Positions 1 through 64,000 of a stretch of 64,000 bases of DNA are shown here, piece by piece. Numbering within the stretch: the stretch's first letter is position 1; every line of letters begins with the position of its first letter. The notes under the pieces are model-generated. The model had not been told where the DNA came from, did not search any database, and saw only the letters and a program-made list of their open reading frames with translations. A program made the translations under genes and the position numbers. Source of the stretch: a virus; the IMG/VR virus record IMGVR_UViG_3300042327_001260, positions 1-64,000 of that record; one strand, given 5' to 3'.

Positions 1-21
1 GTAATTGAACAAGCCAAAGAA

Positions 22-399
22 ATGGATAATGAGTTTTTAGAAAAACTTAAAGACTTTGATGTTTGGAAAGAATGGAAAAATTCTAGTATGAAAATAAAAG
101 AAACTAAATTTGGAACATATACAGAAATGGAAACAGAAACAAGTACAAAACTAACTGGAGATAAAATCACAGTATTTGTAGAAAGATTGAAAAAAATTGG
201 AATTGATGTAAAACTATCAGGGAACTTTCCTTGGGTTTATATTACTGAAATCTGCGGTAAAAGAGTGACTGAAAGATTTGAAGGAAATCACGGATTTACA
301 ATAATCTTTCTTCCTGGTAGAAACGATAGTCCACCATCTGAATTTACAGATATTACAGAGATATTCAAACTATTAAGAAAATATACAAATGAAAAATAA
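22..399 (+). CDS. Conserved phage-style hypothetical protein, 5' end uncertain
   Basis: Encodes 125 residues from the first ATG in the window. The frame is open back to base 1 without a stop, so the true start may lie upstream. The N-terminus (EFLEKLKDFDVWKEWK) is a charged helix; the C-terminal half holds GNHGFTIIFLP, a motif I associate with small proteins of large myophages. No catalytic motif is visible. It overlaps the next gene by 11 bases, so the two are probably cotranscribed. Function unknown. Confidence 0.7.
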   Translation: MDNEFLEKLKDFDVWKEWKNSSMKIKETKFGTYTEMETETSTKLTGDKITVFVERLKKIGIDVKLSGNFPWVYITEICGKRVTERFEGNHGFTIIFLPGRNDSPPSEFTDITEIFKLLRKYTNEK

Positions 400-811
400 T
401 AAATTATTTTTGGATGACTTCAGAATTCCAAAAGACGCAATAAGATTAATACCGTCATCATTCAATAAATTTTATTGGGAGAATGATTGGGATATAGTAA
501 CAAACCACGATGAGTTTGTCAAATACATTGAAGATAATGGTGTTCCTGAGTTTGTATCTTTTGATCACGACTTGGCTGATTTTCACTATGACTTTAAACC
601 TGAAGATTATGAAGGTATGTCTGAAGATGAAATGAATATGAAATTTGGTTCTATGGAAAAAACTGGACTTGATTGTGCAAAGTTCCTTGTTGAGTATTGT
701 GTAAACAAGAACGTACCATTACCAAAATATTTGGTTCATTCGGCAAATCCTGCAGGAAAAGAAAATATTGAGAAATTTTTAGAAAACGCAAAAAAACATT
801 TATCTTTGTAA
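389..811 (+). CDS. cREC-like protein (cyclic-phosphate processing receiver domain)
   Basis: 140 residues. Begins NNKLFLDDFRIP and continues with FVSFDHDLADF near residue 55 and KYLVHSANPAGKENI near residue 113. The LFLDD.R.P ... FDHDL pattern is typical of the receiver-like cREC family, which comparative genomics links to processing of cyclic-phosphate RNA ends. The acidic residues of LFLDD and FDHDL are the likely active-site group. An RNA ligase lies 1.2 kb downstream and HAD phosphatases follow, which supports a role in RNA end healing, but that role is inferred. Confidence 0.75.
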   Translation: MKNNKLFLDDFRIPKDAIRLIPSSFNKFYWENDWDIVTNHDEFVKYIEDNGVPEFVSFDHDLADFHYDFKPEDYEGMSEDEMNMKFGSMEKTGLDCAKFLVEYCVNKNVPLPKYLVHSANPAGKENIEKFLENAKKHLSL

Positions 812-812
812 T

Positions 813-1025
813 ATGAAACTAATTAAATTAACATCATATAAAAACGATGAACCGATTTACATCAATATTGATAAAATTGATTACTTCTATGAAAGACAAA
901 TGGGGGACAAATATTATGAAGGTAAACCAATCATTGAAAAACTCACTAAAGTAGGGCATAATGGTTCGGTATCTGAAGTTAAAGAAACACCTGAAGAAAT
1001 AGTTGAAAAAATGAGATTAATTTAA
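813..1025 (+). CDS. Small FlbD-like beta protein
   Basis: 70 residues, starting 1 base after the preceding stop. The order MKLIKLTSYKNDEPIYINIDKIDYF, then a turn, then VKETPEEIVEKM resembles the FlbD-like small fold (strand, strand, Val-x-E, terminal helix) found in flagellar and phage proteins. Identification rests on this short pattern only. Cotranscribed with the cREC gene by spacing; role unknown. Confidence 0.6.
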   Translation: MKLIKLTSYKNDEPIYINIDKIDYFYERQMGDKYYEGKPIIEKLTKVGHNGSVSEVKETPEEIVEKMRLI

Positions 1026-1048
1026 AACGCAAACAGTACACGAACAAT

Positions 1049-1573
1049 ATGAATTTAGAAAAACTAACAATGGACGAACTTATTTCACTACGAAATAAAA
1101 TTGAATATAAAATAAATTCTTATGAAGATGGGTATTTGTATATCTGTTCTGTTCGTCAGTTCGGTAGTGTTTGGGAAGAAAGACCAAGTAGTATATATGG
1201 TTTAAAAGAACTTTGTGATTCATATTACGGTGACAATGGTATTGTTGATGTTTATACCAACAACCCTAATTTAGAATTTCCTGAAATGGAGTTTTATAAT
1301 TATGGTGATGTTATGTTTATTAAATCCGAGGATGATTACAGAGAGTGGATTAAACACACTAAGACTAAAAACCTTATTGAAGATGTAACAAAACGACTTG
1401 ATGAGTGGGATGAAAGTAAAAATTTACCATTTAAGTATCGTCCTTCTTTTGCTCCACATTGGACAAGAGAAGATGTTAGTGAATGGATCACAGAGTTTGA
1501 AAGTAAGAAGTGGGACTTTACTGAACCAAGATCTATGAAAATAAATTATCTTGAAGAAGATAGTGACGAATAG
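1049..1573 (+). CDS. Hypothetical acidic protein
   Basis: 174 residues, rich in Glu, Asp, Trp and Tyr. An N-terminal helix (LEKLTMDELISLRNKI) is followed by a predicted beta region and a second helical region near residues 105-150. I do not recognise the family. It is the last gene before the promoter at 1586. Confidence 0.7.
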   Translation: MNLEKLTMDELISLRNKIEYKINSYEDGYLYICSVRQFGSVWEERPSSIYGLKELCDSYYGDNGIVDVYTNNPNLEFPEMEFYNYGDVMFIKSEDDYREWIKHTKTKNLIEDVTKRLDEWDESKNLPFKYRPSFAPHWTREDVSEWITEFESKKWDFTEPRSMKINYLEEDSDE

Positions 1574-1585
1574 AAAAATTATTTA

Positions 1586-1593
1586 TATATTTG
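1586..1593 (+). promoter_or_regulatory. Bacteroidota-type -7 promoter element
   Basis: TATATTTG fits TAnnTTTG and ends 4 bases before the ATG of the small membrane gene at 1598, so the transcript would be leaderless or nearly so. Confidence 0.5.
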
Positions 1594-1597
1594 TGGT

Positions 1598-1729
1598 ATG
1601 AAATATTTAGGAATTAGTTTAATTTATTTAGGTTTCTTCGGATTGATAGGAGCCGCAGTGTACGTTACTCAAAATGGTAATTGTCTTTGGGCTTTATTAT
1701 TAACACCGGGTTTAAAAATGAAAGATTGA
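1598..1729 (+). CDS. Small single-pass membrane protein
   Basis: 43 residues. A hydrophobic stretch (YLGISLIYLGFFGLIGAAVYV) fills the N-terminal half, followed by a short polar tail ending in KMKD. Its TGA overlaps the ATG of the next gene (ATGA at 1729). Nothing in it indicates a specific function; small inner-membrane phage proteins of this kind are common. Confidence 0.55.
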   Translation: MKYLGISLIYLGFFGLIGAAVYVTQNGNCLWALLLTPGLKMKD

Positions 1730-1989
1730 TGGAATTAGAAAAATTTGAACAAGCAAAAAAAATTAAAGAAGAACTTGATAGGTTGGAAAGACAGAAGTAT
1801 AAATTAGAATCTGCGTTAAAATCTTGTTCTTTAGGTGTAACAATTGGATACTCAATAGGGGGGTCTTTTCCAAGAAAAGATGAGGTTAGTCTTTATAACA
1901 AAGGTGCTATTAAAGAAATGATATCTAAAGAACTTGAAAGATTGAAAGAAGAAATAGATTCAGTAAAAAAAGAATTTGAAAATATATAA
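1729..1989 (+). CDS. Coiled-coil hypothetical protein
   Basis: I start it at the ATG at 1729, which overlaps the upstream TGA, rather than at an in-frame TTG at 1681 that would overlap the membrane gene. The 86 residues form two heptad-rich helices (EKFEQAKKIKEELDRLERQ and EMISKELERLKEEIDSVKK) around a Gly-rich segment (GVTIGYSIGG). Likely a helical hairpin; function unknown. Confidence 0.65.
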   Translation: MELEKFEQAKKIKEELDRLERQKYKLESALKSCSLGVTIGYSIGGSFPRKDEVSLYNKGAIKEMISKELERLKEEIDSVKKEFENI

Positions 1990-1991
1990 AA

Positions 1992-3125
1992 ATGGAAAAT
2001 TTAAATAGTGTTGCATATGTTGGTAAGATAGGTTCTATATCTGAAATACCAAACGCCGATAACATAGAGTTAGTTACTGTTGGTGGGTGGAACGCCATAA
2101 CCAAGAAAGGCGAATACAAAGTAGACGATAAGGTTGTTGTTGCAACTACTGATGCGGTAATACCACAAGCTTTATCTGACTTGATGGAAGTAACTAACTA
2201 CCTTCGTAAAGGACAAAGAGTTCGTACCGTTAAACTTCGAGGTGTTTACTCTGAATGTTTATTAATACCATTCAAATACTTGGCACCAAAATCATTGGAG
2301 AACAACGTTAATGAAGGTGATGATATGATGGGAATACTTGGTATAACTAAATACGAACCACCAGTTAAAACCGTTCAGTTAAGTGTTGGTGGACGTAAAA
2401 TAAAATACCACCAAAACCCTAACTTCAAAGTTTACTACAAGTTCCCTAACCAAAAGAACGTACCTGATATGTTCAGTGAGGAAGATGAAGTTGTTATAAC
2501 TCGTAAACTTCATGGAACTAATGCTCGTTACGGTATAGTTAGAAAGAAAAAACTATCTATATGGGATCGTGTTAAAATGTTCTTTGGAAATCAATGGGCA
2601 GCATTTGAATATGTTTATGGTTCTCATAACGTTGAGAAGGGTTCTGATTCACAAGGGTTTTACGATACTGATGTATGGAAAACTGTGGCGAACACTTACG
2701 ACATAAGAGGTAAGTTGTGGGATCACGTAAAAGATACTTACGAACCAACTGACTTAAATGAAGGTGTTGTTATATACGGCGAGATATACGGGGCTGGTAT
2801 ACAAAAAAACTATGAGTACGGTTTGACCGATGTTAAATTCGCAGGATTTGATGTTGAAGTTGATGGAGTGTACCAACCATACATAAATGAAACAGTACAC
2901 TTTGATTGTCTACAATTACCACAAGTTGAGTTACTATACAAAGGTATATGGGTTAAAGAGATACAAGATACTTTTGTGTTTAATAACAACATAGAAGGGG
3001 GTAAAGTACCACATGAAGGTATAGTTGTGAAATCTGTAACTGGTGATCGTAGAAAAGTATCTAAAGTAATAAACCCTGACTACTTAATATACGGAGAAAA
3101 AAATAATGTTGGTGACTCTCATTGA
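1992..3125 (+). CDS. RNA ligase, DRB0094 type
   Basis: 377 residues. The adenylation motif I is RKLHGTNARYG near residue 168, with Lys as the expected AMP acceptor. Later ligase motifs include EGVVIYGEIYG near residue 256 and HEGIVVKSV near 341. An N-terminal OB-like region (residues 1-100, with KVVVATTDAVIP) is characteristic of the DRB0094 family, which seals RNA ends using ATP. It probably rejoins tRNA or other RNA cut by host defence. It starts 2 bases after the coiled-coil gene. Its stop codon lies inside a terminator stem, so it ends the operon. Confidence 0.9.
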   Translation: MENLNSVAYVGKIGSISEIPNADNIELVTVGGWNAITKKGEYKVDDKVVVATTDAVIPQALSDLMEVTNYLRKGQRVRTVKLRGVYSECLLIPFKYLAPKSLENNVNEGDDMMGILGITKYEPPVKTVQLSVGGRKIKYHQNPNFKVYYKFPNQKNVPDMFSEEDEVVITRKLHGTNARYGIVRKKKLSIWDRVKMFFGNQWAAFEYVYGSHNVEKGSDSQGFYDTDVWKTVANTYDIRGKLWDHVKDTYEPTDLNEGVVIYGEIYGAGIQKNYEYGLTDVKFAGFDVEVDGVYQPYINETVHFDCLQLPQVELLYKGIWVKEIQDTFVFNNNIEGGKVPHEGIVVKSVTGDRRKVSKVINPDYLIYGEKNNVGDSH

Positions 3126-3142
3126 TAGAGTCACCTTTTTTT
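3111..3142 (+). terminator. Rho-independent terminator after RNA ligase
   Basis: A perfect 9-bp stem (GGTGACTCT / AGAGTCACC) with a 7-base loop is followed by seven T. The stem overlaps the last codons of the ligase. Confidence 0.9.
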
Positions 3143-3167
3143 ATTAAACTTATAAAAAATTAAAATT

Positions 3168-3410
3168 ATGATACAACCAGCAAGAGAAATTATTTATGGA
3201 GTATGTGACAAAACAGGAAATTGTGACTCATATTTTGGGTTCTTTAAAAATGAGGGTGACGCAAAAAAAGAAGTTAAAATACAATCCGATAGATTAAAAG
3301 AGGATCTTGGAATTATGGATATAGTTGTTAAAGAAGATCGAGCTATTGTTATGAAAACTGATAGAATTGAAGAAGTGTTAATTATTATTCATAGTTATGT
3401 CCTTAGATAA
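3168..3410 (+). CDS. Hypothetical protein
   Basis: 80 residues, mixed alpha/beta: a beta start (REIIYGVCDKTGNCDSYFGFF), a charged helix (DAKKEVKIQSDRLKEDL) and two strands. It resembles small ferredoxin-like folds, but I recognise no family. It overlaps the following membrane gene by 14 bases. Confidence 0.6.
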   Translation: MIQPAREIIYGVCDKTGNCDSYFGFFKNEGDAKKEVKIQSDRLKEDLGIMDIVVKEDRAIVMKTDRIEEVLIIIHSYVLR

Positions 3411-3612
3411 AAAAGAAAAACCTTTAGGTTTAAAAATCACAGAATTAATTGTTTTTAATTTTGTTTGGTATTCTATATTCTCTTTAATTTATTTTGATTT
3501 AAATCCGTTTAATTGGTGGTTATTAACCAGTATATGGGGTAGAGTTATTTTGATAGTTTTAGAATATGGTATGATAATGTCAGCATTTAATAATAAAAAT
3601 GGAAAAGATTGA
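3397..3612 (+). CDS. Two-helix membrane protein
   Basis: 71 residues with two hydrophobic segments (ITELIVFNFVWYSIFSLIYF and VILIVLEYGMIMSAF) separated by an aromatic loop (LNPFNWWLLTSIWG). Predicted inner-membrane protein with a charged Lys-rich N-terminus. It overlaps both neighbours, indicating translational coupling. Function unknown. Confidence 0.65.
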   Translation: MSLDKKEKPLGLKITELIVFNFVWYSIFSLIYFDLNPFNWWLLTSIWGRVILIVLEYGMIMSAFNNKNGKD

Positions 3613-3793
3613 AGTATTAGTTAGATTTGCAAATGAGGGGGTTTATTATAATTCTATAAAAATAAACCCTGAAAAAATAGAAGATCCTATGGTTTTTCCT
3701 AATGAGGTATTCTTTACCATTGATGGTGTAAGAGTTGCTGTAAAAAAAGACGATTGGGAAAAAATTGAAAAATGGAATGGAAAGAAGAATTAA
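3599..3793 (+). CDS. Hypothetical small beta protein
   Basis: 64 residues. Beta-strand-rich (KIEVLVRFANEGVYY, EVFFTIDGVRVAVKKDDW) with a basic C-terminus. It overlaps the AAA+ gene by 22 bases. Not recognised. Confidence 0.6.
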   Translation: MEKIEVLVRFANEGVYYNSIKINPEKIEDPMVFPNEVFFTIDGVRVAVKKDDWEKIEKWNGKKN

Positions 3794-4797
3794 AAAAAAT
3801 TTTAAAAAGAAATAACATGAGCGAAGAATATATTGATGAGGCTATTGAATATACAGGTTATTCTGAGGAAGAAGAACCAATCATCCGTAAAAAAATAAAT
3901 ATTCCAAACAACGAAGAAAAAAAAGATGTTGATGTTCCTTCTTGTTGGAGTAACTTAAAAAATGATGAATATGCTCCGGCTTACGTTACAGTACCTAAAG
4001 TCCCTGCCGGTGTTTATGAAATTGGTTGGAATGGAAATTTACAAACACATACTTTGAAAAAACAACCATTCAAGACAGACGAGTTGTATCATCTACCATC
4101 TTATGAGATTACCGACATTTTAAAAGATATTGATAACTTTTGGAATAGGGCTGAAAATTATAAAAAATACAATTACATACACAAACGAGGAATCCTGATG
4201 TATGGTGAACCAGGATGTGGAAAATCAGGAATTATACAATTAATTTCTCAGCAGTTAATTGAGAAAGACGGTATTGTTATAAATGTTAAAGATGAGGAAG
4301 ACGTTGATAGATTTACATCATTCATTGCAACATTCAGAAAGGTTGAACCAAACAGACCGTTAGTTGTTCTATTGGAGGATATTGATTCACTTGCTGGCGA
4401 AAATAGATATCAGACGGCAAGACTATTAAACATTCTTGATGGTGTTAAACAAATTGAGGGGGTTGTTTATATAGCAACAACCAACTACCCTGAAAAATTA
4501 CAAGAACGAATAACAAATAGACCTTCTCGTTTTGACAGACGATATAAAGTTGAGTTACCCAACGATGATATCAGAAGAGCATACATTGAACATAAATTAA
4601 ATGAGGATGATTTAAAAAACATCAACATTGAAGAGTGGATTAAAAAAACTGAGGGAATGTCATTGTCACATTTGAAAGAAGTTGTAATTTCGGTTATTGT
4701 TATGGGTAGAAGTTTTGAGGAGACTATCGATAACTTGGAGGGATTAAAAAAGGCACCAACAATTAAGGGTGGTGGTAAAGTAGGATTTGGAAAATAA
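3772..4797 (+). CDS. AAA+ ATPase, BCS1/proteasomal-like
   Basis: 341 residues. Residues 1-60 hold an acidic helical leader (NNMSEEYIDEAIEYTGYSEEE). The ATPase core shows Walker A GEPGCGKS near residue 145, Walker B VVLLEDIDS near 203, sensor-1 ATTNYPE near 236 and arginine fingers in RPSRFDRR near 248, followed by a C-terminal lid. This is the classic AAA layout of single-ring remodelling enzymes such as BCS1. Substrate unknown; neighbouring RNA-repair genes suggest a nucleic-acid or protein remodelling role. An alternative start is Met-16 (MSEEYIDE). Confidence 0.88.
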   Translation: MEWKEELKKILKRNNMSEEYIDEAIEYTGYSEEEEPIIRKKINIPNNEEKKDVDVPSCWSNLKNDEYAPAYVTVPKVPAGVYEIGWNGNLQTHTLKKQPFKTDELYHLPSYEITDILKDIDNFWNRAENYKKYNYIHKRGILMYGEPGCGKSGIIQLISQQLIEKDGIVINVKDEEDVDRFTSFIATFRKVEPNRPLVVLLEDIDSLAGENRYQTARLLNILDGVKQIEGVVYIATTNYPEKLQERITNRPSRFDRRYKVELPNDDIRRAYIEHKLNEDDLKNINIEEWIKKTEGMSLSHLKEVVISVIVMGRSFEETIDNLEGLKKAPTIKGGGKVGFGK

Positions 4798-4816
4798 ATT
4801 AAAAATAAAAAAAAAT

Positions 4817-4981
4817 ATGGGAACAAGTCAAATAATAATGTTAGTGTTATTAACCCTTAACTTACTATTTGGGGCACACTATCACGGAAAAGAAAGAACA
4901 GGGAATTACAGTTTTTGGGTTACACTTATTAGTGTTGGAATTTATTTTACATTATTAATGACAGGTGGTTATTTTAATTAA
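4817..4981 (+). CDS. Small two-helix membrane protein
   Basis: 54 residues from ATG 4817; an upstream in-frame ATG at 4787 lies inside the ATPase gene and is less likely. Two hydrophobic segments (IIMLVLLTLNLLFG and FWVTLISVGIYFTLLMTG) flank a polar loop HYHGKERTGN. Function unknown. Confidence 0.6.
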   Translation: MGTSQIIMLVLLTLNLLFGAHYHGKERTGNYSFWVTLISVGIYFTLLMTGGYFN

Positions 4982-4986
4982 TAAAG

Positions 4987-5172
4987 ATGGGAAAATATAA
5001 AAAAGTTACTTGGGAATGTTTAAGTTGTAACAAACAACACGAATCACAATCTAATAAAAGATGGGATATGCAAGTTTGCGAATGTGGTAAAAGTGGTTAC
5101 GATTTAGAAGAGTATTACTCAAGAACAATGGGTGAAATAAAAATAATAAAAGAAGAAAATTGTTATGAATAG
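4987..5172 (+). CDS. Zinc-ribbon small protein
   Basis: 61 residues with C-x2-C ... C-x-C (WECLSCNKQHES and QVCECGKSGYD), a likely four-cysteine zinc ribbon. Such proteins often contact nucleic acid or a partner protein. It overlaps the next gene by 8 bases. Confidence 0.65.
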   Translation: MGKYKKVTWECLSCNKQHESQSNKRWDMQVCECGKSGYDLEEYYSRTMGEIKIIKEENCYE

Positions 5173-5314
5173 AAAATATGAAATACCTTTGGCATTACTT
5201 TACCTCCTTAATACCGGGATGTGTATTTACTCAGAAAACTGGGTTGCTGCTATGGGTTGGGGTTGTGCGTTACTAGCACAATTAAGAATTATGGACGTTA
5301 TTAGAATTGATTAA
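5165..5314 (+). CDS. Small membrane-associated protein
   Basis: 49 residues (starts MNRKYEIPLALLYLLNTG, ends RIMDVIRID) with a hydrophobic, Cys- and Trp-containing middle (WVAAMGWGCALLAQL). It starts inside the zinc-ribbon gene and its TAA directly abuts the ATG of the HAD gene at 5315, which is strong context for a real gene. Function unknown. Confidence 0.6.
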   Translation: MNRKYEIPLALLYLLNTGMCIYSENWVAAMGWGCALLAQLRIMDVIRID

Positions 5315-5746
5315 ATGAGACACCACGCAAATTTTTACGTAAATAGATTGACAACCGAATGGTTAAAAAACGGTAAGATTATCATTGGTTGTGATCTTGA
5401 CGACACTATTATTCCTTACAATGAGGAAATTAAAGACAACTGTAAAAAAATGGTTGATTTGATTTTAGAGTGTCAAAAAGAAGGTATTATATTTTTAATT
5501 AATACCGCAAGAAGTGAATACCAATTAGAAAAGGCAAAACAACAAGTGGAAGAACTTGGAATTGTTGTACACGGAGTTAATAAAATGCATCCGGAGTGGG
5601 ATAAACCATATGGTATAAATGGTAAGATATATGCCAATATATTCCTTGACGACAGAGGTGGTTTTTGGGATTCTTATTACACATTGTTTAATGCTTTAAC
5701 TATGATTAAAATGGAGAAAAAAAAACAAAATGAATCAAAATTATAA
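5315..5746 (+). CDS. HAD-superfamily phosphatase-like protein
   Basis: 143 residues. HAD motif I is GCDLDDTIIPY near residue 24, motif II is the Thr/Ser region of INTARSEY near 62, and the acidic motif IV is LDDRGGFWD near 112. This is a capless HAD core expected to remove a phosphate using an Asp nucleophile and Mg2+. With the cREC protein and RNA ligase nearby, 3'-phosphate removal from RNA is a reasonable guess, but the substrate is not visible in sequence. Confidence 0.8.
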   Translation: MRHHANFYVNRLTTEWLKNGKIIIGCDLDDTIIPYNEEIKDNCKKMVDLILECQKEGIIFLINTARSEYQLEKAKQQVEELGIVVHGVNKMHPEWDKPYGINGKIYANIFLDDRGGFWDSYYTLFNALTMIKMEKKKQNESKL

Positions 5747-6266
5747 AACTGATGCTGAATTTGAAGATTTTTTAGCATCTATAAATGGATTAGAAAACGG
5801 TTACAGAATTGGCGAGAAACCAATTTTAAGTAGAGGTTATTTTTCTGTTGGTAACGGTTGGTTAGGTATTATAGAAAACCTTATTAAGGATTTAATTAAA
5901 CTTGGATGGGACAAACAAATTATACAGGTTAAAGAGAAATTTGGAACACTAAGATTTTATACCAACGAGTTACCTAAAAAAGGTTTTGAAGTTATTTCTG
6001 AATATACCAATGAAAGTTCCATAACTTGTGAGTTGTGTGGAAAAGAGGGAAAACTTGTAAATAAAAAAGGTTGGTATACAACATTATGTCAAGTACATTC
6101 AGATTTAAATGATGTGATAGAAATAGGTGGTGAAATGTATAAACCATCCATGTTTGGTAAAATCAAAAATGGTGATTTATATTACGACGCATATTACCAT
6201 GAAATAAAAAAATGCGATACAGATAACTTTTTTAATCCTTGGTGTGTAAAAGTTATTAAATATTAA
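5730..6266 (+). CDS. Zinc-finger phage protein, hypothetical
   Basis: 178 residues. Contains QVKEKFGTLRFYT near residue 70, then ITCELCGKEGKLV and WYTTLCQVH, giving a C-x2-C ... C-x2-H zinc site near residues 98-125. This KFG.LRFY plus zinc-site layout recurs in uncharacterised phage and bacterial proteins. Overlaps the HAD gene by 17 bases. Function unknown. Confidence 0.65.
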   Translation: MNQNYKTDAEFEDFLASINGLENGYRIGEKPILSRGYFSVGNGWLGIIENLIKDLIKLGWDKQIIQVKEKFGTLRFYTNELPKKGFEVISEYTNESSITCELCGKEGKLVNKKGWYTTLCQVHSDLNDVIEIGGEMYKPSMFGKIKNGDLYYDAYYHEIKKCDTDNFFNPWCVKVIKY

Positions 6267-6302
6267 TTGACATATTAAAAAATAAATTATATACTTAACA
6301 TT

Positions 6303-6737
6303 ATGAATATCAAACAAGCACTTAAACAAAAAAACAAGTTAATCAAAAGTATTACTGAAAATACTAAGTTGATGCAACAATACAACTCAGTTGAAGTTGG
6401 TAATAAAAGACCATATAGTCCAGCAACACTATATGATAGAATATCACTTGATATGGACGAATTAGCGACTTTAAAAACTAAAATCCATATAGCAAACACA
6501 CCCGTGTTAAATAAGATTTTTGAAATGTCAGAAACAAAATCTTTAATTGCCTCCCTTAAAAAAATGGATTGCACCGAAGGTAAATCAAATAGAGATAGAT
6601 ACCGTCTTGAAAGTGAAATAGTTTTAACTTCAGAAATATCTTTAGTTGTAAGAAATGAAATGGTAAAAGTGTTAGAAGAGAAAGTAGAAAAAATTCAAGA
6701 TGAGTTGGATGTGTTTAACGCAACAACTACAATATAA
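6303..6737 (+). CDS. DIP1984-like helical protein
   Basis: 144 residues, almost wholly helical (NIKQALKQKNKLIKSI, LATLKTKIHIAN, VLEEKVEKIQDELDVF). The pattern alternating Leu-Lys helices, then LKxxIxxANxPV and EMSExKSLIxxL, resembles the DIP1984 family of four-helix proteins. Family assignment is tentative. Confidence 0.6.
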   Translation: MNIKQALKQKNKLIKSITENTKLMQQYNSVEVGNKRPYSPATLYDRISLDMDELATLKTKIHIANTPVLNKIFEMSETKSLIASLKKMDCTEGKSNRDRYRLESEIVLTSEISLVVRNEMVKVLEEKVEKIQDELDVFNATTTI

Positions 6738-6921
6738 TATGATTTGAAGATAGTGTTAAAAAGTATGGCTTGTTCTACATAGAAAACTGTATAGTTGATA
6801 ATTGATTGTGATTAAGTAATGTCCTAATTTTAACAGAAAATTCAAACACTCAAAAGTCATTTTATTAAACCTTAAAACTCTTAAAATTTGAGCTTTTTTA
6901 ATAACTTGAACCAAATCATAT

Positions 6922-6957
6922 AAACCCCTCAGTAGAAATATTGGGGGGTTGTTTGTT
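6922..6957 (+). terminator. Rho-independent terminator
   Basis: An AAACCCC arm and a GGGGTT arm surround a 16-base loop, followed by a T-rich tract. Confidence 0.7.
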
Positions 6958-6971
6958 TAAAAAAGTTTTAT

Positions 6972-6979
6972 TATATTTG
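6972..6979 (+). promoter_or_regulatory. Bacteroidota-type -7 promoter element
   Basis: TATATTTG ends 4 bases before the ATG at 6984, the same spacing as the elements at 1586 and 28600. Confidence 0.6.
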
Positions 6980-6983
6980 TACT

Positions 6984-7562
6984 ATGAAAGTTATATTTTT
7001 AGACAACGACGGAGTTATATGTCTTTCCAATAATTGGGGTGGACGAACAAAAAAATGGGCAAAATACCGAAGTGAAAATCCTGACAGTAGTAAGGAAAAA
7101 AAAGATGCCCCTGTTGAATATCGTTTTGATGATTTTGACACAAAGGCGGTTAAAGTTCTTAATGAGATACTTGAAGAAACGGGAGCTGAAATTGTTGTAA
7201 GTTCAGATTGGAAATTATATGCAACACTTGAAGAACTTGGTGATTATTACGAAAGTCAAGGTATTATCAAACGACCGATTGAGTTAACACCAAACATACA
7301 GAATTGTACGGTTCATGGTAATTTATTTATGTGGTCACCACGATGGGAGTCAGAACAATTACGAACTATTGAAATTAAACAATATCTTCACGATCACCCT
7401 GAGATTACTCATTGGGTTTCTATAGATGATTTAAATATGGGTAAGATTGGTGAGCCATGGAAAGATGAGTGGGCAATTGATAATTTTGTGTTGACACCAA
7501 AATCAAACGAAGGTATTAAACAATCAGGTGTAAAAGAAAAAATATTAAATTATTTAACGTGA
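6984..7562 (+). CDS. HAD domain protein of the RNA-repair (Swiss-army-knife) type
   Basis: 192 residues. Motif I is VIFLDNDGVICLS at the N-terminus, DFDTKAVKVLNEIL and GAEIVVSSDWK (motif II Ser) follow, and WVSIDDLNMG near residue 147 supplies the late acidic motif. The FLDxDGV ... IVxSSxWR layout is typical of HAD domains found in multidomain RNA-repair proteins. Here it stands alone. The next gene begins at an overlapping GTG (GTGA), so the two are coupled. Confidence 0.78.
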   Translation: MKVIFLDNDGVICLSNNWGGRTKKWAKYRSENPDSSKEKKDAPVEYRFDDFDTKAVKVLNEILEETGAEIVVSSDWKLYATLEELGDYYESQGIIKRPIELTPNIQNCTVHGNLFMWSPRWESEQLRTIEIKQYLHDHPEITHWVSIDDLNMGKIGEPWKDEWAIDNFVLTPKSNEGIKQSGVKEKILNYLT

Positions 7563-7873
7563 AAAACATAAAACAACTATTTCGTAGACGACCTGATCTT
7601 CTTGAAAAACCTGAAGTCCAAGAACTTATTGAATATACTCAAGAACTTGAAGGGCAAGTATTTGAAAAAAACATTCAGGACAACTATGATAAAGAACATA
7701 TGTTAAAATCTATGTTACAGGATATACTACATAGTTGTCGTGATATGGAAGAAACAAATCAACTTGCGGAAAGATATCCTGGAATGTATGAAAAAAGTGA
7801 TGCCGAATCTTTAGTTAAAAACTTAAAAACTTATATTTTGGATATGAACTATAAAAACAATTTAGGTATATGA
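7559..7873 (+). CDS. Helical hypothetical protein, GTG start
   Basis: 104 residues, all helical and charged (RRRPDLLEKPEVQELIEYTQELEGQ). The GTG start overlaps the upstream TGA, and its own TGA overlaps the next ATG (ATGA at 7870), so it sits in a three-gene coupled unit between two HAD genes. Function unknown. Confidence 0.65.
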   Translation: MKNIKQLFRRRPDLLEKPEVQELIEYTQELEGQVFEKNIQDNYDKEHMLKSMLQDILHSCRDMEETNQLAERYPGMYEKSDAESLVKNLKTYILDMNYKNNLGI

Positions 7874-8250
7874 AAAAAAGAGTTTATTTGATTGATATTG
7901 ACGGGACAGTCTGTGACGATATAAAAAATGAAGACAGTCATTTATATAAGGAGGCAAAACCATACGAAGGTTCCAAAGAAGAAATTAATAAACTTTATGA
8001 TGAAGGTAATAAAATAGTTTTCTTTACCGCAAGAGAATATAAAGATAAAGGATTAACCCTTGCTTGGTTATGGAAACATGGGTTTAAATTTCACGATCTA
8101 ATCACTGACAAACCAAGATGTATGGACGATGAAGAATACGTGTGGATTGATAATAAACCTGTAAGAGGTATAACATATAAAGGGGAGTGGGCGCCAATCG
8201 TAGAAACAAAAAATCAAGAGGTTGAGACGTTATTAAACTTCAAAAAGTAA
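7870..8250 (+). CDS. HAD-family phosphatase (polynucleotide phosphatase-like)
   Basis: 126 residues. Motif I VYLIDIDGTVCDD at residues 4-16, motif II VFFTAREYKDKG near 50, and the late acidic motif VWIDNKPVRG near 94 fit a compact capless HAD phosphatase. This short form resembles the phosphatase half of T4 Pnkp and small capsule-type phosphatases. Substrate cannot be read from sequence; RNA 3'-end repair fits the neighbours. Confidence 0.78.
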   Translation: MKKRVYLIDIDGTVCDDIKNEDSHLYKEAKPYEGSKEEINKLYDEGNKIVFFTAREYKDKGLTLAWLWKHGFKFHDLITDKPRCMDDEEYVWIDNKPVRGITYKGEWAPIVETKNQEVETLLNFKK

Positions 8251-8256
8251 AAAACA

Positions 8257-8263
8257 TATTTAT
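8257..8263 (+). promoter_or_regulatory. TATTTAT putative late promoter
   Basis: TATTTAT, 5 bases before the ATG at 8269. First occurrence in the window; it marks the change from untagged to late-type genes. Confidence 0.6.
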
Positions 8264-8268
8264 CTTAT

Positions 8269-8625
8269 ATGGCAATAAAAAACGCAATAAGAGATTATGT
8301 CAGGAATTTTTATGAAATAACTTATGATCCTAAACATAAACAAATTATGTTACATGATTCTAACGAAACTTATAGTAAAAGAAACTACATAGATATCGGT
8401 AGAGTTGGTAGAGTAAAGATTACGTTGGTTTGGGGTAAAATAGAAGAAATAACCGGGTTACCATATCACCATAAAGATTTTCAATCAGAACTAGCTAAAC
8501 TTTTTTTTGACATTATCACAGAAAAAAAATCAAAAGATTTCTTCAATATCCTATTAGAAGAAAATATTCCAGTTAACTTTGCGTTTAATGAATTAGTTGA
8601 TGAATTCCCAATACTAAACGAATAG
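8269..8625 (+). CDS. Hypothetical late protein, possibly tagged
   Basis: 118 residues. The N-terminus MAIKNAIRDYVRNFYE is an amphipathic helix ending in F-Y-E and could be a divergent tag. The body is alpha/beta (RVGRVKITLVWGKIEEITG). Unknown family. It has its own late-type promoter. Confidence 0.65.
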   Translation: MAIKNAIRDYVRNFYEITYDPKHKQIMLHDSNETYSKRNYIDIGRVGRVKITLVWGKIEEITGLPYHHKDFQSELAKLFFDIITEKKSKDFFNILLEENIPVNFAFNELVDEFPILNE

Positions 8626-8626
8626 G

Positions 8627-8633
8627 TATTTAT
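8627..8633 (+). promoter_or_regulatory. TATTTAT putative late promoter
   Basis: TATTTAT, 1 base after the previous stop and 4 bases before ATG 8638, which selects 8638 over the ATG at 8632. Confidence 0.65.
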
Positions 8634-8637
8634 GATT

Positions 8638-8991
8638 ATGGAAAGAATTTTTTTATTTGAGTCTGACAAAGAAGACATTACAAACAAACATGAAGAAATT
8701 GATAGAAAACTTATGAATTTTCTATTAAGAAGGGCGGAAAAAAAAGAAAGGCAAATTGGTGACGACGAATATCCAATTAATGTTATAGAGATTTCATTCA
8801 GTGATTTACCAGGTTACGGATTTAATTCTTTTAGTAGTAGAAAAGATATGGAAAGAAAAATCATTAATATGTTAGAGGAGAATGAAATAGCTGATTTAGG
8901 AGTGTACAACACTAATTATTTAGATAAAAATAGACAAAGAATAATTAAAACAATTAGACACTTTTTAAATTTTATAATGCCAAAAAAATAA
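8638..8991 (+). CDS. Tagged protein, unknown body (class H-like tag)
   Basis: 117 residues. The start MERIFLFESDKEDI resembles the class H tag, with L-F-E at residues 6-8. The body is mixed helix and strand (YPINVIEISFSDLPG; KDMERKIINMLEENEI) and ends in a basic helix. Function unknown; probably virion cargo if the tag interpretation holds. Confidence 0.65.
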   Translation: MERIFLFESDKEDITNKHEEIDRKLMNFLLRRAEKKERQIGDDEYPINVIEISFSDLPGYGFNSFSSRKDMERKIINMLEENEIADLGVYNTNYLDKNRQRIIKTIRHFLNFIMPKK

Positions 8992-8993
8992 TC

Positions 8994-9395
8994 ATGATAG
9001 AAGAAAACTTAAAAATAAAAAACATACTTAAAAAACTTTACGAAAACCAAGAACATGAAACTTCTTTTGAAGACGAGGTGAATAGTTGGAATGACGACGA
9101 GTCGGTTTATGAAAAGTACACCTTCAAATATTATATGGAAGTTGGTAAAGTTTTAGGTGAAGGTGATAGAACCGTTGCGGGTATTAACGTTATAATAAGT
9201 GACATACAAAGAGACGGTGATGACTATTACTACGATTGGGTTGAAAACAATTACGATGATCGTGAATGGTATATACAAACATTAGAAAGTGCAATCTACG
9301 AAGACAAGTTAAAAGATTTTCCAATATCAATATATCTAACTTTTTATGGTGAAGAAGAATATGTTAATTTACCTTCCGATGAAAAAAACTTATAA
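8994..9395 (+). CDS. Acidic hypothetical protein, possibly tagged
   Basis: 133 residues. Starts MIEENLKIKNILKKLYEN, a helix resembling the KILKE tags and ending L-Y-E. The body is very acidic and Tyr-rich (DGDDYYYDWVENNYDDREW). It starts 2 bases after the previous stop. Function unknown. Confidence 0.65.
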   Translation: MIEENLKIKNILKKLYENQEHETSFEDEVNSWNDDESVYEKYTFKYYMEVGKVLGEGDRTVAGINVIISDIQRDGDDYYYDWVENNYDDREWYIQTLESAIYEDKLKDFPISIYLTFYGEEEYVNLPSDEKNL

Positions 9396-9412
9396 TTAAA
9401 TCAAAAAATATT

Positions 9413-9766
9413 ATGGCTCACCCAATATTACATGCAAAAAGTTCTGCCAAAAAGTTTGGAGGAATTTGGGAAGATTATATCCACCTTCATAACTGGATGG
9501 ACGAAACTAAGGGATGGTACGGACATTCCTTTCACAGGATGTGGAGACACCACTCAGAAGGTATTTTTGAGATGGAACAAAGGTTTGGTGCTGAATTTAA
9601 AAATAGTGACGGTAAAACTGTTTATACTCGATATGTTGGAGAGCAACATGTAAAAGAAGATTGTGATGGATATATACCAACAGCAAGAGAATGGTTCTTA
9701 ATTATAGAAAATAAACAAAGACCTTTATGGGCAACACGAACTCAAAAGTTAGAGTTTGAAGACTAA
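9413..9766 (+). CDS. DUF6915 family protein
   Basis: 117 residues. The start MAHPILHAKSSAKKFGG, then DYIHLHNWMDETKGWYG, and several conserved His (HSFHRMWRHHSEGIF) match the DUF6915 family known from bacteria and phages. It could bind metal through the His cluster. Function unknown; no tag is present. Confidence 0.8.
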   Translation: MAHPILHAKSSAKKFGGIWEDYIHLHNWMDETKGWYGHSFHRMWRHHSEGIFEMEQRFGAEFKNSDGKTVYTRYVGEQHVKEDCDGYIPTAREWFLIIENKQRPLWATRTQKLEFED

Positions 9767-9780
9767 AAGTAATTAAGATA

Positions 9781-9787
9781 TATTTAT
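9781..9787 (+). promoter_or_regulatory. TATTTAT putative late promoter
   Basis: TATTTAT, 14 bases before the ATG at 9802. Confidence 0.6.
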
Positions 9788-9801
9788 AATTAAAAAAACT
9801 T

Positions 9802-10266
9802 ATGGATTATAGCACACTTCCTGATAACGTTTTAAAAATGATACTTCAAGAAATGCATAAACGACAAGATGACGGAGATTGCGATTTTGATTATGAACCA
9901 TTTGATATTGATTGTGAGCAAGAAATAAATAGTATTTGTGGGTATTTTGGTATTGAATTAAAAACTTATACAGATAGATCTTTTTTTATTCAATTATGGA
10001 ACCTTAATCCTGACTATGAAACAGAACCAATAGTGAAACCGACATTAGGTAAATATGAGGTTATACATTCAGAAACAGAAAGAAGGTATCAAACTAATTA
10101 TTACTCATCAATAATTGATAGTTATTATCCTGTTGATTCTGATATGTTATATCAACTAAATAATACTGATGAGTACTATTATTACGAAGGAAATAATTTT
10201 GATACCGATGTACATGACACTGAAATAACTGATGATGAAATAGAACGAATAAAAAAAATTGGTTAA
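9802..10266 (+). CDS. Acidic hypothetical protein, paralog of the gene at 56464
   Basis: 154 residues. Shares with the 56464 product an N-terminal helix, a YFGI/YYGL segment, FFIQLWNLNPDY (FFFQLMELNPDY there) and LGKYEVIHSETERRY (LGMYDVYYDSEERLW there). The C-terminus is strongly acidic and Tyr-rich. No tag. The two copies, 46 kb apart, both follow TATTTAT promoters. Function unknown. Confidence 0.7.
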   Translation: MDYSTLPDNVLKMILQEMHKRQDDGDCDFDYEPFDIDCEQEINSICGYFGIELKTYTDRSFFIQLWNLNPDYETEPIVKPTLGKYEVIHSETERRYQTNYYSSIIDSYYPVDSDMLYQLNNTDEYYYYEGNNFDTDVHDTEITDDEIERIKKIG

Positions 10267-10269
10267 TAT

Positions 10270-11028
10270 ATGGAACAAATAAAACTAAACGAAGAACAAA
10301 AAAAAATATTTGATAAATATAATTTATATTTAAACGCTGTTTTAGGGGATAATGGTGTTAGTTGGACTAGTTACATATATTATGATGATGGGATGGAGAG
10401 CTTAGATGGACCAACACCAAATATAAGTCATGGATGGGAAAGAAAAGATGAGTTGGCACCTGAAGATCCTGGTTATGATATCATGTGCGAGCTTGCAGAT
10501 AATATTGTTAAACAAAATGAAGATAATTTTTATGATTATTTAGATGATGAATATGCAAGAAACGGTAGTATATATTTAACATATAACCCACAAACAAAAA
10601 TTTTTACATTAGGATTTGATGCATATGTAAAAAAGTCTGAAGATTTTTATCAAAATAAAACATTTGATGAAATTTTTAACCAACCATTACCATGGTATGC
10701 TGCTAATCAAGACCGTGTATATACAAAATTAAAAAGTGATGAATACATTCAAGAGTTAATTAATAAACATAATGGAGAAACTTTTTTTGAATTCCCATAT
10801 AATGGTTACGGAGATAGTGGTGAAATAGATAGTAGTTTATCATATAACGACGATGTTTTAAATATTGCATACGAAATTATTGATTTATTTTTTGGTGGTT
10901 GGGAAAATAACGAAGGTGCTGATGGAACAGTAACAATAAATTTAGAAGAAAAGAAAGTAACTATATCACATTCACAATATTACGAAGATACAGAACATCA
11001 AGAGATTACTGAAGTTAAAATAATTTAA
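10270..11028 (+). CDS. Acidic hypothetical protein
   Basis: 252 residues, unusually acidic and aromatic (EDPGYDIMCELADNIV; FFGGWENNEGADG). Ends in regular beta strands (GTVTINLEEKKVTISHSQYY). No known motif and no obvious tag. Its TAA overlaps the ATG of the nuclease-like gene. Confidence 0.65.
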   Translation: MEQIKLNEEQKKIFDKYNLYLNAVLGDNGVSWTSYIYYDDGMESLDGPTPNISHGWERKDELAPEDPGYDIMCELADNIVKQNEDNFYDYLDDEYARNGSIYLTYNPQTKIFTLGFDAYVKKSEDFYQNKTFDEIFNQPLPWYAANQDRVYTKLKSDEYIQELINKHNGETFFEFPYNGYGDSGEIDSSLSYNDDVLNIAYEIIDLFFGGWENNEGADGTVTINLEEKKVTISHSQYYEDTEHQEITEVKII

Positions 11029-11900
11029 TGGAAAAATTACAAGAAAATATAAATAGAATTAAAGAGTTAATGTTGGTTGAAAATGATGATCAACTTTCTC
11101 TTTTTACTGGTGATGCCACCCCCATTAATTTAAATTCAGATGAATTTACATTACGGTTTAAAGAAAAAGTATATTTCATTTTAAAAGATTTATATAAATC
11201 AAATTGGGATAGTGATAGAAGTCGAGGGCCTGGTGGTGGTGGAGGTGTTGTTAACGTTCACACCGTTTATGATTTATTACAAAAAAAGGGTCTAACTGAT
11301 TATGATCCAGAAGGTGGTGATTGGTCAATATTAAATTATTTTGACACAAATCCACAAGTTAGAAACACTATTGTTGGTTTATATGAAAAAGAAACCGGTA
11401 AAATTATGGATAACACTAAAGTAATGGAAGAGTTCATAAAGTGGATGTCAAAAAACCGAAATAAAATTTTTAAAAACGGACCAATATTAAACGACTTAAT
11501 ACAAAAAAACGTAGAATCTCTATATCAAGGAGAGTTAAACGAAAGAAAGGCTTATGACTTTTTAAGTGACGTTTTAAAAAATATAAAGGGTTGGAAACTA
11601 AAAGGAAGGTCGGTACCTGGTTCTAAAAAAGATAGAGACGGAGTTGACTTTGTAATGGTTAATAAAAATAACGATGAAGCTAAGTTTCAAGTTAAACCTT
11701 TAGGTAGTATTGAAAAAATTAAAAATGGTTATAAAATAGAAAGTTACAATATAAAAAATTTAGATAAAAAACCTGTTGATTATTTTGTGTTCGCCTCCTC
11801 AGATAAAGACGAAGTTTACGTTTTTAAAAAGACAGAAGGTAAGTTCACAATATTAGACGATAAAAACATTCAATTTGAAGAAGAGCCAATACAATTTTAA
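11028..11900 (+). CDS. Tagged PD-(D/E)XK-like nuclease candidate
   Basis: 290 residues. Tag F-like start MEKLQENINRIKELMLVE ends in L-V-E at residues 16-18. A Gly-rich linker (GPGGGGGVV) is followed near residues 175-225 by the order E...SVPGSKKDRDGVDFVMV...AKFQVKPLG. That is the D ... QxK arrangement of the PD-(D/E)XK fold, found in restriction and repair nucleases. If packaged and injected, it could attack host DNA or act on phage DNA. Catalysis is inferred from a short motif. Confidence 0.65.
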   Translation: MEKLQENINRIKELMLVENDDQLSLFTGDATPINLNSDEFTLRFKEKVYFILKDLYKSNWDSDRSRGPGGGGGVVNVHTVYDLLQKKGLTDYDPEGGDWSILNYFDTNPQVRNTIVGLYEKETGKIMDNTKVMEEFIKWMSKNRNKIFKNGPILNDLIQKNVESLYQGELNERKAYDFLSDVLKNIKGWKLKGRSVPGSKKDRDGVDFVMVNKNNDEAKFQVKPLGSIEKIKNGYKIESYNIKNLDKKPVDYFVFASSDKDEVYVFKKTEGKFTILDDKNIQFEEEPIQF

Positions 11901-11902
11901 TA

Positions 11903-13030
11903 ATGAGTTTAGATGCTGTAAGGGACTTAATACAAAAATTTAATAATGGACAATTTGTAGACGAAATTGAACCTTACTTCAATGATTTAATGACATTTTT
12001 AAATTATGTAAAAAAATATAATTTATTAGATGAAATTGATTTAGGTGAAATACCATCTAGAGATTTTGATGATGAACTGTTTGAGTTTTTAGTTGAAAAC
12101 GACATTTTATCAAATACTAACTATGACTACATTCCTGAAGAATTTAAAAATCACTTTTTACTTCACCATTTAGAACATAATTACGAATGGGCCGTTGAGT
12201 ATATAACACAAAATTTATTAACCGACGTTCAAGTAAGAAAAGACGGGTTTTATTTATATTTAAGGGACCGTGAAGATTTATCTAAATTCTTTTGTGGTGG
12301 TGGACGAAATGATTATGGAGCTAAAGACGTTGCAAAACAAATATTTAGTGAAGAGGGTTTAGGACACGATTGGTATTTTGATTACGATAGAAACCCTAGT
12401 GATACCATAGATGAGTTAGACGAATCTAACTTTGCATCTTTAAAAAACATTATTTTTAAAGAAATAGGAAATCAAGAAATGTCTCTTGAAGATTATGATT
12501 CTGATTTTTTTGAACAATTATCAGAAGAACAAGGAACTGAAGATTATTTTATTATAAGAAGTGAAGATTTAGATGATTTATTAAAAGACGAAAATGCAAT
12601 TAACGAATTATGTAAAAAAGACTTAGAGGAATTGGGTTCTAATCTAAGAAGTTTATATCATTGGGCAGAAAATAGTGCGTATGAAGATGAGGTTTATTCT
12701 TTAGTATATGAAGGTTTAAATGAATATTTTGAAGGAAGAATAGAAGAAACACCAAGACAAGTAAAAAGAAGTGACGGCACCACAATTACTAAATATGATA
12801 ATTACATTAAAATAAATAACTTCATAAGTTTAGTATCAAATTTTTTAGATAACAATAAAGGAAGTGGGTACAACGATTCACAGTTAGATTATTATGGTAG
12901 TTTTGAAGAGTTAATTAATTCTATGATTTACAATGATTACATTGAATGTATTGATTTTAGAATACCTGAATACCCTGATTGGAGTTTAACTAAAAAAAAC
13001 ATAAATGAAATGTTTCACGATTATATCTAA
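11903..13030 (+). CDS. Large acidic hypothetical protein
   Basis: 375 residues, very rich in Asp, Glu, Phe and Tyr (DEIDLGEIPSRDFDDELFEFL). Contains CGGGRNDYGAKDVAKQIF near residue 132. Two weakly similar acidic halves may be present. No recognised fold and no typical tag. Its last codon overlaps the next ATG. Confidence 0.65.
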   Translation: MSLDAVRDLIQKFNNGQFVDEIEPYFNDLMTFLNYVKKYNLLDEIDLGEIPSRDFDDELFEFLVENDILSNTNYDYIPEEFKNHFLLHHLEHNYEWAVEYITQNLLTDVQVRKDGFYLYLRDREDLSKFFCGGGRNDYGAKDVAKQIFSEEGLGHDWYFDYDRNPSDTIDELDESNFASLKNIIFKEIGNQEMSLEDYDSDFFEQLSEEQGTEDYFIIRSEDLDDLLKDENAINELCKKDLEELGSNLRSLYHWAENSAYEDEVYSLVYEGLNEYFEGRIEETPRQVKRSDGTTITKYDNYIKINNFISLVSNFLDNNKGSGYNDSQLDYYGSFEELINSMIYNDYIECIDFRIPEYPDWSLTKKNINEMFHDYI

Positions 13031-13692
13031 TGAAAGTAATAATAACGCAAAAACAATTAGAAGAAATTAGAGAAAACGCAACTAAAAAATTTAGTTGTGA
13101 AAAGTGTAACCATTCTTGGAAAATAGAAAAAGAATACAAACACCCATATCTTTGTCATATGTGTGGTTATGATTCTGCAAAAGAAAAACATAACTACGAA
13201 GAACTTGAAAACTTTTGGAAAAACTATAAAAAAGAAGAAGAGGTTACAGAGAAGTGGACTGAAAAATATAAAAAAAGTATTAACTGTAGTAACCCAAAAG
13301 GTTTCTCACAAAGAGCACATTGCCAAGGAAGAAAGAAACATTTAAAAGAATCTAAAGAAGAAGAAATAGAAAAGAATGGGTTTAATATTGAAGGTATAAA
13401 AATAGCAATTAAAGTTATGTCACAACTTTCAGAAACATACGGTGAGGGGATACCTTTAGATTTTAGTTTACATGATTATTTTTTAAAACAAAACGAAGGG
13501 GTTAGAAGACCAATATTACAACTATTCATTGATGTTGATAAAAAAGACGGAAAAGAATATAAAATAACACAAATGTATAGACACGAAATTTCCGTTGAAT
13601 TACTTAATACACTTGAAATGATGGGTTTATATAATGATGAGCGTATGACGCCATACTATAACTTTCATTTTAACAAAAGAAATTTAGAATGA
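13030..13692 (+). CDS. Tagged protein with zinc ribbon and NCSNPKGFSQRAHC motif
   Basis: 220 residues. Class A tag MKVIITQKQLEEIREN (I-R-E at 13-15). Residues 20-48 form a C-x2-C ... C-x2-C zinc ribbon (SCEKCNHSW, LCHMCGYD). Near residue 80 comes KKSINCSNPKGFSQRAHCQG, a Cys/His motif seen in virion-associated proteins of large phages. The C-terminal half is an unrecognised alpha/beta domain. Probably packaged; function unknown. Confidence 0.7.
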   Translation: MKVIITQKQLEEIRENATKKFSCEKCNHSWKIEKEYKHPYLCHMCGYDSAKEKHNYEELENFWKNYKKEEEVTEKWTEKYKKSINCSNPKGFSQRAHCQGRKKHLKESKEEEIEKNGFNIEGIKIAIKVMSQLSETYGEGIPLDFSLHDYFLKQNEGVRRPILQLFIDVDKKDGKEYKITQMYRHEISVELLNTLEMMGLYNDERMTPYYNFHFNKRNLE

Positions 13693-13719
13693 TTGTTTGA
13701 TTAATCAAAAAAGAATATA

Positions 13720-13727
13720 TATATTTG
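13720..13727 (+). promoter_or_regulatory. Bacteroidota-type -7 promoter element
   Basis: TATATTTG, 38 bases before the ATG at 13766, leaving a real 5' leader. Confidence 0.55.
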
Positions 13728-13765
13728 TACAAGTATTAATTATTTAAACATAAACAAGAAAAATT

Positions 13766-14017
13766 ATGGCAACAAAATCAGGAAACAAAGGACGTTACAT
13801 TTGCAAAGTTGGTTACTTGGACATCTACGCTAAGGACACAATGAAACCAAAAAAAGAAAGTAAGTATAAGTTCACTAAAGGTGATGTAAAATCTACAGTG
13901 TATAATATCCTACACGCAAAAAAACTGTCCTTAGGTAATTTAAAAACTAAAGATGAGGCGGTTGCTAAAGCAATAGAATTGATGGGTGATAAGGCGGCAC
14001 TTTACGGGTTAGTTTAA
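13766..14017 (+). CDS. Small basic hypothetical protein
   Basis: 83 residues, Lys-rich (KSGNKGRYICKVGYLDIYAKD), with a helical C-terminus (KDEAVAKAIELMGDKAALYG). It is monocistronic: own host-type promoter and own terminator. Cell-internal basic character suggests nucleic-acid binding, but no family is recognised. Confidence 0.65.
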   Translation: MATKSGNKGRYICKVGYLDIYAKDTMKPKKESKYKFTKGDVKSTVYNILHAKKLSLGNLKTKDEAVAKAIELMGDKAALYGLV

Positions 14018-14036
14018 ACCCATCCATTATATATCA

Positions 14037-14066
14037 AAAGTCAGGATTAACTCCTGACTTTTTTTG
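14037..14066 (+). terminator. Rho-independent terminator
   Basis: AAAGTCAGGA pairs with TCCTGACTTT around a 5-base loop, followed by T residues. Confidence 0.9.
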
Positions 14067-14075
14067 TTTTTATGG

Positions 14076-14082
14076 TATTTAT
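14076..14082 (+). promoter_or_regulatory. TATTTAT putative late promoter
   Basis: TATTTAT, 4 bases before ATG 14087. An upstream in-frame ATG (14072) lies before the motif and would be excluded from the transcript. Confidence 0.65.
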
Positions 14083-14086
14083 TATT

Positions 14087-15619
14087 ATGGAATTTAAAAA
14101 AAGGGATTTATTACTATCCGAAAATAAAAGTGAAGAAGGAGTATTAAAAAAAATATTATCCAAATTCAAAGACATTAAAAGTAGAGCAAAGTCTGAAATG
14201 GAAGAAACAAGGGCATTGGCTCGAATATTAACCCATGCAGTTAAATCATATTCAAAAACAAGAGAGTTTGATTTAGATAAAAAAGATGTTGAGTTTATCC
14301 AAGGACAATCAGGAGACGTAATTAAAAATTTATTAATGATTGTTATCTCAATAATCCCAATACCAATTCCTGTAACACCATTTTTAATAATATTTGGTAA
14401 AAAAATAGGAATTGATATTTTACCAAAAGAACATGAAATACCTGAAAAAGGAAAAAAGAAAGAAAAAACTGACGAGTCTATGATGTCTAATAACTCAAAA
14501 AAAATTAATATAATTATTACAGAAGAACAATACGAACATCTTAATGAATTAGCAAAGAGATATGAAAACGTAGTTCAAAAACTATGTTATAACCAAAAAG
14601 AAAATAAACCGTTTTGTAGTCTTTACGAGATGAGAAAAAAATTAAGTGAAGATGAACAAGTGGAGTTAGATGTTGCTATGGAAGATTTAGATAGGTATTT
14701 TAGATTTAAAAATGTAGGAATGTTTCCAATTATAGTTGATTTGGCACTTAAAGATGAGGGTAGAACAATAAATTATTTAAAATTAATTTCTGATTTCGTT
14801 TGGGATGATGACTATGATGATACTGAAACAAAAAGAATCATTAATAGACAAAAAAATAGAAAAGATATTGAAATTGAAGATGTTGATGATTTAGCCAGAC
14901 AAGCAAAAACTGCCGAACATCAAAAATACGAACAAAGATTTGTTGGTGATCATTTTGAAAAAAAATCAACATTTTTAAGATTAAATCATTATTGTGATGA
15001 CGATGCAAAACAAACATTATTTGATATACTAACACAAGTTAAATCTGAAGAAAGAACTTTAGATATTGTTTTTGAACAGATGACAAGATGTATTGAAAAA
15101 TCATTAACACAAGGATCTTATTATTTAAAAGCAGACATTGTTAGCAAAAAAGATTTGACATATAACGGTGAGTTAATATTCCCATCAGGAACACATTTTG
15201 AAGTAAAAAAAATGGATCCATTTATTGATAGTTACTTATCTGAATTTTTCTCAATATTTAAAGAAACTGAAAAAATAGCATTCAAAGGAGAATATGTTGA
15301 AATGTATAATGAATTAATTCAGAGAGTGTTTGACTGGTTAGTATCAAACCCGTCGGCTACAGATTACTTAGAAAAAGTAAAATCACAAATAGGTGGAATT
15401 ATATATGAGTATGACACTATTGTACCTATAGAGTACATCGATTTATATTGGTCTAATAAAGGACAAAGAGGTTGTAACGAAAAAAGACTATCAATTAGAT
15501 TTAGAATAAAAGAAAAAATTAATGAAATAAGGACTTTTAGATATAAAAATAAGGATGAATTAATTCCTATGGTAAAAACAGTACCTTATGTTGAAAAAGA
15601 AAAAGTTATATGCGAATGA
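14087..15619 (+). CDS. LETM1-like hydrophobic domain fused to an internally tagged protein
   Basis: 510 residues. Start MEFKKRDLLLSENK has L-S-E at 10-12. Residues 40-120 (EETRALARILTHAVKSY, FIQGQSGDVIKNLLMIVIS, PFLIIFGKKIGIDILP) match the LETM1-like ribosome-binding/membrane family. Near residue 137 the sequence KINIIITEEQYEHLNEL is a class A tag in the middle of the protein, preceded by Met-Met (ATG at 14481). This suggests fusion of two tagged genes or a second internal start. The C-terminal 370 residues are not recognised. Ends ATGA-coupled to the hydrolase gene. Confidence 0.7.
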   Translation: MEFKKRDLLLSENKSEEGVLKKILSKFKDIKSRAKSEMEETRALARILTHAVKSYSKTREFDLDKKDVEFIQGQSGDVIKNLLMIVISIIPIPIPVTPFLIIFGKKIGIDILPKEHEIPEKGKKKEKTDESMMSNNSKKINIIITEEQYEHLNELAKRYENVVQKLCYNQKENKPFCSLYEMRKKLSEDEQVELDVAMEDLDRYFRFKNVGMFPIIVDLALKDEGRTINYLKLISDFVWDDDYDDTETKRIINRQKNRKDIEIEDVDDLARQAKTAEHQKYEQRFVGDHFEKKSTFLRLNHYCDDDAKQTLFDILTQVKSEERTLDIVFEQMTRCIEKSLTQGSYYLKADIVSKKDLTYNGELIFPSGTHFEVKKMDPFIDSYLSEFFSIFKETEKIAFKGEYVEMYNELIQRVFDWLVSNPSATDYLEKVKSQIGGIIYEYDTIVPIEYIDLYWSNKGQRGCNEKRLSIRFRIKEKINEIRTFRYKNKDELIPMVKTVPYVEKEKVICE

Positions 15620-16470
15620 AAATAATAATAACAGAAAGTCAATTTAATCTTCTATTAAAGGAGTCTACAAACCCGTGCCCTGAAGGTAAAAAAGAAGACA
15701 CACTAATAACATTAGATCAAGTAAAAAATGGTTCAATAATAGAAAAGGGGTATTGCAATTCAAGTGAAACCTCAGCAATTGTAAAAATACAAAAAATGTT
15801 ACAGGATAAAGGGTTGTTGGATACTAAAAGCTATAATGGTTACTACGGTGAGAAAACACAAGAGGCTGTTAAAAAACTTTGGGAACCCAGTGAAGTTAAA
15901 GGAACTCAGATAGGTAAAAAAACTGTTGAAAAATTAGAAGGGGACGAAACACCTGAAAATGATACACCTGAAAAAGAAGTAACAACCACATCAGAAAAAG
16001 TAACCAAAAGTGACGCACTAAAACTTTTTAATCAATTAACAAAAACTCAAAAAATAATAGTTTGTACATTAATTGGTGAAGCTGGTGGTGAAACTAATCC
16101 GGTTAAGGGAATGACTGCGGTTGCTAATGTTTTAAAAAATAGAGCGGACGCAAATCACAATGGTTATGGAGCGACACCACAAAGTCAAGCTTTAGCTGAT
16201 TATCAGTTTTCAATGTGGAATGATTATAATGAAGGGGATGAAGTTTTACAAGATGTCTATGACAAATTTAGAGAGCATAGTCAAATGCAAAACGCAATAA
16301 CAATAGCCAAATCGATAGACTCTATTAGTGACATAACGGGAGGTGCTCAATATTATCACGCAACATACGTCACACCATCATGGACTAAAAATACCGACAC
16401 AACCAAGTGGGTACCAACTATAACAATAGGTAAACATAAATTTGGAAATGTTGTGCCAAACAAGAAATAA
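15616..16470 (+). CDS. Tagged cell-wall hydrolase, SleB-like, with peptidoglycan-binding domain
   Basis: 284 residues. Class A tag MKIIITESQFNLLLKE (L-K-E at 14-16). Residues 45-105 fit a PG_binding_1 repeat (SAIVKIQKMLQDKGLLDTK, YYGEKTQEAVKKL). A Thr/Glu linker leads to a hydrolase_2/SleB domain: IIVCTLIGEAGGET (catalytic Glu expected), GMTAVANVLKNRADA, and YYHATYVTPSW near the end. It should cleave peptidoglycan glycan strands; a tagged copy could be delivered from the virion at entry. Start 15616 is the ATGA overlap with the preceding stop. Confidence 0.88.
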   Translation: MKIIITESQFNLLLKESTNPCPEGKKEDTLITLDQVKNGSIIEKGYCNSSETSAIVKIQKMLQDKGLLDTKSYNGYYGEKTQEAVKKLWEPSEVKGTQIGKKTVEKLEGDETPENDTPEKEVTTTSEKVTKSDALKLFNQLTKTQKIIVCTLIGEAGGETNPVKGMTAVANVLKNRADANHNGYGATPQSQALADYQFSMWNDYNEGDEVLQDVYDKFREHSQMQNAITIAKSIDSISDITGGAQYYHATYVTPSWTKNTDTTKWVPTITIGKHKFGNVVPNKK

Positions 16471-17042
16471 TGAAACTATTTTTAACAGAAGCCGAATATA
16501 AAAAAATGACTGAGGATAACCTTAGACAGTTTTTATTTTCTTTTTGGGACAACCAAAAAAAACAAGGAATGGAACCTGTTTTAGATGATATCATTTATCA
16601 TGTTACTGACATTAGAAAAGATTCTAATGATGATTATAATACGATAAGACCTATATGGTATGATTACAGAGGTGGATACAAACATTTATTACAATCAATC
16701 AAAGATGAAATAGAACACGATGAGATACAAATAAAAGGAGATAGTAACTTAGACATGGTTATTTTTATTGATGAAGTTTACTCTTACGGCGAAAGAGAAC
16801 AAGGTGGTATGGTTGATATTATATGTAGAGTTGTTTACGGTACGGTTGATGGGTATGTTTATAATGAAGATACTGAAATGATGGATATGGTACCAAACAT
16901 GGATATATTTGAACAGTATAGTCTATTAGAATACGACACCGATGATTTCGTACAGTTTTTAAGAGATGAGGCGTATTCATACTTTTCAAAAGTATTAAAA
17001 CCTATTGGATTACCAATACATGTAGATTTAATGGTAAAATAA
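16470..17042 (+). CDS. Tagged protein, paralog of next gene
   Basis: 190 residues. Class A tag MKLFLTEAEYKKMTE (M-T-E at 13-15). The body shares with the 17042 product a helix with F.LW/FW near residue 25, a YDYRGGYKHLL / YRDFLGGWDKMI segment, and a C-terminal helix followed by a short strand. Strongly acidic. The start overlaps the previous stop by 1 base. Function unknown. Confidence 0.68.
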   Translation: MKLFLTEAEYKKMTEDNLRQFLFSFWDNQKKQGMEPVLDDIIYHVTDIRKDSNDDYNTIRPIWYDYRGGYKHLLQSIKDEIEHDEIQIKGDSNLDMVIFIDEVYSYGEREQGGMVDIICRVVYGTVDGYVYNEDTEMMDMVPNMDIFEQYSLLEYDTDDFVQFLRDEAYSYFSKVLKPIGLPIHVDLMVK

Positions 17043-17602
17043 TGAAAATAATAATAACTGAATCACAATACAAAATATTAGAATCCTATTCTGAAGAAGA
17101 TAAAATGGCTAAAAAGTTGTTTTTTAAACTTTGGCAAAATGAATTGGATAGTACAGGTACGATAGATTTCGATCCAAAAATTGCTGATTACGTAAATTAT
17201 AAACCACAAGACAGGAAAGAAATTTACGAAATGTATAGGGATTTTCTTGGTGGTTGGGATAAAATGATTGAAAAGGCTTTCCAACTAATGGATAGAACAT
17301 TTGACACTATGGATTATGATTTTAGGGGTGGATATAATTTTAAGTTTAAACCGCAGTTTCATAGTGACTATGAAGAAGATAATTTGATATTTGTTAATGG
17401 ACCAATTGAAAGTGACGGTAAAGTAACTTTAATAATGACTGATGGCGAAACCCACTATTTAAAAGATTTAGAAGAAAATGAAGACTTGTGGTGGGAAATT
17501 GATAGTGAAATTAGGGGAATAATTGAAGATATATTATATCAAGAAGTAACTAAAAAAACAGGAATAATGGTTGACACAAATTTATGTTGGATAAAAGAAT
17601 GA
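17042..17602 (+). CDS. Tagged protein, paralog of previous gene
   Basis: 186 residues. Class A tag MKIIITESQYKILE (I-L-E at 12-14). Body as in the gene at 16470, with KLWQNELD and FLGGWDKMIEKAFQ. Acidic beta region near residues 120-150. 1-base overlap with the upstream stop. No known fold. Confidence 0.68.
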   Translation: MKIIITESQYKILESYSEEDKMAKKLFFKLWQNELDSTGTIDFDPKIADYVNYKPQDRKEIYEMYRDFLGGWDKMIEKAFQLMDRTFDTMDYDFRGGYNFKFKPQFHSDYEEDNLIFVNGPIESDGKVTLIMTDGETHYLKDLEENEDLWWEIDSEIRGIIEDILYQEVTKKTGIMVDTNLCWIKE

Positions 17603-18003
17603 AAATAATATTAACAGAAAGTCAGTATAAAATGTTGTTGGAGTCAAATACAGATTCCATGCAAAGTCTTATTGACATGGCTTTTGATCAGGTAAAAGAA
17701 AATTGTGAAGGTGGATATTATATTAGATCACATCAAAATCTTATTTGTGACCCTGTAGATATGATTGAAGAAATTAAAGTAGTAGACGTATCAAAAGTAA
17801 CATCTATGGATTATTTTGAAAAAAATAAAATGGATGTTATACACATAAAAGTTAATTGTTATGTTGATTCAATACACGAATATAACAATTTAGATAACTT
17901 TATTTATGAACTGCAGGTGGAGGCAAGAAACATTATTGGGGGTGGATTCGTTACTTTAGAAATAGGAGAAATAATTAATAAAAGAAAAGACTTCAATTGG
18001 TAA
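17599..18003 (+). CDS. Tagged small alpha/beta protein
   Basis: 134 residues from the ATGA overlap at 17599. Class A tag MKIILTESQYKMLLE (L-L-E at 13-15). The body has a beta-rich middle (DVIHIKVNCYVDSI) followed by a helix and a strand, a layout also seen in the repeats of the 25589 protein. Function unknown. Confidence 0.66.
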   Translation: MKIILTESQYKMLLESNTDSMQSLIDMAFDQVKENCEGGYYIRSHQNLICDPVDMIEEIKVVDVSKVTSMDYFEKNKMDVIHIKVNCYVDSIHEYNNLDNFIYELQVEARNIIGGGFVTLEIGEIINKRKDFNW

Positions 18004-18380
18004 TGAAAATAATAATTACAGAGAACCAACTTAATGAAATGGAACAACACATTTATGATTATATAAATGATTTGTACGATGTTAGTGACATATCTTATGG
18101 TGAACAGGAAATATATGATTTTGATAACCGTGAGTATGTTATATCAGACGATATTTATTTTTATAGTGGGGACTTTAGTCACGGGACAATGGAATTTATT
18201 TTATACCAACAAAGTTATGAAAAAATGGATGATTATATTTTAATGGAAAGTCCTGTGTTGTTTATTGAAGACTACAATAAAATTGAGTTATTAAATCAAT
18301 TTGGTGAATTATGGAAACCTGTATTTAAAAAATGGTTTAAAGATAATTTTAACTACGATATCAAAACAATTGATGCATGA
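18003..18380 (+). CDS. Tagged acidic hypothetical protein
   Basis: 125 residues. Class A tag MKIIITENQLNEME (L-N-E at 10-12). The acidic body (YINDLYDVSDISYGEQEIYDF) ends in a basic Trp-rich helix (GELWKPVFKKWFKDNF). The ATG overlaps the upstream TAA by 1 base. Function unknown. Confidence 0.66.
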   Translation: MKIIITENQLNEMEQHIYDYINDLYDVSDISYGEQEIYDFDNREYVISDDIYFYSGDFSHGTMEFILYQQSYEKMDDYILMESPVLFIEDYNKIELLNQFGELWKPVFKKWFKDNFNYDIKTIDA

Positions 18381-18952
18381 AAATAATAATAACAGAATCA
18401 CAATATAATAATCTTTTTGAAAAGAATTCTAAACTCATTTATAAAATGTGGAATGATGGGATGAATTTTTATGATATTTCAGAATATACTGGGTTAGATT
18501 TAGAACAAATACTTTTTCTTTTAAAAGATAAAGAAATACATATTGATTGTGGATTTGCTTATCAACTTGTATCTATGCTTTTTAGTCACACTGATTTAGT
18601 AAATAAAAAGTATAGTTTTGAAGATGACACAGTTAGTTTAGAACTACAATGGGACGGTTTTGGTGGTTATCTTATTTTTGAATATGAAGATATTGATTCT
18701 AAATTAGTTGGTTTTGCAACACCTTATTGGGACGGTAATTGCAGAACACCTGTTGACGGTTCATATTTTGAAGACATGGAATCTAAAGATAGTTATGACG
18801 ATTATGACAACCAAGGAATTACAACAAGTCACACACCAAAAAAATTTAAATCTATTTCAGAACTAATTAACTTTTTAAATAATGAATATCCTAAATTACT
18901 GTTCGAACCAATACAAAAATTGATTCATTATTATAGAAGTAAGTACATGTAA
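18377..18952 (+). CDS. Tagged hypothetical protein, last of array
   Basis: 191 residues. Class A tag MKIIITESQYNNLFE (L-F-E at 13-15). Contains an HTH-like start (MNFYDISEYTGLDLEQILFLL) and a beta region (VSLELQWDGFGGYLIFEYE). ATGA overlap with the previous gene. Last of the consecutive class A genes starting at 15616. Function unknown. Confidence 0.66.
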   Translation: MKIIITESQYNNLFEKNSKLIYKMWNDGMNFYDISEYTGLDLEQILFLLKDKEIHIDCGFAYQLVSMLFSHTDLVNKKYSFEDDTVSLELQWDGFGGYLIFEYEDIDSKLVGFATPYWDGNCRTPVDGSYFEDMESKDSYDDYDNQGITTSHTPKKFKSISELINFLNNEYPKLLFEPIQKLIHYYRSKYM

Positions 18953-19006
18953 ACCAAATAATAATTATTTGACATTAATAAATTAATAAATTATATTTTA
19001 TTCACT

Positions 19007-19264
19007 ATGAAAACATTCCGACAAAACTTACACACTTGGTTAGAAGATAAAAAAAATTCACATACAAATGATGAAGTTAAAAATGTTTTAGAGGAGGTTC
19101 AAAAGTATATAAAAAGTAAAGAAAAAGACGAAGAACACATGGTTAATAATTCCTATATGAAAGGTTATTATGATCGTGAAGTAAATAAATCATTTAATGG
19201 TGGATACTACCAACAAACATATAAAATCCACGATTATTTAAAAAACATGTTAAAACAAAAGTAA
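19007..19264 (+). CDS. Helical hypothetical protein
   Basis: 85 residues, helical and basic (HTWLEDKKNSHTNDEV, EEVQKYIKSKEKDEEH). Its stop overlaps the start of the thioredoxin gene, so the two are cotranslated. No tag. Function unknown. Confidence 0.62.
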   Translation: MKTFRQNLHTWLEDKKNSHTNDEVKNVLEEVQKYIKSKEKDEEHMVNNSYMKGYYDREVNKSFNGGYYQQTYKIHDYLKNMLKQK

Positions 19265-19578
19265 TGGAAATTAATGCAAAAGATTTAGAAGAAAAAATCC
19301 AAAATGGTGAAAAGGTTATTGTAGAAATGTGGGCGCCTTGGTGTGGACCATGTAGAATGTTAAAACCTGTTTTTGAAAGAGTTGCACAAAACAACGAAAC
19401 TGACGTTCAAATGTACACATTAAACATTGATGAAAATAAAGAAATTGCGATGAAATATGGTGTAAGAAGTATTCCTACAATTAAAGTATTTGATGGTAAA
19501 GAAGTTAAAGAAACTAAAGTTGGTGTGATTGCTGAACAAAGTATCAAAGAATTAGTTACTAATCTATTACTGAATTAA
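19264..19578 (+). CDS. Thioredoxin
   Basis: 104 residues, full thioredoxin length. The active site is WAPWCGPCRM near residue 23 and the cis-Pro loop is VRSIPTIKVF near residue 75, with the usual central strand and C-terminal helix. It reduces disulfides in the cytoplasm and in T7-like phages can act as a polymerase processivity factor. No tag is present, so it is expected to act in the infected cell. Confidence 0.95.
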   Translation: MEINAKDLEEKIQNGEKVIVEMWAPWCGPCRMLKPVFERVAQNNETDVQMYTLNIDENKEIAMKYGVRSIPTIKVFDGKEVKETKVGVIAEQSIKELVTNLLLN

Positions 19579-19579
19579 A

Positions 19580-19690
19580 ATGAAAAAAATTATTGTTTTA
19601 TTAATTATTTTGACTATTTTTGTCTCTTGTAAGTCAACAAAAACAAATTGCGATGCTTACGGACAGGCAAATATAGAAAAGAATGGTTAA
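19580..19690 (+). CDS. Small lipoprotein
   Basis: 36 residues. Starts MKKIIVLLIILTIFVSCK: a basic start, a hydrophobic core and a lipobox ending V-S-C, typical of Bacteroidota lipoproteins. The mature part is only about 20 residues (KSTKTNCDAYGQANIEKNG). It begins 1 base after the thioredoxin stop and overlaps the next gene. It may be an envelope-anchored exclusion or lysis accessory factor; this is a guess. Confidence 0.6.
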   Translation: MKKIIVLLIILTIFVSCKSTKTNCDAYGQANIEKNG

Positions 19691-19994
19691 TTTAAAAGAA
19701 ATTGAAAAAGTGATAGACAACATGACGGATTTTATTTTAGAATCCGTCGATGAAGTCTCAGATCAGGAAGAATACATGGTTATGATAGGTGCCAACAATA
19801 AAGGTATCATGTATTACGATAAAAAAAGATACGAACTATTCTTTGATAAGAACTCAATTGAAAAAGAAATTAATAATACGTTCTCAAGGAGTATTGCTAA
19901 ACATAAAAAAATAGCAATTAAGAAATACTTTAATAAAACTTACCCAAACCTTTTAGTGAAAAAAATATCATCATCTAAATTAAGTGTTGATTGA
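19683..19994 (+). CDS. Hypothetical basic protein
   Basis: 103 residues. An acidic N-terminal half (DNMTDFILESVDEVSDQEEY) is followed by a basic C-terminal half (SIAKHKKIAIKKYFNKTYP). Overlaps the lipoprotein gene by 8 bases. Not recognised. Confidence 0.62.
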   Translation: MVNLKEIEKVIDNMTDFILESVDEVSDQEEYMVMIGANNKGIMYYDKKRYELFFDKNSIEKEINNTFSRSIAKHKKIAIKKYFNKTYPNLLVKKISSSKLSVD

Positions 19995-20012
19995 TTTTTT
20001 CTTTTTAATATA

Positions 20013-20019
20013 TATTTAT
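20013..20019 (+). promoter_or_regulatory. TATTTAT putative late promoter
   Basis: TATTTAT, 13 bases before the ATG at 20033. Confidence 0.62.
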
Positions 20020-20032
20020 AATAAAAAATATT

Positions 20033-20857
20033 ATGAATAGAAGAAATCTTTTAATTACGGAATCAGAAAAAAGTAGGATATTAAATATGCATAAAACAAT
20101 GTTTGAAATACAAAAAAATTTCATACATGAAGAAGCATTAAACGGACAAGTAGTTCAAGGAGCCGCAGGTGATCCTTACCAATATAAAGGTGAAGGTGGT
20201 AAAGTTTTTTATGCTAAAAAAGGCGACACATCTAATGGCGGACAACCTAAATGGATTGAACAAACTAAACCTGATGGTGTAAAAGCAATTCAAGATAAAA
20301 TATTGAATGTTGCTCAACCTGATAAATCTACACAAGTAACACAACCAAATTTAGAATTAAAACCTAAATCCGCTACTGAAGTTGCAAGTAGTTTGAGTAC
20401 AACATCATCAGGAGCAACACAATTACAAGGACTAGCATCAGGTTCAACAACACCACAATTAGCATCAAGACAAGATTTAAGACAACAAAGACAAGATGCT
20501 AACCAAGCCGCAAGACAACAACAAAGAGCCGATAACAAGGCGGATAGACAACAAAAAAGAGACGATAGACAAGACGCAAGACAACAAAAAAGAGCAACTA
20601 AAGAACAAGAACAACAATGTAACACTTGGTTTAAAAATTTAACTAAGTTCAAGGCAACAATGAAACCTGAACAATTAAAACAATACCAAGACACTCTTAA
20701 TGGTAAACCTTGTTGTGAAGTAATACCTGCAGATCAAATGAAAGCCGCTGGATTAACTTCATGTGCCACAACACCTGCACCCGCAGCGGCGCCAACACAA
20801 CCAGCACCTTTATCAGGAGCACCAACACCACCACCATCAGGAGCACAAACGGCTTAA
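20033..20857 (+). CDS. Tagged Gln/Arg-rich low-complexity protein
   Basis: 274 residues. Class H tag begins MNRRNLLITESEKSRIL, with I-H-E at 31-33. A glycine/lysine beta region follows, then a low-complexity helix of Asp-Arg-Gln repeats (residues 150-195, for example RQQRQDANQAARQQQRAD), a Cys-containing globular bit (CNTWFKNL ... GKPCCEVIP), and a Pro/Ala tail. The charge-rich repeat could bind DNA inside the head or space domains. Function unknown. Confidence 0.68.
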   Translation: MNRRNLLITESEKSRILNMHKTMFEIQKNFIHEEALNGQVVQGAAGDPYQYKGEGGKVFYAKKGDTSNGGQPKWIEQTKPDGVKAIQDKILNVAQPDKSTQVTQPNLELKPKSATEVASSLSTTSSGATQLQGLASGSTTPQLASRQDLRQQRQDANQAARQQQRADNKADRQQKRDDRQDARQQKRATKEQEQQCNTWFKNLTKFKATMKPEQLKQYQDTLNGKPCCEVIPADQMKAAGLTSCATTPAPAAAPTQPAPLSGAPTPPPSGAQTA

Positions 20858-20860
20858 AAT

Positions 20861-20890
20861 AAAAAACCACCCTTGAGGTGGTTTTTGTTT
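20861..20890 (+). terminator. Bidirectional terminator between convergent genes
   Basis: AAAACCACC and GGTGGTTTT pair around a 5-base loop, with A and T tracts on the two sides, between the genes ending at 20857 and 20913. Confidence 0.88.
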
Positions 20891-20912
20891 TTTAAATAAC
20901 ATCAAACAATAA

Positions 20913-21407
20913 TTAGAACTGAGATGGTATAAGGACAATGTCGTCTACGTCAATATCAAATTCATCATTAATCATTTTATACAAATCGGTAGTAAATTTA
21001 CTATCACTGATATTGTATTTAATGTATAACCATGGACTTGAATGATAACGATCAATCATCTCATATCGATATGACAATTCATCAAGAGCGTAAAATATTT
21101 GTTTATAACCCCCTAAGTTAGATTTATCATAAAATAACTCAAGAGATGAAAAACTATAACCAACCATAGGTAAAAAATCAAAAAGTTCTTCATCAAAATT
21201 ACCCTCCGCTAAATCAGTAATAAGATTATAATACTCTTCATTAAAATATCCTGAACTTTTATATAACTTATATGAATCTACATATATTGTTAATTTAAGT
21301 GTTACGAGTTCTTCATCAAAATATTCGTCTTCTATTTCAATGTCATAATCTAATAAGTCACTATTGAAAACGTTTTGATCTATTAGTTTTTTAATTTTTT
21401 TGTCCAT
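20913..21407 (-). CDS. Acidic hypothetical protein, minus strand
   Basis: 164 residues. Starts MDKKIKKLIDQNVF and is very acidic and Tyr-rich (YDIEIEDEYFDEELVTL). No clear tag, but it has a TATTTAT box 4 bases upstream, so it is regulated with the late set. Weakly similar in character to the 44828 product. Function unknown. Confidence 0.65.
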   Translation of the reverse strand: MDKKIKKLIDQNVFNSDLLDYDIEIEDEYFDEELVTLKLTIYVDSYKLYKSSGYFNEEYYNLITDLAEGNFDEELFDFLPMVGYSFSSLELFYDKSNLGGYKQIFYALDELSYRYEMIDRYHSSPWLYIKYNISDSKFTTDLYKMINDEFDIDVDDIVLIPSQF

Positions 21408-21411
21408 AATG

Positions 21412-21418
21412 ATAAATA
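21412..21418 (-). promoter_or_regulatory. TATTTAT putative late promoter (minus strand)
   Basis: On the minus strand, TATTTAT lies 4 bases before the ATG at 21407, showing that the motif follows gene orientation. Confidence 0.62.
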
Positions 21419-21430
21419 TATTAAAAAAAA

Positions 21431-21462
21431 TTTGGAAGTTTATAATAATTTACATATCTTTG
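21431..21462 (+). promoter_or_regulatory. Canonical Bacteroidota promoter (TTTG-N20-TATCTTTG)
   Basis: TTTG at 21431-21434 and TATCTTTG at 21455-21462, 20 bases apart, match the Bacteroidota housekeeping consensus and precede the DUF932 gene. Confidence 0.8.
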
Positions 21463-21486
21463 TAAAACAATTAAAACGATATACAC

Positions 21487-22239
21487 ATGATGACACTTGA
21501 ACAACTTAAATCGGCAACACCTTCAGTATTCGCAACTTCAGCATCTCCAAAGATGTCTGACAAGTATGTATTTGTTCCAACTATGGACATTCTTGAAAAT
21601 TTTGAAAGAGAAGGATGGGAAATAGCATCCGCAAAACAAACAGGACGTGGATTACACGGAGTACACGAGATACGTTTACGTAATGGGGAACTACCAAAAG
21701 TGGGTGACACATTGGTTGAAGCAATCATCCGTAACTCACACAACGGTATGACTACACTTGGAGTAAGTGCGGGACTTCACCGACTTGTATGTTCAAACGG
21801 ACTTACAGTTCCTACGGCACTTGCTGAGTCATTTAATGTAAGACACCAACGATTTGATTTGGATGACGTAAAACGACTTACAGAGTCATTCGCAGGTAAA
21901 CTACCAAAGATTGAAGGATCTGTTAACCGAATGATGGAACGTGAGATGACAACGGACGAGAAGATTGATTTTGTTCGTAAGTCGGCTGAGATTCGTTTCA
22001 GTAAAGAAAAAGTCTTGAACGACTTAGAAATCGTCGGACTATTGACACCAAACCGTTTTGAGGATGAAGGTGACGATATGTGGAAAGTATTCAATGTAGT
22101 ACAGGAGAAGTTTGTCAGAGGAGGGATGGAGTATTCATCACCAAACGGACGAAGAACTAAACTCAGAGGACTACAAAACATAATGGCGGTAAACCAAGTA
22201 AACACAAAACTTTGGGAACTTGCTGAAGAGATGATTTAA
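21487..22239 (+). CDS. DUF932 family phage/plasmid-like protein
   Basis: 250 residues. The layout (MSDKYVFVPTMDILENFEREGW near residue 19, HEIRLRN near residue 60, then AGLHRLVCSNGLTVP and helical EKIDFVRKSAEIRF) fits the DUF932 family found widely in phages and plasmids. Exact role unknown. The codons are richer in C and G than those of neighbouring genes (for example CGT, GGA, CAC), suggesting high expression or separate ancestry. Monocistronic between a strong host-type promoter and a terminator. Confidence 0.82.
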   Translation: MMTLEQLKSATPSVFATSASPKMSDKYVFVPTMDILENFEREGWEIASAKQTGRGLHGVHEIRLRNGELPKVGDTLVEAIIRNSHNGMTTLGVSAGLHRLVCSNGLTVPTALAESFNVRHQRFDLDDVKRLTESFAGKLPKIEGSVNRMMEREMTTDEKIDFVRKSAEIRFSKEKVLNDLEIVGLLTPNRFEDEGDDMWKVFNVVQEKFVRGGMEYSSPNGRRTKLRGLQNIMAVNQVNTKLWELAEEMI

Positions 22240-22243
22240 AAAG

Positions 22244-22270
22244 AAAGGGAGTTAAAAAACTCCCTTTTTT
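22244..22270 (+). terminator. Bidirectional terminator
   Basis: AAAGGGAGTT and AACTCCCTTT form a 10-bp stem with a 4-base loop and a T tract, between the convergent genes ending at 22239 and 22269. Confidence 0.92.
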
Positions 22271-22559
22271 ATTTCATATTATTTAAAACCATTTCTAAAG
22301 AGTAGATTGATTCCTTATCTTGTTTGGTTTTTACTTTTTTACTTCTAAGATAAGATAGTGATTCCATAATCTCATCTCTTTTTGACTTTGTTTTTGGTAC
22401 TGAGGTTACGGATAGATTGTTTTCAACCTGCGTGATAATAGGCTTCTCAATGTAAACAATTTCTTTTTGTTTTGGGTATAAGGTGTTATAAACCTCAATT
22501 GCCGTTTTTGCGTGACGAGTTGTGCAACGAATAATAAGATATTTTAGTAGTTCTTTCAT
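22269..22559 (-). CDS. Hypothetical basic protein
   Basis: 96 residues from the ATG at 22559 (MKELLKYLIIRCTTRHAK); an ATG five codons upstream is possible. Helical and basic, with KSKRDEIMESLSYLRSKKVKTKQ near the end. No family recognised. Confidence 0.6.
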   Translation of the reverse strand: MKELLKYLIIRCTTRHAKTAIEVYNTLYPKQKEIVYIEKPIITQVENNLSVTSVPKTKSKRDEIMESLSYLRSKKVKTKQDKESIYSLEMVLNNMK

Positions 22560-22583
22560 ATCGTAAAGATACAAAAAAACAGT

Positions 22584-22706
22584 CTATTTTTCTAATTCTT
22601 CATAGTACTTTTTAATTAACTTGTTATTGTTCTCGATTAGTCTAATAGTTTTTAAAATACTTTTTCTTGACTTACCTTTTTTACCTTCTTTTTTTGCCTT
22701 TGCCAT
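22584..22706 (-). CDS. Small very basic protein
   Basis: 40 residues (starts MAKAKKEGKKGKSRKSIL, ends KKYYEELEK): a Lys/Arg-rich start and a helix. A TATTTAT box lies 17 bases upstream on the same strand. May bind nucleic acid. The size is small, but the codons and promoter support it. Confidence 0.5.
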   Translation of the reverse strand: MAKAKKEGKKGKSRKSILKTIRLIENNNKLIKKYYEELEK

Positions 22707-22723
22707 TTTACTTTATTTTTAAC

Positions 22724-22730
22724 ATAAATA
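22724..22730 (-). promoter_or_regulatory. TATTTAT putative late promoter (minus strand)
   Basis: TATTTAT on the minus strand, 17 bases before the ATG at 22706, close to and divergent from the plus-strand pair at 22743. Confidence 0.45.
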
Positions 22731-22742
22731 CATTTAAAGTAA

Positions 22743-22756
22743 TATTTATTATTTAT
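22743..22756 (+). promoter_or_regulatory. Tandem TATTTAT putative late promoter
   Basis: Two head-to-tail TATTTAT boxes 36 bases before ATG 22793, at the head of the class C tagged run. Confidence 0.55.
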
Positions 22757-22792
22757 AAAAGACGGTTTAAGGAAACCTATAAATATGAGATA

Positions 22793-23182
22793 ATGAAAAA
22801 ACTAATTAAAAATATATTAAAAGAGGAACTTCAAGGACAAGAGTTTATTGATAATTACTACAATGAACTTGAAAGGTTTGAAAGAAGTAAAGATACAATT
22901 ATTGATTACATTAAATCAGAACACCCAAACCTTGTTGATGTTGAATACAGAAAAAAAAATGTTCTTTTAGGATCTATAAGGTTAGGTATGGAAAACCCTA
23001 GAGTGGAGGTATTAGTTGTGACATTAAAATTTAAAGATTTAAAGAAAGAAGAAATAAGACCAAAAAGTCCAATAAAGTTAGATGTTTTAAATATTTTCAA
23101 AAATTATTTTGACTTTGACACTTTGTTATATGGTTGTCCAATAGACTTAGAATTCAAGGCACAGGCTTGGGTTAATTTTTAA
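22793..23182 (+). CDS. Tagged small alpha/beta protein
   Basis: 129 residues from the ATG at 22793; an upstream ORF extension (to 22667) lies before the promoter boxes and is rejected. Class C tag MKKLIKNILKEE (L-K-E at 9-11). Body: a helix, VDVEYRKKN, VEVLVVTLKFKDL, YGCPIDLEFKAQAW. This matches the unit repeated in the 25589 protein. Function unknown. Confidence 0.68.
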   Translation: MKKLIKNILKEELQGQEFIDNYYNELERFERSKDTIIDYIKSEHPNLVDVEYRKKNVLLGSIRLGMENPRVEVLVVTLKFKDLKKEEIRPKSPIKLDVLNIFKNYFDFDTLLYGCPIDLEFKAQAWVNF

Positions 23183-23184
23183 TT

Positions 23185-23727
23185 ATGAAACAACTGATTA
23201 GAAAAATATTAAAAGAAACTAACATGTCTAATGATTTATTAGATATGATTAACAGAGAAGGTATTTTTTCTGTAGTAAGATATGTTGGTGGGGTTGATAA
23301 CTTAAAAAGTATATTCAGGGATAACCCAAATATTTTAAAAAGAATTGGGGGGGCAAATGGTAAGGTTAATATTAATTATGATCTTGCACACTGCCCTTGT
23401 ATAACTTTAGATTTTGATATTGTAGACGAACATTGGAATAAATGGAGAACCAATAGTTGGGCAGATATAAATGTTAAATACGACGAGTCTAAACTAACAG
23501 AAGAGGAAATAGACTTCTTCAATGCATATATAATAGATAGTTTTGAACAGGAAGGTTCTTTTGAGATTGCTCATTTTGATTGTCCTGAATTAGAAAAAAA
23601 AAGATCCGATAACTTTCTTACCTTAGCGGAAATCAATGGTGTAAGTATAGAAGACTCATCCGCCTTTTACGGAAGAATGGAAAAAGATAATGTACAAAGA
23701 ATTATAGATAAATTAGAATCAAAATGA
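23185..23727 (+). CDS. Tagged protein with LVGG-type module
   Basis: 180 residues. Class C tag MKQLIRKILKE (L-K-E at 9-11). Residues 15-48 hold LLDMINREGIFSVVRYVGGVDNLKSIF, a helical module repeated in the proteins at 35075, 42776 and 43509. The remainder is an acidic alpha/beta domain containing HCPCITLDFDIVD. ATGA overlap with the next gene. Function unknown. Confidence 0.68.
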   Translation: MKQLIRKILKETNMSNDLLDMINREGIFSVVRYVGGVDNLKSIFRDNPNILKRIGGANGKVNINYDLAHCPCITLDFDIVDEHWNKWRTNSWADINVKYDESKLTEEEIDFFNAYIIDSFEQEGSFEIAHFDCPELEKKRSDNFLTLAEINGVSIEDSSAFYGRMEKDNVQRIIDKLESK

Positions 23728-24209
23728 AACAACTAATTAGAAGAATATTAAAAGAAGAAGTTGAAAACGATTATAATATGATCGATAAAGGTATTGATAT
23801 TGTAGTTAAGGTAGTAAATAAAACATTTCCTTTTATTGTCGGTTGGGAAAAAAATGGAGATTATGATGAAAGTAAGTATTATTTATACATTGATTTAAAG
23901 GTTAATGTTGATAAAGTTAAAGAATATTACGACTTACCATTTAAAGATTATTATTTAAAATATCCTGACGTAATAGATGAACAAATTGAGCGAAAAGAAA
24001 GTTTTGCTTATCCATTTAGTTTATTAGATTTTAGTTTATTAGATGATGACCCATATATTGAAAGTAAAAAAATTAAAACACTTTTTGAAGAAATGTATGA
24101 ATTGATTCCTAATGAATATAAAATGAAAGAAGAAAGACAAGATATCTTTGGTAAAATAAATGTTCATGAAAAAGACATAAATATAAATTATTATATGTTT
24201 GTTAGATGA
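23724..24209 (+). CDS. Tagged acidic alpha/beta protein
   Basis: 161 residues. Class C tag MKQLIRRILKEE. Body: a helix (IDIVVKVVNKTFPFIVGW), a strand (YYLYIDLKVNVDKV) and acidic helices, reminiscent of the repeats in the 25589 protein. Start and stop both overlap neighbours (ATGA). Function unknown. Confidence 0.66.
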   Translation: MKQLIRRILKEEVENDYNMIDKGIDIVVKVVNKTFPFIVGWEKNGDYDESKYYLYIDLKVNVDKVKEYYDLPFKDYYLKYPDVIDEQIERKESFAYPFSLLDFSLLDDDPYIESKKIKTLFEEMYELIPNEYKMKEERQDIFGKINVHEKDININYYMFVR

Positions 24210-25576
24210 AAAATTTATTAAAAGAAGAAATATTTAGAATCCAAGATTTAATGAACATTAAGAGAATTATTCTTAGTGAGGAAAAAGACGCAACATCAAC
24301 AGTTGAGGGAACGTGTTTAAATCTTAAAGATTACTCAAAAGAGTTTAGTGCCGCTCAGGCAGCCACTAATGAAAGAGCTCAAGAATTTATAAATGGTATT
24401 TTAGAATATGTTAATACAAATTTACCTGATTTATATAGTAAATGGCAATTAGGAACATTTTTAGGTATTAGTAAAGTAACATTAATTGGGTGTGCATCAA
24501 ATAGGGTGAGAAGTGATAGAAATAATAAATATGTACAATATTCATCTACTGGTGGTAGAGCAGTTTTACCTACTATGGATAATAATTATGTGGTAAAAAC
24601 ATACGATAAAACTTCCTATAATACCGTGTTATCAGGTGCGGGAATAAATGATTTAAATTATCCAGAATACCAAGTATTTTTTGATGATGATCTTAAATAT
24701 GCTGCAGACAGAGCAAATAACTTATGGAAATCAATGAAACCCCTTTTAACAAAAAACAGAATTGTGTTTATAGATACGCCAGTAATAGAGTCTCATATAG
24801 TTGATACGGGTGGAAGGATAGACGAAAATAGAGATACCGCAAGTTATCCTAATCCAGGACAAATAGTCCTATTCAACGGGACAATATGTGAGTATAAAGG
24901 AGAAAGAAATCCTGATTTGGCTTGTATTAAAGGATTAACGGTTGAGTTTAACTATGACGAAGTTGTTGAAGCAACACCAAAAGCCGCTCACTGTTGTAAT
25001 AGAGGTAGATTTAAATTAACATTAAATGGTGAGCCAATAGTCAGAGATGATGGTAAATTGTACGCAAGTGTTAACAATGCTAGTGCGGGGCAAGAAAACG
25101 ACAATACGGGTAATGATTTTTATTTAACTGTAAAAGATGCCAAAGGTAACTCAGTTCAAGATAAAAATGCCCCTGGAAAAATTGGTACTATGGATATACA
25201 AGTTTTACCTGATAAAGAACAGTTAACAAGTCTTAAATGGAATAGGACACACGAATGTTGTGAAACTACTAAAAACGCCCAAACACTTAAAACAAGTAAA
25301 GACAGAAATACCGCTTGTTTTCCTGCAGGGAATTATAGATATAATGTCTTTACAATTGATGATGAGAAGGCTAAAGCGATATATGATAAGGCAGTTGCAA
25401 ATAATGATAAATTTTTGATTTTAGAAAGCACTCCTAGTCATCCTAAAGCGCATGAAGAATCCGTAAGAGTCTTAGTTAAAAATTCAAAAGGTGAAACAAT
25501 TTATGATGTTATTGGTGATCCAAAAGGACCATTTGAAATACCATTCTGTGCTAAACCAACCACTACAACAGTATAA
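24206..25576 (+). CDS. Tagged secreted-like beta protein, possibly OmpA-related
   Basis: 456 residues. Tag MKNLLKEEIFRIQDLMNI (class F-like), with L-S-E at 23-25. Residues 90-190 (VTLIGCASNRVRS, then YAADRANNLWKSM) resemble the strand and RA-helix layout of OmpA-type peptidoglycan-binding domains. The C-terminal half is beta-rich with paired cysteines (HCCNRGRFKLTLNG, ECCETTKN). It may attach to cell wall or form a structural cargo. Low certainty on fold. Confidence 0.62.
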   Translation: MKNLLKEEIFRIQDLMNIKRIILSEEKDATSTVEGTCLNLKDYSKEFSAAQAATNERAQEFINGILEYVNTNLPDLYSKWQLGTFLGISKVTLIGCASNRVRSDRNNKYVQYSSTGGRAVLPTMDNNYVVKTYDKTSYNTVLSGAGINDLNYPEYQVFFDDDLKYAADRANNLWKSMKPLLTKNRIVFIDTPVIESHIVDTGGRIDENRDTASYPNPGQIVLFNGTICEYKGERNPDLACIKGLTVEFNYDEVVEATPKAAHCCNRGRFKLTLNGEPIVRDDGKLYASVNNASAGQENDNTGNDFYLTVKDAKGNSVQDKNAPGKIGTMDIQVLPDKEQLTSLKWNRTHECCETTKNAQTLKTSKDRNTACFPAGNYRYNVFTIDDEKAKAIYDKAVANNDKFLILESTPSHPKAHEESVRVLVKNSKGETIYDVIGDPKGPFEIPFCAKPTTTTV

Positions 25577-25588
25577 TCTTTTTATTAA

Positions 25589-27496
25589 ATGAAAGAACTA
25601 ATTAGACATATATTAAGAGAAGAAACTTATTCACCGGCAGGAAAAGAAATAATTCCAAATGAAAAAGTATTTCATCAATCAAATCCTATGTTTAGAAATA
25701 AAATTGAAGAACAAGGATTAAAGGTTAAAGATGGAGAATGTTATAGAATATATGTTGGATATGGAACAAAATGTAAACCCGCGATATTTGCAACCAACTC
25801 ATCAAACAAAAGAGCTTGGTTCGATTCAACATATGACGATGATGTATGGGAAATTGATACAACAAAAATACCAAATGTTAAGTGGTATAAAGATAGACAT
25901 TTTGAATCGAGGTCAAAACACATTGTAACGTTTGAAAACATACCAAGAGACGCAATAAAATTGATTTATGAAGGTTCAGGAAAAGGTGATGAATATATTG
26001 TAGAAGGAATAAAACCGCACCCAAAAGAAGAGGAGTTTAAACAGTACCAAGATGTTATAGACAGTATTGTTTATGGTATAGTAAATGAAGATGACTTGTG
26101 CGGATATAGAACGGAGTTTTTTTTAAATGCAGGTGAAGATGCTTTACAAATTGTTTTATATTACAAAAAAGGAAGATATCCTGGATATGATGTATTCAGT
26201 GAGAAACGAACAGAAATGAAAAATACACTAGAAACATATTTACCAATAATAGAAATGGCGTTTGTTTCATATGATAGTACAAGATGTAAGGAAACAATTA
26301 AAGAAAACAAAGATACAGAAATAGAAAAGAATCTAAAAGTTATAAACACATTATTATCTTTAGTCAGTTGGGACGGACTTTGTGATATATGGGTAGAATA
26401 CAATCCTGAAGATGAGGAATATGAAATAAGATCAAAAACTACAGCATCTTATTTTGGTGATAATGACATAGAACAAGAATTAGAATCTTTAGAAAATACA
26501 CTAAGTTCTATGGGTATAAGGGTATATATCTATACCCCGTGGTATGTAAAAAATTGTGAGGATGAGGTTGAGTTCATGAATGAATCTGACGAATCTAAAC
26601 AAGAAAGAAAGTTTAATAAATTGATTCAAAAAATAGAAGATTATTTAAACACAAACGAATACCCAAGTGTTAAAAAATTTACTGTGTATTATGATGACAC
26701 ACACGATGATGTTATTGTTAATATATTCTTTAATGTTGAAGACTCGATTAGATTGGGTGGAGGAATTAACTCTGTCATTAAAAGAGTTGGGAAACAAGTC
26801 ATGGAAGACTTGGAAGTATTTCCTATGGACTTCAAATACTATATACATTTCGATAGAGATATAAATGAATCCAAAGAGAAATCAACAAACGAACTTATTA
26901 CCACAGTTTTAAATACTTTAGTTTTACCACAATATGAACACGTTATATGTGGATTTGAATTAAAAAATGTTGACGATAAATCTTTAGATAATGTTATTAA
27001 TTACCCAGGAGTTACTGTAACATTTATTGGAGGTTATGGTACAAAAATGTGGCCACAAACACAGGCGGTTCAAAAAATGTATGACGACGTATTAGACGAT
27101 ATATGGGAAACGGTTTGGGATTATACAGGGATTTCACTTGAAATATATTCAAAATACGTTAAAGACTGTGGAAAAGAAAACATTTATCTAAGAGAACAAA
27201 AAGAAAAAACTAACTATATAGAATTATTAAAAGATATTGTCGAACCATTCAAAAATGATGAGGGTGTTTGTGATATTGATATGTGGTATGACGACGAAGA
27301 TGATATGTATTCTGTTTATTTAGTTTTTGGAACAGAAGAATTAAATGATAAATTTACACATGATGGGAAATACCATTACATTAGGAAAAAAATAACGGTA
27401 GTTAAAGAAGCAATAAAAAGTTATTTACCAATCGATAATTTAAATGTCGGAAGTTATGGTAAACCTAATTGTGGGTGGAAACCAATGTATAATTAA
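25589..27496 (+). CDS. Large tagged protein with ART-like domain and five tandem repeats
   Basis: 635 residues. Class C tag MKELIRHILREE (L-R-E at 9-11). Residues 20-125 (KVFHQSNPMFRNKIEEQGL, AIFATNSSNKRAWF, VWEIDTTKI) have the H...S...I...GL...F order of small ADP-ribosyltransferase or Tpt1-like folds. Residues 145-635 contain five divergent repeats of about 90 residues, each with a helix, LCDI.VEY-type strand, a second strand, a helix and YLPI...C. T4 packages the ADP-ribosyltransferase Alt, a useful precedent; activity here is inferred. Confidence 0.6.
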   Translation: MKELIRHILREETYSPAGKEIIPNEKVFHQSNPMFRNKIEEQGLKVKDGECYRIYVGYGTKCKPAIFATNSSNKRAWFDSTYDDDVWEIDTTKIPNVKWYKDRHFESRSKHIVTFENIPRDAIKLIYEGSGKGDEYIVEGIKPHPKEEEFKQYQDVIDSIVYGIVNEDDLCGYRTEFFLNAGEDALQIVLYYKKGRYPGYDVFSEKRTEMKNTLETYLPIIEMAFVSYDSTRCKETIKENKDTEIEKNLKVINTLLSLVSWDGLCDIWVEYNPEDEEYEIRSKTTASYFGDNDIEQELESLENTLSSMGIRVYIYTPWYVKNCEDEVEFMNESDESKQERKFNKLIQKIEDYLNTNEYPSVKKFTVYYDDTHDDVIVNIFFNVEDSIRLGGGINSVIKRVGKQVMEDLEVFPMDFKYYIHFDRDINESKEKSTNELITTVLNTLVLPQYEHVICGFELKNVDDKSLDNVINYPGVTVTFIGGYGTKMWPQTQAVQKMYDDVLDDIWETVWDYTGISLEIYSKYVKDCGKENIYLREQKEKTNYIELLKDIVEPFKNDEGVCDIDMWYDDEDDMYSVYLVFGTEELNDKFTHDGKYHYIRKKITVVKEAIKSYLPIDNLNVGSYGKPNCGWKPMYN

Positions 27497-27501
27497 CTAA
27501 T

Positions 27502-28140
27502 ATGAAAAACTTAATTAAAAAAATATTATTACAGGAGGTAAATAAAAAATACTCAAAGCCAACACCAAGTGTGGATAAACTTATCTATAGGTGGTTAAAC
27601 GACTATGTTGATGGTGCGCAAATGTATCATGACAAATCTTGGGAAACAAGACATGATTTTGAATGGTGTAACGACGGAAAAGAAATAATGAGTGTTATAT
27701 TATTCTTCCATGATGAAAATGTTTTTGATGATAAAAGAAAAACGGAAGAAAGAGATTTTGAAAGTGGTGAATTACAAATACCTAAAGATATATTTGATGA
27801 ATTAAATTCAGACATTCCCGTAAGAAAAAACTATTTAAAATATGTTATTCAAGATTGGTTTGAAGACACATTTTTAGAAACAATCCAAAATAAAATGGGA
27901 AGAAATGATATAACAGTAGATGAATTTTCTGTACATCCAGAAAAAACTCAAATTTGCGTTCCTCCTGTTTCAAAACCTGAAGGAGTTACAAATGATGAAA
28001 TGATTGATTTTATTGTTAAAAATACTTTATGGAAAGCAAACGATTTAATTAAAAAAGAAAAAGAAACTCCTGGGTATATTGATAAATTATATGTAGATAA
28101 ACTTCGTTCAGAAGAAATGAAAAGAGTAAGAGGACAATAA
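27502..28140 (+). CDS. Tagged hypothetical protein
   Basis: 212 residues. Class C tag MKNLIKKILLQE (L-Q-E at 10-12). The body contains helices (VDKLIYRWLNDYVDGAQ), acidic loops and PEKTQICVPPVSKPEG near residue 150. It starts 5 bases after the previous stop. No family recognised. Confidence 0.66.
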   Translation: MKNLIKKILLQEVNKKYSKPTPSVDKLIYRWLNDYVDGAQMYHDKSWETRHDFEWCNDGKEIMSVILFFHDENVFDDKRKTEERDFESGELQIPKDIFDELNSDIPVRKNYLKYVIQDWFEDTFLETIQNKMGRNDITVDEFSVHPEKTQICVPPVSKPEGVTNDEMIDFIVKNTLWKANDLIKKEKETPGYIDKLYVDKLRSEEMKRVRGQ

Positions 28141-28142
28141 TT

Positions 28143-28532
28143 ATGGAATATAGTGTAGAAAAATTAATAGAAAATGCAACAAAGTCGTTTCAGACTTTGA
28201 GTTATATTGTTGAATCAAATTCAAAAATTATAAAAGAAATTTCAGTTCGTGAGGTTAGGTATGACGATAGATGGCAGCAGTTTGAATGTTATTTTGAAGT
28301 ATCAACACAATGTGAAGATCCGGATATGGGGCAGTTTACACACGAAATTGATAGATGCGATACTGAACTGTATAACATAATTAAAGATTATGAATTTAAA
28401 ACAAATGGGACATTAGTTAAAACAAATGATAGATACCTTCAAATGTTATTTATTGGTTGTAATTGGAACTTAAACAATGACACAAAGGTAACTTTAATTT
28501 ACCATATAATGCAAGACGAATTTAATGGTTAA
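28143..28532 (+). CDS. Acidic hypothetical protein, paralog of the gene at 55711
   Basis: 129 residues, no clear tag. Shares with the 55711 product a helix, CEDPDMGQFTHEID (CPDPDLTSVTLRLK there) and TNGTLVKTNDRYLQML (NEGNLVKHKEDTTLMG there). Both sit directly after a tagged gene. Function unknown; probably a cargo partner. Confidence 0.65.
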   Translation: MEYSVEKLIENATKSFQTLSYIVESNSKIIKEISVREVRYDDRWQQFECYFEVSTQCEDPDMGQFTHEIDRCDTELYNIIKDYEFKTNGTLVKTNDRYLQMLFIGCNWNLNNDTKVTLIYHIMQDEFNG

Positions 28533-28566
28533 TAACGACAACAGCTAGGTATATATAAAAATAGTT

Positions 28567-28600
28567 AATCCTTCATTTGTATAAATGAGGGATTTTTTTT
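28567..28600 (+). terminator. Rho-independent terminator
   Basis: A 12-bp stem (AATCCTTCATTT / AAATGAGGGATT, one G-T pair) with loop GTAT and a run of T. The T run merges with the promoter of the next gene. Confidence 0.92.
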
Positions 28601-28607
28601 ATATTTG
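28600..28607 (+). promoter_or_regulatory. Bacteroidota-type -7 promoter element
   Basis: TATATTTG, 4 bases before ATG 28612, right after the terminator. Confidence 0.6.
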
Positions 28608-28611
28608 TATA

Positions 28612-29025
28612 ATGGATCATATAATAAAATATATAATAGACATATTAGACGCCGATAATATTAAGGTAGAAGTAAAAGATGATGTATATCATATCACAAA
28701 ACTTTTTGATGCAAAAAAATCAGACACACTTAGTAGTCTCTTTCATTTAGTTAAACTAAGAAATAAAATAACAATTGAATCAAAATTAAAAACTTACTTA
28801 CCTGAAAAGATGTTTAAAATCTATATGGAAGTAATTAATTTACCAGAACCAAAGACTATTGTGATAAAATCATCAGATTACTATAAAGATTTATATGGTG
28901 GTATAGATATGGCAAACAATGCGGATACATATGTTAATATACATAGAAGTTCTTCATTTAATAATGTTGGTATACCCATAACAAGTGAAGTAAGTAATTG
29001 GGCTAACGGTTGTCATATAATATAA
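28612..29025 (+). CDS. Untagged hypothetical protein
   Basis: 137 residues from ATG 28612, chosen by the promoter; an in-frame start at 28585 lies inside the terminator. Starts MDHIIKYIIDILDADNIKVEV; a helix and strands followed by PEPKTIVIKSSDYYKDLYGG. Own host-type promoter, so not part of the late set. Function unknown. Confidence 0.65.
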   Translation: MDHIIKYIIDILDADNIKVEVKDDVYHITKLFDAKKSDTLSSLFHLVKLRNKITIESKLKTYLPEKMFKIYMEVINLPEPKTIVIKSSDYYKDLYGGIDMANNADTYVNIHRSSSFNNVGIPITSEVSNWANGCHII

Positions 29026-29056
29026 CCTACACAACAACATAATTGTGTTAGGGATA

Positions 29057-29063
29057 TATTTAT
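29057..29063 (+). promoter_or_regulatory. TATTTAT putative late promoter
   Basis: TATTTAT, 7 bases before ATG 29071, heading the class D/E tagged array. Confidence 0.62.
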
Positions 29064-29070
29064 CTATAAT

Positions 29071-29439
29071 ATGAATCTACAAGAACATATAAGAAAAGTA
29101 TTAATCGAGGAGTTTCCACAGGAAGACTACAGTAACCAAATAATTAAAAACATTAGTGCCGTTGATTCAATATTAAAGGCACTTTATCCAAACTTTAATA
29201 AAGATGGTGCACACTTAAAAGAAAGACGACCATTGTTTTGGGATAGTTTTTTATATGAATGTTTTGATAATAAAACCGATCATATATATGCGTCGTATAC
29301 CCCTACAAAAAGAGAACTACATATGAATCCAGAAATATATAAAACGCTTGAAAATTATTTAGGTGAAGACGCAGCAACGTATGTTATAGATTGGTTTAAT
29401 AGTGAGTTTGATACAGAAGCAGAACACGTTACATATTAA
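29071..29439 (+). CDS. Tagged hypothetical protein
   Basis: 122 residues. Class D tag MNLQEHIRKVLIEE (L-I-E at 11-13). The body (ISAVDSILKALYPNFNK, PLFWDSFLYECF, HIYASYTPTKRELHM) is alpha/beta and ends in an acidic helix. First of the MNLQE array. Function unknown. Confidence 0.67.
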   Translation: MNLQEHIRKVLIEEFPQEDYSNQIIKNISAVDSILKALYPNFNKDGAHLKERRPLFWDSFLYECFDNKTDHIYASYTPTKRELHMNPEIYKTLENYLGEDAATYVIDWFNSEFDTEAEHVTY

Positions 29440-29440
29440 T

Positions 29441-30040
29441 ATGAATTTACAAGAACATATAAGAAGAATATTAAAGGAAGAGACAGAAGGTATTGATGTA
29501 TTCTTAGATGAATTATCAAATACACATGATATGTCAGATGAACTAAAAGAATTCGTAAAAAAGTTTATTGAAGAATCAAACTGTAAAAGAATAAACTTCT
29601 CAAGTTTTAGTGTACCAGCATTAGGTATCGCATTAGAAACTGGGGTTTTAATTAATTCAACAGTACTTAATAGACCATTACCATTTTTGTTGTTTGTTAT
29701 ACTTCACGAAGTTGCGCACCAATATCAATTTAAAAAGTATGGTGAAGAACTTATGTATCGTTGTTATTTGGGTGATGTTTCAGAAAGACATGCCGCTGAG
29801 TTTATGAAAAATACAGAGGAAGTTGCAGATGAATTCGCGGCAAGGAAAATCAGACAACTTCAAAAGATGGGACTAATTGGTTCATTTACACCACCACAAA
29901 TGTACAAAAATATTTCATTACAACAAATATCAATGATGATTAGTCATTATAAAAGAGACATGAAAGGAAAAAATATTGACTCACCAAAAAAAGTTAGTGA
30001 ATATTTTTATAATACGGTTAAAAACCAATTACAGCAATGA
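29441..30040 (+). CDS. Tagged HExxH zinc metalloprotease-like protein
   Basis: 199 residues from ATG 29441, just after the upstream stop; an earlier start (29402) is inside that gene. Class D tag MNLQEHIRRILKEE. The zinc site is FVILHEVAHQYQFKKYG near residue 88 (HEVAH), and EEVADEFAARKIRQL near residue 130 gives a plausible third ligand, as in ImmA/IrrE-like and related peptidases. A packaged protease could cut host proteins on entry; catalytic motif seen, target unknown. Confidence 0.75.
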   Translation: MNLQEHIRRILKEETEGIDVFLDELSNTHDMSDELKEFVKKFIEESNCKRINFSSFSVPALGIALETGVLINSTVLNRPLPFLLFVILHEVAHQYQFKKYGEELMYRCYLGDVSERHAAEFMKNTEEVADEFAARKIRQLQKMGLIGSFTPPQMYKNISLQQISMMISHYKRDMKGKNIDSPKKVSEYFYNTVKNQLQQ

Positions 30041-30339
30041 ACCTACAAGAACACATAATAAAAGTATTAAGGGAAGAAACCATAAAGAAGTTTAAAAAAG
30101 AAACTGTAAATAAAGGTAAATTTTCTGATCTTTTGGAGGAACTCACAATAAGTTATCTTGGTGAGGAAAATGTATGTGATGTAGTTGCTGTGTATGTGGA
30201 AAATACATATATAATACTTGTACTATATAATGGGGATTCAGGTAATTATTTAAATGAAAAATTGGAAGTTTCTTTAAAAGCATATATACCTGTATCCTTA
30301 TTTGCTATTATAACAAACACAAATTGTGATGAGAAGTAA
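30037..30339 (+). CDS. Tagged small hypothetical protein
   Basis: 100 residues. Class D tag MNLQEHIIKVLREE (L-R-E at 11-13). Body: a helix (GKFSDLLEELTISYLG), a strand (VVAVYVENTYIILVLY), a helix and a strand. ATGA overlap upstream; overlaps the next gene by 11 bases. Function unknown. Confidence 0.66.
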   Translation: MNLQEHIIKVLREETIKKFKKETVNKGKFSDLLEELTISYLGEENVCDVVAVYVENTYIILVLYNGDSGNYLNEKLEVSLKAYIPVSLFAIITNTNCDEK

Positions 30340-30787
30340 AAAAGAACACATAAAAAAAGTATTAAGGGAAGAAACAAACATTAAACCCGTACTACACAAC
30401 CTACTTAATATGTTGTTTGATGGGTTTGATGATATGTACTACGATTGGGCAAACTATAACTGTGGTATGGGGGTATGTTGTGATCCATATGCTATCGGGT
30501 TTGTTTTACCGACACATCATTATGAAGATTATATATTTAAATTGGTTGATGATACTAAATACGATGATGATGGGGATTACCCTAAAGAATTAAGAGATGA
30601 ATTACCTGAACCTTGTTATGATTTCCCTGATGTTAAAGATCCACGTTTTAATGTAATTGTATTTTATCAGGACTTTGCCGAAGATATTGAAAACTACTTT
30701 GGTCCACAAATGAATTGGAAAGAAAGTCTTTTAAATTTAATAAACGATAAGTATGGGTGTAAAGCTTGGGATTTAATAATTATATAA
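30329..30787 (+). CDS. Tagged acidic hypothetical protein
   Basis: 152 residues from ATG 30329 (an adjacent GTG at 30326 is possible). Tag MRSKKEHIKKVLREE is a class D variant with L-R-E at 12-14. The body is acidic with Cys pairs (YNCGMGVCCDPYAIG) and FYQDFAEDIENYF. Not recognised. Confidence 0.66.
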   Translation: MRSKKEHIKKVLREETNIKPVLHNLLNMLFDGFDDMYYDWANYNCGMGVCCDPYAIGFVLPTHHYEDYIFKLVDDTKYDDDGDYPKELRDELPEPCYDFPDVKDPRFNVIVFYQDFAEDIENYFGPQMNWKESLLNLINDKYGCKAWDLIII

Positions 30788-30788
30788 T

Positions 30789-30848
30789 ATGAATATACAA
30801 AAACAAATATCGATGGGGGTAAATAACCCTATTTTTTGTTTACAATAA
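30789..30848 (+). pseudogene. Orphan tag remnant (MNIQKQIS)
   Basis: A 19-residue frame starts MNIQKQISMGVNNP and stops at once. The first eight residues match the MNLQEQIS tag, and it sits at the expected place, 1 base after the previous stop. The body has been replaced by a short hairpin followed by T. Most simply, the remnant of a tagged gene lost by deletion. Confidence 0.5.
30816..30838 (+). terminator. Weak terminator at end of class D run
   Basis: GGGT-AAATA-ACCC short stem followed by T-rich ATTTTTTG. Lies inside the tag remnant and before the nitroreductase gene. Confidence 0.5.
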
Positions 30849-30889
30849 AATTTAAAAGTTCTATAATTGAGAGTAAAACAAAAATAATT

Positions 30890-31519
30890 ATGGAACTATT
30901 AAAATCATTAGAGTGGAGATATGCCACCAAGAAAATGAATGGGGAGAAAATCCCACAGGATAAATTAGAAAGAATCTTAGAAGTCACAAGACTTGCACCG
31001 AGCTCATACGGACTTACACCATACAATGTTATTGTTGTAGAGGATCAGAAATTAAAAGAAGAACTACAAGGAGCCGCTTACGGACAATCACAATTAGCAG
31101 ACTCATCGGCAGTACTTGTGTTTGCTACATGGGACGACGTATCAGACGATGCGGTAGACATTTATATGAATGAGATTGCAAGACAAAGAGAAATCCCTGT
31201 AGAATCGTTAAATGGATTAGGTGATATGGTTAAGGGTTCACTATCTAATATGGAACATGAACAAAAAGTTACATGGGCACAAAGACAAGCATATATTGGT
31301 TTAGGATTTGCTTTAGTGGCGGCAGCAACAGAGGAAGTGGATTCAACACCAATGGAAGGATTCAATCCTGCTGCGGTAGATAGAATCTTAGGATTACAAG
31401 AATTAGGTTTAATGTCAGTAGCACTTCTACCATTAGGATATAGAGATGGTGAAAATGATTATCTTGCGTCACTAAAGAAAGTAAGGTGGGATAACGAAAA
31501 GTTCTTCATTAAAAAATAA
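30890..31519 (+). CDS. Nitroreductase family protein, NAD(P)H-dependent
   Basis: 209 residues from ATG 30890. Starts MELLKSLEWRYATKKMNG, then RLAPSSYGLTPYNVIVVED (FMN-binding region near residue 38) and GLGFALVAAATEEVDSTPMEGF near residue 145, then VALLPLGYRD. This is the NfsB-like FMN oxidoreductase layout at full length. It reduces nitro or quinone compounds or otherwise manages redox. No tag; codons somewhat less AT-rich than neighbours. Possibly acquired from the host. Confidence 0.9.
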   Translation: MELLKSLEWRYATKKMNGEKIPQDKLERILEVTRLAPSSYGLTPYNVIVVEDQKLKEELQGAAYGQSQLADSSAVLVFATWDDVSDDAVDIYMNEIARQREIPVESLNGLGDMVKGSLSNMEHEQKVTWAQRQAYIGLGFALVAAATEEVDSTPMEGFNPAAVDRILGLQELGLMSVALLPLGYRDGENDYLASLKKVRWDNEKFFIKK

Positions 31520-31523
31520 TAAA

Positions 31524-31553
31524 AGTCCCCATCCATTATAGGTGGGGTTTTTT
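31524..31553 (+). terminator. Rho-independent terminator
   Basis: CCCCA(T)CC pairs with GGTGGGG with one bulge, followed by a T tract, directly after the nitroreductase gene. Confidence 0.82.
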
Positions 31554-31563
31554 ATTTTTATAG

Positions 31564-31570
31564 TATTTAT
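31564..31570 (+). promoter_or_regulatory. TATTTAT putative late promoter
   Basis: TATTTAT, 4 bases before ATG 31575, after the nitroreductase terminator. Confidence 0.65.
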
Positions 31571-31574
31571 TACT

Positions 31575-32066
31575 ATGAACCTACAAGAACAATTATCAAG
31601 AATGAAATCAATGATGGATATATCTGATATGAATATATTAGATAAACCATTACAAATATGCGGGAAAAATCCAATTACAGGTTATTTCAGGGATGGTTAT
31701 TGCAAGACAGATAGTACAGATGGAGGTACACACACGGTTTGTAGTGAAGTGGATGATGAATTCCTTGAGTTTACAAAATCAAAAGGAAATGATTTATCTA
31801 TGTTAAAAAGCGGAGATAGATGGTGTTTATGTGCAAAAAGATGGAAAGAAGCATACGATGAAGGAAAAGCCCCGAAGGTAATTAAAAACGCCACAAACAA
31901 AAAAACATTAGATGTAATAGGTGATATAATTTTTGATACAGATTCTTCTGAAATTGAAATGAAAGAAGGTGAGTTAACAGAAAAGTGTTGGAAAGGATAT
32001 ACTCAAAAAGGAATGAAAACAATGTTTGGTAAACAATACCCTAATTGTGTTAAAAAGAAAAAATAA
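31575..32066 (+). CDS. Tagged DUF2237 protein with CWKGY tail motif
   Basis: 163 residues. Class E tag MNLQEQLSRMKSMMDI, one of the few without a clear hydrophobic-x-E end. Residues 24-110 match DUF2237 closely: NPITGYFRDGYCKT, HTVCSEVDDEFLEF, SKGNDLS, KSGDRWCLCAKRWKEA. The tail CWKGYTQKGMKTMFGKQYP is a motif of virion-associated phage proteins. DUF2237 function is unknown; its conserved cysteines suggest metal or redox. Start 31575 follows the promoter. Confidence 0.85.
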   Translation: MNLQEQLSRMKSMMDISDMNILDKPLQICGKNPITGYFRDGYCKTDSTDGGTHTVCSEVDDEFLEFTKSKGNDLSMLKSGDRWCLCAKRWKEAYDEGKAPKVIKNATNKKTLDVIGDIIFDTDSSEIEMKEGELTEKCWKGYTQKGMKTMFGKQYPNCVKKKK

Positions 32067-32839
32067 TGAATCTACAAGAACAAATATCAAGAATGAAATC
32101 AATAATGTTATCCGAAGAGATGGTACAATCTGACGGATGGAAAGTATTAGAAGAAACAATTAAAATACTTAAAAATAAAAAGAAAGTTTTATTACTAAGT
32201 TGTTCCAATAGATATAATTGGGATGAGAATAATATGGACATTCCTAAATCAAGATTGTTGGCATTACACATTAAAGAAGAATTGGGTAACAAGGCAACTT
32301 ATATGGATATCACAGAACTTAAAATATTACCATGTGAGGGTAATGTATCAAGAGCTGATGGAAACTCTTGTGGATTATTAAAAGCGGCTCTTAAAGACAA
32401 GAAAAAGAACCCCACAGGACATCATAGATGTTGGGTAAATATTAATGAACCATCAGATGAACTATGGAAGGTTAGTAAAGAATTATTTGAATCAGATGCG
32501 GTGGTATTCTTTTCATCTGTAAGATGGGGACAAGCAAATATGTATTACCAAAACTTAATGGAAAGACTTACATGGATTCAAAATAGACACTCAACCTTAG
32601 GTGAGTCTAATTTAATTAAAGATATTGAATCAGGATTTATTTGTGTTGGACAAAATTGGAATGGTGAGAATGTTACTGAAACACAAAAAGAAAGTCATGA
32701 GTATTATGGGTTCAAACCTAACAACAAACTTTATTGGAATTGGCAATACACTAAAGATTCAAATGATGAGTCACAGAAATCTTATAAAAAGTCTCACGAT
32801 AAATTTATAAAGGATATGAAATTACCTGAGTCTAAATAA
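32066..32839 (+). CDS. Tagged flavodoxin-fold NAD(P)H oxidoreductase
   Basis: 257 residues. Class E tag MNLQEQISRMKSIMLSEE (L-S-E at 15-17). From residue 40: KVLLLSCSNRYNWDEN (FMN phosphate loop region), YMDITELKILPCEG, then ESDAVVFFSSVRWGQANMYYQNLMERLTW, the hallmark of NADPH-dependent FMN reductases. It may detoxify or reduce something just after entry. The fusion of an ordinary enzyme to the MNLQEQIS start shows that the tag is separable from the body. Confidence 0.85.
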   Translation: MNLQEQISRMKSIMLSEEMVQSDGWKVLEETIKILKNKKKVLLLSCSNRYNWDENNMDIPKSRLLALHIKEELGNKATYMDITELKILPCEGNVSRADGNSCGLLKAALKDKKKNPTGHHRCWVNINEPSDELWKVSKELFESDAVVFFSSVRWGQANMYYQNLMERLTWIQNRHSTLGESNLIKDIESGFICVGQNWNGENVTETQKESHEYYGFKPNNKLYWNWQYTKDSNDESQKSYKKSHDKFIKDMKLPESK

Positions 32840-32840
32840 T

Positions 32841-33614
32841 ATGAACTTACAAGAACAAATATCAAGAATACAGTCAATGATGGGATTAAATGAAGTATCA
32901 AACCCATACAAAGTTGAATGGGAATACCCAACAAAGGAATATTTTACACAAGAATTAAGTGAGTTACTAGGAAACCCTGGTAGGTTTACAGAACAAGAGT
33001 TTTTTAATCCCGACAACTACGATACTGTTTATCGTATTATGCCACACACATTTAAAACAATTGCTGAATTTGCCAAAGGTGAAGAAGTAGAAAGTGAAGG
33101 TGAAATTAAGGACATACTTTTAAATCAAAATATGATATCTCTTTTAAAAGAAGAAAAAAGATGGAATGAATTAAAAGATATATTGATGAATGACCAACAA
33201 TGTATAGAAGAAGGGTATAAATTCTTTGGTCTTGGTGAAATGAAAGTATGGAAAGGGATAGATCCAGAAACCGGTGAATATGTTGACAATGTGGACAACA
33301 CAGATTATATGGGAAAAATAACAGATTTCTTATGGAATAAATCACCAGAAAAAGGCGTATCGTCAAGAGTATCACAACGACTAAAAGATTCAGATGAAGA
33401 AGACCCAAGAAGATTGGCAAAAAACATAGATGATTATAGAGATTACGCAAGAAGGGGTGAAGAAAGAAAACTACCACCAGCATTTGTTGTAAAATACTTC
33501 ACACAAAAAGAAGGTAATGATTATGTTTTAATTGGTGGATTCAAAAGAACATCAACAGCATTACAGATGGGGATAGAACCAATAAAAGTTTGGTATATAG
33601 ATATAACAAAATGA
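32841..33614 (+). CDS. Tagged protein with ParB/sulfiredoxin-like C-terminus
   Basis: 257 residues. Class E tag MNLQEQISRIQSMMGLNE (L-N-E at 16-18). The end (PPAFVVKYFTQKEGNDYVLI, then GGFKRTSTALQMGIEPIKVW) matches the ParB-like nuclease fold, where G-G/H-x-R-x3-A is the nucleotide-binding loop. The middle is charged and helical. May act on DNA or carry NTPase activity as ParB does. ATGA overlap with the next gene. Confidence 0.65.
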   Translation: MNLQEQISRIQSMMGLNEVSNPYKVEWEYPTKEYFTQELSELLGNPGRFTEQEFFNPDNYDTVYRIMPHTFKTIAEFAKGEEVESEGEIKDILLNQNMISLLKEEKRWNELKDILMNDQQCIEEGYKFFGLGEMKVWKGIDPETGEYVDNVDNTDYMGKITDFLWNKSPEKGVSSRVSQRLKDSDEEDPRRLAKNIDDYRDYARRGEERKLPPAFVVKYFTQKEGNDYVLIGGFKRTSTALQMGIEPIKVWYIDITK

Positions 33615-34408
33615 ATTTACAAGAACAAATAAATAGAATACAATCAATGATGGGATTAGTTAATGAAAACATTGACGATATCTTAGATAAGATTGGACGA
33701 GGAGAAGAATTATCTAAAGAAGATAAAGATAAAATGGATGCATATAACACCCATTTAAATTCAGGAGGAAATGAACAAGATTTTAATTATGAACCTGAAG
33801 TGGCAAAAGAAGAATCGGGAGAAATTGATTATGAAAGTTTATTAAATAAATTAATATATAACTATTTAAATGAGCTTTTTAAAAATTCATATTATGTCCG
33901 AGGATCCAAACAAATAGAAAGATCACCTGAATTTCTTAAGTTATTTAAGACTATGAGAAGAATGAGAGGGGATGACGAGGATGAAGAAAAGGCAACCTTG
34001 TTAAATAAATATACTATGGTTGGTTATACAACTCAAGGTGTGAATATTTGTATTTTAGCCACCGAATATAACTTATTAAATAGTGATAGAAATATATTTT
34101 TCTCTACGGCGGGACACATACTTCCAATTAGTAAATTTATTAAAAATTATGTTGATACAACTACCGATCAAAATATAAAAGACTCGTATGAGAATGAAGG
34201 TTTATTATTTAGATGGTATAATTTAAATAATTTTAAAGATGATGAGAAAAGACTTATAGATGTTGTATTAAAATGGGTTAATGATAAGTTCGGTGAGATG
34301 TATGATGAAGGTGAATTTGTCACTAAAGGAATAGGTAGTACAAAACAAATTTATTTTAAAGAGTTTATAAACGAAAATGGTATTGATGGGTACGTTAAAG
34401 ATTTATAG
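33611..34408 (+). CDS. Tagged hypothetical protein with DUF6576-like helix module
   Basis: 265 residues from the ATGA overlap at 33611. Class E tag MNLQEQINRIQSMMGLVNE (V-N-E at 17-19). Residues 22-45 (DDILDKIGRGEELSKEDKDK) match the ILDKI...G...L..E.K..L module found at the end of rhomboid-type proteins (DUF6576) and in the class A protein at 60777. The remainder is an alpha/beta body with NICILATEYNLL. Function unknown. Confidence 0.66.
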   Translation: MNLQEQINRIQSMMGLVNENIDDILDKIGRGEELSKEDKDKMDAYNTHLNSGGNEQDFNYEPEVAKEESGEIDYESLLNKLIYNYLNELFKNSYYVRGSKQIERSPEFLKLFKTMRRMRGDDEDEEKATLLNKYTMVGYTTQGVNICILATEYNLLNSDRNIFFSTAGHILPISKFIKNYVDTTTDQNIKDSYENEGLLFRWYNLNNFKDDEKRLIDVVLKWVNDKFGEMYDEGEFVTKGIGSTKQIYFKEFINENGIDGYVKDL

Positions 34409-34411
34409 AGT

Positions 34412-35074
34412 ATGAACCTACAAGAGCACATATCAAGAATGAAATCAATGATGGGGTTAATCATTGAGGAAGAACAAAGGGTTTACGAAAGCAAACCTAT
34501 TGTATTTGTTGGAACGGCAGGTGCTGGTAAATCAACAACTGCTAAAGCGGTTGCTGAAAAATTGGGAATACCTCATATAGATGTTGATGAAATGGAAGGT
34601 AGTATAGAATATGAAGAATTATGTAAGGGAGAACCTGGTGTAGAAGTTAATATTACAAGAACTGAAGACGGACATAATTATGGGTCAACAAATGATGAAT
34701 ACAAGAGATGTGTTCTTACTAAATTGTTACAAAAATATGGTGACACCAAAGTAGTTTTGGATATTGGTGGGGATAGTATAAAAAATTCTGATCTATTAGA
34801 TACTCTACCAAACTTATTTGTTTTTGGTTTACCTTTTTCACCTGAAAACGATAAACCATACATCCAATTCCTAAAACAAACTAGAAAAGACAGAGCGGAA
34901 AAGATGGGACAACCTAATTTAGAGGATGGAATCAAAGATGATGATATACAACAATCAATTAACAGTGTAAGGGAATTTTATATGGGTAAACAAAATATAA
35001 ATCCTTTCACTGAAAACGGACAAAGAAAAACAACAGAAGAACTTGTTGATGAAATTATAACAAAATTAACTTAA
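34412..35074 (+). CDS. Tagged P-loop kinase (shikimate/adenylate kinase-like)
   Basis: 220 residues. A chimeric tag MNLQEHISRMKSMMGLIIE joins the MNLQEH of class D to the ISRMKSMMG of class E, with I-I-E at 17-19. Body: Walker A IVFVGTAGAGKSTTAKAVAE near residue 30, IPHIDVDEMEG (acidic substrate site), VVLDIGGDSI and a lid-like Arg region (KQTRKDRAEKMG). This resembles small-molecule kinases of the shikimate kinase group. Substrate unknown; proposed virion cargo. Confidence 0.8.
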   Translation: MNLQEHISRMKSMMGLIIEEEQRVYESKPIVFVGTAGAGKSTTAKAVAEKLGIPHIDVDEMEGSIEYEELCKGEPGVEVNITRTEDGHNYGSTNDEYKRCVLTKLLQKYGDTKVVLDIGGDSIKNSDLLDTLPNLFVFGLPFSPENDKPYIQFLKQTRKDRAEKMGQPNLEDGIKDDDIQQSINSVREFYMGKQNINPFTENGQRKTTEELVDEIITKLT

Positions 35075-35515
35075 ATGAACCTACAAGAACATATCAGAAA
35101 AGTATTAAGGGAGGAAAACCTAAACCAATTTTTAATTAATCAAATTAAAGATAATGGTATATTAGATACATCCAGATTAGTCGGGGGGTTAAAAGAACTA
35201 ATTTATCTTTTAGGTAAAGAATATTTTACAGATGACATTAAGATTAAATTAATTAAAGAGATCGTACTTACTACAGAAGAAGAGTATCTAACTTTTATAG
35301 AGATGAATGAAAACCCATTAGTTTTAACGGATGAAGATGATCTATTAACACAAATAGAAATGTTATACCCACATGATGTTGCTGTATTTTATTATTATGG
35401 ATATGATGAAGAATCGGCAGATGAGGCATATATAAATTATGACATATTAACAAGTCGTGTGTTAAAGGATATATTTAATATGGTTATTAATTATTATATC
35501 AAAAATGAGATGTAA
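35075..35515 (+). CDS. Tagged protein with LVGG-type module
   Basis: 146 residues. Class D tag MNLQEHIRKVLREE (L-R-E at 11-13), starting immediately after the kinase stop. Residues 16-45 (FLINQIKDNGILDTSRLVGG, then LKELI) match the module carried behind class C tags in the proteins at 23185, 42776 and 43509. The rest is acidic. A key example of a tag exchanged over a shared body. Confidence 0.7.
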   Translation: MNLQEHIRKVLREENLNQFLINQIKDNGILDTSRLVGGLKELIYLLGKEYFTDDIKIKLIKEIVLTTEEEYLTFIEMNENPLVLTDEDDLLTQIEMLYPHDVAVFYYYGYDEESADEAYINYDILTSRVLKDIFNMVINYYIKNEM

Positions 35516-35592
35516 TAAAAGAGTATAAGACTAAATAATTTATTAACGATTTGTTAATACCAAATACCCAATTACAAAGATAGTTATATTAT

Positions 35593-36297
35593 ATGGAACT
35601 ATCTAAATTTTTAACAATAGTCATTCCGTGTAAAAACGAATCAAAAACAATAGACTCCACACTATCCCTATTAAATTTCCAAGATAACATAGATAACGTA
35701 AAAGTTATTATTTCAGATTCATCCACCGATGAAACCACATATCAATTGGAATCAAGAACAAACGATAAGTTTGATTTAAAAATAATAGAAGGGGGACTAC
35801 CAGCAAAGGCAAGAAACAACGGAGCAAGATACGTAAAAACACCATACGTTTTATTTATTGATTCGGATATGTATTTACTTGATCCGACACTTTTAAATAC
35901 AGTAACAAGAATGATGTTATATGGAGGAATTGATTTACTTACAACGAAGATAAGAACAACAAACGGGAAATATAACTATGTGTTTAGAACGTTTGATTTT
36001 ATACAGAAGATATCCAAGTTCATATCACCATTTTGTTTAGGTGGGTTTATGTTATTTAAAATGAACACATTTAACGAATTAGGGGGATTTGACGAAGAAG
36101 CGAAGGTTGCAGAGGATTACCTACTATCAAAACAAATTAAACCAAATAGATTTAAAATAATAAACACCACAGTATTCACGCCACCAAGAAGATTTGATAA
36201 CAAGGGGGTAATGTATATGATGAGGTTAATGATTAAATCATTTTTGAATAGAAACAATAAACAATTCTTTTCAGACGATAACACATATTGGAAATGA
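35593..36297 (+). CDS. Family 2 glycosyltransferase
   Basis: 234 residues. GT-A fold features: LTIVIPCKNESKTIDSTLSL at the N-terminus, VIISDSSTDETTYQ, GLPAKARNNGARYVKTPYV and the DxD-type metal site FIDSDMY near residue 95; EDYLLSKQI near residue 200 is the late acidic site. Transfers a sugar from a nucleotide sugar, probably at the cytoplasmic face. Ends in an ATGA overlap with the phosphoesterase, suggesting joint action, perhaps on surface glycans or hydroxymethylated bases; neither is proven. Confidence 0.88.
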   Translation: MELSKFLTIVIPCKNESKTIDSTLSLLNFQDNIDNVKVIISDSSTDETTYQLESRTNDKFDLKIIEGGLPAKARNNGARYVKTPYVLFIDSDMYLLDPTLLNTVTRMMLYGGIDLLTTKIRTTNGKYNYVFRTFDFIQKISKFISPFCLGGFMLFKMNTFNELGGFDEEAKVAEDYLLSKQIKPNRFKIINTTVFTPPRRFDNKGVMYMMRLMIKSFLNRNNKQFFSDDNTYWK

Positions 36298-37007
36298 AAA
36301 AGTGGAGAACAATTATAATGAGTGATTTACACTTAGGAGCAAGACAATCACAAACAACTAAGATACTACAATTCTTAGAGAAGAATGAATCAGATATATT
36401 AATTCTAAATGGTGACATAATAGATGGTTGGGCAATGAAATCAAAAGGTAAATGGAGTAAGGATTGTTCAAAGATATTTAGAAGGTTTATGAAAAGAAGT
36501 GAACAGGGAACAAAGGTAATATACATAAGAGGAAATCACGACGATTTTTTAAAACCATTCGTCCCGTTTAAGATGAATAACATAGAGATTGTAAGAAAGT
36601 ATGTACACAAAGGATTAGACGGAAGAAAGTATTTTTGTTTTCACGGGGATGTATTAGACTTTGTTATAATGAAAGTAAGATGGTTAGCGGTAATAGGTGG
36701 ATGGAGTTATGATTTTGTTATAAGATTAAATACAATATACAACTACATAAGAAGAAAGTTTAATCTACCATATCATTCATTAGCAAACACAATTAAACAA
36801 TCAGTAAAGGGAGCAATTAACTTTGTATCTGATTTTGAAACAAACGCAAAACAACTAACAATACAGAAGGGATATGATGTTGCGGTATGTGGACATATTC
36901 ATCACCCTAAGTTAGATAAAGATTATATGAACTCAGGAGACTTTTGTGAGAACTCCACTTGTTTAGTAGAAGATTTTAATGGTGAGTGGTTTATCATTAA
37001 TGTGTAG
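36294..37007 (+). CDS. Calcineurin-type metallophosphoesterase, LpxH-like
   Basis: 237 residues from ATG 36294 (ATGA overlap); a TTG at 36288 is possible. All metal motifs are present: MSDLHLGARQS, LNGDIIDGW, IRGNHDDFL, CFHGDVLD and CGHIHHPKL. The length and middle insertion (YDFVIRLNTIYNYIRRKFN) match Bacteroidota UDP-2,3-diacylglucosamine diphosphatase-like proteins. May hydrolyse a nucleotide-sugar or lipid A intermediate. Coupled to the glycosyltransferase. Confidence 0.88.
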   Translation: MKKWRTIIMSDLHLGARQSQTTKILQFLEKNESDILILNGDIIDGWAMKSKGKWSKDCSKIFRRFMKRSEQGTKVIYIRGNHDDFLKPFVPFKMNNIEIVRKYVHKGLDGRKYFCFHGDVLDFVIMKVRWLAVIGGWSYDFVIRLNTIYNYIRRKFNLPYHSLANTIKQSVKGAINFVSDFETNAKQLTIQKGYDVAVCGHIHHPKLDKDYMNSGDFCENSTCLVEDFNGEWFIINV

Positions 37008-37377
37008 AGTATAGATTTAATTTACTCACTCATCTCTACCGTTCATTTCATTCACTACGACATTCGTTTCATAACTTAATCCTATACTCTTACATTTCTA
37101 TAAAGGTTATGTGGTAATTCTTAGGACATATCTTAAATCATAATGTAATATACTATTAACAAAATACCTTACAATTGTAAAAAGTATTTACATTTAGCAT
37201 TAAAATATAATAATCATACAACACTAAAATATAATACACATTAATAAGTTTACAGTAAACTATCTATTGTAAACAAATTCCCCCCATTCAGTGGGTTTAA
37301 TAAACTGTCCCCCATTATCTATATGGATAATCTATATAAGATGTATATGTATGTTTCTTATACTATACTGATGAGGT

Positions 37378-37428
37378 GTTCACTAAAAGGGGATGTTCAG
37401 TGTAACTGAACAATAGTGTATGGTGAAC
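37378..37428 (+). repeat. Nested inverted repeats
   Basis: Inner arms GTTCAG (37395-37400) and CTGAAC (37406-37411) around TGTAA; outer arms GTTCAC (37378-37383) and GTGAAC (37423-37428). A possible operator or cruciform. Confidence 0.7.
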
Positions 37429-37456
37429 AATAAAGTATTATATAAACGAACCATAT

Positions 37457-37521
37457 AACGTGGGACAGAAAGGGACACGTTTATTTTATATGTACCATAT
37501 TCCTTTAAATTGTCCCACGTT
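37457..37521 (+). repeat. 11-bp inverted repeat
   Basis: AACGTGGGACA and TGTCCCACGTT, perfect arms separated by 43 bases; GGGACA also recurs just inside the left arm. Confidence 0.75.
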
Positions 37522-37867
37522 TTCCCACTATTATAATATCTTATCTAAGTGATCCTTTATACGTTGGGGTATATTATATGTCACATTTACATGTTCCATT
37601 CGTTGGAAATACTTAAGGACTTCGTCTCCGCGCTAACTACATAGTTAATACATTAATTAGCTGGAAAATGTATATAGTAAAAAAAATACGTCTACAGATA
37701 CCTACAGAGGGGATTTTTTAGGGTACAGCTATAACCAGCAAGGATTATGGTGGTAAATAGTGGAATAATATGGTGGGGAAAAGTGGTAAAAAGGATTGTC
37801 CCCTGTGTGAAGCTCGACTGACATTTTGACAAAAACAAATAAAATGACATATTTTTTTAAAAAAAAG

Positions 37868-37876
37868 TTATCAACA
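37868..37876 (+). promoter_or_regulatory. DnaA-box-like site 1
   Basis: TTATCAACA, one mismatch from the DnaA box TTATCCACA, at the edge of an AT-rich stretch. Confidence 0.45.
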
Positions 37877-37882
37877 TTCCCC

Positions 37883-37897
37883 CTGACATACTGTCAG
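37883..37897 (+). repeat. Palindromic operator-like site
   Basis: CTGACATACTGTCAG: TGACA-N3-TGTCA with one extra paired base on each side, between the two DnaA-box-like sites. Confidence 0.65.
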
Positions 37898-37916
37898 ACA
37901 CCAATTTAGTATTTAT

Positions 37917-37925
37917 TTATCAACA
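37917..37925 (+). promoter_or_regulatory. DnaA-box-like site 2
   Basis: A second TTATCAACA in the same orientation as the one at 37868, 49 bases downstream. Confidence 0.45.
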
Positions 37926-37970
37926 AAACATTAATATAATTAATGGTAAACCGTTACAACATTAAGGAAT

Positions 37971-38294
37971 ATGGAAGGAGTAGAGAAGTTTTTAAAGGAA
38001 GAATTCATCCCCAAGGTAGTAGAAGATAAACAGGGAATCAAATGTTTATTCAAACATAAGAACAACTTAGTGGAAGATGGGGTTGTATTTTTTGAGTTTG
38101 CTAAGAAGTCATGGAGTAAGAAACCCATCATGAATAAAAAACAGTTTGTTATAGTGGATGCAGATATGACTGACGTGTTAACATTTCTAAACACATACTA
38201 CAATCTATCTGAGGATGACTTCCCAACGGTTAGAAAAGTAATCATCGATATGGCAATGTCACATATAGATAAGTTCTTCGGAGGGGAAGATTAA
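37971..38294 (+). CDS. Hypothetical protein in control region
   Basis: 107 residues. Starts MEGVEKFLKEEFIPKV and is Lys-rich; middle GVVFFEFAKKSWSKKP and end MAMSHIDKFFGGED. Codons are less AT-rich than those of surrounding genes. Its TAA overlaps the stop of a convergent small membrane gene. Its place beside the origin-like sequences suggests a regulatory or replication role, but no DNA-binding motif is visible. Confidence 0.62.
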   Translation: MEGVEKFLKEEFIPKVVEDKQGIKCLFKHKNNLVEDGVVFFEFAKKSWSKKPIMNKKQFVIVDADMTDVLTFLNTYYNLSEDDFPTVRKVIIDMAMSHIDKFFGGED

Positions 38295-38461
38295 TCAAGA
38301 GGTTCTAAGTCCTCGTCTGTAAGGATATGTTTTATAATCCAATAGTATTGTTTGGATCCTTTCATGTATTCAACTATGAACACACAGTACAACATCACAA
38401 CCCAAAAGAGGGAGAAGATAATCCCAAGAGAGATAAGAAGATAATTAACGATTGTCATCAT
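38291..38461 (-). CDS. Small membrane protein
   Basis: 56 residues. Starts MMTIVNYLLISLGIIFSLFW and continues VVMLYCVFIVEYMKG: one long hydrophobic segment and a polar tail ending DEDLEPLD. Convergent with, and overlapping by 4 bases, the gene at 37971. Function unknown. Confidence 0.5.
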   Translation of the reverse strand: MMTIVNYLLISLGIIFSLFWVVMLYCVFIVEYMKGSKQYYWIIKHILTDEDLEPLD

Positions 38462-38571
38462 GGTTAGATATGTAAACTATTAAGTAAGATATGAATAGGG
38501 ATAACATACACATAAATAAAGTAACAACATCCTCTTTCATACAATGATAATTAATAATGATAAATATCTTA

Positions 38572-38751
38572 TCAGTCAAGTTTGTATATGTCAAATCTTT
38601 TTCGTACCTTAGCTCTGTAACTGTCACTAACGATGGGGACCGAGTAGACTCCAACACGTCCCAACTTTTGTAAACTATAAGGCAGGTTGGAGTCCACCCT
38701 CTTAGAGAAGAACTTGTTTCCCTGACCCGTCTCGGACTGAACCACTGACAA
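38572..38751 (-). CDS. Possible small basic protein, TTG or GTG start
   Basis: 59 residues from TTG 38751 (GTG two codons later is also possible): begins SVVQSETGQGNKFFSKRVDS and ends RAKVRKRFDIYKLD. The frame uses many G/C-ending codons, unlike neighbours, yet reads like a protein with a basic C-terminus. No ATG is available in frame. It could be a recently acquired or decayed gene. Confidence 0.38.
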   Translation of the reverse strand: MSVVQSETGQGNKFFSKRVDSNLPYSLQKLGRVGVYSVPIVSDSYRAKVRKRFDIYKLD

Positions 38752-38811
38752 TCATAAAGGTACGGATTATATATGAGACTACAAAACATTCCCCCATATA
38801 TTTTTAGAGAG

Positions 38812-38841
38812 TTATTAACATGACACATTGACTGTTAATAA
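38812..38841 (+). repeat. 9-bp inverted repeat around a TGACA site
   Basis: TTATTAACA (38812-38820) and TGTTAATAA (38833-38841) flank TGACACATTGAC. Confidence 0.65.
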
Positions 38842-38932
38842 ATGACGGGGACTATATACCCCCCTCTATACTTTGGCATACCCCACCCCCCTATATATTT
38901 GGGGCCCCCTCCCCCGTATCCCCCCTCCGATA

Positions 38933-38945
38933 TGACACATTGTCA
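38933..38945 (+). repeat. Palindromic operator-like site
   Basis: TGACACATTGTCA, the same TGACA-N3-TGTCA form as at 37883 with a different spacer. Confidence 0.6.
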
Positions 38946-39046
38946 GGGGTAAAAAGGGGGGACAGTCCCCTTTGCAAAGTATTCATAAGAAAAAAGTCCC
39001 TATGATATTAAAAAAAATTCTGGAAAAATTTTATGAAAAATCGGGG

Positions 39047-39053
39047 TATTTAT
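39047..39053 (+). promoter_or_regulatory. TATTTAT putative late promoter
   Basis: TATTTAT, 17 bases before ATG 39071, at the start of the second large tagged region. Confidence 0.55.
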
Positions 39054-39070
39054 GTATAAAACATTATATT

Positions 39071-39487
39071 ATGAAAAGAACTATAAAACTTACAGAATCA
39101 GATTTAACACGTATTGTTAAACGGGTGGTTAAAGAAAATGAAAACCATTGGGAAGGTTTTGGATTTGAAGATGAGGAATCATTTATTGAGTCTTATGTTG
39201 AGGCCGATGAGTATGCTAATGATTTATATTGGGACTTGAATTTGGATATTGAAAATGAGTTTGCTAATTGTATTAAAAACATGAATTTACCAAAAATGAT
39301 TTCAGATTATCAAAATGAGTTTATTCAAAAATACGGAAAATACATTAACATGGATGCATCAATTTACAATGAACATATTGATTCCTTTTTGAGTCTTGAT
39401 GGAAGAAATATTGATGTTAGTGATTTATCCTCCGCATTGACTGAAACGGTCTTTATATGGATGGAAAAAAATATAAAAAACAATTGA
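39071..39487 (+). CDS. Tagged hypothetical protein
   Basis: 138 residues from ATG 39071; an upstream extension crosses the promoter and is rejected. Class B tag MKRTIKLTESDLTRIVKR, with V-K-E at 20-22. The body is acidic and helical (FEDEESFIESYVEADEYAND) and ends in a basic helix. Function unknown. Confidence 0.68.
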   Translation: MKRTIKLTESDLTRIVKRVVKENENHWEGFGFEDEESFIESYVEADEYANDLYWDLNLDIENEFANCIKNMNLPKMISDYQNEFIQKYGKYINMDASIYNEHIDSFLSLDGRNIDVSDLSSALTETVFIWMEKNIKNN

Positions 39488-39498
39488 TAGTTTAACCC

Positions 39499-39522
39499 CC
39501 CCTCCCAACAGAGGGGTTTTTT
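39499..39522 (+). terminator. Rho-independent terminator
   Basis: CCCCTC and GAGGGG pair around a 6-base loop, then six T. Confidence 0.85.
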
Positions 39523-39533
39523 ATTTCCCCTTA

Positions 39534-39540
39534 TATTTAT
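39534..39540 (+). promoter_or_regulatory. TATTTAT putative late promoter
   Basis: TATTTAT, 6 bases before ATG 39547. Confidence 0.62.
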
Positions 39541-39546
39541 TCTTAT

Positions 39547-39879
39547 ATGAAACATCTTATTAAACGTATACTCAAAGAAGAAACCGAGACAGAGTTTCGT
39601 AAAGTAATTAAAGTATTAAAGAACTTTATTATAGAATACTTTTCTGATGTAGATTGGTTTAAAGACGTTGATTTTGAAATGGGTACTTGGTTTAATTCAA
39701 ATTTAATCCCAACTCCAGAAATTAAAATTACAATTTATATTTCTGATGAAGATGATATTGTAACAACAAGTGATTTTTCAGAATTAGTAGGAGAGATTGA
39801 TTTTATAATGGATATGTTTTTTCCAATGAAAGATTATACGTATACTGCTGTTTGGACATTAGATGTAAACCCTGTATAA
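39547..39879 (+). CDS. Tagged small alpha/beta protein
   Basis: 110 residues. Class C tag MKHLIKRILKEE (L-K-E at 9-11). Body: helix KVIKVLKNFIIEYF, then VDFEMGTWF, PEIKITIYISDEDD, a helix and WTLDVNPV. This is the strand-helix unit repeated in the 25589 protein. Function unknown. Confidence 0.67.
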   Translation: MKHLIKRILKEETETEFRKVIKVLKNFIIEYFSDVDWFKDVDFEMGTWFNSNLIPTPEIKITIYISDEDDIVTTSDFSELVGEIDFIMDMFFPMKDYTYTAVWTLDVNPV

Positions 39880-39949
39880 TATTATTTCCCCCTAAAAACT
39901 TTTCACATCTTTTATACCCCCAAATCTCAAAAAAAATTTCCATAAAATT

Positions 39950-39981
39950 TTTGGTAAATCCCAACTATTATATTATCTTTG
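39950..39981 (+). promoter_or_regulatory. Canonical Bacteroidota promoter (TTTG-N20-TATCTTTG)
   Basis: TTTG at 39950-39953 and TATCTTTG at 39974-39981, 20 bases apart; 25 bases before ATG 40007. Confidence 0.75.
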
Positions 39982-40006
39982 TATTCAACATTAAATATCA
40001 ACTATT

Positions 40007-40180
40007 ATGACACGGTATCAATTCGATTTATTCTTCTCATTACTTTTTCTTTTATTGTGTAATGTAATTTGTTATTATACCAACGGAAAGTTTGTTCATA
40101 TCTCAACAAACATTGGAATGTCCTGTATAATACTTTTTATTTACTTTACAAGTAGGGGATTTAGTCAAAAATTGAAATAG
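40007..40180 (+). CDS. Small two-helix membrane protein
   Basis: 57 residues. Two hydrophobic segments (FDLFFSLLFLLLCNVICYY and IGMSCIILFIYFTS) joined by TNGKFVHISTN, with a basic tail. Preceded by a canonical host-type promoter, so probably expressed early with the two genes after it. Function unknown. Confidence 0.6.
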   Translation: MTRYQFDLFFSLLFLLLCNVICYYTNGKFVHISTNIGMSCIILFIYFTSRGFSQKLK

Positions 40181-40204
40181 TTAACATCTTAAAAAATTTA
40201 TTAT

Positions 40205-40501
40205 ATGAAATGTAAAATATTATTTGAATCAAAACACGTTAACAGTAGCGATTACTTTGGAACAAAGATTATATCCATGTTTGAAAAGAAATTTAAGATT
40301 TTGTATGAATGTAGAAACGGGTCTTCAGGACTTACTGTGGAGGTAATGAACTCTGACGGATCGTTTAACCACCTTCTTTCTAAATACACCCTTGGGTTTA
40401 CCCACTCTGCCAGATATGTTAGCGATGTATCAGAAAAGGATAAGGACTTCTATAAGGGGTTTGAATTATGTAAGGAAGTTATCTCTAAAATTTATTCTTA
40501 A
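40205..40501 (+). CDS. Untagged hypothetical protein
   Basis: 98 residues. Starts MKCKILFESKHVNSSDYFG; alpha/beta, with SSGLTVEVMNSDGSF and HSARYVSDVSEKDKDF. In the host-promoter operon starting at 40007. Not recognised. Confidence 0.62.
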   Translation: MKCKILFESKHVNSSDYFGTKIISMFEKKFKILYECRNGSSGLTVEVMNSDGSFNHLLSKYTLGFTHSARYVSDVSEKDKDFYKGFELCKEVISKIYS

Positions 40502-40505
40502 TCAT

Positions 40506-40763
40506 ATGGGTGATAAAATGTTTGTTGGAGTTTCCGTGACTGTTAAAGACGGGAGATTCTATTTTGATATAATGGCAGATAAGGGATTGTATATGGAAGA
40601 TATTCGTTCTATTCTTGTTGGGGGTGTTGCATTATCCATACGTGGGGAGAAGACACCTGAACTTCAGGCAAAGGCAATGCGGGATGTTATTTCACATTTG
40701 GAATCTGAATTTATTAATCCCGATTCATTTAGTGATTTGGGTGTAAATGATGATGTAAAATAA
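40506..40763 (+). CDS. Untagged hypothetical protein
   Basis: 85 residues from ATG 40506, 4 bases after the previous stop; a longer frame to 40392 overlaps that gene. Contains MFVGVSVTVKDGRFYFDIMA and a helix KTPELQAKAMRDVISHLE. Not recognised. Confidence 0.6.
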   Translation: MGDKMFVGVSVTVKDGRFYFDIMADKGLYMEDIRSILVGGVALSIRGEKTPELQAKAMRDVISHLESEFINPDSFSDLGVNDDVK

Positions 40764-40820
40764 AAAATTTTTTTTACACCGAACCATCCCCCCGCCCCCT
40801 TCCTTTTTGGTGTGTCATCA

Positions 40821-40827
40821 TATTTAT
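40821..40827 (+). promoter_or_regulatory. TATTTAT putative late promoter
   Basis: TATTTAT, 14 bases before ATG 40842. Confidence 0.62.
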
Positions 40828-40841
40828 AAATAAAAATAATT

Positions 40842-41459
40842 ATGAAAAGAATAATAAGACTTACAGAATCTGATTTAACTCGTATTGTTAAACGAACCAT
40901 TAGTGAGATGAGATTTTCTGATGACGAAGAATTTGATTCGGAAAATGAGTTGATACCTTATGATTTGTGTAGAAATATGGAATACCTTGTACATGCCGAT
41001 TTTCCAAGTGGAATGATAACCAAAGAAAAAATTATTCAAATACTGGATGATTACATGAATACCGCAAGTAGATACTTGAGAAAAAAATTAATATCATCAG
41101 ATGATTATGAAAAAATTTCTGATTGTTATGAAGAATCTATGTTAGAATTAGAAAATACAGAATATAACAAATTAAATGAAATGGAAATTTTTAAACGTGT
41201 TATTAAAGAACAAGAAGAACTATTTCACAAAAAGACAAATGAGAACGGTGTTTTTATTAGTGTTAAAGAAACCATGAATGGAATTTTTGAATTATATATT
41301 AGTGATGATGATAATGGATTTGGTGAGGTATATTCATTTGAGGGTGACAGGGGGTTAGCCAATGGAGTTTTTGTACAATCAAAATTACATGTACAAGATG
41401 GGAAAAGTGGTGAAGAAGTTTTTAATTATATTGTTGAAAAATTGCAACAAATGAATTAG
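40842..41459 (+). CDS. Tagged hypothetical protein
   Basis: 205 residues. Class B tag MKRIIRLTESDLTRIVKR, with I-S-E at 20-22. Helical acidic middle, then a beta C-terminus (NGVFISVKETMNGIFELYIS; GEVYSFEGDRGLANGVFVQS). Followed by a terminator. Function unknown. Confidence 0.68.
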   Translation: MKRIIRLTESDLTRIVKRTISEMRFSDDEEFDSENELIPYDLCRNMEYLVHADFPSGMITKEKIIQILDDYMNTASRYLRKKLISSDDYEKISDCYEESMLELENTEYNKLNEMEIFKRVIKEQEELFHKKTNENGVFISVKETMNGIFELYISDDDNGFGEVYSFEGDRGLANGVFVQSKLHVQDGKSGEEVFNYIVEKLQQMN

Positions 41460-41483
41460 TAAAAATAATTAAAACTATAAGTT

Positions 41484-41513
41484 ACCCCATTCCTAATAAG
41501 ATTGGGGGTTTTT
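41484..41513 (+). terminator. Probable terminator
   Basis: ACCCCA and TGGGGGT form a stem with a 13-base loop before a T-rich tract. Confidence 0.6.
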
Positions 41514-41522
41514 ATTATGTTA

Positions 41523-41529
41523 TATTTAT
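41523..41529 (+). promoter_or_regulatory. TATTTAT putative late promoter
   Basis: TATTTAT, 4 bases before ATG 41534. Confidence 0.63.
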
Positions 41530-41533
41530 CTAT

Positions 41534-42223
41534 ATGAATGACAATGAAATAAATAAAATCATAAAAATTTGTTATAATCAATTTTTGGAGAAGTCCTATG
41601 ATTTTAATGGGTTAACTTTAAAACCTGTTTTATATGATGGTAGAAATGGTTATGAAATATTTTGGGAATTAGAAAATAAAAAAAACATATCCTGTAACGA
41701 AACTATTGTTGTTGATTACATTCACGACATTATCAATGAATTCTCAACACTTGTTAGTAACAGTGAATACAATTTATATAGGCACAATTGGAAAAGACTT
41801 TGTAAATTGCAAACAGATATATTCCCAAAATGGGGGATGTACATTAATGGTAATGATAGAAAAAAATTAGATGATATATTATTTAATATTTCTGAAATAA
41901 ACTATAAACAATTTCACTGCGATATTGATTTCGTGGATTTTACTATAGACACCTCAGGTGGCGAAGATATATACATTGGGTATGATTGTATAATGTCTAA
42001 CGTGGTTTATAAAGGTGAAGAATTGGAGGACTTTAGTGACAAATATGTTGCAGCTATTTGTGAACTTTTTTATAACGATAGTTTTCAGGATTATCAGTTT
42101 GATTTAATGGTACCCTTTACAAGAGAGCTTGTAAATAACCCTCTTTTATTTGATAATACATACATGTATTTTACAAATGATTTTCTCGCAAAGGATGACA
42201 ATGGAAAATCGATTCTTTGTTAA
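41534..42223 (+). CDS. Untagged acidic protein, paralog of the gene at 58803
   Basis: 229 residues. Shares with the 58803 product an N-terminal helix, FNGLTLKPVLYDGRNGYEIFW (written as two parts: NGLTLKPVLYDG and YEIFW), a DYIHDIINEFSTLVS helix and several Tyr/Asp-rich strands. No tag, but late-type promoter. Function unknown. Confidence 0.67.
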   Translation: MNDNEINKIIKICYNQFLEKSYDFNGLTLKPVLYDGRNGYEIFWELENKKNISCNETIVVDYIHDIINEFSTLVSNSEYNLYRHNWKRLCKLQTDIFPKWGMYINGNDRKKLDDILFNISEINYKQFHCDIDFVDFTIDTSGGEDIYIGYDCIMSNVVYKGEELEDFSDKYVAAICELFYNDSFQDYQFDLMVPFTRELVNNPLLFDNTYMYFTNDFLAKDDNGKSILC

Positions 42224-42286
42224 ATCATTATTTCTAATTTTTTTTACACTTAATCTTCTCCAGCCACCCTCTTTTTTATTTGTGGG

Positions 42287-42293
42287 TATTTAT
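42287..42293 (+). promoter_or_regulatory. TATTTAT putative late promoter
   Basis: TATTTAT, 5 bases before ATG 42299. Confidence 0.65.
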
Positions 42294-42298
42294 TGTAT

Positions 42299-42772
42299 AT
42301 GAAAAAAATTATAAGATTAACAGAATCAGAATTAATCCGTGTTGTTAAACGTATCATTGCTGAAGATACGGAAATAAAGGGGATACAAAAAATAACTGAC
42401 ATTAAAAATCAAATTGAAAAGGTATTGGATTACTATACAATTATAGATGGTAAAGTTATCGATAAGGAATTAAATAAGGAGATTAGCCCTGAAACCGTTA
42501 AAAAGTTGGGTCCTTACTATAAAACAAAAATCGAAAGTATTTTGGTTGGATCCGACGAGGAGAATAATCAAGTTGATTCTATTAATTCAGTTAAGGATGA
42601 AATTGTAAATGGTCCTTTTAAAGATTTTTTTGGTGAGTATGATCAAATTGGTATTAATAAAAATCAAATCCAAGATTACTACACTGATATAAGATGTGAA
42701 TATTTTAGAAAAGGTATGGATAGAACCGGTAAACCTTTAAACATAAAAAACAGACCTTGGTGTACCAAGTAA
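42299..42772 (+). CDS. Tagged hypothetical protein
   Basis: 157 residues. Class B tag MKKIIRLTESELIRVVKR, with I-A-E at 20-22, exactly like the T4 I-A-E cleavage site. The body is helical and charged (ISPETVKKLGPYYKTKIESI) and ends with CEYFRKGMDRTGKPLN. Function unknown. Confidence 0.68.
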   Translation: MKKIIRLTESELIRVVKRIIAEDTEIKGIQKITDIKNQIEKVLDYYTIIDGKVIDKELNKEISPETVKKLGPYYKTKIESILVGSDEENNQVDSINSVKDEIVNGPFKDFFGEYDQIGINKNQIQDYYTDIRCEYFRKGMDRTGKPLNIKNRPWCTK

Positions 42773-42775
42773 AAA

Positions 42776-43174
42776 ATGAAACATATAATTAAAAAAATAT
42801 TAAAAGAAGAAAATATTAAATCTGATTTAAAACGTATGGTTAATTTGGATGGTTGGGAAAGTACGTACCCTTTGGTTGGTGATCCTGAAACCTTGGCACA
42901 ATTGGCATTTGATAATGATCCCATACAATTTATGGATTTATTGGTGACAAAAAGGGTTAATGGAAAATATGGTGACTATTTTGGTAATCATGAGAATAAA
43001 TTGTTTTTGCAATTTACACGAGATATTGAAATAGTTGAGGTTAATAGTGAACTTTCAGATTTTTTACGTTTTGGATTTAAACTTGATAAGGACGGAGCAA
43101 GAAATGTAATTAAAGATTGGTTGTTTGATCGTCACGGGATTGAAATAAACTCTATTGGTAAAATTTATATATAA
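42776..43174 (+). CDS. Tagged protein with LVGG-type module
   Basis: 132 residues. Class C tag MKHIIKKILKEE. The module LKRMVNLDGWESTYPLVGDP followed by LAQLAF is homologous to those at 23185, 35075 and 43509. Acidic/basic alpha/beta remainder. It follows the class B gene by 3 bases. Function unknown. Confidence 0.69.
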   Translation: MKHIIKKILKEENIKSDLKRMVNLDGWESTYPLVGDPETLAQLAFDNDPIQFMDLLVTKRVNGKYGDYFGNHENKLFLQFTRDIEIVEVNSELSDFLRFGFKLDKDGARNVIKDWLFDRHGIEINSIGKIYI

Positions 43175-43179
43175 ACGTA

Positions 43180-43186
43180 TATTTAT
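43180..43186 (+). promoter_or_regulatory. TATTTAT putative late promoter
   Basis: TATTTAT, 5 bases before ATG 43192. Confidence 0.63.
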
Positions 43187-43191
43187 AAACT

Positions 43192-43443
43192 ATGAGAACT
43201 AGAATAACAGAAAACGACGTTACAAGAATTGTAAAAAAAGTGTTAAATGAGAATACCCCGTCTTTAGAAGGTGTTAAAGATGAACTAAGAAGTGTGACAC
43301 GAAGATTAACAGCATCTATGGATGACTATGGTGCATTACAAAGAAAAGGAGATTATAAAAAAATGGGTGACGAGGTGGATAACATTCGAAGACTTGTTCG
43401 TAAACTAAAAGACGTTATTCAACAAATTGATTCTAAAATTTAA
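43192..43443 (+). CDS. Tagged small coiled-coil protein
   Basis: 83 residues. Class B tag variant MRTRITENDVTRIVKKVLNE (L-N-E at 18-20). The rest is a helical hairpin (LEGVKDELRSVTRRLTASM; VDNIRRLVRKLKDVIQQID). Perhaps a structural or DNA-contacting internal protein. Followed by a terminator. Confidence 0.68.
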   Translation: MRTRITENDVTRIVKKVLNENTPSLEGVKDELRSVTRRLTASMDDYGALQRKGDYKKMGDEVDNIRRLVRKLKDVIQQIDSKI

Positions 43444-43453
43444 ATTATACATC

Positions 43454-43479
43454 CCCCACCCTATCAAGTGGGGTTTTTT
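43454..43479 (+). terminator. Rho-independent terminator
   Basis: CCCCAC and GTGGGG pair around an 8-base loop, followed by six T. Confidence 0.85.
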
Positions 43480-43488
43480 ATTTTGATA

Positions 43489-43495
43489 TATTTAT
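43489..43495 (+). promoter_or_regulatory. TATTTAT putative late promoter
   Basis: TATTTAT, 13 bases before ATG 43509. Confidence 0.62.
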
Positions 43496-43508
43496 TAAAG
43501 TAGACTAT

Positions 43509-43955
43509 ATGAAAAATTTAATTAAAAAAATATTAAAGGAAGAAACTTTAGATAACACACTTCTTGATAGAATTGAACAAGATGGGTGGAATGAAACCGC
43601 CGAACTTGTTGGTGGGGTTGGAAACTTGCTTGATATCATCGGAAATAATAAAGAAAATATAGTTTCATATCTTATTAGTCATTATGATGATTTACATTTA
43701 GAAAGAAGGGGTGGTGATATTCTTTTAATGGATCGTGGTTTAACACTTATTAGAAAATCAGGGTTTGTCGGTGCAGTTGTGTTTGATGATTATCTTAAAC
43801 ATAGATTTGGTGAAGATGCGTATGCATTATATAACGTCTATAATATTGATTTAATAAAAGGACTTATTAATCTATTTCCTGATTTATATTCAGAAAAAAT
43901 TTCAATGTATAAAGATTCAGGAATGTATCGCAAATACGGTGAAATTTATTTATAG
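43509..43955 (+). CDS. Tagged protein with LVGG-type module
   Basis: 148 residues. Class C tag MKNLIKKILKEE. Module LLDRIEQDGWNETAELVGGV then GNLLDIIG, the clearest example of the family also at 23185, 35075 and 42776. The C-terminal half is alpha/beta (DILLMDRGLTLIRKSGFVGA). Function unknown. Confidence 0.7.
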   Translation: MKNLIKKILKEETLDNTLLDRIEQDGWNETAELVGGVGNLLDIIGNNKENIVSYLISHYDDLHLERRGGDILLMDRGLTLIRKSGFVGAVVFDDYLKHRFGEDAYALYNVYNIDLIKGLINLFPDLYSEKISMYKDSGMYRKYGEIYL

Positions 43956-43961
43956 GGGTAA

Positions 43962-43968
43962 TATTTAT
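43962..43968 (+). promoter_or_regulatory. TATTTAT putative late promoter
   Basis: TATTTAT, 5 bases before ATG 43974. Confidence 0.63.
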
Positions 43969-43973
43969 CTTAT

Positions 43974-44399
43974 ATGAAAATCATTATCACAAAAAAACAA
44001 TATAAACTTCTTGTTTATACTTTACTTGATACCATCACAGGTGGTAAACTTTCATTTGGTGAGTCTGATCGTAATAATAAGCAATGGGTTGACATTAATG
44101 ATTCTAATGGGAGTGATATAATGACAATTTTTTATGGAAAAAAATCAGGTAAAAGTCCTGGTTGTAAAAATGATTTGTCATTGAGCAGTGATTTTGTTGA
44201 AGATTTAATAAAATATATTCCCCACTTTAGACGTAAAATATTTTCTGAAGTTATGGTTGATTATGTATATGATTATTTGGGTGTAAAATGTGATTGTATT
44301 GACTACAACTACGATGATTCTAAGGATTCTGAGGTTTCTTTTGGGTATACACGTTTTGCATATAATATTAAAAAGAAAAAAAGATTTAAATTTAATTAA
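43974..44399 (+). CDS. Tagged-like hypothetical protein without cleavage motif
   Basis: 141 residues. Starts MKIIITKKQYKLLVYT, a class A tag in which the expected hydrophobic-x-E is missing. Body: GGKLSFGESDRNNKQWVDIN and a Cys/Asp-rich C-terminus (VKCDCIDYNYDDSKD). It may be packaged uncleaved or may not be cargo. Function unknown. Confidence 0.65.
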   Translation: MKIIITKKQYKLLVYTLLDTITGGKLSFGESDRNNKQWVDINDSNGSDIMTIFYGKKSGKSPGCKNDLSLSSDFVEDLIKYIPHFRRKIFSEVMVDYVYDYLGVKCDCIDYNYDDSKDSEVSFGYTRFAYNIKKKKRFKFN

Positions 44400-44400
44400 T

Positions 44401-44862
44401 ATGGATTTTAATATTAATACTCTTGAAAAATTATTTAACACTCTTACTCGTGAAAGTGTTAAGAACAAATATGGTATTGATTTAACATTTAAAATTATTG
44501 GTTTAGATGAAGATATACTTATAGTCAAAACCGTTGAAGATATTCCTTTGACTTTAAGAAACTATGATTTTAACGGTTGGGGGTACGGTAGATACGATTA
44601 TCCCGGATCAATTAGACGGATGTTACAAAATGATTCAGAGTATCTTTCAAGTCCATATTTTATTGAATTTGGGTATAATAATTATGATGATTATAATGAT
44701 TGTTATGATACCATCGATTTAGAAAGTGTTGGTACAGAAATTTGTGTGGATTCTGGAATCACACTTGATGATAATATGCATTTAAGTGAAATTGAAGTTG
44801 ATGAATGGTGGGATTCTTTATCTGACCATGATAAATCAAAATTGGAAAAATATTTTGGATAA
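44401..44862 (+). CDS. Untagged acidic hypothetical protein
   Basis: 153 residues from ATG 44401, 1 base after the previous stop. Starts MDFNINTLEKLFNTLTRE; very Tyr/Asp-rich middle (GYNNYDDYNDCYDTIDLE). Ends EIEVDEWWDSLSDHDKSKLE. Overlaps the next gene. Function unknown. Confidence 0.65.
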   Translation: MDFNINTLEKLFNTLTRESVKNKYGIDLTFKIIGLDEDILIVKTVEDIPLTLRNYDFNGWGYGRYDYPGSIRRMLQNDSEYLSSPYFIEFGYNNYDDYNDCYDTIDLESVGTEICVDSGITLDDNMHLSEIEVDEWWDSLSDHDKSKLEKYFG

Positions 44863-45523
44863 AAAAGATAAATTAAATAAAATCATCTATGACTTTTTAA
44901 AAGATGAATATTATCCTGATTATGATTGGGGTCCTCATTTATTTGATTTTTATCGTGAAGATGTTGAGAAATATGGTGATATTACTTTTTATGTTAACGA
45001 TAGTGAAGCCTATGTCTACTACGATGATGGGACATTAGAAATTATGCCGTGGGTTTGTGAAAGACTTAATAGTTGGTTTAATAATGCTTGGTATTCAGTG
45101 TTTAAAGATTGGTTTGAAGAAAACTCCGGACTTGTAGTTAGTAGAATCGTTGACTCAACAGACAATAATGTGTTATTAGGTGAATCAACTGATAAAAATA
45201 AAAAATTAATTAATGATGTTATTGGGTTTGATTTTTCAAATAAAATTACACAAGTAACCTCATCTTATGATATCCCAATGGAATTCGATGAGTGTTTTAA
45301 TTACCAATCAGTTAGACTTTGGTTAAACGCTTGGGGACCTATGTATCTTTTTTCATTGAAGGGATCGAAAATTTTATATCAAGATAGATGGGACTATGAA
45401 TGGTTTTTTTATGATGATTGTATGGAATATGTTGATAATGAAATCCCTGAAAAACTTGGTATTGCAATTCTTGGTTTAAGGTTTTCTGACATAATTGATA
45501 TGTATTTTCAAGAAGAGGAATAA
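44828..45523 (+). CDS. Acidic hypothetical protein, start uncertain
   Basis: 231 residues from ATG 44828; a TTG at 44855 (LDKKDKLNKIIYDFLKDEYY) would overlap the upstream gene by only 8 bases and may be the real start. Trp- and Tyr-rich (LYQDRWDYEWFFYDDCMEY). No known fold and no clear tag. Confidence 0.6.
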   Translation: MINQNWKNILDKKDKLNKIIYDFLKDEYYPDYDWGPHLFDFYREDVEKYGDITFYVNDSEAYVYYDDGTLEIMPWVCERLNSWFNNAWYSVFKDWFEENSGLVVSRIVDSTDNNVLLGESTDKNKKLINDVIGFDFSNKITQVTSSYDIPMEFDECFNYQSVRLWLNAWGPMYLFSLKGSKILYQDRWDYEWFFYDDCMEYVDNEIPEKLGIAILGLRFSDIIDMYFQEEE

Positions 45524-45541
45524 CTTTTTATATGGGTATAG

Positions 45542-45548
45542 TATTTAT
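45542..45548 (+). promoter_or_regulatory. TATTTAT putative late promoter
   Basis: TATTTAT, 14 bases before ATG 45563. Confidence 0.62.
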
Positions 45549-45562
45549 AAATAAAACAGTTT

Positions 45563-46075
45563 ATGAAAAATTTTATTATTACTGAAAGTGAAAAAAAAGA
45601 CATACTTAGAATGTATAATGTTATAGGTCTAAGAGAACAAACAGAATCAGGACAAACAACCCCTGTTACCATTTCCGACGTTCAACAACAAGCAACTGAA
45701 TTAGATTCAAATTTACCTGTTCAAAAATATGCCGATCCCACTTGTCCATGCGCACCTAAACTAACTGGTGATTCAGAAAAAGATGGAATAATTAAACAAG
45801 CGTACAGATGGGCTAAAGGACAAACAGTAAAGACTTTGTTTAATGAGTTAAAAAATCTAAGACAAAAAAGAAAAGAAGCAAAAAGATTAAAAAAAGAAGG
45901 TAAACTTAATGAACAAGCGGTGGTTGTATTTACAATTTTAGGTACCGCAGTTACCGCTTCAACATTAATCGTTATTGGTGCAATTTTACTGTTTATTATA
46001 ATTGTTGTTATTTTACTTAAAAACAAAGGTAAAGGTGGTGGATCATGTAACCCTGGTTGGTGGGACGATTTATAA
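45563..46075 (+). CDS. Tagged protein with C-terminal membrane helix
   Basis: 170 residues. Class H tag MKNFIITESEKKDILRMYNV, with L-R-E at 23-25. A Thr/Gln-rich linker, a Cys-Pro motif (ADPTCPCAPKL) and a basic helix (NLRQKRKEAKRLKKEG) precede a hydrophobic segment near residues 120-150 (TLIVIGAILLFIIIVVILL) and a GGGSCNPGWWDDL tail. It could insert into the host inner membrane on ejection, for example to aid DNA passage; this is inference. Confidence 0.68.
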   Translation: MKNFIITESEKKDILRMYNVIGLREQTESGQTTPVTISDVQQQATELDSNLPVQKYADPTCPCAPKLTGDSEKDGIIKQAYRWAKGQTVKTLFNELKNLRQKRKEAKRLKKEGKLNEQAVVVFTILGTAVTASTLIVIGAILLFIIIVVILLKNKGKGGGSCNPGWWDDL

Positions 46076-46093
46076 AAACTAAATGATTTAAAA

Positions 46094-46354
46094 ATGAATA
46101 GAAATTTATTAAATGAAATAAACCAAATGAAATTTATGTTTGGTTACAAACCAGGTAAAGTTTTATCTGAACAAGACGAACCAAAATTCGATATAGGAAC
46201 TGCGTTGTCAATATATCAAGTTAAACCTGGTGATAATTTAACAAAAATATCAAAAGAAATGGGCGTATCTGTTGATGAGATTTTAAAACAAAATCCACAT
46301 ATTAAAGATAAAAATAAAATATTTCCTGGTGACAAAATACAGATAGAGAAATGA
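46094..46354 (+). CDS. Tagged LysM-domain protein
   Basis: 86 residues. Class G tag: MNRNLLNEINQMKFMFG, then KPGKVLSEQ (L-S-E at 24-26). Residues 38-84 are one LysM domain (YQVKPGDNLTKISKEMGVSV, DEILKQNPHI, IFPGDKIQIE), which binds N-acetylglucosamine in peptidoglycan. The whole mature protein would be just the LysM, suggesting a wall anchor delivered with the virion. Confidence 0.88.
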   Translation: MNRNLLNEINQMKFMFGYKPGKVLSEQDEPKFDIGTALSIYQVKPGDNLTKISKEMGVSVDEILKQNPHIKDKNKIFPGDKIQIEK

Positions 46355-46355
46355 T

Positions 46356-47024
46356 ATGAATCTTAACGAAGAAATATCAAGAATTAAACAAGTTATGGGT
46401 ATTATCTTTGAAGGTAATATTACTTTACCACTTACGGTTAGTGGTAGTTTTAAGGGTGATAACGGTGATAAGTCCCATGCTTTTCAATCCACAGGAGGGG
46501 TTACAGTTGGTGGGATGCAAACTAAGGTTAATGCAAAACTTAAAGAAGTTTATGATGCGGGGTATAATCCTGATATAACAAAAATTAAAATCACAATTGA
46601 TAAGGAAACAAAAACCACAAGTTGGGATGTTACCATTGATGAGAGTACTGATGGTAAAGCTTATGTAGGTTTAGTGACTGTTGGTTCTTGTTGTAATAGT
46701 AGTTTTAAAACAAGAGCAGATGGGCAAGTTAAAACTATGAAGACTTGGAACTCCACACCTGAAAATCATAAATTAGCTGCTGAGATAGTAACAACAGACG
46801 ACGGAAGTTCAAATGGGGATATTACAATAAATGGAGGTAATTACAAATTAAAACAATTATTTTATGTATACAGTAAAGACAGTAAAAAACCTCATCCTAA
46901 AAAAACAGTTGAAAAACCAAAGGAGTCAGTAGAAAAACCACTTAATCTAAAAATAGATAAAAAATATGCGGCACCTGCCGATGCAACCAGGGTTCAAATT
47001 AACTACCCTAAATTCAAATTTTAA
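46356..47024 (+). CDS. Tagged beta-rich hypothetical protein
   Basis: 222 residues. Class F tag MNLNEEISRIKQVMGIIFE (I-F-E at 17-19). Beta-sandwich-like body (LPLTVSGSFKGDNGDKSHAF; KIKITIDKETKTTSWDVTID; VGLVTVGSCCNSSFK) with a Lys/Pro C-terminal extension. Starts 1 base after the LysM gene. Function unknown. Confidence 0.67.
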   Translation: MNLNEEISRIKQVMGIIFEGNITLPLTVSGSFKGDNGDKSHAFQSTGGVTVGGMQTKVNAKLKEVYDAGYNPDITKIKITIDKETKTTSWDVTIDESTDGKAYVGLVTVGSCCNSSFKTRADGQVKTMKTWNSTPENHKLAAEIVTTDDGSSNGDITINGGNYKLKQLFYVYSKDSKKPHPKKTVEKPKESVEKPLNLKIDKKYAAPADATRVQINYPKFKF

Positions 47025-47063
47025 TTATTTGATTTAATATTTTGTTTTTTCTATTTTTATTTC

Positions 47064-47600
47064 ATGTGTAATAACTCCTACCCAAATTTTTACGACCCAC
47101 GTTATAATTGTGAAGTAAAATATCCATATTCAAACTTAAAAAGACATCACGGAAATTATCTTAAACTTGTTGACGTATTTTTTAAATCAATGTATAAGTT
47201 TAATCATTATATTGCACTTGAAGAAAATTGTATTGTTATAGAAATACATGACGTTATTCCCTATAAGATGTATAACCCCGAAAATTTTGACCCATCATAT
47301 AAAGTTAAAACTATTAATGACGAGGTTGACTTTATGTGTGCGTATGATATTTTTCAAACGTTTTATGGTTATTTACCTGATATTGTGCCGTACATGGAGG
47401 TTGAACTTTATGAGTCGTACGGGTATGATAGAAACAACGATCTTTACTTTATGTATGACAAGCCAATCAACAGCAAAGGTTATTTTGAAAGATTTAATTT
47501 TAGAGATTTGTATTATCAATATGAATCCCGTAGACAACAATATATTGCGGTACCTAGAATAAATCCTTGGATGACAGGTGACGAAGAATTTGTTTGGTGA
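47064..47600 (+). CDS. Untagged Tyr-rich hypothetical protein
   Basis: 178 residues. Starts MCNNSYPNFYDPRYNCEVKY; rich in Tyr, Asp and Asn throughout (YDIFQTFYGYLPDIVPYMEV). No known motif, no clear tag and no TATTTAT box; perhaps read through from the preceding gene. Confidence 0.62.
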   Translation: MCNNSYPNFYDPRYNCEVKYPYSNLKRHHGNYLKLVDVFFKSMYKFNHYIALEENCIVIEIHDVIPYKMYNPENFDPSYKVKTINDEVDFMCAYDIFQTFYGYLPDIVPYMEVELYESYGYDRNNDLYFMYDKPINSKGYFERFNFRDLYYQYESRRQQYIAVPRINPWMTGDEEFVW

Positions 47601-47636
47601 TACACTATTACCGACACTATATTTCATTTTAGATTA

Positions 47637-47643
47637 TATTTAT
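47637..47643 (+). promoter_or_regulatory. TATTTAT putative late promoter
   Basis: TATTTAT, 25 bases before ATG 47669, a longer spacing than usual. Confidence 0.5.
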
Positions 47644-47668
47644 TATATAAAATCTTAATCAATAAATT

Positions 47669-48112
47669 ATGAGTGATAACATAAGAAAAATAGTAAGAAG
47701 GGTATTAAACGAAACAAACTTTTCAAATTTAGATCAACTAATTGAGTTTGCTGAATATGCCAAGTTATTTTCAAAAACTAATATGAAAAAAATTAATAAA
47801 TTTCTTTTATTAATTAGAGAACTCGGTGTTGTTAATATGTTTCAGGCTGGTGATTTTCTTTTAATGTCATCTGATTATTTTAATGATTTTATGAGATTAA
47901 AATCATATGAAAGAGAATATGATGAAGATGTTCTTGATGAAATAAAAGAACTGTTACCTGAAATAAATAGCATTATGATTGGTGCAGGAATTACCCTATT
48001 AGAAAATAAAAATCAAGAAGTAACCCCAAGAAGTGTTGAATTTGCAATAAGAAGAATTGCAAGTACAACGGTTAAATATTATATGACTGGGGTATTACCT
48101 AAGGAATCATAG
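47669..48112 (+). CDS. Tagged helical protein
   Basis: 147 residues. Tag MSDNIRKIVRRVLNE (class C/B-like, L-N-E at 13-15). The body is helical (LDQLIEFAEYAKLF, INKFLLLIRELGVV, DEDVLDEIKELLPEINSIMI). Function unknown. Confidence 0.66.
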   Translation: MSDNIRKIVRRVLNETNFSNLDQLIEFAEYAKLFSKTNMKKINKFLLLIRELGVVNMFQAGDFLLMSSDYFNDFMRLKSYEREYDEDVLDEIKELLPEINSIMIGAGITLLENKNQEVTPRSVEFAIRRIASTTVKYYMTGVLPKES

Positions 48113-48119
48113 TATTTAT
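48113..48119 (+). promoter_or_regulatory. TATTTAT putative late promoter
   Basis: TATTTAT overlapping the previous stop region, 5 bases before ATG 48125. Confidence 0.63.
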
Positions 48120-48124
48120 TTAAT

Positions 48125-48835
48125 ATGAAAAAAATTATTAGACTTACAGAATCAGATTTATATAGAATCGTTAAAAGAGTTTTAAAAGAAGAAGAAACTG
48201 ATGAATATATACCAACAGGTGAACCTATTTCCGATGGTACGGGGATTACTTTGGATCCTAATCAAACTTTTGGTATTGTGGAAGATAGTTTTTATTTACG
48301 TAATTTGGATCCGGTATTTAAAAATTATAGTAAAACAAAAAAAATACCTAATGGTGTTGATTATTTTTTACAAATGTACGATCAAATCGATGGTTTTTAT
48401 GCATATGTTAATCACGACGGGTATCTAACAATTAAAGATCAAAAATTAGTAGGTAATACATGGGAAGATTTATTTACTAAATTTAGTAAGGTTTCATTTA
48501 AAACCCCAAATGATTTACTATCAGATGAAGATGACATTTTTCAGTCTCTTTTAGATGGTACCGTTCCTTGTTTTGAAATAGATAATATTGAAAACAATAC
48601 TATTAATTATAATATTAAAACAGGAACAGTTAATTCATTTAAATTAAAATTAAAATCAAAGTGTGACGAAAAAATAAATGGTGTTGAATTAACATTAGAT
48701 AGTGACGACGGTGTTAGTGCGGGTGTTACCCCTTCTTCCGGTTCCGATTATGTTGCTAATGTTGTTTGGGATGGAAATGATTTAAGTTTTCCTAAATCTA
48801 AATCGGGTAGTTCTGAGTTAATAATAAAAGTATAG
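48125..48835 (+). CDS. Tagged protein with beta-rich C-terminus
   Basis: 236 residues. Class B tag MKKIIRLTESDLYRIVKR, with L-K-E at 20-22. Middle mixed; the last 80 residues form regular strands (INYNIKTGTVNSFKLKLKS; VELTLDSDDGVSAGVTPSSG; VANVVWDGNDL), like a small beta-sandwich binding domain. Function unknown. Confidence 0.67.
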   Translation: MKKIIRLTESDLYRIVKRVLKEEETDEYIPTGEPISDGTGITLDPNQTFGIVEDSFYLRNLDPVFKNYSKTKKIPNGVDYFLQMYDQIDGFYAYVNHDGYLTIKDQKLVGNTWEDLFTKFSKVSFKTPNDLLSDEDDIFQSLLDGTVPCFEIDNIENNTINYNIKTGTVNSFKLKLKSKCDEKINGVELTLDSDDGVSAGVTPSSGSDYVANVVWDGNDLSFPKSKSGSSELIIKV

Positions 48836-48837
48836 TA

Positions 48838-48844
48838 TATTTAT
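48838..48844 (+). promoter_or_regulatory. TATTTAT putative late promoter
   Basis: TATTTAT, 15 bases before ATG 48860. Confidence 0.6.
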
Positions 48845-48859
48845 TAAAAAAAAAAAGAT

Positions 48860-49819
48860 ATGAAAAATTTAAGCGAAGAAATGATAAGAATCCATCAATT
48901 GATGAGTTTTGAAAAAGGTAAAAATACCATTTCAGAATCAGCTCAAATATTATTGGAAGGGGTAAAAAAACAATACAAACTTTTAATCGAAGAAGGTGAT
49001 GAACTTTTTAGTAATGGTGATTATGATGAAGCCCTTGTTAAATATAAAGAAGCTAATAATTTATTTGTCGATAAACCTAATCACAAATTCTTTATAGAAT
49101 CCCAACAAAAAATAAAAAATACTGAAAATAAAATAGTAGAAAAACAAAAATTAGAAGAGGATAAAAAGATTAAAGAATTTTTAACTAAAATAGATAATAT
49201 ACTAAAAAAAGAAATTAATGCTAAATTACAAACATTATTATCTGATTTAAAATTAAAATTTGGTTTTTCTGGTGGCCAATATGTTATGTATGATGCGTCT
49301 AATAGTAACGTATTGTTATCGTTTGACAATAACGGTTGGGGAGGAAAATCAAAAACACTAAGGTACGGTAAAGGGTATTTTGAATTAAAACAAATAAGCG
49401 CGGTTGATTATGTTGAAACAGTAAATTCAAATCTTACTGACGATGAAAAAATAAATTTTGAAAAGGTTGGTTATATAACGTCTATACCTGATAAGTCTAT
49501 TAAAAATATGTTTGATTCAGGATCTATTGGTATATGGTTAAAAGGTTTAAATCCCGACGGGTCAATAAATCAAATGGGATGGGAAAGATGTAACGTATCG
49601 GGTTCAGGTGGACAAATGGAAAAAACATGTTTTAATGATGTTAAAACTGATAATATTTATAAAAATGGTACTGAAGAAATACCTTACGACAAAATTTTAT
49701 ACGTTGAGGGTTCAGGACTAACAGAAAACAAGAGAATAGGATACGGAGGAATAAAAATCTATAACTCAAATGTTGGGGTAGGTTTGGATACCCCAATAAA
49801 TGATATTTTATTCCCCTAA
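48860..49819 (+). CDS. Tagged protein with TPR-like helix pair
   Basis: 319 residues. Tag MKNLSEEMIRIHQLMSFE (F-like), with I-S-E at 24-26. Residues 40-70 (EEGDELFSNGDYDEALVKYK, EANNLF) form a TPR-like repeat, followed by a long coiled helix and a C-terminal beta domain with RCNVSGSGGQMEKTCF. May bind a partner protein. Convergent with and overlapping the next gene by 4 bases. Confidence 0.67.
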   Translation: MKNLSEEMIRIHQLMSFEKGKNTISESAQILLEGVKKQYKLLIEEGDELFSNGDYDEALVKYKEANNLFVDKPNHKFFIESQQKIKNTENKIVEKQKLEEDKKIKEFLTKIDNILKKEINAKLQTLLSDLKLKFGFSGGQYVMYDASNSNVLLSFDNNGWGGKSKTLRYGKGYFELKQISAVDYVETVNSNLTDDEKINFEKVGYITSIPDKSIKNMFDSGSIGIWLKGLNPDGSINQMGWERCNVSGSGGQMEKTCFNDVKTDNIYKNGTEEIPYDKILYVEGSGLTENKRIGYGGIKIYNSNVGVGLDTPINDILFP

Positions 49820-50274
49820 TTTAAAATTAATTTACCTTCTTTAGTAATTAAAAACACAACTTCATTAACTGAAGGTGCAAAATTTGTAAAAAAAGTAACA
49901 CCACAGTCTGTTGAAACTTTGTATTTATATTTATTTTTTAACACCTTTTTTACTTTGGTGCATTTAACAGGTTTAGTTTCAGAAAAAAGTTTATAGTATT
50001 CTGTATCATACAGTTCGTCAAACAAACTATTTTCATAATCTTTTTTAGTTATGTATTGGTTTTTTTGAGTGTCGTAATAGCAAAATACATCACCAACCAA
50101 ATATGAACTTTTACAAATAAAACCATTAGAATCACTTGTTTTAACATAAAAAGTTGTGTCATTATAATCGGTTTTTTGTTCAACAGATATCACAAATACA
50201 GTATCAATATTTTTTTGCGAGTATGAAAAAAAAGAAATAGTAAACAAAACGATAGACAACAATAGATTTTTCAT
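49816..50274 (-). CDS. Secreted protein, minus strand
   Basis: 152 residues. Signal peptide MKNLLLSIVLFTISFFSYSQ with the SQ ending usual for flavobacterial exported proteins. The mature part is beta-rich and Lys-rich (DTVFVISVEQKTDYNDTTFY) with several Cys. Read from a host-type promoter (50300-50330). Likely acts in the host periplasm or envelope during infection. Similar in style to the 54813 product. Confidence 0.72.
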   Translation of the reverse strand: MKNLLLSIVLFTISFFSYSQKNIDTVFVISVEQKTDYNDTTFYVKTSDSNGFICKSSYLVGDVFCYYDTQKNQYITKKDYENSLFDELYDTEYYKLFSETKPVKCTKVKKVLKNKYKYKVSTDCGVTFFTNFAPSVNEVVFLITKEGKLILN

Positions 50275-50299
50275 TTTTTTTATTTTTAAAATTATATTA

Positions 50300-50330
50300 C
50301 AAATATAATACTTTTTTAAATAAAAACAAA
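50300..50330 (-). promoter_or_regulatory. Canonical Bacteroidota promoter (minus strand)
   Basis: On the minus strand TTTG (50327-50330), 19 bases, then TATATTTG (50300-50307), upstream of the secreted protein gene. Confidence 0.75.
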
Positions 50331-50363
50331 AAAGATAAATTTATTTTTTTACCAGAAACATTA

Positions 50364-50370
50364 TATTTAT
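50364..50370 (+). promoter_or_regulatory. TATTTAT putative late promoter
   Basis: TATTTAT, 17 bases before ATG 50388. Confidence 0.58.
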
Positions 50371-50387
50371 AATAAAAAGTAACCACT

Positions 50388-51860
50388 ATGAACCCAAACA
50401 AAAGATTATTAGAAGAAATAAGTAGATTTAAAATGATGTCGAGATACCAACCCGGTAAGTTGATTAATGAACAGTTAATTAACGAAGAACCGGATTACCC
50501 TAAACCGACTGATACACCATTGTCTGAAGTTGAATTGTATAGTGTTGCCGATAAAGAGTTAGTTGAGAGAGATATGGTTAGGGTTTTAAATCAGATTATT
50601 GAAGTTGATCAAGATGAAATTATGTCTAAAATTAATGTTAAAGTTAATGAAAAACTACAACTTGTACTTGATGATATAAAAATATTACCTTTTAAAAAGG
50701 TATTAAGTGGTGGTAGAATTTATTTAGGTGATTATTCTTGGAATGAAAGATTAAGAGACATGTCAAGTGTTGAAGATAAGTACATTTATGTTAAACGACC
50801 GGGAATAAGTATAGGGGACGGACCTGTTTATATTGGTGATTACTATAATAAATTAATTGCAAATGACCCAACACCTGGAAAACAATTTAGTGCGTTTTTT
50901 GAAAAATACAAAGATAAGAAATTAGAAAGTGGTGTTAATATTTCTGATTATGTTAAACAACAACTAGAAAATTTAAAAGCAGAAGTGTTTATAGTTCCAA
51001 TTAGATTTGACGAAAGATTTAAAATTGAATATTCTTATCGGGATTACGAAAAAGAATTTGGTTTTAGTATACAACAAGAAAAAACATCAAGAAAAGATTA
51101 TAATGATTATGCTTATAATATTAATGAAGAAATACCACTAGATAAAATAGCATTTCCAAAAGTACCTGTTTACGTAGGGCCAAATCGTAAACAAACATAT
51201 AAAATAGAATCAAGGTATTTACAGTTATCGTTTGGTGATTTAGTTTTAAGTATACCGCCTGAAATGAATGACTTAATTTATGCGGTTACCCCGACACCAA
51301 CACCAACTTCAACCCCGACACCAACACCAACTCCTGAAGTCATTGCTTTTGATTTTGTCGTGGAAACCGCAAAAAATTATGAGTTTGATAAAGCAGAATT
51401 AACTCAAGATGCTAAAAATGAAATTGATAAAAATATAACGGCTAAATTTCTAAGTATATTACCTAAATACCAAGAAGGTTATCTTAATTTTATAAAAGAT
51501 AAAGAAATACCTGTTTACGCTTATGCTTCTATTGATGCTGATCCAGATTATAAGGATGGAGGGTATTATGAAGGTTGCTCCCAATATGGTGTAGGTAAGG
51601 GACCTAGAAAACTTTACAATAAATGTTTAAGTCAAGCTAGGGCACAAAAGGTTGTGGATTATTTAAAAACAACACAAGGGGGTATTTTTAAAGACGTTAA
51701 TTTTAAACCTGTAGGTATGGGTGAAACATGTGAATTTAGTGGTTTATGTTGGAAGGTTAAAAATCCAGGATCTAATGAAAAAAGTCCTTATAGTACCTCT
51801 AAAACTTACCCTGATAGAAGGTTTAGTGTTAACTTCCCTAATTATCATGCGGATTTTTAA
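50388..51860 (+). CDS. Tagged protein with OmpA-like peptidoglycan-binding C-terminus
   Basis: 490 residues. Class G tag: MNPNKRLLEEISRFKMM, then QPGKLINEQ (I-N-E at 26-28). An N-terminal domain of unknown type is joined by a Thr-Pro linker near residue 305 (TPTPTPTSTPTPTPTPE) to an OmpA-type domain: FVVETAKNYEFDKAELTQDA, then QARAQKVVDYLKTTQGG and PVGMGE ... PDRRFSVNF. OmpA domains bind peptidoglycan non-covalently. Convergent 4-base overlap with the next gene. Confidence 0.8.
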   Translation: MNPNKRLLEEISRFKMMSRYQPGKLINEQLINEEPDYPKPTDTPLSEVELYSVADKELVERDMVRVLNQIIEVDQDEIMSKINVKVNEKLQLVLDDIKILPFKKVLSGGRIYLGDYSWNERLRDMSSVEDKYIYVKRPGISIGDGPVYIGDYYNKLIANDPTPGKQFSAFFEKYKDKKLESGVNISDYVKQQLENLKAEVFIVPIRFDERFKIEYSYRDYEKEFGFSIQQEKTSRKDYNDYAYNINEEIPLDKIAFPKVPVYVGPNRKQTYKIESRYLQLSFGDLVLSIPPEMNDLIYAVTPTPTPTSTPTPTPTPEVIAFDFVVETAKNYEFDKAELTQDAKNEIDKNITAKFLSILPKYQEGYLNFIKDKEIPVYAYASIDADPDYKDGGYYEGCSQYGVGKGPRKLYNKCLSQARAQKVVDYLKTTQGGIFKDVNFKPVGMGETCEFSGLCWKVKNPGSNEKSPYSTSKTYPDRRFSVNFPNYHADF

Positions 51861-52456
51861 TTATTAATGTAAACAACACCAATATGGAAAGTTGCGTAAA
51901 TACAAATTGATCCTTGGTAATCGCCTAATTTTGATGAGCACGATCCAATTAAGTAGTTTTGGAATCTATTATTCAATATGTATTTATCTTTTCCGTAATA
52001 CTCTAAAACCATTTTGTGTGGTTCTGATGTGCACCATCTATCTACAATTTTTTTTGCCATTTCTTGATATGTCTTACAATCATTAATATATCCTGTGATA
52101 ATACAAACCTCCATAGTCATATTATTTAAATCCCCGCCTTTATCTACGGATAATTTAGGGTTAGATTTTTGAACAACATTAAATACCTTTTGTTGAATAT
52201 CAGTAACTATTGTACCACGTTCAGGATGATAACATTTTTTAGCATCTAACATTTTTTTTGTTTGGACTTTTGAAACATTATCTCTCATTAAACTTGAAAA
52301 ATGTATAGTATTACGTTCTAATGAGTCACGAATATTATTAACCTCAACAAAAATTAAACTATCTAATAAATTATAATTAATTTTTGACATATCTAACGGT
52401 TGAGAAAAACACCCAAAACCTAAAAGTAAAAATAAAACGAATAATAAATTTTTCAT
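51857..52456 (-). CDS. Secreted CAP/SCP-like protein, minus strand
   Basis: 199 residues. Signal peptide MKNLLFVLFLLLGFGCFSQ. The mature domain follows the CAP order: VEVNNIRDSLERN, VQTKKMLDAKKCYHPE, then WCTSEPHKMVLEYYGKDKYI and ICIYATFHIGVVY. The His of HPE and EPH are the usual CAP residues. Four or more Cys are present. Expressed from a host-type promoter. CAP proteins act outside the cytoplasm; role in infection unknown. Confidence 0.68.
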   Translation of the reverse strand: MKNLLFVLFLLLGFGCFSQPLDMSKINYNLLDSLIFVEVNNIRDSLERNTIHFSSLMRDNVSKVQTKKMLDAKKCYHPERGTIVTDIQQKVFNVVQKSNPKLSVDKGGDLNNMTMEVCIITGYINDCKTYQEMAKKIVDRWCTSEPHKMVLEYYGKDKYILNNRFQNYLIGSCSSKLGDYQGSICIYATFHIGVVYINN

Positions 52457-52476
52457 GACTAATATTTTATATAATA

Positions 52477-52484
52477 CAAATATA
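52477..52484 (-). promoter_or_regulatory. Bacteroidota-type -7 element (minus strand)
   Basis: TATATTTG on the minus strand, 20 bases before the ATG at 52456. Confidence 0.6.
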
Positions 52485-52588
52485 CTTATTTTTTTCTAAT
52501 CCGCACCATTTTTTTAAAAAAAATAACGTAGCGTTTATTTAACATTACCTTAACACCACCACAAAACCATTTTACTATATATTATAGT

Positions 52589-52693
52589 ATGATGACAACA
52601 ATATTAATTACACTACCATTATCTTTCATTTTAAGAACGATTTTAAATGATAGAAAAGAATTTTTAGAGTGGCAAAATAGAACACAAAAATAA
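52589..52693 (+). CDS. Very small membrane-associated protein
   Basis: 34 residues (MMTTILITLPLSFILRTILN then DRKEFLEWQNRTQK): a hydrophobic start and polar tail. Lies alone between the secreted protein gene and the next promoter. Small size limits certainty. Confidence 0.4.
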   Translation: MMTTILITLPLSFILRTILNDRKEFLEWQNRTQK

Positions 52694-52708
52694 TACCTAT
52701 TGTTTGTA

Positions 52709-52715
52709 TATTTAT
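52709..52715 (+). promoter_or_regulatory. TATTTAT putative late promoter
   Basis: TATTTAT, 5 bases before ATG 52721. Confidence 0.63.
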
Positions 52716-52720
52716 TCTAT

Positions 52721-53185
52721 ATGAATCTTAATGAGGAAATAAATAGGATTAAATCACTAATGATGGAAAACGTTTTGAATTATAAAATTCAAACATATGG
52801 AGACATACATTCCGAAGACGGAATGAGAGTGTGTATTCTAACACCAAAAGATGATTATATTGGTGAAACAAACATCATTGGGTTCCAACACGCATTAGAT
52901 AAAAGTCGTGATCTTAAAACGTTTTTAGAAAATCAAAATGATTTATTTAATCAAGAAAATTGTGTTTATCAGTATGGTTTAAAAGTTGATGATAAATTTA
53001 GAAGACAGGGATGGGGTGAAAAATTAAAAGGTGAGTGTGATAATATTGTTAAAGGTAACGGATTCAAATACATTACAAACATAGTTAGTTGTTCAAACGA
53101 AGCGTCACAAGGATTAATGAAAAAAAAAGGTTACCAAATACATCAAACAAACGGAATAAAAGATTTATTATATTTTGAATTATAA
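52721..53185 (+). CDS. Tagged GNAT acetyltransferase
   Basis: 154 residues from ATG 52721. Class F tag MNLNEEINRIKSLMME (M-M-E at 14-16). GNAT motif A is YGLKVDDKFRRQGWGEKLKG near residue 88 (R-R-Q-G-W-G contacts acetyl-CoA), followed by NIVSCSNEASQGLMKKKGY (motif B). Transfers an acetyl group to an amine; a packaged GNAT could modify host proteins or toxins. Target unknown. Its stop overlaps the next start. Confidence 0.84.
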   Translation: MNLNEEINRIKSLMMENVLNYKIQTYGDIHSEDGMRVCILTPKDDYIGETNIIGFQHALDKSRDLKTFLENQNDLFNQENCVYQYGLKVDDKFRRQGWGEKLKGECDNIVKGNGFKYITNIVSCSNEASQGLMKKKGYQIHQTNGIKDLLYFEL

Positions 53186-53607
53186 TGTTTAACGAAAAAG
53201 AAAGAAGGGACATTAATAGGTATTTGTCAAATCAAACATTTACATGCTCAATTCCATTTTTTACTCCTGACTCCCCTAAATATGAAATTGAATATAGATT
53301 TAATGTTGTTGGTGAAAAAAGAATGATGTCTGTTGGTGAGTATTACATGTATGCAATGATTGACGTTGAGATTATAGATATAGAGGAAAATTATAAATTG
53401 TATTTTAAAATAATGGGTAGGGATTTTAATAAAGATACTATAATCAATGTTTTTTTTAAAAAAGAATACATATTTAAAATAAACCTTGATCAATGTATTA
53501 GTGAAGAGTTGATATATTTTCATACTGGAGATTATCCAAGAATTGTGATTAATGAAATCACGATGTCCGATGAATTGTATGAAAATATTAAAGGTAAAGA
53601 AATTTAA
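53185..53607 (+). CDS. Untagged hypothetical protein
   Basis: 140 residues. Starts MFNEKERRDINRYLSNQTF; beta-rich (EIEYRFNVVGEKRMMSVGEY; YKLYFKIMGRDF). Coupled to the GNAT gene by a 1-base overlap. Not recognised. Confidence 0.64.
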   Translation: MFNEKERRDINRYLSNQTFTCSIPFFTPDSPKYEIEYRFNVVGEKRMMSVGEYYMYAMIDVEIIDIEENYKLYFKIMGRDFNKDTIINVFFKKEYIFKINLDQCISEELIYFHTGDYPRIVINEITMSDELYENIKGKEI

Positions 53608-53642
53608 GATACGGCTTAGGACCGATATTGCTACGGCAATAA

Positions 53643-53686
53643 AAACCCCCATAAGTGTCGCTACCTGTGGGGGTTTATCTTTTTTA
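53643..53686 (+). terminator. Bidirectional terminator between convergent genes
   Basis: AAACCCCCA and TGGGGGTTT, a 9-bp stem with a 16-base loop and a T-rich tract. Confidence 0.85.
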
Positions 53687-54109
53687 TTGGATTTCTAAAA
53701 CTTCTAAATCAAAAATAAGTTTTTCTCCTGCTAAAGGGTGGTTTGCGTCTAAAATAACAACTTCTTCTTTTACTTCTTTTACGACGAAATTAACAACACC
53801 CATTTGTGTGTTTGCTTGAAGAGGTGTACCAACTTCAACGTCACCTGGCATTTGATCTTTAGGTACTTCTTGAATCATGTAGTCATTGTAAGGTCCGTAA
53901 GCGTCCTCAACTTCAAGTTCTACTGTTTTTTTATCACCAACAATCATATCAATTAGTCCGTTCTCAAAACCAGAAATAAGATTACCTTCACCTAATTTCG
54001 CAACTAATGGTTCTCTACCTTCATTTAATGAAGAATCAAAGACAGTCCCATCAACCAACCGTCCTGTGTAGTTTACTGTGACTGTGTCACCATTTTGTAC
54101 TTTTCTCAT
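53684..54109 (-). CDS. FKBP-type peptidyl-prolyl isomerase, SlyD-like
   Basis: 141 residues. Starts with VQNGDTVTVNYTGRLVDGTV, then FDSSLNEGREPLVAKLGEG, ISGFENGLIDMIVGDKK and EDAYGPYND, then an insert-in-flap domain (VEVGTPLQANTQMGVVNFVV) and DANHPLAGEKLIFDLEVLE. This is the full SlyD layout without the metal-binding tail. It speeds prolyl isomerisation and helps folding in the cytoplasm. Rare in phages; probably host-derived. Confidence 0.92.
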   Translation of the reverse strand: MRKVQNGDTVTVNYTGRLVDGTVFDSSLNEGREPLVAKLGEGNLISGFENGLIDMIVGDKKTVELEVEDAYGPYNDYMIQEVPKDQMPGDVEVGTPLQANTQMGVVNFVVKEVKEEVVILDANHPLAGEKLIFDLEVLEIQ

Positions 54110-54155
54110 ATTAATATTTTTATTAATGATACTTTATTTTTTATATTAAGTCAAA

Positions 54156-54162
54156 TATTTAT
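54156..54162 (+). promoter_or_regulatory. TATTTAT putative late promoter
   Basis: TATTTAT, 14 bases before ATG 54177. Confidence 0.62.
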
Positions 54163-54176
54163 TTAATAAAAGATTT

Positions 54177-54785
54177 ATGAAAAGAATTATTAGATTGACT
54201 GAAAACGATTTAGCAAGAATTGTTAAACGAGTTATTAGAGAAAGTGAAGAGTCAGTAGATATTGAATTAGATACAAATTATAGTGATCCTGAAAAAACAA
54301 TAAAGTCAGATTTAAAAAGGGAAAAAAACGAAGATAGTCTTTATAGACCAATTATGAGTCCTGAAGAAAGGGAGGAAGAAATACAAAAATGTATCTCTGG
54401 TGGTTGGTACCGAGGAGATCCGAAGAGACTTGAATATGAGTGTAGATATAGGGCTGGAATGGAAGATTTTAAAGATTTAGTTTTTGGTTATAAAATGATA
54501 CAACCATTAGAGAATGTTTTAACGGATGAAACGCATAAGGTAGTAATTGCTAGTAAACATTTTAGATTACCTAGTAAAGATAGAGGTAATGATTTAATAA
54601 TTTATCACTGCCCTAATTCTGAAGATAACACAGGTGCAGGATTTTTAGAATATAAAAATACTGTAGAACCAGAACAAGAACAACAAAAAAGAGATGAGTT
54701 ATGGTTAGGTTATTTTTGTGATTCGGTAAATTGGGCAAGTAGAGTTGGTAAAAAAAGAAACATCTTCAGAAATCCAAAAATATAA
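54177..54785 (+). CDS. Tagged hypothetical protein
   Basis: 202 residues. Class B tag MKRIIRLTENDLARIVKR, with I-R-E at 20-22. Charged helical middle, a Cys-containing segment (CISGGWYRGDPKRLEYECRY) and an alpha/beta end (VVIASKHFRLPSKDRGNDLI). Function unknown. Confidence 0.67.
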   Translation: MKRIIRLTENDLARIVKRVIRESEESVDIELDTNYSDPEKTIKSDLKREKNEDSLYRPIMSPEEREEEIQKCISGGWYRGDPKRLEYECRYRAGMEDFKDLVFGYKMIQPLENVLTDETHKVVIASKHFRLPSKDRGNDLIIYHCPNSEDNTGAGFLEYKNTVEPEQEQQKRDELWLGYFCDSVNWASRVGKKRNIFRNPKI

Positions 54786-54805
54786 ATTATTGAATTCTGA
54801 AGATG
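54761..54805 (+). terminator. Inverted repeat, probable bidirectional terminator
   Basis: CATCTTCAGAA (54761-54771) and TTCTGAAGATG (54795-54805), perfect 11-bp arms around the stop of the tagged gene and next to the stop of the convergent gene. Confidence 0.65.
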
Positions 54806-54812
54806 CATTTAT

Positions 54813-55298
54813 TTAAACGGAAAACTTAGATAAGTCACAATTTTTACTAAAGTAGGTTTTTACTTTACCTCTTTTATTTTTTTCTAAAATTAGAACGTTG
54901 AATTTATTATTTTCTCCTGACGTTATTTTTACTTGATAGGTTTTACCTTTTTTGGCTAAATAATCGAAACAAATAGAACCACTAACTAAATTTGTTGATT
55001 TAATAAAACCTACATTTGTATAATAATCCCTATTACGGTATAAAACTTTTTTATCATTAATATTAAAATAAAAGTAAAAGAACGGTTTAGATTGTTTTTT
55101 ACTTTTACAAGAATATAAAGAGTCAACATTTTCGGTTTTTAAATCATCATTTAAAACCATCATACCCAAAACTTTTAATTTTATAGCAACAAAGTCACCA
55201 CCAAAGTCAGATTTAACAATGTTTGAATCTATTTGTAATTGAGAAAAACCAAAAATAGGTAGAACAAAAAGTAAAATAGATAAAACTAATGATTTCAT
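54813..55298 (-). CDS. Secreted protein, minus strand
   Basis: 161 residues from the ATG at 55298; ten extra upstream residues are possible. Signal peptide MKSLVLSILLFVLPIFGFSQ. The mature part is beta/Lys-rich (FFYFYFNINDKKVLYRNRDY; KTYQVKITSGENNKFNVLIL), similar in style to the 49816 product. Host-type promoter. Function unknown. Confidence 0.7.
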   Translation of the reverse strand: MKSLVLSILLFVLPIFGFSQLQIDSNIVKSDFGGDFVAIKLKVLGMMVLNDDLKTENVDSLYSCKSKKQSKPFFYFYFNINDKKVLYRNRDYYTNVGFIKSTNLVSGSICFDYLAKKGKTYQVKITSGENNKFNVLILEKNKRGKVKTYFSKNCDLSKFSV

Positions 55299-55325
55299 AA
55301 TATATTTTTTTAAATGTTTATAATA

Positions 55326-55333
55326 CAAATATA
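55326..55333 (-). promoter_or_regulatory. Bacteroidota-type -7 element (minus strand)
   Basis: TATATTTG on the minus strand, 27 bases before ATG 55298, with a TTTG about 18 bases further upstream. Confidence 0.62.
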
Positions 55334-55357
55334 CTACATTTTTTTTAATTGCAAAAC

Positions 55358-55364
55358 TATTTAT
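55358..55364 (+). promoter_or_regulatory. TATTTAT putative late promoter
   Basis: TATTTAT, 13 bases before ATG 55378, back to back with the host-type promoter of the minus-strand gene. Confidence 0.6.
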
Positions 55365-55377
55365 TAAAAAAATAATT

Positions 55378-55710
55378 ATGCAAAGTAGAAAACGTAAATT
55401 AATTCAAAATACAAATTTAATAGTAGAAGAAAGATATTTAAAAAACAAATTTCTTTTTGAAGAGGAAAGTGAAGATTTACCTGAATTACAAGTAACACCT
55501 GAAGGGTTAGGTAAAACAAAAATTAAGTTTACGTGGAAATCAAAAGGGGTTACATTGCCACAAGACGTAAGAGATAGTAAATTATTTAACAATCCTGAAT
55601 TGGGTGATAAGTTTGAACCACTTAAAAGGATTTATGTTGATAACGATGAGGCGGTTAAAGTGGTATCAGATTTTTTAAATTCTAAACAATCTTTATTTAA
55701 AGGAATATAA
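55378..55710 (+). CDS. Tagged hypothetical protein (divergent tag)
   Basis: 110 residues. Starts MQSRKRKLIQNTNLIVEERY, with I-V-E at 15-17 and a second L-F-E near 27-29. Small beta body (LPELQVTPEGLGKTKIKFTW) and a C-terminal helix. The next gene starts directly after its stop. Function unknown. Confidence 0.63.
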   Translation: MQSRKRKLIQNTNLIVEERYLKNKFLFEEESEDLPELQVTPEGLGKTKIKFTWKSKGVTLPQDVRDSKLFNNPELGDKFEPLKRIYVDNDEAVKVVSDFLNSKQSLFKGI

Positions 55711-56115
55711 ATGGAAGAAGAAGACAAACAAAAAATATACGAAAATTGTTTTTATTCATTTGATAGTTTAAAATATATTTTAGAGATTAAGTTTGGTAAC
55801 CTTGTTAGAGATATACAATATGGTATTGTACCGGGTATTAACGAGGACGGTTTAGTTGATCTTGAAGGGGATATGTATTTTGATATGGATTGTCCTGATC
55901 CGGATTTGACATCTGTCACGTTAAGATTAAAAAATTTAGATTCAATATTAAATGATGTTCTTAGCACTTATTATTTTACCAATGAAGGAAATTTAGTAAA
56001 ACACAAAGAAGATACAACATTAATGGGTATTAGTCATATGTTATCTAAATTAGAATACGACCCCTTTGATGAAGTTATGAAAATATATCTTAATATACTT
56101 TTTTTTGATGTTTAA
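55711..56115 (+). CDS. Acidic hypothetical protein, paralog of the gene at 28143
   Basis: 134 residues. Starts MEEEDKQKIYENCFYSFDSL. Shares CPDPDLTSVTLRLKNLDS and NEGNLVKHKEDTTLMG with the 28143 product. Acidic and untagged; directly adjoins a tagged gene, as its paralog does. Function unknown. Confidence 0.65.
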   Translation: MEEEDKQKIYENCFYSFDSLKYILEIKFGNLVRDIQYGIVPGINEDGLVDLEGDMYFDMDCPDPDLTSVTLRLKNLDSILNDVLSTYYFTNEGNLVKHKEDTTLMGISHMLSKLEYDPFDEVMKIYLNILFFDV

Positions 56116-56125
56116 TTTTTTTTTG

Positions 56126-56133
56126 TATATTTG
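56126..56133 (+). promoter_or_regulatory. Bacteroidota-type -7 promoter element
   Basis: TATATTTG with a TTTG 18 bases upstream (56104-56107), 20 bases before ATG 56154. Confidence 0.62.
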
Positions 56134-56153
56134 TAGAATAATCGTTTTACAGT

Positions 56154-56450
56154 ATGGAAAAATTAGAAACCTTAGACTTACCTGAAATCAAATCACTTTG
56201 TAAGAAATACGGCATTAGTGTTGTGGGTGATAAAAAATCTTTAATTAAAAATCTTAAATACTTTTTAGATCCTGTTGTTGAGACATTAAATTCTCATCCA
56301 GGAAGAAAACTACCTGACGATAAAAAAATTGTTGGGGTTAAAGTTAATGAAAAAGATAAGATAAACCTCATCCTTAAAAATAAAGGATCATTTCTTTATT
56401 ACTCCTTCGGATATCATTACTATATTGTTAGTAAACAATTAGAATTATAA
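56154..56450 (+). CDS. SAP-domain-like small protein
   Basis: 98 residues. Residues 5-38 (LDLPEIKSLCKKYGISVVGD then KKSLIKNLKYFL) match the SAP helix-turn-helix motif that binds AT-rich DNA. The C-terminal half is basic with GVKVNEKDKINLILKNKG. Host-type promoter, no tag; acts in the cell, perhaps as a DNA-binding factor. Confidence 0.68.
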   Translation: MEKLETLDLPEIKSLCKKYGISVVGDKKSLIKNLKYFLDPVVETLNSHPGRKLPDDKKIVGVKVNEKDKINLILKNKGSFLYYSFGYHYYIVSKQLEL

Positions 56451-56452
56451 AG

Positions 56453-56459
56453 TATTTAT
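56453..56459 (+). promoter_or_regulatory. TATTTAT putative late promoter
   Basis: TATTTAT, 4 bases before ATG 56464. Confidence 0.63.
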
Positions 56460-56463
56460 AGGT

Positions 56464-56949
56464 ATGAGAGACTTATCAAAACAGTTTAGTGATAAAATGT
56501 TAAGGAACGTATTGAAGCAACTTGAAGATGCGTTTCATTATGAATATAATGGGTATAGTATGCACCAAAGATATGAAGAAGGTTACTGTGACATTGTTGA
56601 TGGTATTGTTAAGTATTATGGGTTACACGATTTAGAGTGGGAAGAGTATGGATTCTTTTTTCAATTAATGGAATTAAATCCTGACTATAGAGATGAAAAT
56701 AAACAAATTAAAGTACCTAAACTTGGTATGTATGATGTTTATTATGATAGTGAAGAAAGACTATGGGTTACATACACATATAAACATAGAGTATATGGTT
56801 ATGGTAGAGACATGGTAAGGGACCAATTAAACAATTCTACAGATTTTGAATATTACGATGGTCAAATTATTAATGAAAGCGTTGATGATTCTGAAGTTGT
56901 TAATGGAAGGATTATAGATGTCGAAGAAGTTAAAAAAGATAGGAATTAA
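56464..56949 (+). CDS. Acidic hypothetical protein, paralog of the gene at 9802
   Basis: 161 residues. Starts MRDLSKQFSDKMLRNVLKQL; YYGLHDLEWEEYGFFFQLME, then LNPDYRDENKQIKVPKLGMY align with the 9802 product. Acidic C-terminus (SVDDSEVVNGRIIDVEEVKK). Late-type promoter. Function unknown. Confidence 0.68.
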   Translation: MRDLSKQFSDKMLRNVLKQLEDAFHYEYNGYSMHQRYEEGYCDIVDGIVKYYGLHDLEWEEYGFFFQLMELNPDYRDENKQIKVPKLGMYDVYYDSEERLWVTYTYKHRVYGYGRDMVRDQLNNSTDFEYYDGQIINESVDDSEVVNGRIIDVEEVKKDRN

Positions 56950-56972
56950 ACTAATAAATAAAAATAACTGTA

Positions 56973-56979
56973 TATTTAT
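56973..56979 (+). promoter_or_regulatory. TATTTAT putative late promoter
   Basis: TATTTAT, 14 bases before ATG 56994. Confidence 0.62.
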
Positions 56980-56993
56980 AAAAAAAGAAAATT

Positions 56994-57509
56994 ATGAAAA
57001 AAAACTTAATAAATGAAATCAGTGAGATGAAACGTCTTTTTGGACACCAAAGAGGTGTTGTAATTTCTGAACAACCCGATGTAATGGAACCTGATACTGA
57101 AACTGAGACTAGACCAAAAACTCGCCCTGGAAAACCCGATTCAGACCCATTCCCTAACCCATTTGATCCTGATAGAAGTAGAGAATTTAACCCACTACCC
57201 GATTTAGAACCACAAGGTTATGAGGAAGAAGAATTTTTTATGTCAGAACCTGACGTAATGGAACCTGATACTGAAACTGAGACTAGACCAAAAACTCGTC
57301 CAGGTAAACCTGATAGTGATCCATTCCCTAATCCATTTGATCCTGACAGAAGTAGAGAATTTAATCCTCTGCCTGATTTAGAACCACAAGGTAGATTAAG
57401 TGATGAAGAAAACGAACCTTTTATCGAAGATCCGAGCACTGACTATTCAGAAAGTAGAAGTTTAGAAGACTTAGTTGCAAAATACTTAAAAAGAAGAAAT
57501 TTTAACTAA
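56994..57509 (+). CDS. Tagged Pro/Asp-rich protein with perfect 48-residue duplication
   Basis: 171 residues. Class G tag: MKKNLINEISEMKRLFGHQR then GVVISEQ (I-S-E at 24-26). Two identical 48-residue repeats begin PDVMEPDTETETRPKTRP and end PLPDLEPQG (57075-57218 and 57249-57392). They are rich in Pro, Asp, Glu and Arg and probably disordered. A short acidic tail follows. May act as a spacer or binding scaffold inside the head. See the repeat entry. Confidence 0.72.
   Translation: MKKNLINEISEMKRLFGHQRGVVISEQPDVMEPDTETETRPKTRPGKPDSDPFPNPFDPDRSREFNPLPDLEPQGYEEEEFFMSEPDVMEPDTETETRPKTRPGKPDSDPFPNPFDPDRSREFNPLPDLEPQGRLSDEENEPFIEDPSTDYSESRSLEDLVAKYLKRRNFN
57075..57392 (+). repeat. Two 144-bp coding repeats
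   Basis: Copies at 57075-57218 and 57249-57392 encode the same 48 residues but differ at 14 codons, all synonymous, including one Ser TCA to AGT change. Conservation acts on protein, not DNA. Confidence 0.9.
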
Positions 57510-57511
57510 TA

Positions 57512-58501
57512 ATGATAAGAAGAAGATTACATGAATCACCACCTGTTGGTGACTATCTACCTGATGAGTTTAAACAACAGGCAAGGCAAGCAGGTACTAC
57601 TCAAGATAGGCAAGAAAAAATGCAAAAATTGGGTAATTTAAATCGCGTTATGAATGAACTACCTGAGGTGGAAAGAGAAAATAAACAAGAGTTAGAGGAA
57701 TTGGCTCAAGAAGCCGTTTTTAGAATTTACCCTGCACTAAAACAAATGGTGGATTCGGGTAAAGTTATAATTGATGCTAAGATAATATCAAATCCTGGAG
57801 GAAGACAAACACCACAAAATATTTCACCAAGGGAGATTGAAAAGGTTAAAGAAAAAAATCCTAATTTTTCAGCATTAGAAAAGAAAAGACATTTTCAAAA
57901 CGCACAAACACAGGCAAGGGCTTGGACGGATGGTTTTAATTATGTCTCACTTTTTATGGAAGATGAATTAAATGATATTAATCCCGCACTTTATAACAAA
58001 TATAGAGACTTTACAAAAGGTATCTCTGATTTTTATTGGGATAATGCTAACATGCTTGAAAAAATGGCTTCTATGGGTGCTGGTAGAATTGCATACTGTG
58101 ATGTTTTACCTATGGAAGGAGGTAAAGTTAAGATTGAAGCAAGAGCACCACACTTTCCTTTACTTGTACACGAATTAATTAAAGGTGCTGAATATTATAA
58201 AACAGCTCATAGTTTACCTAAAGACCCTGAACTAAGGAAAGCGTTAGTAAAATCAACCGATACCCACAAACATGAAATCCAAAACATGAATTTTGGTAGA
58301 CAATTAGTAAATGTAATGAGAGGTATTTTGAGTAAAATTAATGGATATCTTCCTTATATGGAGGTACAGATATCAACTAACATGGATATGTTACCTGAAG
58401 ATACGTATAACGAATATATGGACGCAATTGTCAATAACGACAAAGATGGGATCAGAAGATTTGTAATCTTTGCTGAAAAAATAGTAAATCAATTAAAATG
58501 A
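57512..58501 (+). CDS. Tagged hypothetical protein, possible structural cargo
   Basis: 329 residues. Very short tag MIRRRLHES (L-H-E at 6-8). Helical N-terminal half (ENKQELEELAQEAVFRIYPA), then ALEKKRHFQNAQTQARAWTD, YVSLFMEDELNDINPALYNK, and APHFPLLVHELIKGAEYYK near residue 217. HELIKGAE looks superficially like a metalloprotease helix but lacks a second His in register. Recurring length and order suggest a conserved virion protein; function unknown. ATGA overlap downstream. Confidence 0.68.
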   Translation: MIRRRLHESPPVGDYLPDEFKQQARQAGTTQDRQEKMQKLGNLNRVMNELPEVERENKQELEELAQEAVFRIYPALKQMVDSGKVIIDAKIISNPGGRQTPQNISPREIEKVKEKNPNFSALEKKRHFQNAQTQARAWTDGFNYVSLFMEDELNDINPALYNKYRDFTKGISDFYWDNANMLEKMASMGAGRIAYCDVLPMEGGKVKIEARAPHFPLLVHELIKGAEYYKTAHSLPKDPELRKALVKSTDTHKHEIQNMNFGRQLVNVMRGILSKINGYLPYMEVQISTNMDMLPEDTYNEYMDAIVNNDKDGIRRFVIFAEKIVNQLK

Positions 58502-58776
58502 GAAGGATAAGTGAATTAGATATTAAAAGAATCGTTAAAAAAGTTATAAACGAAGACGATAAATTTGTAACAGGGGTTGCTGCATCTGAAAGAACCGAGT
58601 TGGTTGATGATGTTATTAATAGAATCAATGAACATGGTATGAAATATATTATGGCTTTAAATGAATTGAATTTTAATTTCCCTACTGAAAAATATAAAAG
58701 ACAGGATAGGGTAAAAAGAAGTGATTTTGAACTACCTAAAGGTGTAAGAGTTAAGAGTAGTCACTTTCCTGATTAA
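58498..58776 (+). CDS. Tagged small hypothetical protein
   Basis: 92 residues. Class B tag variant MRRISELDIKRIVKKVINE (I-N-E at 17-19). Helical body (TELVDDVINRINEHGMKYIM) and a basic tail (KYKRQDRVKRSDFELPKGVR). Coupled to the previous gene. Function unknown. Confidence 0.67.
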   Translation: MRRISELDIKRIVKKVINEDDKFVTGVAASERTELVDDVINRINEHGMKYIMALNELNFNFPTEKYKRQDRVKRSDFELPKGVRVKSSHFPD

Positions 58777-58802
58777 TATTTTTTCATATATCTAAGTAAT
58801 AT

Positions 58803-59450
58803 ATGGATAAATCACAATTATATTGGTTATTTTTAGATTTTATTGGTGGTGAATCGATAGAAATTAATGGATTATACCTAAAACCCGAAAGAATTCTTAG
58901 GGATGGAATAACAATTGAGTTTTCAATTGATAATACTAATGATACGTCTTTCTATCTTGGGGTTGTTGGTGAATATTTAGATGATATTCTATTTGATTTT
59001 AGTAAATTTGTCAACCACAAGTTCAAATATCATATAGACACAAATTATCCTGAGATATATTTCAATGAAACTTTAAAAAATGATATAAAAAAGGTATTAC
59101 AATCAATTACTACTCTTAAATTATCTCGTGAGTACTCATCTCATACTATAATTGCTGAAATAAAAGGGCATAGTGTTGGTTTTAACGTTGAATCCAATTA
59201 CGATCAAATAAATATATGGAATGAATTTGATGCAAAGTCAGGAAAAGTCTATAATGAAACTACAAACACTATACTAACAACAGATTTAAATGAATGTGTA
59301 GAAAATTACATTGGAATTATTGAATCTTATAGTGCATATTTAGAATCTGACACCGTTTATCAAGAATTAGACATGGTTTTAGAAGATTATCCTTTAATTT
59401 CTACCGAATGGATAGCTCAAGTATACCATACAGGGTTTACAAACCTATGA
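58803..59450 (+). CDS. Untagged acidic protein, paralog of the gene at 41534
   Basis: 215 residues. Starts MDKSQLYWLFLDFIGG; EINGLYLKPERILRDGITIE and VVGEYLDDILFDFSKFVN align with the 41534 product. Acidic, Tyr-rich. Converges with uvrC, overlapping it by 6 bases. Function unknown. Confidence 0.67.
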   Translation: MDKSQLYWLFLDFIGGESIEINGLYLKPERILRDGITIEFSIDNTNDTSFYLGVVGEYLDDILFDFSKFVNHKFKYHIDTNYPEIYFNETLKNDIKKVLQSITTLKLSREYSSHTIIAEIKGHSVGFNVESNYDQINIWNEFDAKSGKVYNETTNTILTTDLNECVENYIGIIESYSAYLESDTVYQELDMVLEDYPLISTEWIAQVYHTGFTNL

Positions 59451-60719
59451 TAACATAGATTTACTACGTTTTTTACGGTGAAAAGTGATAACAAACCTGT
59501 GAACCTCATCTTGAATTGACGCAAGTAGGTTAAAAAACTTAGAATTTTCAAATTTTACACTATTTCCATCACAAAAATGAACAATATCTGACTTGTGAGA
59601 CGAATTTTTACCAATAGATAGTAAATCTACCTTGTCAAGTAGTGAAAGTTCCTCAAAAACCCTCTTTGCTACCCCTAATTGTCCTTTACCACCGTCAATA
59701 ATAACCATATCAGGTAGTTTTTTCTTCTCTTTTATTAATCTGGTAAACCTTCTACGTAAAACTTCATCAAAAGATGCGTAATCATCGGGACCTTCCACTG
59801 TTTTTATGTTGAATTTACGGTATTCTGACGTGTTTTTCTTACCATTTGTGTATCTAACAAGCGCAGAAACCTGACAATCACCCGCAGTATGGGAGTTATC
59901 GTACATTTCTATGTCAATTGGAGTGTTTTTTAACCCGTAGTTAGTCTTAAAGTCGTCAGCAAGTACCAAATAACCACCGATACGAGTAGTTTCAACACAC
60001 TTTTCGTACTTATCAAGGGCATTTAGTCTGAATTTGATGGTATTTGCCTTCTCAAACTCCATATTTTTACTAAATGTGTTCATTAAACGTGTTAATTTAC
60101 CTCTAAGTTGAGTAAAATTAAAGGATAACAACTGTTTTAAGTCAGTAATAGTTGAATTATACACAAATTTATTGATATTATTAACACATGGAGCGTCACA
60201 TCTACCCATATGGTACTCTAAACACACAGAAAACTTGTTATTTTCAACATTTTCAGGTGTAATATCATACGAACAAGAGCGTAAATTAAAGATATCATGC
60301 AATAATTCATACATTTCATAACATAAATTACTGTTTGACACACAAATTAGCGGATTTGAATCCAAGTTAGAGTCATTTTTTACCTCTAAACGTGGAAATA
60401 CCTCATTTGTAAGTGTTAAATACCATCTTTTTGAACGATCGTCCTTTAATTTGATGTTAAATTTAGGTTTATGGGACTTAATTAAGTCATTTTCAAGAAT
60501 AATAGCTGAATTTTCGTCCAAAGTAGTCACAAAATCAACATCTGAGACGTTTTTTACCAATATTTTAGTCTTTTCTGTGTGATTTTTGTTAGAAAAGTAC
60601 GATTTTACCCTATTTGGGAGGTGTTTTGCCTTACCAACATAGATAATTTGTCCTTTTTTGTCTTTAAAAAGGTAACAACCACTAGATTTTGGTATATTTT
60701 TAAGTTTTTCTTCTAACAT
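59445..60719 (-). CDS. uvrC: Short UvrC-like excinuclease without HhH domain
   Basis: 424 residues against about 600 in bacteria. GIY-YIG domain: SSGCYLFKDKKGQIIYVGKA with Arg of LPNRVKSYFS. Then CLEYHMGRCDAPC, a UVR-like helix pair (KNMEFEKANTIKFRLNALDK), and the RNase H-like domain with EMYDNSHTAG, VIIDGGKGQLG and DEVHRFVITFHRKKRS, where the protein ends. Both nuclease centres look intact, but the C-terminal helix-hairpin-helix DNA-binding domain is absent. It would incise damaged DNA with UvrB, or act alone in phage DNA repair. Confidence 0.92.
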   Translation of the reverse strand: MLEEKLKNIPKSSGCYLFKDKKGQIIYVGKAKHLPNRVKSYFSNKNHTEKTKILVKNVSDVDFVTTLDENSAIILENDLIKSHKPKFNIKLKDDRSKRWYLTLTNEVFPRLEVKNDSNLDSNPLICVSNSNLCYEMYELLHDIFNLRSCSYDITPENVENNKFSVCLEYHMGRCDAPCVNNINKFVYNSTITDLKQLLSFNFTQLRGKLTRLMNTFSKNMEFEKANTIKFRLNALDKYEKCVETTRIGGYLVLADDFKTNYGLKNTPIDIEMYDNSHTAGDCQVSALVRYTNGKKNTSEYRKFNIKTVEGPDDYASFDEVLRRRFTRLIKEKKKLPDMVIIDGGKGQLGVAKRVFEELSLLDKVDLLSIGKNSSHKSDIVHFCDGNSVKFENSKFFNLLASIQDEVHRFVITFHRKKRSKSMLS

Positions 60720-60765
60720 TTAGGCTAAAATAGGTGTTTTTTGGGTAAAAACCAAGGATTTAGAC

Positions 60766-60772
60766 TATTTAT
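60766..60772 (+). promoter_or_regulatory. TATTTAT putative late promoter
   Basis: TATTTAT, 4 bases before ATG 60777; selects that start. Confidence 0.65.
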
Positions 60773-60776
60773 TTGT

Positions 60777-61349
60777 ATGAAAATCATAATTACAGAGTCA
60801 CAATACCGTTTTTTAATGGAAAATACCGTTGAAATTAACCAAATTTTGGATAAAATGAACGAAATTGGGTATGAAAACCTTGAAAATCACGAAAAAAACA
60901 CCCTAAATCAGTACTCAGAGTGGTTAAAAGGGGGTAAAAAGGGTGAATTTATACCTCAAAATACCCCTAAAAACACCGATTTTGACGGTGAAAACGATGA
61001 TTTTGACGGTAAAACAGGTGAAGAATACACCACTTATTTACCTGATGGTAGTGAATTTTCATTTAGATATGACTATTCTGATATATTAAATGATGAAAAC
61101 ATATACTATGGTAGTGTAAAATGGCATGGAGAAGAGTGGATTGGGTTAATTGCTACAGATAAAAAAGACAATTTAACAGAAATTGACTTTGTTTTAGATC
61201 AAGATTCGTTCCAAACATATGATTCTGAAGATGAATTTGCAGGATATGATGAAAATAAAGAGGTTAGACTACAACTTGAGATAGGAAATGACATACACCA
61301 GGTAAAATATTTCTTCCAAGAGGATGTTATACCTTATTTAGTTGATTAA
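60777..61349 (+). CDS. Tagged protein with DUF6576-like helix module
   Basis: 190 residues. Class A tag MKIIITESQYRFLME (L-M-E at 13-15). Residues 20-48 (INQILDKMNEIGYENLENHE, KNTLNQYSEWL) match the ILDKI..GY..L...EK..L module at the end of rhomboid-type proteins; the class E protein at 33611 carries a similar module. Asp/Asn-rich linker, then an acidic beta domain. Function unknown. Confidence 0.69.
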   Translation: MKIIITESQYRFLMENTVEINQILDKMNEIGYENLENHEKNTLNQYSEWLKGGKKGEFIPQNTPKNTDFDGENDDFDGKTGEEYTTYLPDGSEFSFRYDYSDILNDENIYYGSVKWHGEEWIGLIATDKKDNLTEIDFVLDQDSFQTYDSEDEFAGYDENKEVRLQLEIGNDIHQVKYFFQEDVIPYLVD

Positions 61350-61943
61350 ATTATTTTCTTTTAAGTGTTTAAACAAAGATTTCGCTAGTTTTTCGCCAAA
61401 TTTTATATCCGATGGGTAATGCGCTTTAGCCATTTGTCTTGAATATACAATATCATCTTTAATTTTTTTTAATTCTTTTCTATAGTTTGGGTATTTGTCG
61501 GATAAAACCAAGTATATTAGGTTTGATTGTGTTGAATGTCCTGAAGGATAAGCAAACCCATCGGTTGATTTTAACATGGGATCAGTTAATTTTGAATCTA
61601 CCCTAAACGGTCTTGGTCTTTTATAAAAATTCTTTAGCTCTAATATAACAATACGGGCACTTTCACCTAATTTAAAAATCAATTTTTTCTCATCAATATC
61701 CTTTGTTAGTAAAAAGTCATTAAAGTTACCATCAATATCATCGTTTTTTTGTACAAATCGTTTTTCTAAATTTATATTTTTAAGGTATTCAATTTCTTTT
61801 TTGGTTTCTTTACTGTTTTCTGGTGATGGTGGGTAATTTTTAAATTCTGTTAAATCAAAATTTTTAAATAAATTATGTTTACGAGATTCCTCGTTGATAT
61901 CCATTAAATTTTTTATTCTATTTATTTCTTCATTTAATAACAT
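61338..61943 (-). CDS. Tagged PAP2-family phosphatase, minus strand
   Basis: 201 residues. Class F tag MLLNEEINRIKNLMDINEE (I-N-E at 16-18). The three PAP2 motifs are present: LKNFYKRPRPFRVD (K-x6-RP), FAYPSGHSTQSNL (PSGH) and VYSRQMAKAHYPSDIKFGE (SR-x5-H-x3-D). No membrane helices, so a soluble acid-phosphatase type. It would dephosphorylate phosphate monoesters or lipid-linked phosphates. The tag on a minus-strand gene shows that it travels with the protein, not the operon. Confidence 0.88.
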   Translation of the reverse strand: MLLNEEINRIKNLMDINEESRKHNLFKNFDLTEFKNYPPSPENSKETKKEIEYLKNINLEKRFVQKNDDIDGNFNDFLLTKDIDEKKLIFKLGESARIVILELKNFYKRPRPFRVDSKLTDPMLKSTDGFAYPSGHSTQSNLIYLVLSDKYPNYRKELKKIKDDIVYSRQMAKAHYPSDIKFGEKLAKSLFKHLKENNLIN

Positions 61944-61947
61944 ATTT

Positions 61948-61954
61948 ATAAATA
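61948..61954 (-). promoter_or_regulatory. TATTTAT putative late promoter (minus strand)
   Basis: TATTTAT on the minus strand, 4 bases before ATG 61943. Confidence 0.65.
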
Positions 61955-61960
61955 TAGAAA

Positions 61961-61967
61961 TATTTAT
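61961..61967 (+). promoter_or_regulatory. TATTTAT putative late promoter
   Basis: TATTTAT, 4 bases before ATG 61972, divergent from the minus-strand copy at 61948. Confidence 0.65.
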
Positions 61968-61971
61968 TAAG

Positions 61972-62397
61972 ATGATAACAAAAAAAGATTTTTTAACTAG
62001 CGGTTCATTTATAAATGAACAAAAAGAAAGTAATTCTGATTATGTAGAAATGGTATCATTACTACTTCATTCAAGAACGCAAGCACACACATTACATTTA
62101 CAAACAGAATCATACCCTGAACACATGGCATTAAATGGGTACTATGATGGTATTGGAGATATCATTGACGGATTAGTTGAATCTTATCAAGGTAAGTACG
62201 GAATATTAAAGGGATATAAATCTTATGATATTGTTGGGTATAAATCCACTGAATCAACTATAAAGTATTTAAAGGATTTATGTGGTAAAGTTGAGAAATT
62301 AAGAGATTGTTGTAAAGACTCTTATATCCAAAATCAAATAGATATGGTTTGTGAATTAATAAATTCTACATTATATAAATTACGTTTTTTAAAGTAA
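61972..62397 (+). CDS. Tagged Dps/ferritin-like four-helix protein
   Basis: 141 residues from ATG 61972. Tag MITKKDFLTSGSFINEQ has I-N-E at 14-16. The body (LLHSRTQAHTLHLQTESYPE, HMALNGYYDGIGDIIDGLVE) follows the H...T...H...Y..I...D.L.E pattern of Dps and related four-helix bundles; such proteins recur in large phages as an uncharacterised family. A packaged Dps-like protein could protect or bind DNA. Iron site not verifiable here. Confidence 0.72.
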   Translation: MITKKDFLTSGSFINEQKESNSDYVEMVSLLLHSRTQAHTLHLQTESYPEHMALNGYYDGIGDIIDGLVESYQGKYGILKGYKSYDIVGYKSTESTIKYLKDLCGKVEKLRDCCKDSYIQNQIDMVCELINSTLYKLRFLK

Positions 62398-62401
62398 GAT
62401 A

Positions 62402-62408
62402 TATTTAT
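62402..62408 (+). promoter_or_regulatory. TATTTAT putative late promoter
   Basis: TATTTAT, 39 bases before ATG 62448, an unusually long leader. Confidence 0.48.
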
Positions 62409-62447
62409 ATACAAAAAGACAAATAAATACAATTAAAAAAAATAAAA

Positions 62448-62936
62448 ATGGCAATTAGAAAAGTTATATTAACAGAAGCTGAACTTACAAGACTAATCAA
62501 AAATATTGTAATGGAAACCAAAGCTGAAATGGAAGAAGGTTGGTTAGAAGACAAACTTGGTAGAGTAGGGAAAGGTATTGAAAATATTGGAAAAGGTACT
62601 AAAAGATTTGCAACAGGGCATGGTTCAAAACAAGAAAGACAGGAAACTATGGATCAATTCTTTTCTGATTTAGATGAAGTAGGTGCAATGGTTGAGGAAA
62701 ATCCTGATGACTATTATGGTGGTAATAATTGGGAAAGAATGAGAGCGTCATTAGAAAGACAAGCAGAAGAAAATAACTATAAAGGTGAATTGGTTGTTAT
62801 GTATAAAACACCTCCTCATGTTATTAGATATGAAAAAGGTTATACAGGATTAGAGCATATGGGTGCAGGTGCAACCGCAGGTATAACAGCTGGACACACA
62901 TTTGGTGGTGGTAGAAGAGGATCTTCTTTAGGATAA
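62448..62936 (+). CDS. Tagged Gly-rich protein
   Basis: 162 residues. Class B tag variant MAIRKVILTEAELTRLIKNI, with V-M-E at 21-23. Amphipathic Gly/Lys helix (RVGKGIENIGKGTKRFATGH), acidic middle, and a Gly/Ala-rich hydrophobic tail (MGAGATAGITAGHTFGGGRR). The tail could insert in a membrane, as ejection proteins do. Function unknown. Confidence 0.68.
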   Translation: MAIRKVILTEAELTRLIKNIVMETKAEMEEGWLEDKLGRVGKGIENIGKGTKRFATGHGSKQERQETMDQFFSDLDEVGAMVEENPDDYYGGNNWERMRASLERQAEENNYKGELVVMYKTPPHVIRYEKGYTGLEHMGAGATAGITAGHTFGGGRRGSSLG

Positions 62937-62956
62937 TACTTAAAAAAATGAATAGT

Positions 62957-62986
62957 AAAACCGTAGAGAAATCTACGGTTTTTTAT
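62957..62986 (+). terminator. Bidirectional terminator
   Basis: AAAACCGTAGA and TCTACGGTTTT, an 11-bp stem with a GAAA tetraloop and a T tract, between convergent genes. Confidence 0.94.
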
Positions 62987-63390
62987 TTTTGTAGAATTTT
63001 GTAATCAACCTCGTTAAGTGAGTCGATACCCATATCATTAATTTTATCTAAAATGGTGTCTTTATCTAAATTAGTCTCTAAAAAACTAACCAACGTTTCT
63101 TTAAACTCACCACCATTAAAAATAGGATTTAAATTTTTTTGATATAAAAAAGAATCTGTTAGATTTTTGTAAGAAAGCAAAACATCGTATTTCTTGAAAA
63201 GATTATATATTTCTTTATGCTTTTCAATATCTAAAAAAACATATAACATATCTTTACCGATACCATTGTCACAATATGCAATATTTTTCAAATCTGACTC
63301 TGAAAAAATATTCATTAAAAAATTGAATATTTTTCTTTTCATAAAATTAGAATTTGGTTCGTCGATAATAAAAAGCCCTACCTGTGTCAT
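62983..63390 (-). CDS. Hypothetical protein, minus strand
   Basis: 135 residues. Starts MTQVGLFIIDEPNSNFMKRK; alpha/beta, with DMLYVFLDIEKHKEIYNLFK and LDKDTILDKINDMGIDSLNE. No tag and host-type promoter. Not recognised. Confidence 0.66.
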   Translation of the reverse strand: MTQVGLFIIDEPNSNFMKRKIFNFLMNIFSESDLKNIAYCDNGIGKDMLYVFLDIEKHKEIYNLFKKYDVLLSYKNLTDSFLYQKNLNPIFNGGEFKETLVSFLETNLDKDTILDKINDMGIDSLNEVDYKILQK

Positions 63391-63406
63391 AATTTGTTTA
63401 TTTATA

Positions 63407-63414
63407 CAAATATA
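63407..63414 (-). promoter_or_regulatory. Bacteroidota-type -7 element (minus strand)
   Basis: TATATTTG on the minus strand, 16 bases before ATG 63390. Confidence 0.62.
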
Positions 63415-63439
63415 ATACTTTTTAATTAAATAAAAAAAA

Positions 63440-64000
63440 TTAAGATAAGTTTGTTTTATATTTTTTGAAAAACTCTAAAGGTATTTTTTCGTGTGATAAA
63501 TTGGTGTGAGTTAAAACTTTATTTTTTTCTAAACTTTCTAACCTTTTTTGTATTTTTGGATAATCATCCCAATTATTATAATTAGAAAGTGACTTAACTT
63601 GAGAAGGTAAACCACCATCTTTATATTTTTGGAACACCGTTTCAGATGTTGAAGGATCAATTAATCCCATGAAAACATAATCAGAGCTGCTTGATATAAT
63701 CTCATCCCAAACGTCAGTACCCCCGGCAGAAAAACCAACAATTTTATTTATTTTATTATTTTTTTTAACATTTGATAATTCCGTTGATGTGTAGTCTAAG
63801 AAAACCGCCTTGTCTACAGGTAATCCAGCATCCACCCATTGTGATTTCATCCATTCAGATGTTGCGTAACTCATACCACCAAAAACAACTGTTTTTCCAT
63901 TAGACGATGTATTATTTTCATTATTTAAGTCGTCATCTTCCTCTTCAGATTCTGCACCAACATAAAATAAATGCCAAGGTTCCTTCTTCCTAAGAGTACC
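63440..64000 (-). CDS. Partial gene: M15 peptidase end fused to alpha/beta-hydrolase-like domain
   Basis: The frame is open to the window edge, so the N-terminus is missing. The first visible residues, KKEPWHLFYVGAESEEED, resemble the closing zinc-ligand motif (EPWH.EYVG) of D-Ala-D-Ala carboxypeptidases of family M15. A linker leads to GKTVVFGGMSYATSEW, KIVGFSAGGTDVWDEI (G-x-S-x-G elbow), MGLIDPST and THTNLSHEKIP, a possible Ser-Asp-His hydrolase. If correct, a two-domain wall- or ester-cleaving enzyme, perhaps lysis- or tail-related. Confidence 0.6.
   Translation of the reverse strand, partial: GTLRKKEPWHLFYVGAESEEEDDDLNNENNTSSNGKTVVFGGMSYATSEWMKSQWVDAGLPVDKAVFLDYTSTELSNVKKNNKINKIVGFSAGGTDVWDEIISSSSDYVFMGLIDPSTSETVFQKYKDGGLPSQVKSLSNYNNWDDYPKIQKRLESLEKNKVLTHTNLSHEKIPLEFFKKYKTNLS

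Follow-up and report, generated by a model that had tools for sequence, protein, structure and literature searches.

The locus lies in a window of 64,000 nucleotides, the whole stretch of DNA analysed here. The window makes up the first half of one virus record of 128,044 bases (G000), and the duplication described below is read from that one record. The gene at 56994-57509 encodes a putative precursor of 171 amino acids in which a unit of 48 residues occurs twice, and two bases separate it from a gene for a conserved protein of 329 residues. The features are as follows, a slash within a motif marking the predicted cut.

56994..57509, plus strand: repeat-protein gene, 171 residues, putative precursor (open reading frame with syntenic orthologs in related viral contigs)
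56994..57071, plus strand: N-terminal tag, residues 1-26, MKKNLINEISEMKRLFGHQRGVVISE, predicted cleavage VISE/Q (ortholog alignment; model helix 3-15; fits L/I-x-E)
57075..57218, plus strand: unit copy A, 48 residues (sequence comparison with copy B)
57219..57248, plus strand: acidic linker YEEEEFFMSE, similar to what precedes the unit in single-unit orthologs (e.g. DDVMFAD, DVEFAE, FEFMAE)
57249..57392, plus strand: unit copy B, 48 residues (16 silent base differences from copy A)
57393..57506, plus strand: acidic tail with a conserved C-terminal helix at its end (SLEDLVAKYLKRR; ortholog alignment; model helix 157-168)
57512..58501, plus strand: adjacent conserved protein, 329 residues, short tag-like start MIRRRLHE/S, candidate partner

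Units A and B have one and the same translation, PDVMEPDTETETRPKTRPGKPDSDPFPNPFDPDRSREFNPLPDLEPQG. Their 16 base differences are spread over 14 codons (1, 2, 17, 18, 19, 21, 23, 24, 28, 33, 39, 40, 41 and 42), every one of them is synonymous, and they include a serine codon switch, TCA/AGT; the preliminary description of this DNA had reported the same identity and the same counts, which were reproduced exactly. The repeat was also detected by TRF, with a period of 174. The whole 171-residue protein matched no family in Pfam or PHROG and nothing among 50,697 phage records, and a scan of prokaryote genomes returned no relative. A structural model based on a shallow alignment of seven sequences (mean pLDDT 56, pTM 0.16) is disordered except for helices 3-15 and 157-168, in agreement with the earlier supposition that the protein is probably disordered.

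Relatives of the repeat gene

Syntenic orthologs of the repeat gene were reached in related viral contigs by using the unit and the adjacent gene as baits. The nearest relative, L003, a contig of 281 kb, has one unit and an adjacent gene 79% identical to that of the window. Single units were likewise found in L005, L006, L009 and L024, and two units in three lineages, namely the window, L028 and the L030-L041 group. The two copies differ by three replacement and eight silent codons in L028, and by 2-3 replacement and 13-15 silent codons in the L030-L041 group. In the latter group the units lie at the end of a longer protein, whose N-terminal domain is of another kind and resembles the product of the gene immediately upstream of a putative terminase (assigned by gene order and appearance) in the window phage. 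In a protein tree, whose support is limited by the shortness of the sequences, the unit copies group by lineage; the doublings therefore look independent, which would mean that the doubling occurred on separate occasions in at least two further related phage lineages.

Among 2.9 million viral contigs, the pattern at the C-terminal end of the unit (PY..[DN]P[DE]T.PQG type) matched only contigs of the repeat-protein family, once or twice per gene and never in more than two copies; the units of the window and L003 end in the NPLPDLEPQG type, so that this pattern would miss their closest kin. Two scans with DNA patterns, this one included, returned only contigs of the family, and the sampling of that collection thus looks nearly complete. 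Identical repeat genes were present in different sample records on two occasions, in L006 and L007 (3300042463_001805 and 3300042301_004325) and in L008 and L009 (3300021424_002797 and 3300021376_002797), so the same phages recur.

Strong constraint on the unit

Substitutions were simulated up to 16 differences, with the base composition of the window and a kappa of 3, in 1,500 runs per omega. The probability of obtaining zero amino-acid changes was 0 at an omega of at least 0.15, 0.003 at 0.1, 0.03 at 0.05 and 0.10 at 0.03. Both copies are therefore held at the protein level, and weak selection on them is excluded, since zero amino-acid changes are improbable above an omega of about 0.04-0.05. 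Divergence of the unit was estimated by NG86 and by raw codon counts; the NG86 dN of 0.023 between A and B stems from paths through the serine switch and not from amino-acid changes.

Between L006 and L009, silent and replacement codon differences number 17 and 1 in the unit, 4 and 4 in the tag, and 21 and 31 in the remainder of the gene (unit versus rest, Fisher P=6e-5), the unit thus being more constrained than its surroundings in this comparison. Between L030 and L032, copy A differs at 13 silent and 1 replacement codons and copy B at 9 and 1; set against the rest of the gene, the contrast (22 to 2 against 67 to 24) has the same direction, with P=0.10. Very strong constraint on both copies had been proposed in the preliminary description, together with a count of silent against replacement changes in related phages, and the proposal is supported both by the range of omega compatible with the A/B pair (about 0.05 or less) and by the outcome of that count. 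The unit is a conserved island within a fast-evolving protein predicted to be disordered, and each module is shown to be under strong purifying selection as protein sequence. Selection at the DNA level was considered and rejected, because silent sites vary freely.

Amino-acid variation among relatives, which if free would have spoken against constraint, is not free at short distance, although the unit does change at longer distance. The unit of the window or of L003 is 27-60% identical to those of the other lineages. The 27-residue core of the window differs from that of L003 by four conservative changes (S/T, D/E, R/K, E/Q), and in distant units the middle varies while a start of the P[DEG][VI] type and the PQG end are retained. 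This combination of a variable middle with conserved ends argues that the constraint acts on an interface particular to each lineage and not on a single fixed sequence.

N-terminal tags and the adjacent gene

The tag of the repeat protein ends in VISE/Q or LLSE/Q in seven orthologs, in which S25-E26-Q27 is invariant, and so matches the gp21 motif L/I-x-E. A protease of the Peptidase_S77 (gp21) type is encoded in the phage's own genome and in six of seven relatives. The record also encodes a capsid protein of the Gp23 family, with a candidate site, HLINE/A, near residue 60 that is common to six genomes; the repeat gene itself lies about 45 kb away from the head-gene cluster. The modules of the L030 group stand on a different N-terminal domain without the tag, and the tag is thus not obligatory.

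Tags are common to otherwise unrelated proteins of this phage. Identical 5-mers within residues 1-30 link 143 pairs of genes in the record; the corresponding numbers for the two following 30-residue windows are 8 and 11. This sharing involves 72 of the 154 genes; [ILV]xE occurs at residues 6-30 in 60 of them, compared with 25 and 22 at positions further in. At least five tag classes recur, e.g. MKRIIRLTESDLTRIVKRVIRE, MNLQEQISRMKSMM, MKIIITESQYK, MKNLIKKILKEE and ITESEKxxILxMY, mostly ending in L/I-x-E; these classes are regular expressions written by hand after viewing the sequences, the 5-mer count being independent of them. Stretches of tagged genes are found across the window and the rest of G000, for example at 22793-24209, 29071-35515, 40842-43955 and 15610-18952. 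Tagged genes with a named domain include the following.

15610-16470: cell-wall hydrolase domain
34412-35074: shikimate-kinase-like domain
46094-46354: LysM domain (86 residues, with a tag similar to that of the repeat protein)
52721-53185: GNAT acetyltransferase domain
61338-61943: PAP2 phosphatase domain

Beyond the window, the neighbouring genes at 75650-76918 and 76945-80199 of G000 have near-identical starts (MK[NK]NLLLEVERNLTLMGISKKVNLINEGRGEFSNRIW) and are probably paralogs. Within it, the minus strand at 59445-60719 encodes a protein of 424 residues that is UvrC-like by eye (GIY-YIG-like start) and strongly conserved in related contigs.

The most economical reading of the tags would be that they are capsid-targeting propeptides, in which case the repeat protein would be located in the head, and the tagged genes as a whole would likely represent a very large set of capsid-targeted proteins.

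The adjacent protein is predicted to be well folded from residue 10 (mean pLDDT 89). No PDB match to it was found by sequence or fold; one viral model matches (A0A6J5Q1V8, TM 0.77), and the protein is homologous to a protein of huge phages of 635-642 kb (hhalign 97.8, E 7e-13). Its gene stands next to the repeat gene at every readable orthologous locus, a count biased by its use as one of the two baits, and this pairing makes it the first candidate partner. Most likely, then, the module would bind either this always-adjacent protein or another core component.

Origin, function and known systems

We lean, with modest confidence, towards an in-frame tandem duplication of a functional module in a disordered, probably head-targeted protein precursor, followed by silent drift. 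On this view, the gene product would be made as a precursor, and its mature form would be a small phage head protein that is intrinsically disordered. An N-terminal tag some 26 residues long would guide the chain to the prohead core and would then be cut off after VISE by the gp21-type protease of the phage. The mature chain would form an acidic, proline-rich tether consisting of two linear modules of 48 residues and a C-terminal helix, each module probably docking on a partner, which would account for the purifying selection on it. The second copy would have arisen in the lineage of the window phage, most likely after its split from the L003 lineage; silent sites would then have drifted while both copies remained functional, resulting in bivalency. 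Weighing against this account are the distance of the gene from the head-gene cluster, the untagged N-terminal domain of the L030 group and the strong divergence of the module among lineages.

Much of the divergence might instead predate the doubling, if the second copy had been imported by recombination with a co-circulating relative encoding the same protein with other silent sites. The silent differences are indeed unevenly spread, with none in codons 3-16 and 12 in codons 17-42, the longest identical run being of 44 nt (run-length P=0.044 for so long a stretch of unchanged codons). Divergence of the unit at silent sites is observed between related genomes, as in L006 and L009, and a nucleotide tree does not firmly group A with B rather than with L003 (support 0.608). 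However, a donor was not found, the sole close relative, L003, having four amino-acid differences in the core, and equal constraint at the protein level would still be required. We regard such an import as rather unlikely; it would leave the functional reading unchanged.

The head location has its own competitor, in which the shared tags direct proteins elsewhere (e.g. to a replication compartment) and the binding partner of the unit is a host protein. Enzymes able to act in the cell are present among the tagged genes, as this would predict, but the L/I-x-E ends of the tags, the encoded gp21-type protease and the occurrence of the same motif at the expected place in the capsid protein all speak against it, and we consider it unlikely. 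An artefact of metagenome assembly, by which two strain variants of a single-copy gene were joined as a false tandem repeat, would be compatible with a single record and with silent-only differences typical of strain alleles; it is nonetheless very improbable, given that between the copies the reading frame is unbroken and the acidic linker, of the kind usual in the lineage, is preserved, that L030-group contigs from many samples are independently doubled and that L028 has a doubling too. Finally, the suggestion of the preliminary description that codon choice was selected to avoid recombination between the repeats, read here as protection of one copy against deletion, is hardly credible. It would predict that long perfect runs are rare and that A/B divergence is greater than drift. 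Although 14 of 48 codons differ, including a two-step serine switch, perfect A/B runs of 44 nt in the window and 39 nt in L028 persist, and the silent divergence between copies in L030, L032 and L036 (13-15 of 40 codons) is no clearer than the 9-13 obtained when one copy is compared between phages, so that codon avoidance is unsupported and ordinary silent drift suffices.

Duplication of a constrained module, as favoured here, provides a clean example from nature of how selection on a short disordered module shows up directly in the balance between silent and replacement changes, within one gene as well as across phages. The repeat gene and 57512-58501 form a small pair of genes open to testing in large phages of the T4 type. 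In a wider and more speculative reading, which we hold to be doubtful, the approximately 70 tagged genes on this 128-kb fragment would constitute a large, cleavable, capsid-targeted arsenal, the bivalent protein would be an interior adaptor docking on its neighbour, and repeated doubling would tune its valency. If this were true, with nearly half of the genes bearing tags that end in a protease site, a very large fraction of them might travel as cargo inside the head. The set of tags across the genome is the more interesting by-product.

The repeat protein is a new family of a known general kind. No similarity to a known internal-protein family was detected by Pfam, by PHROG or among the 50,697 phage records, so it is not filed with the T4 IP families but only as working like them. 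In the huge phages LR756502 and LR745206, a short Pro-rich ORF whose start is tag-like precedes a gene homologous to the adjacent one (hhalign probability 97.8), but these ORFs are without the unit; homology of the ORF to the repeat protein was tested and was undetectable despite a look-alike RPGRP stretch. A possible functional parallel, drawn from the literature, is offered by gp67 and gp68 of T4, small prohead core proteins processed by gp21, whereas the repeat protein holds a conserved proline-rich module. The inner-head ejection proteins of the giant phages phiKZ and SPN3US are cut after Glu by a gp21-like protease, but their propeptides are mostly longer than 100 residues and have the motif A/S-x-E (PMC5694885, PMC10052503).

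In T4, gp21 cleaves after L/I-X-E (PMC9026906) and takes off short capsid-targeting propeptides (PMC9026906, PMC9958956). The window phage resembles the T4 system of IPI, IPII, IPIII and Alt in having a short putative N-terminal propeptide ending in L/I-x-E that is common to otherwise unrelated proteins (PMC9026906, PMC3012670, PMC9958956), and in encoding an S77 protease and a Gp23 capsid protein in the same genome. It differs from T4 in the sequences and lengths of its predicted tags (about 8-27 residues, in at least five classes), and in the far larger number of genes that carry them.
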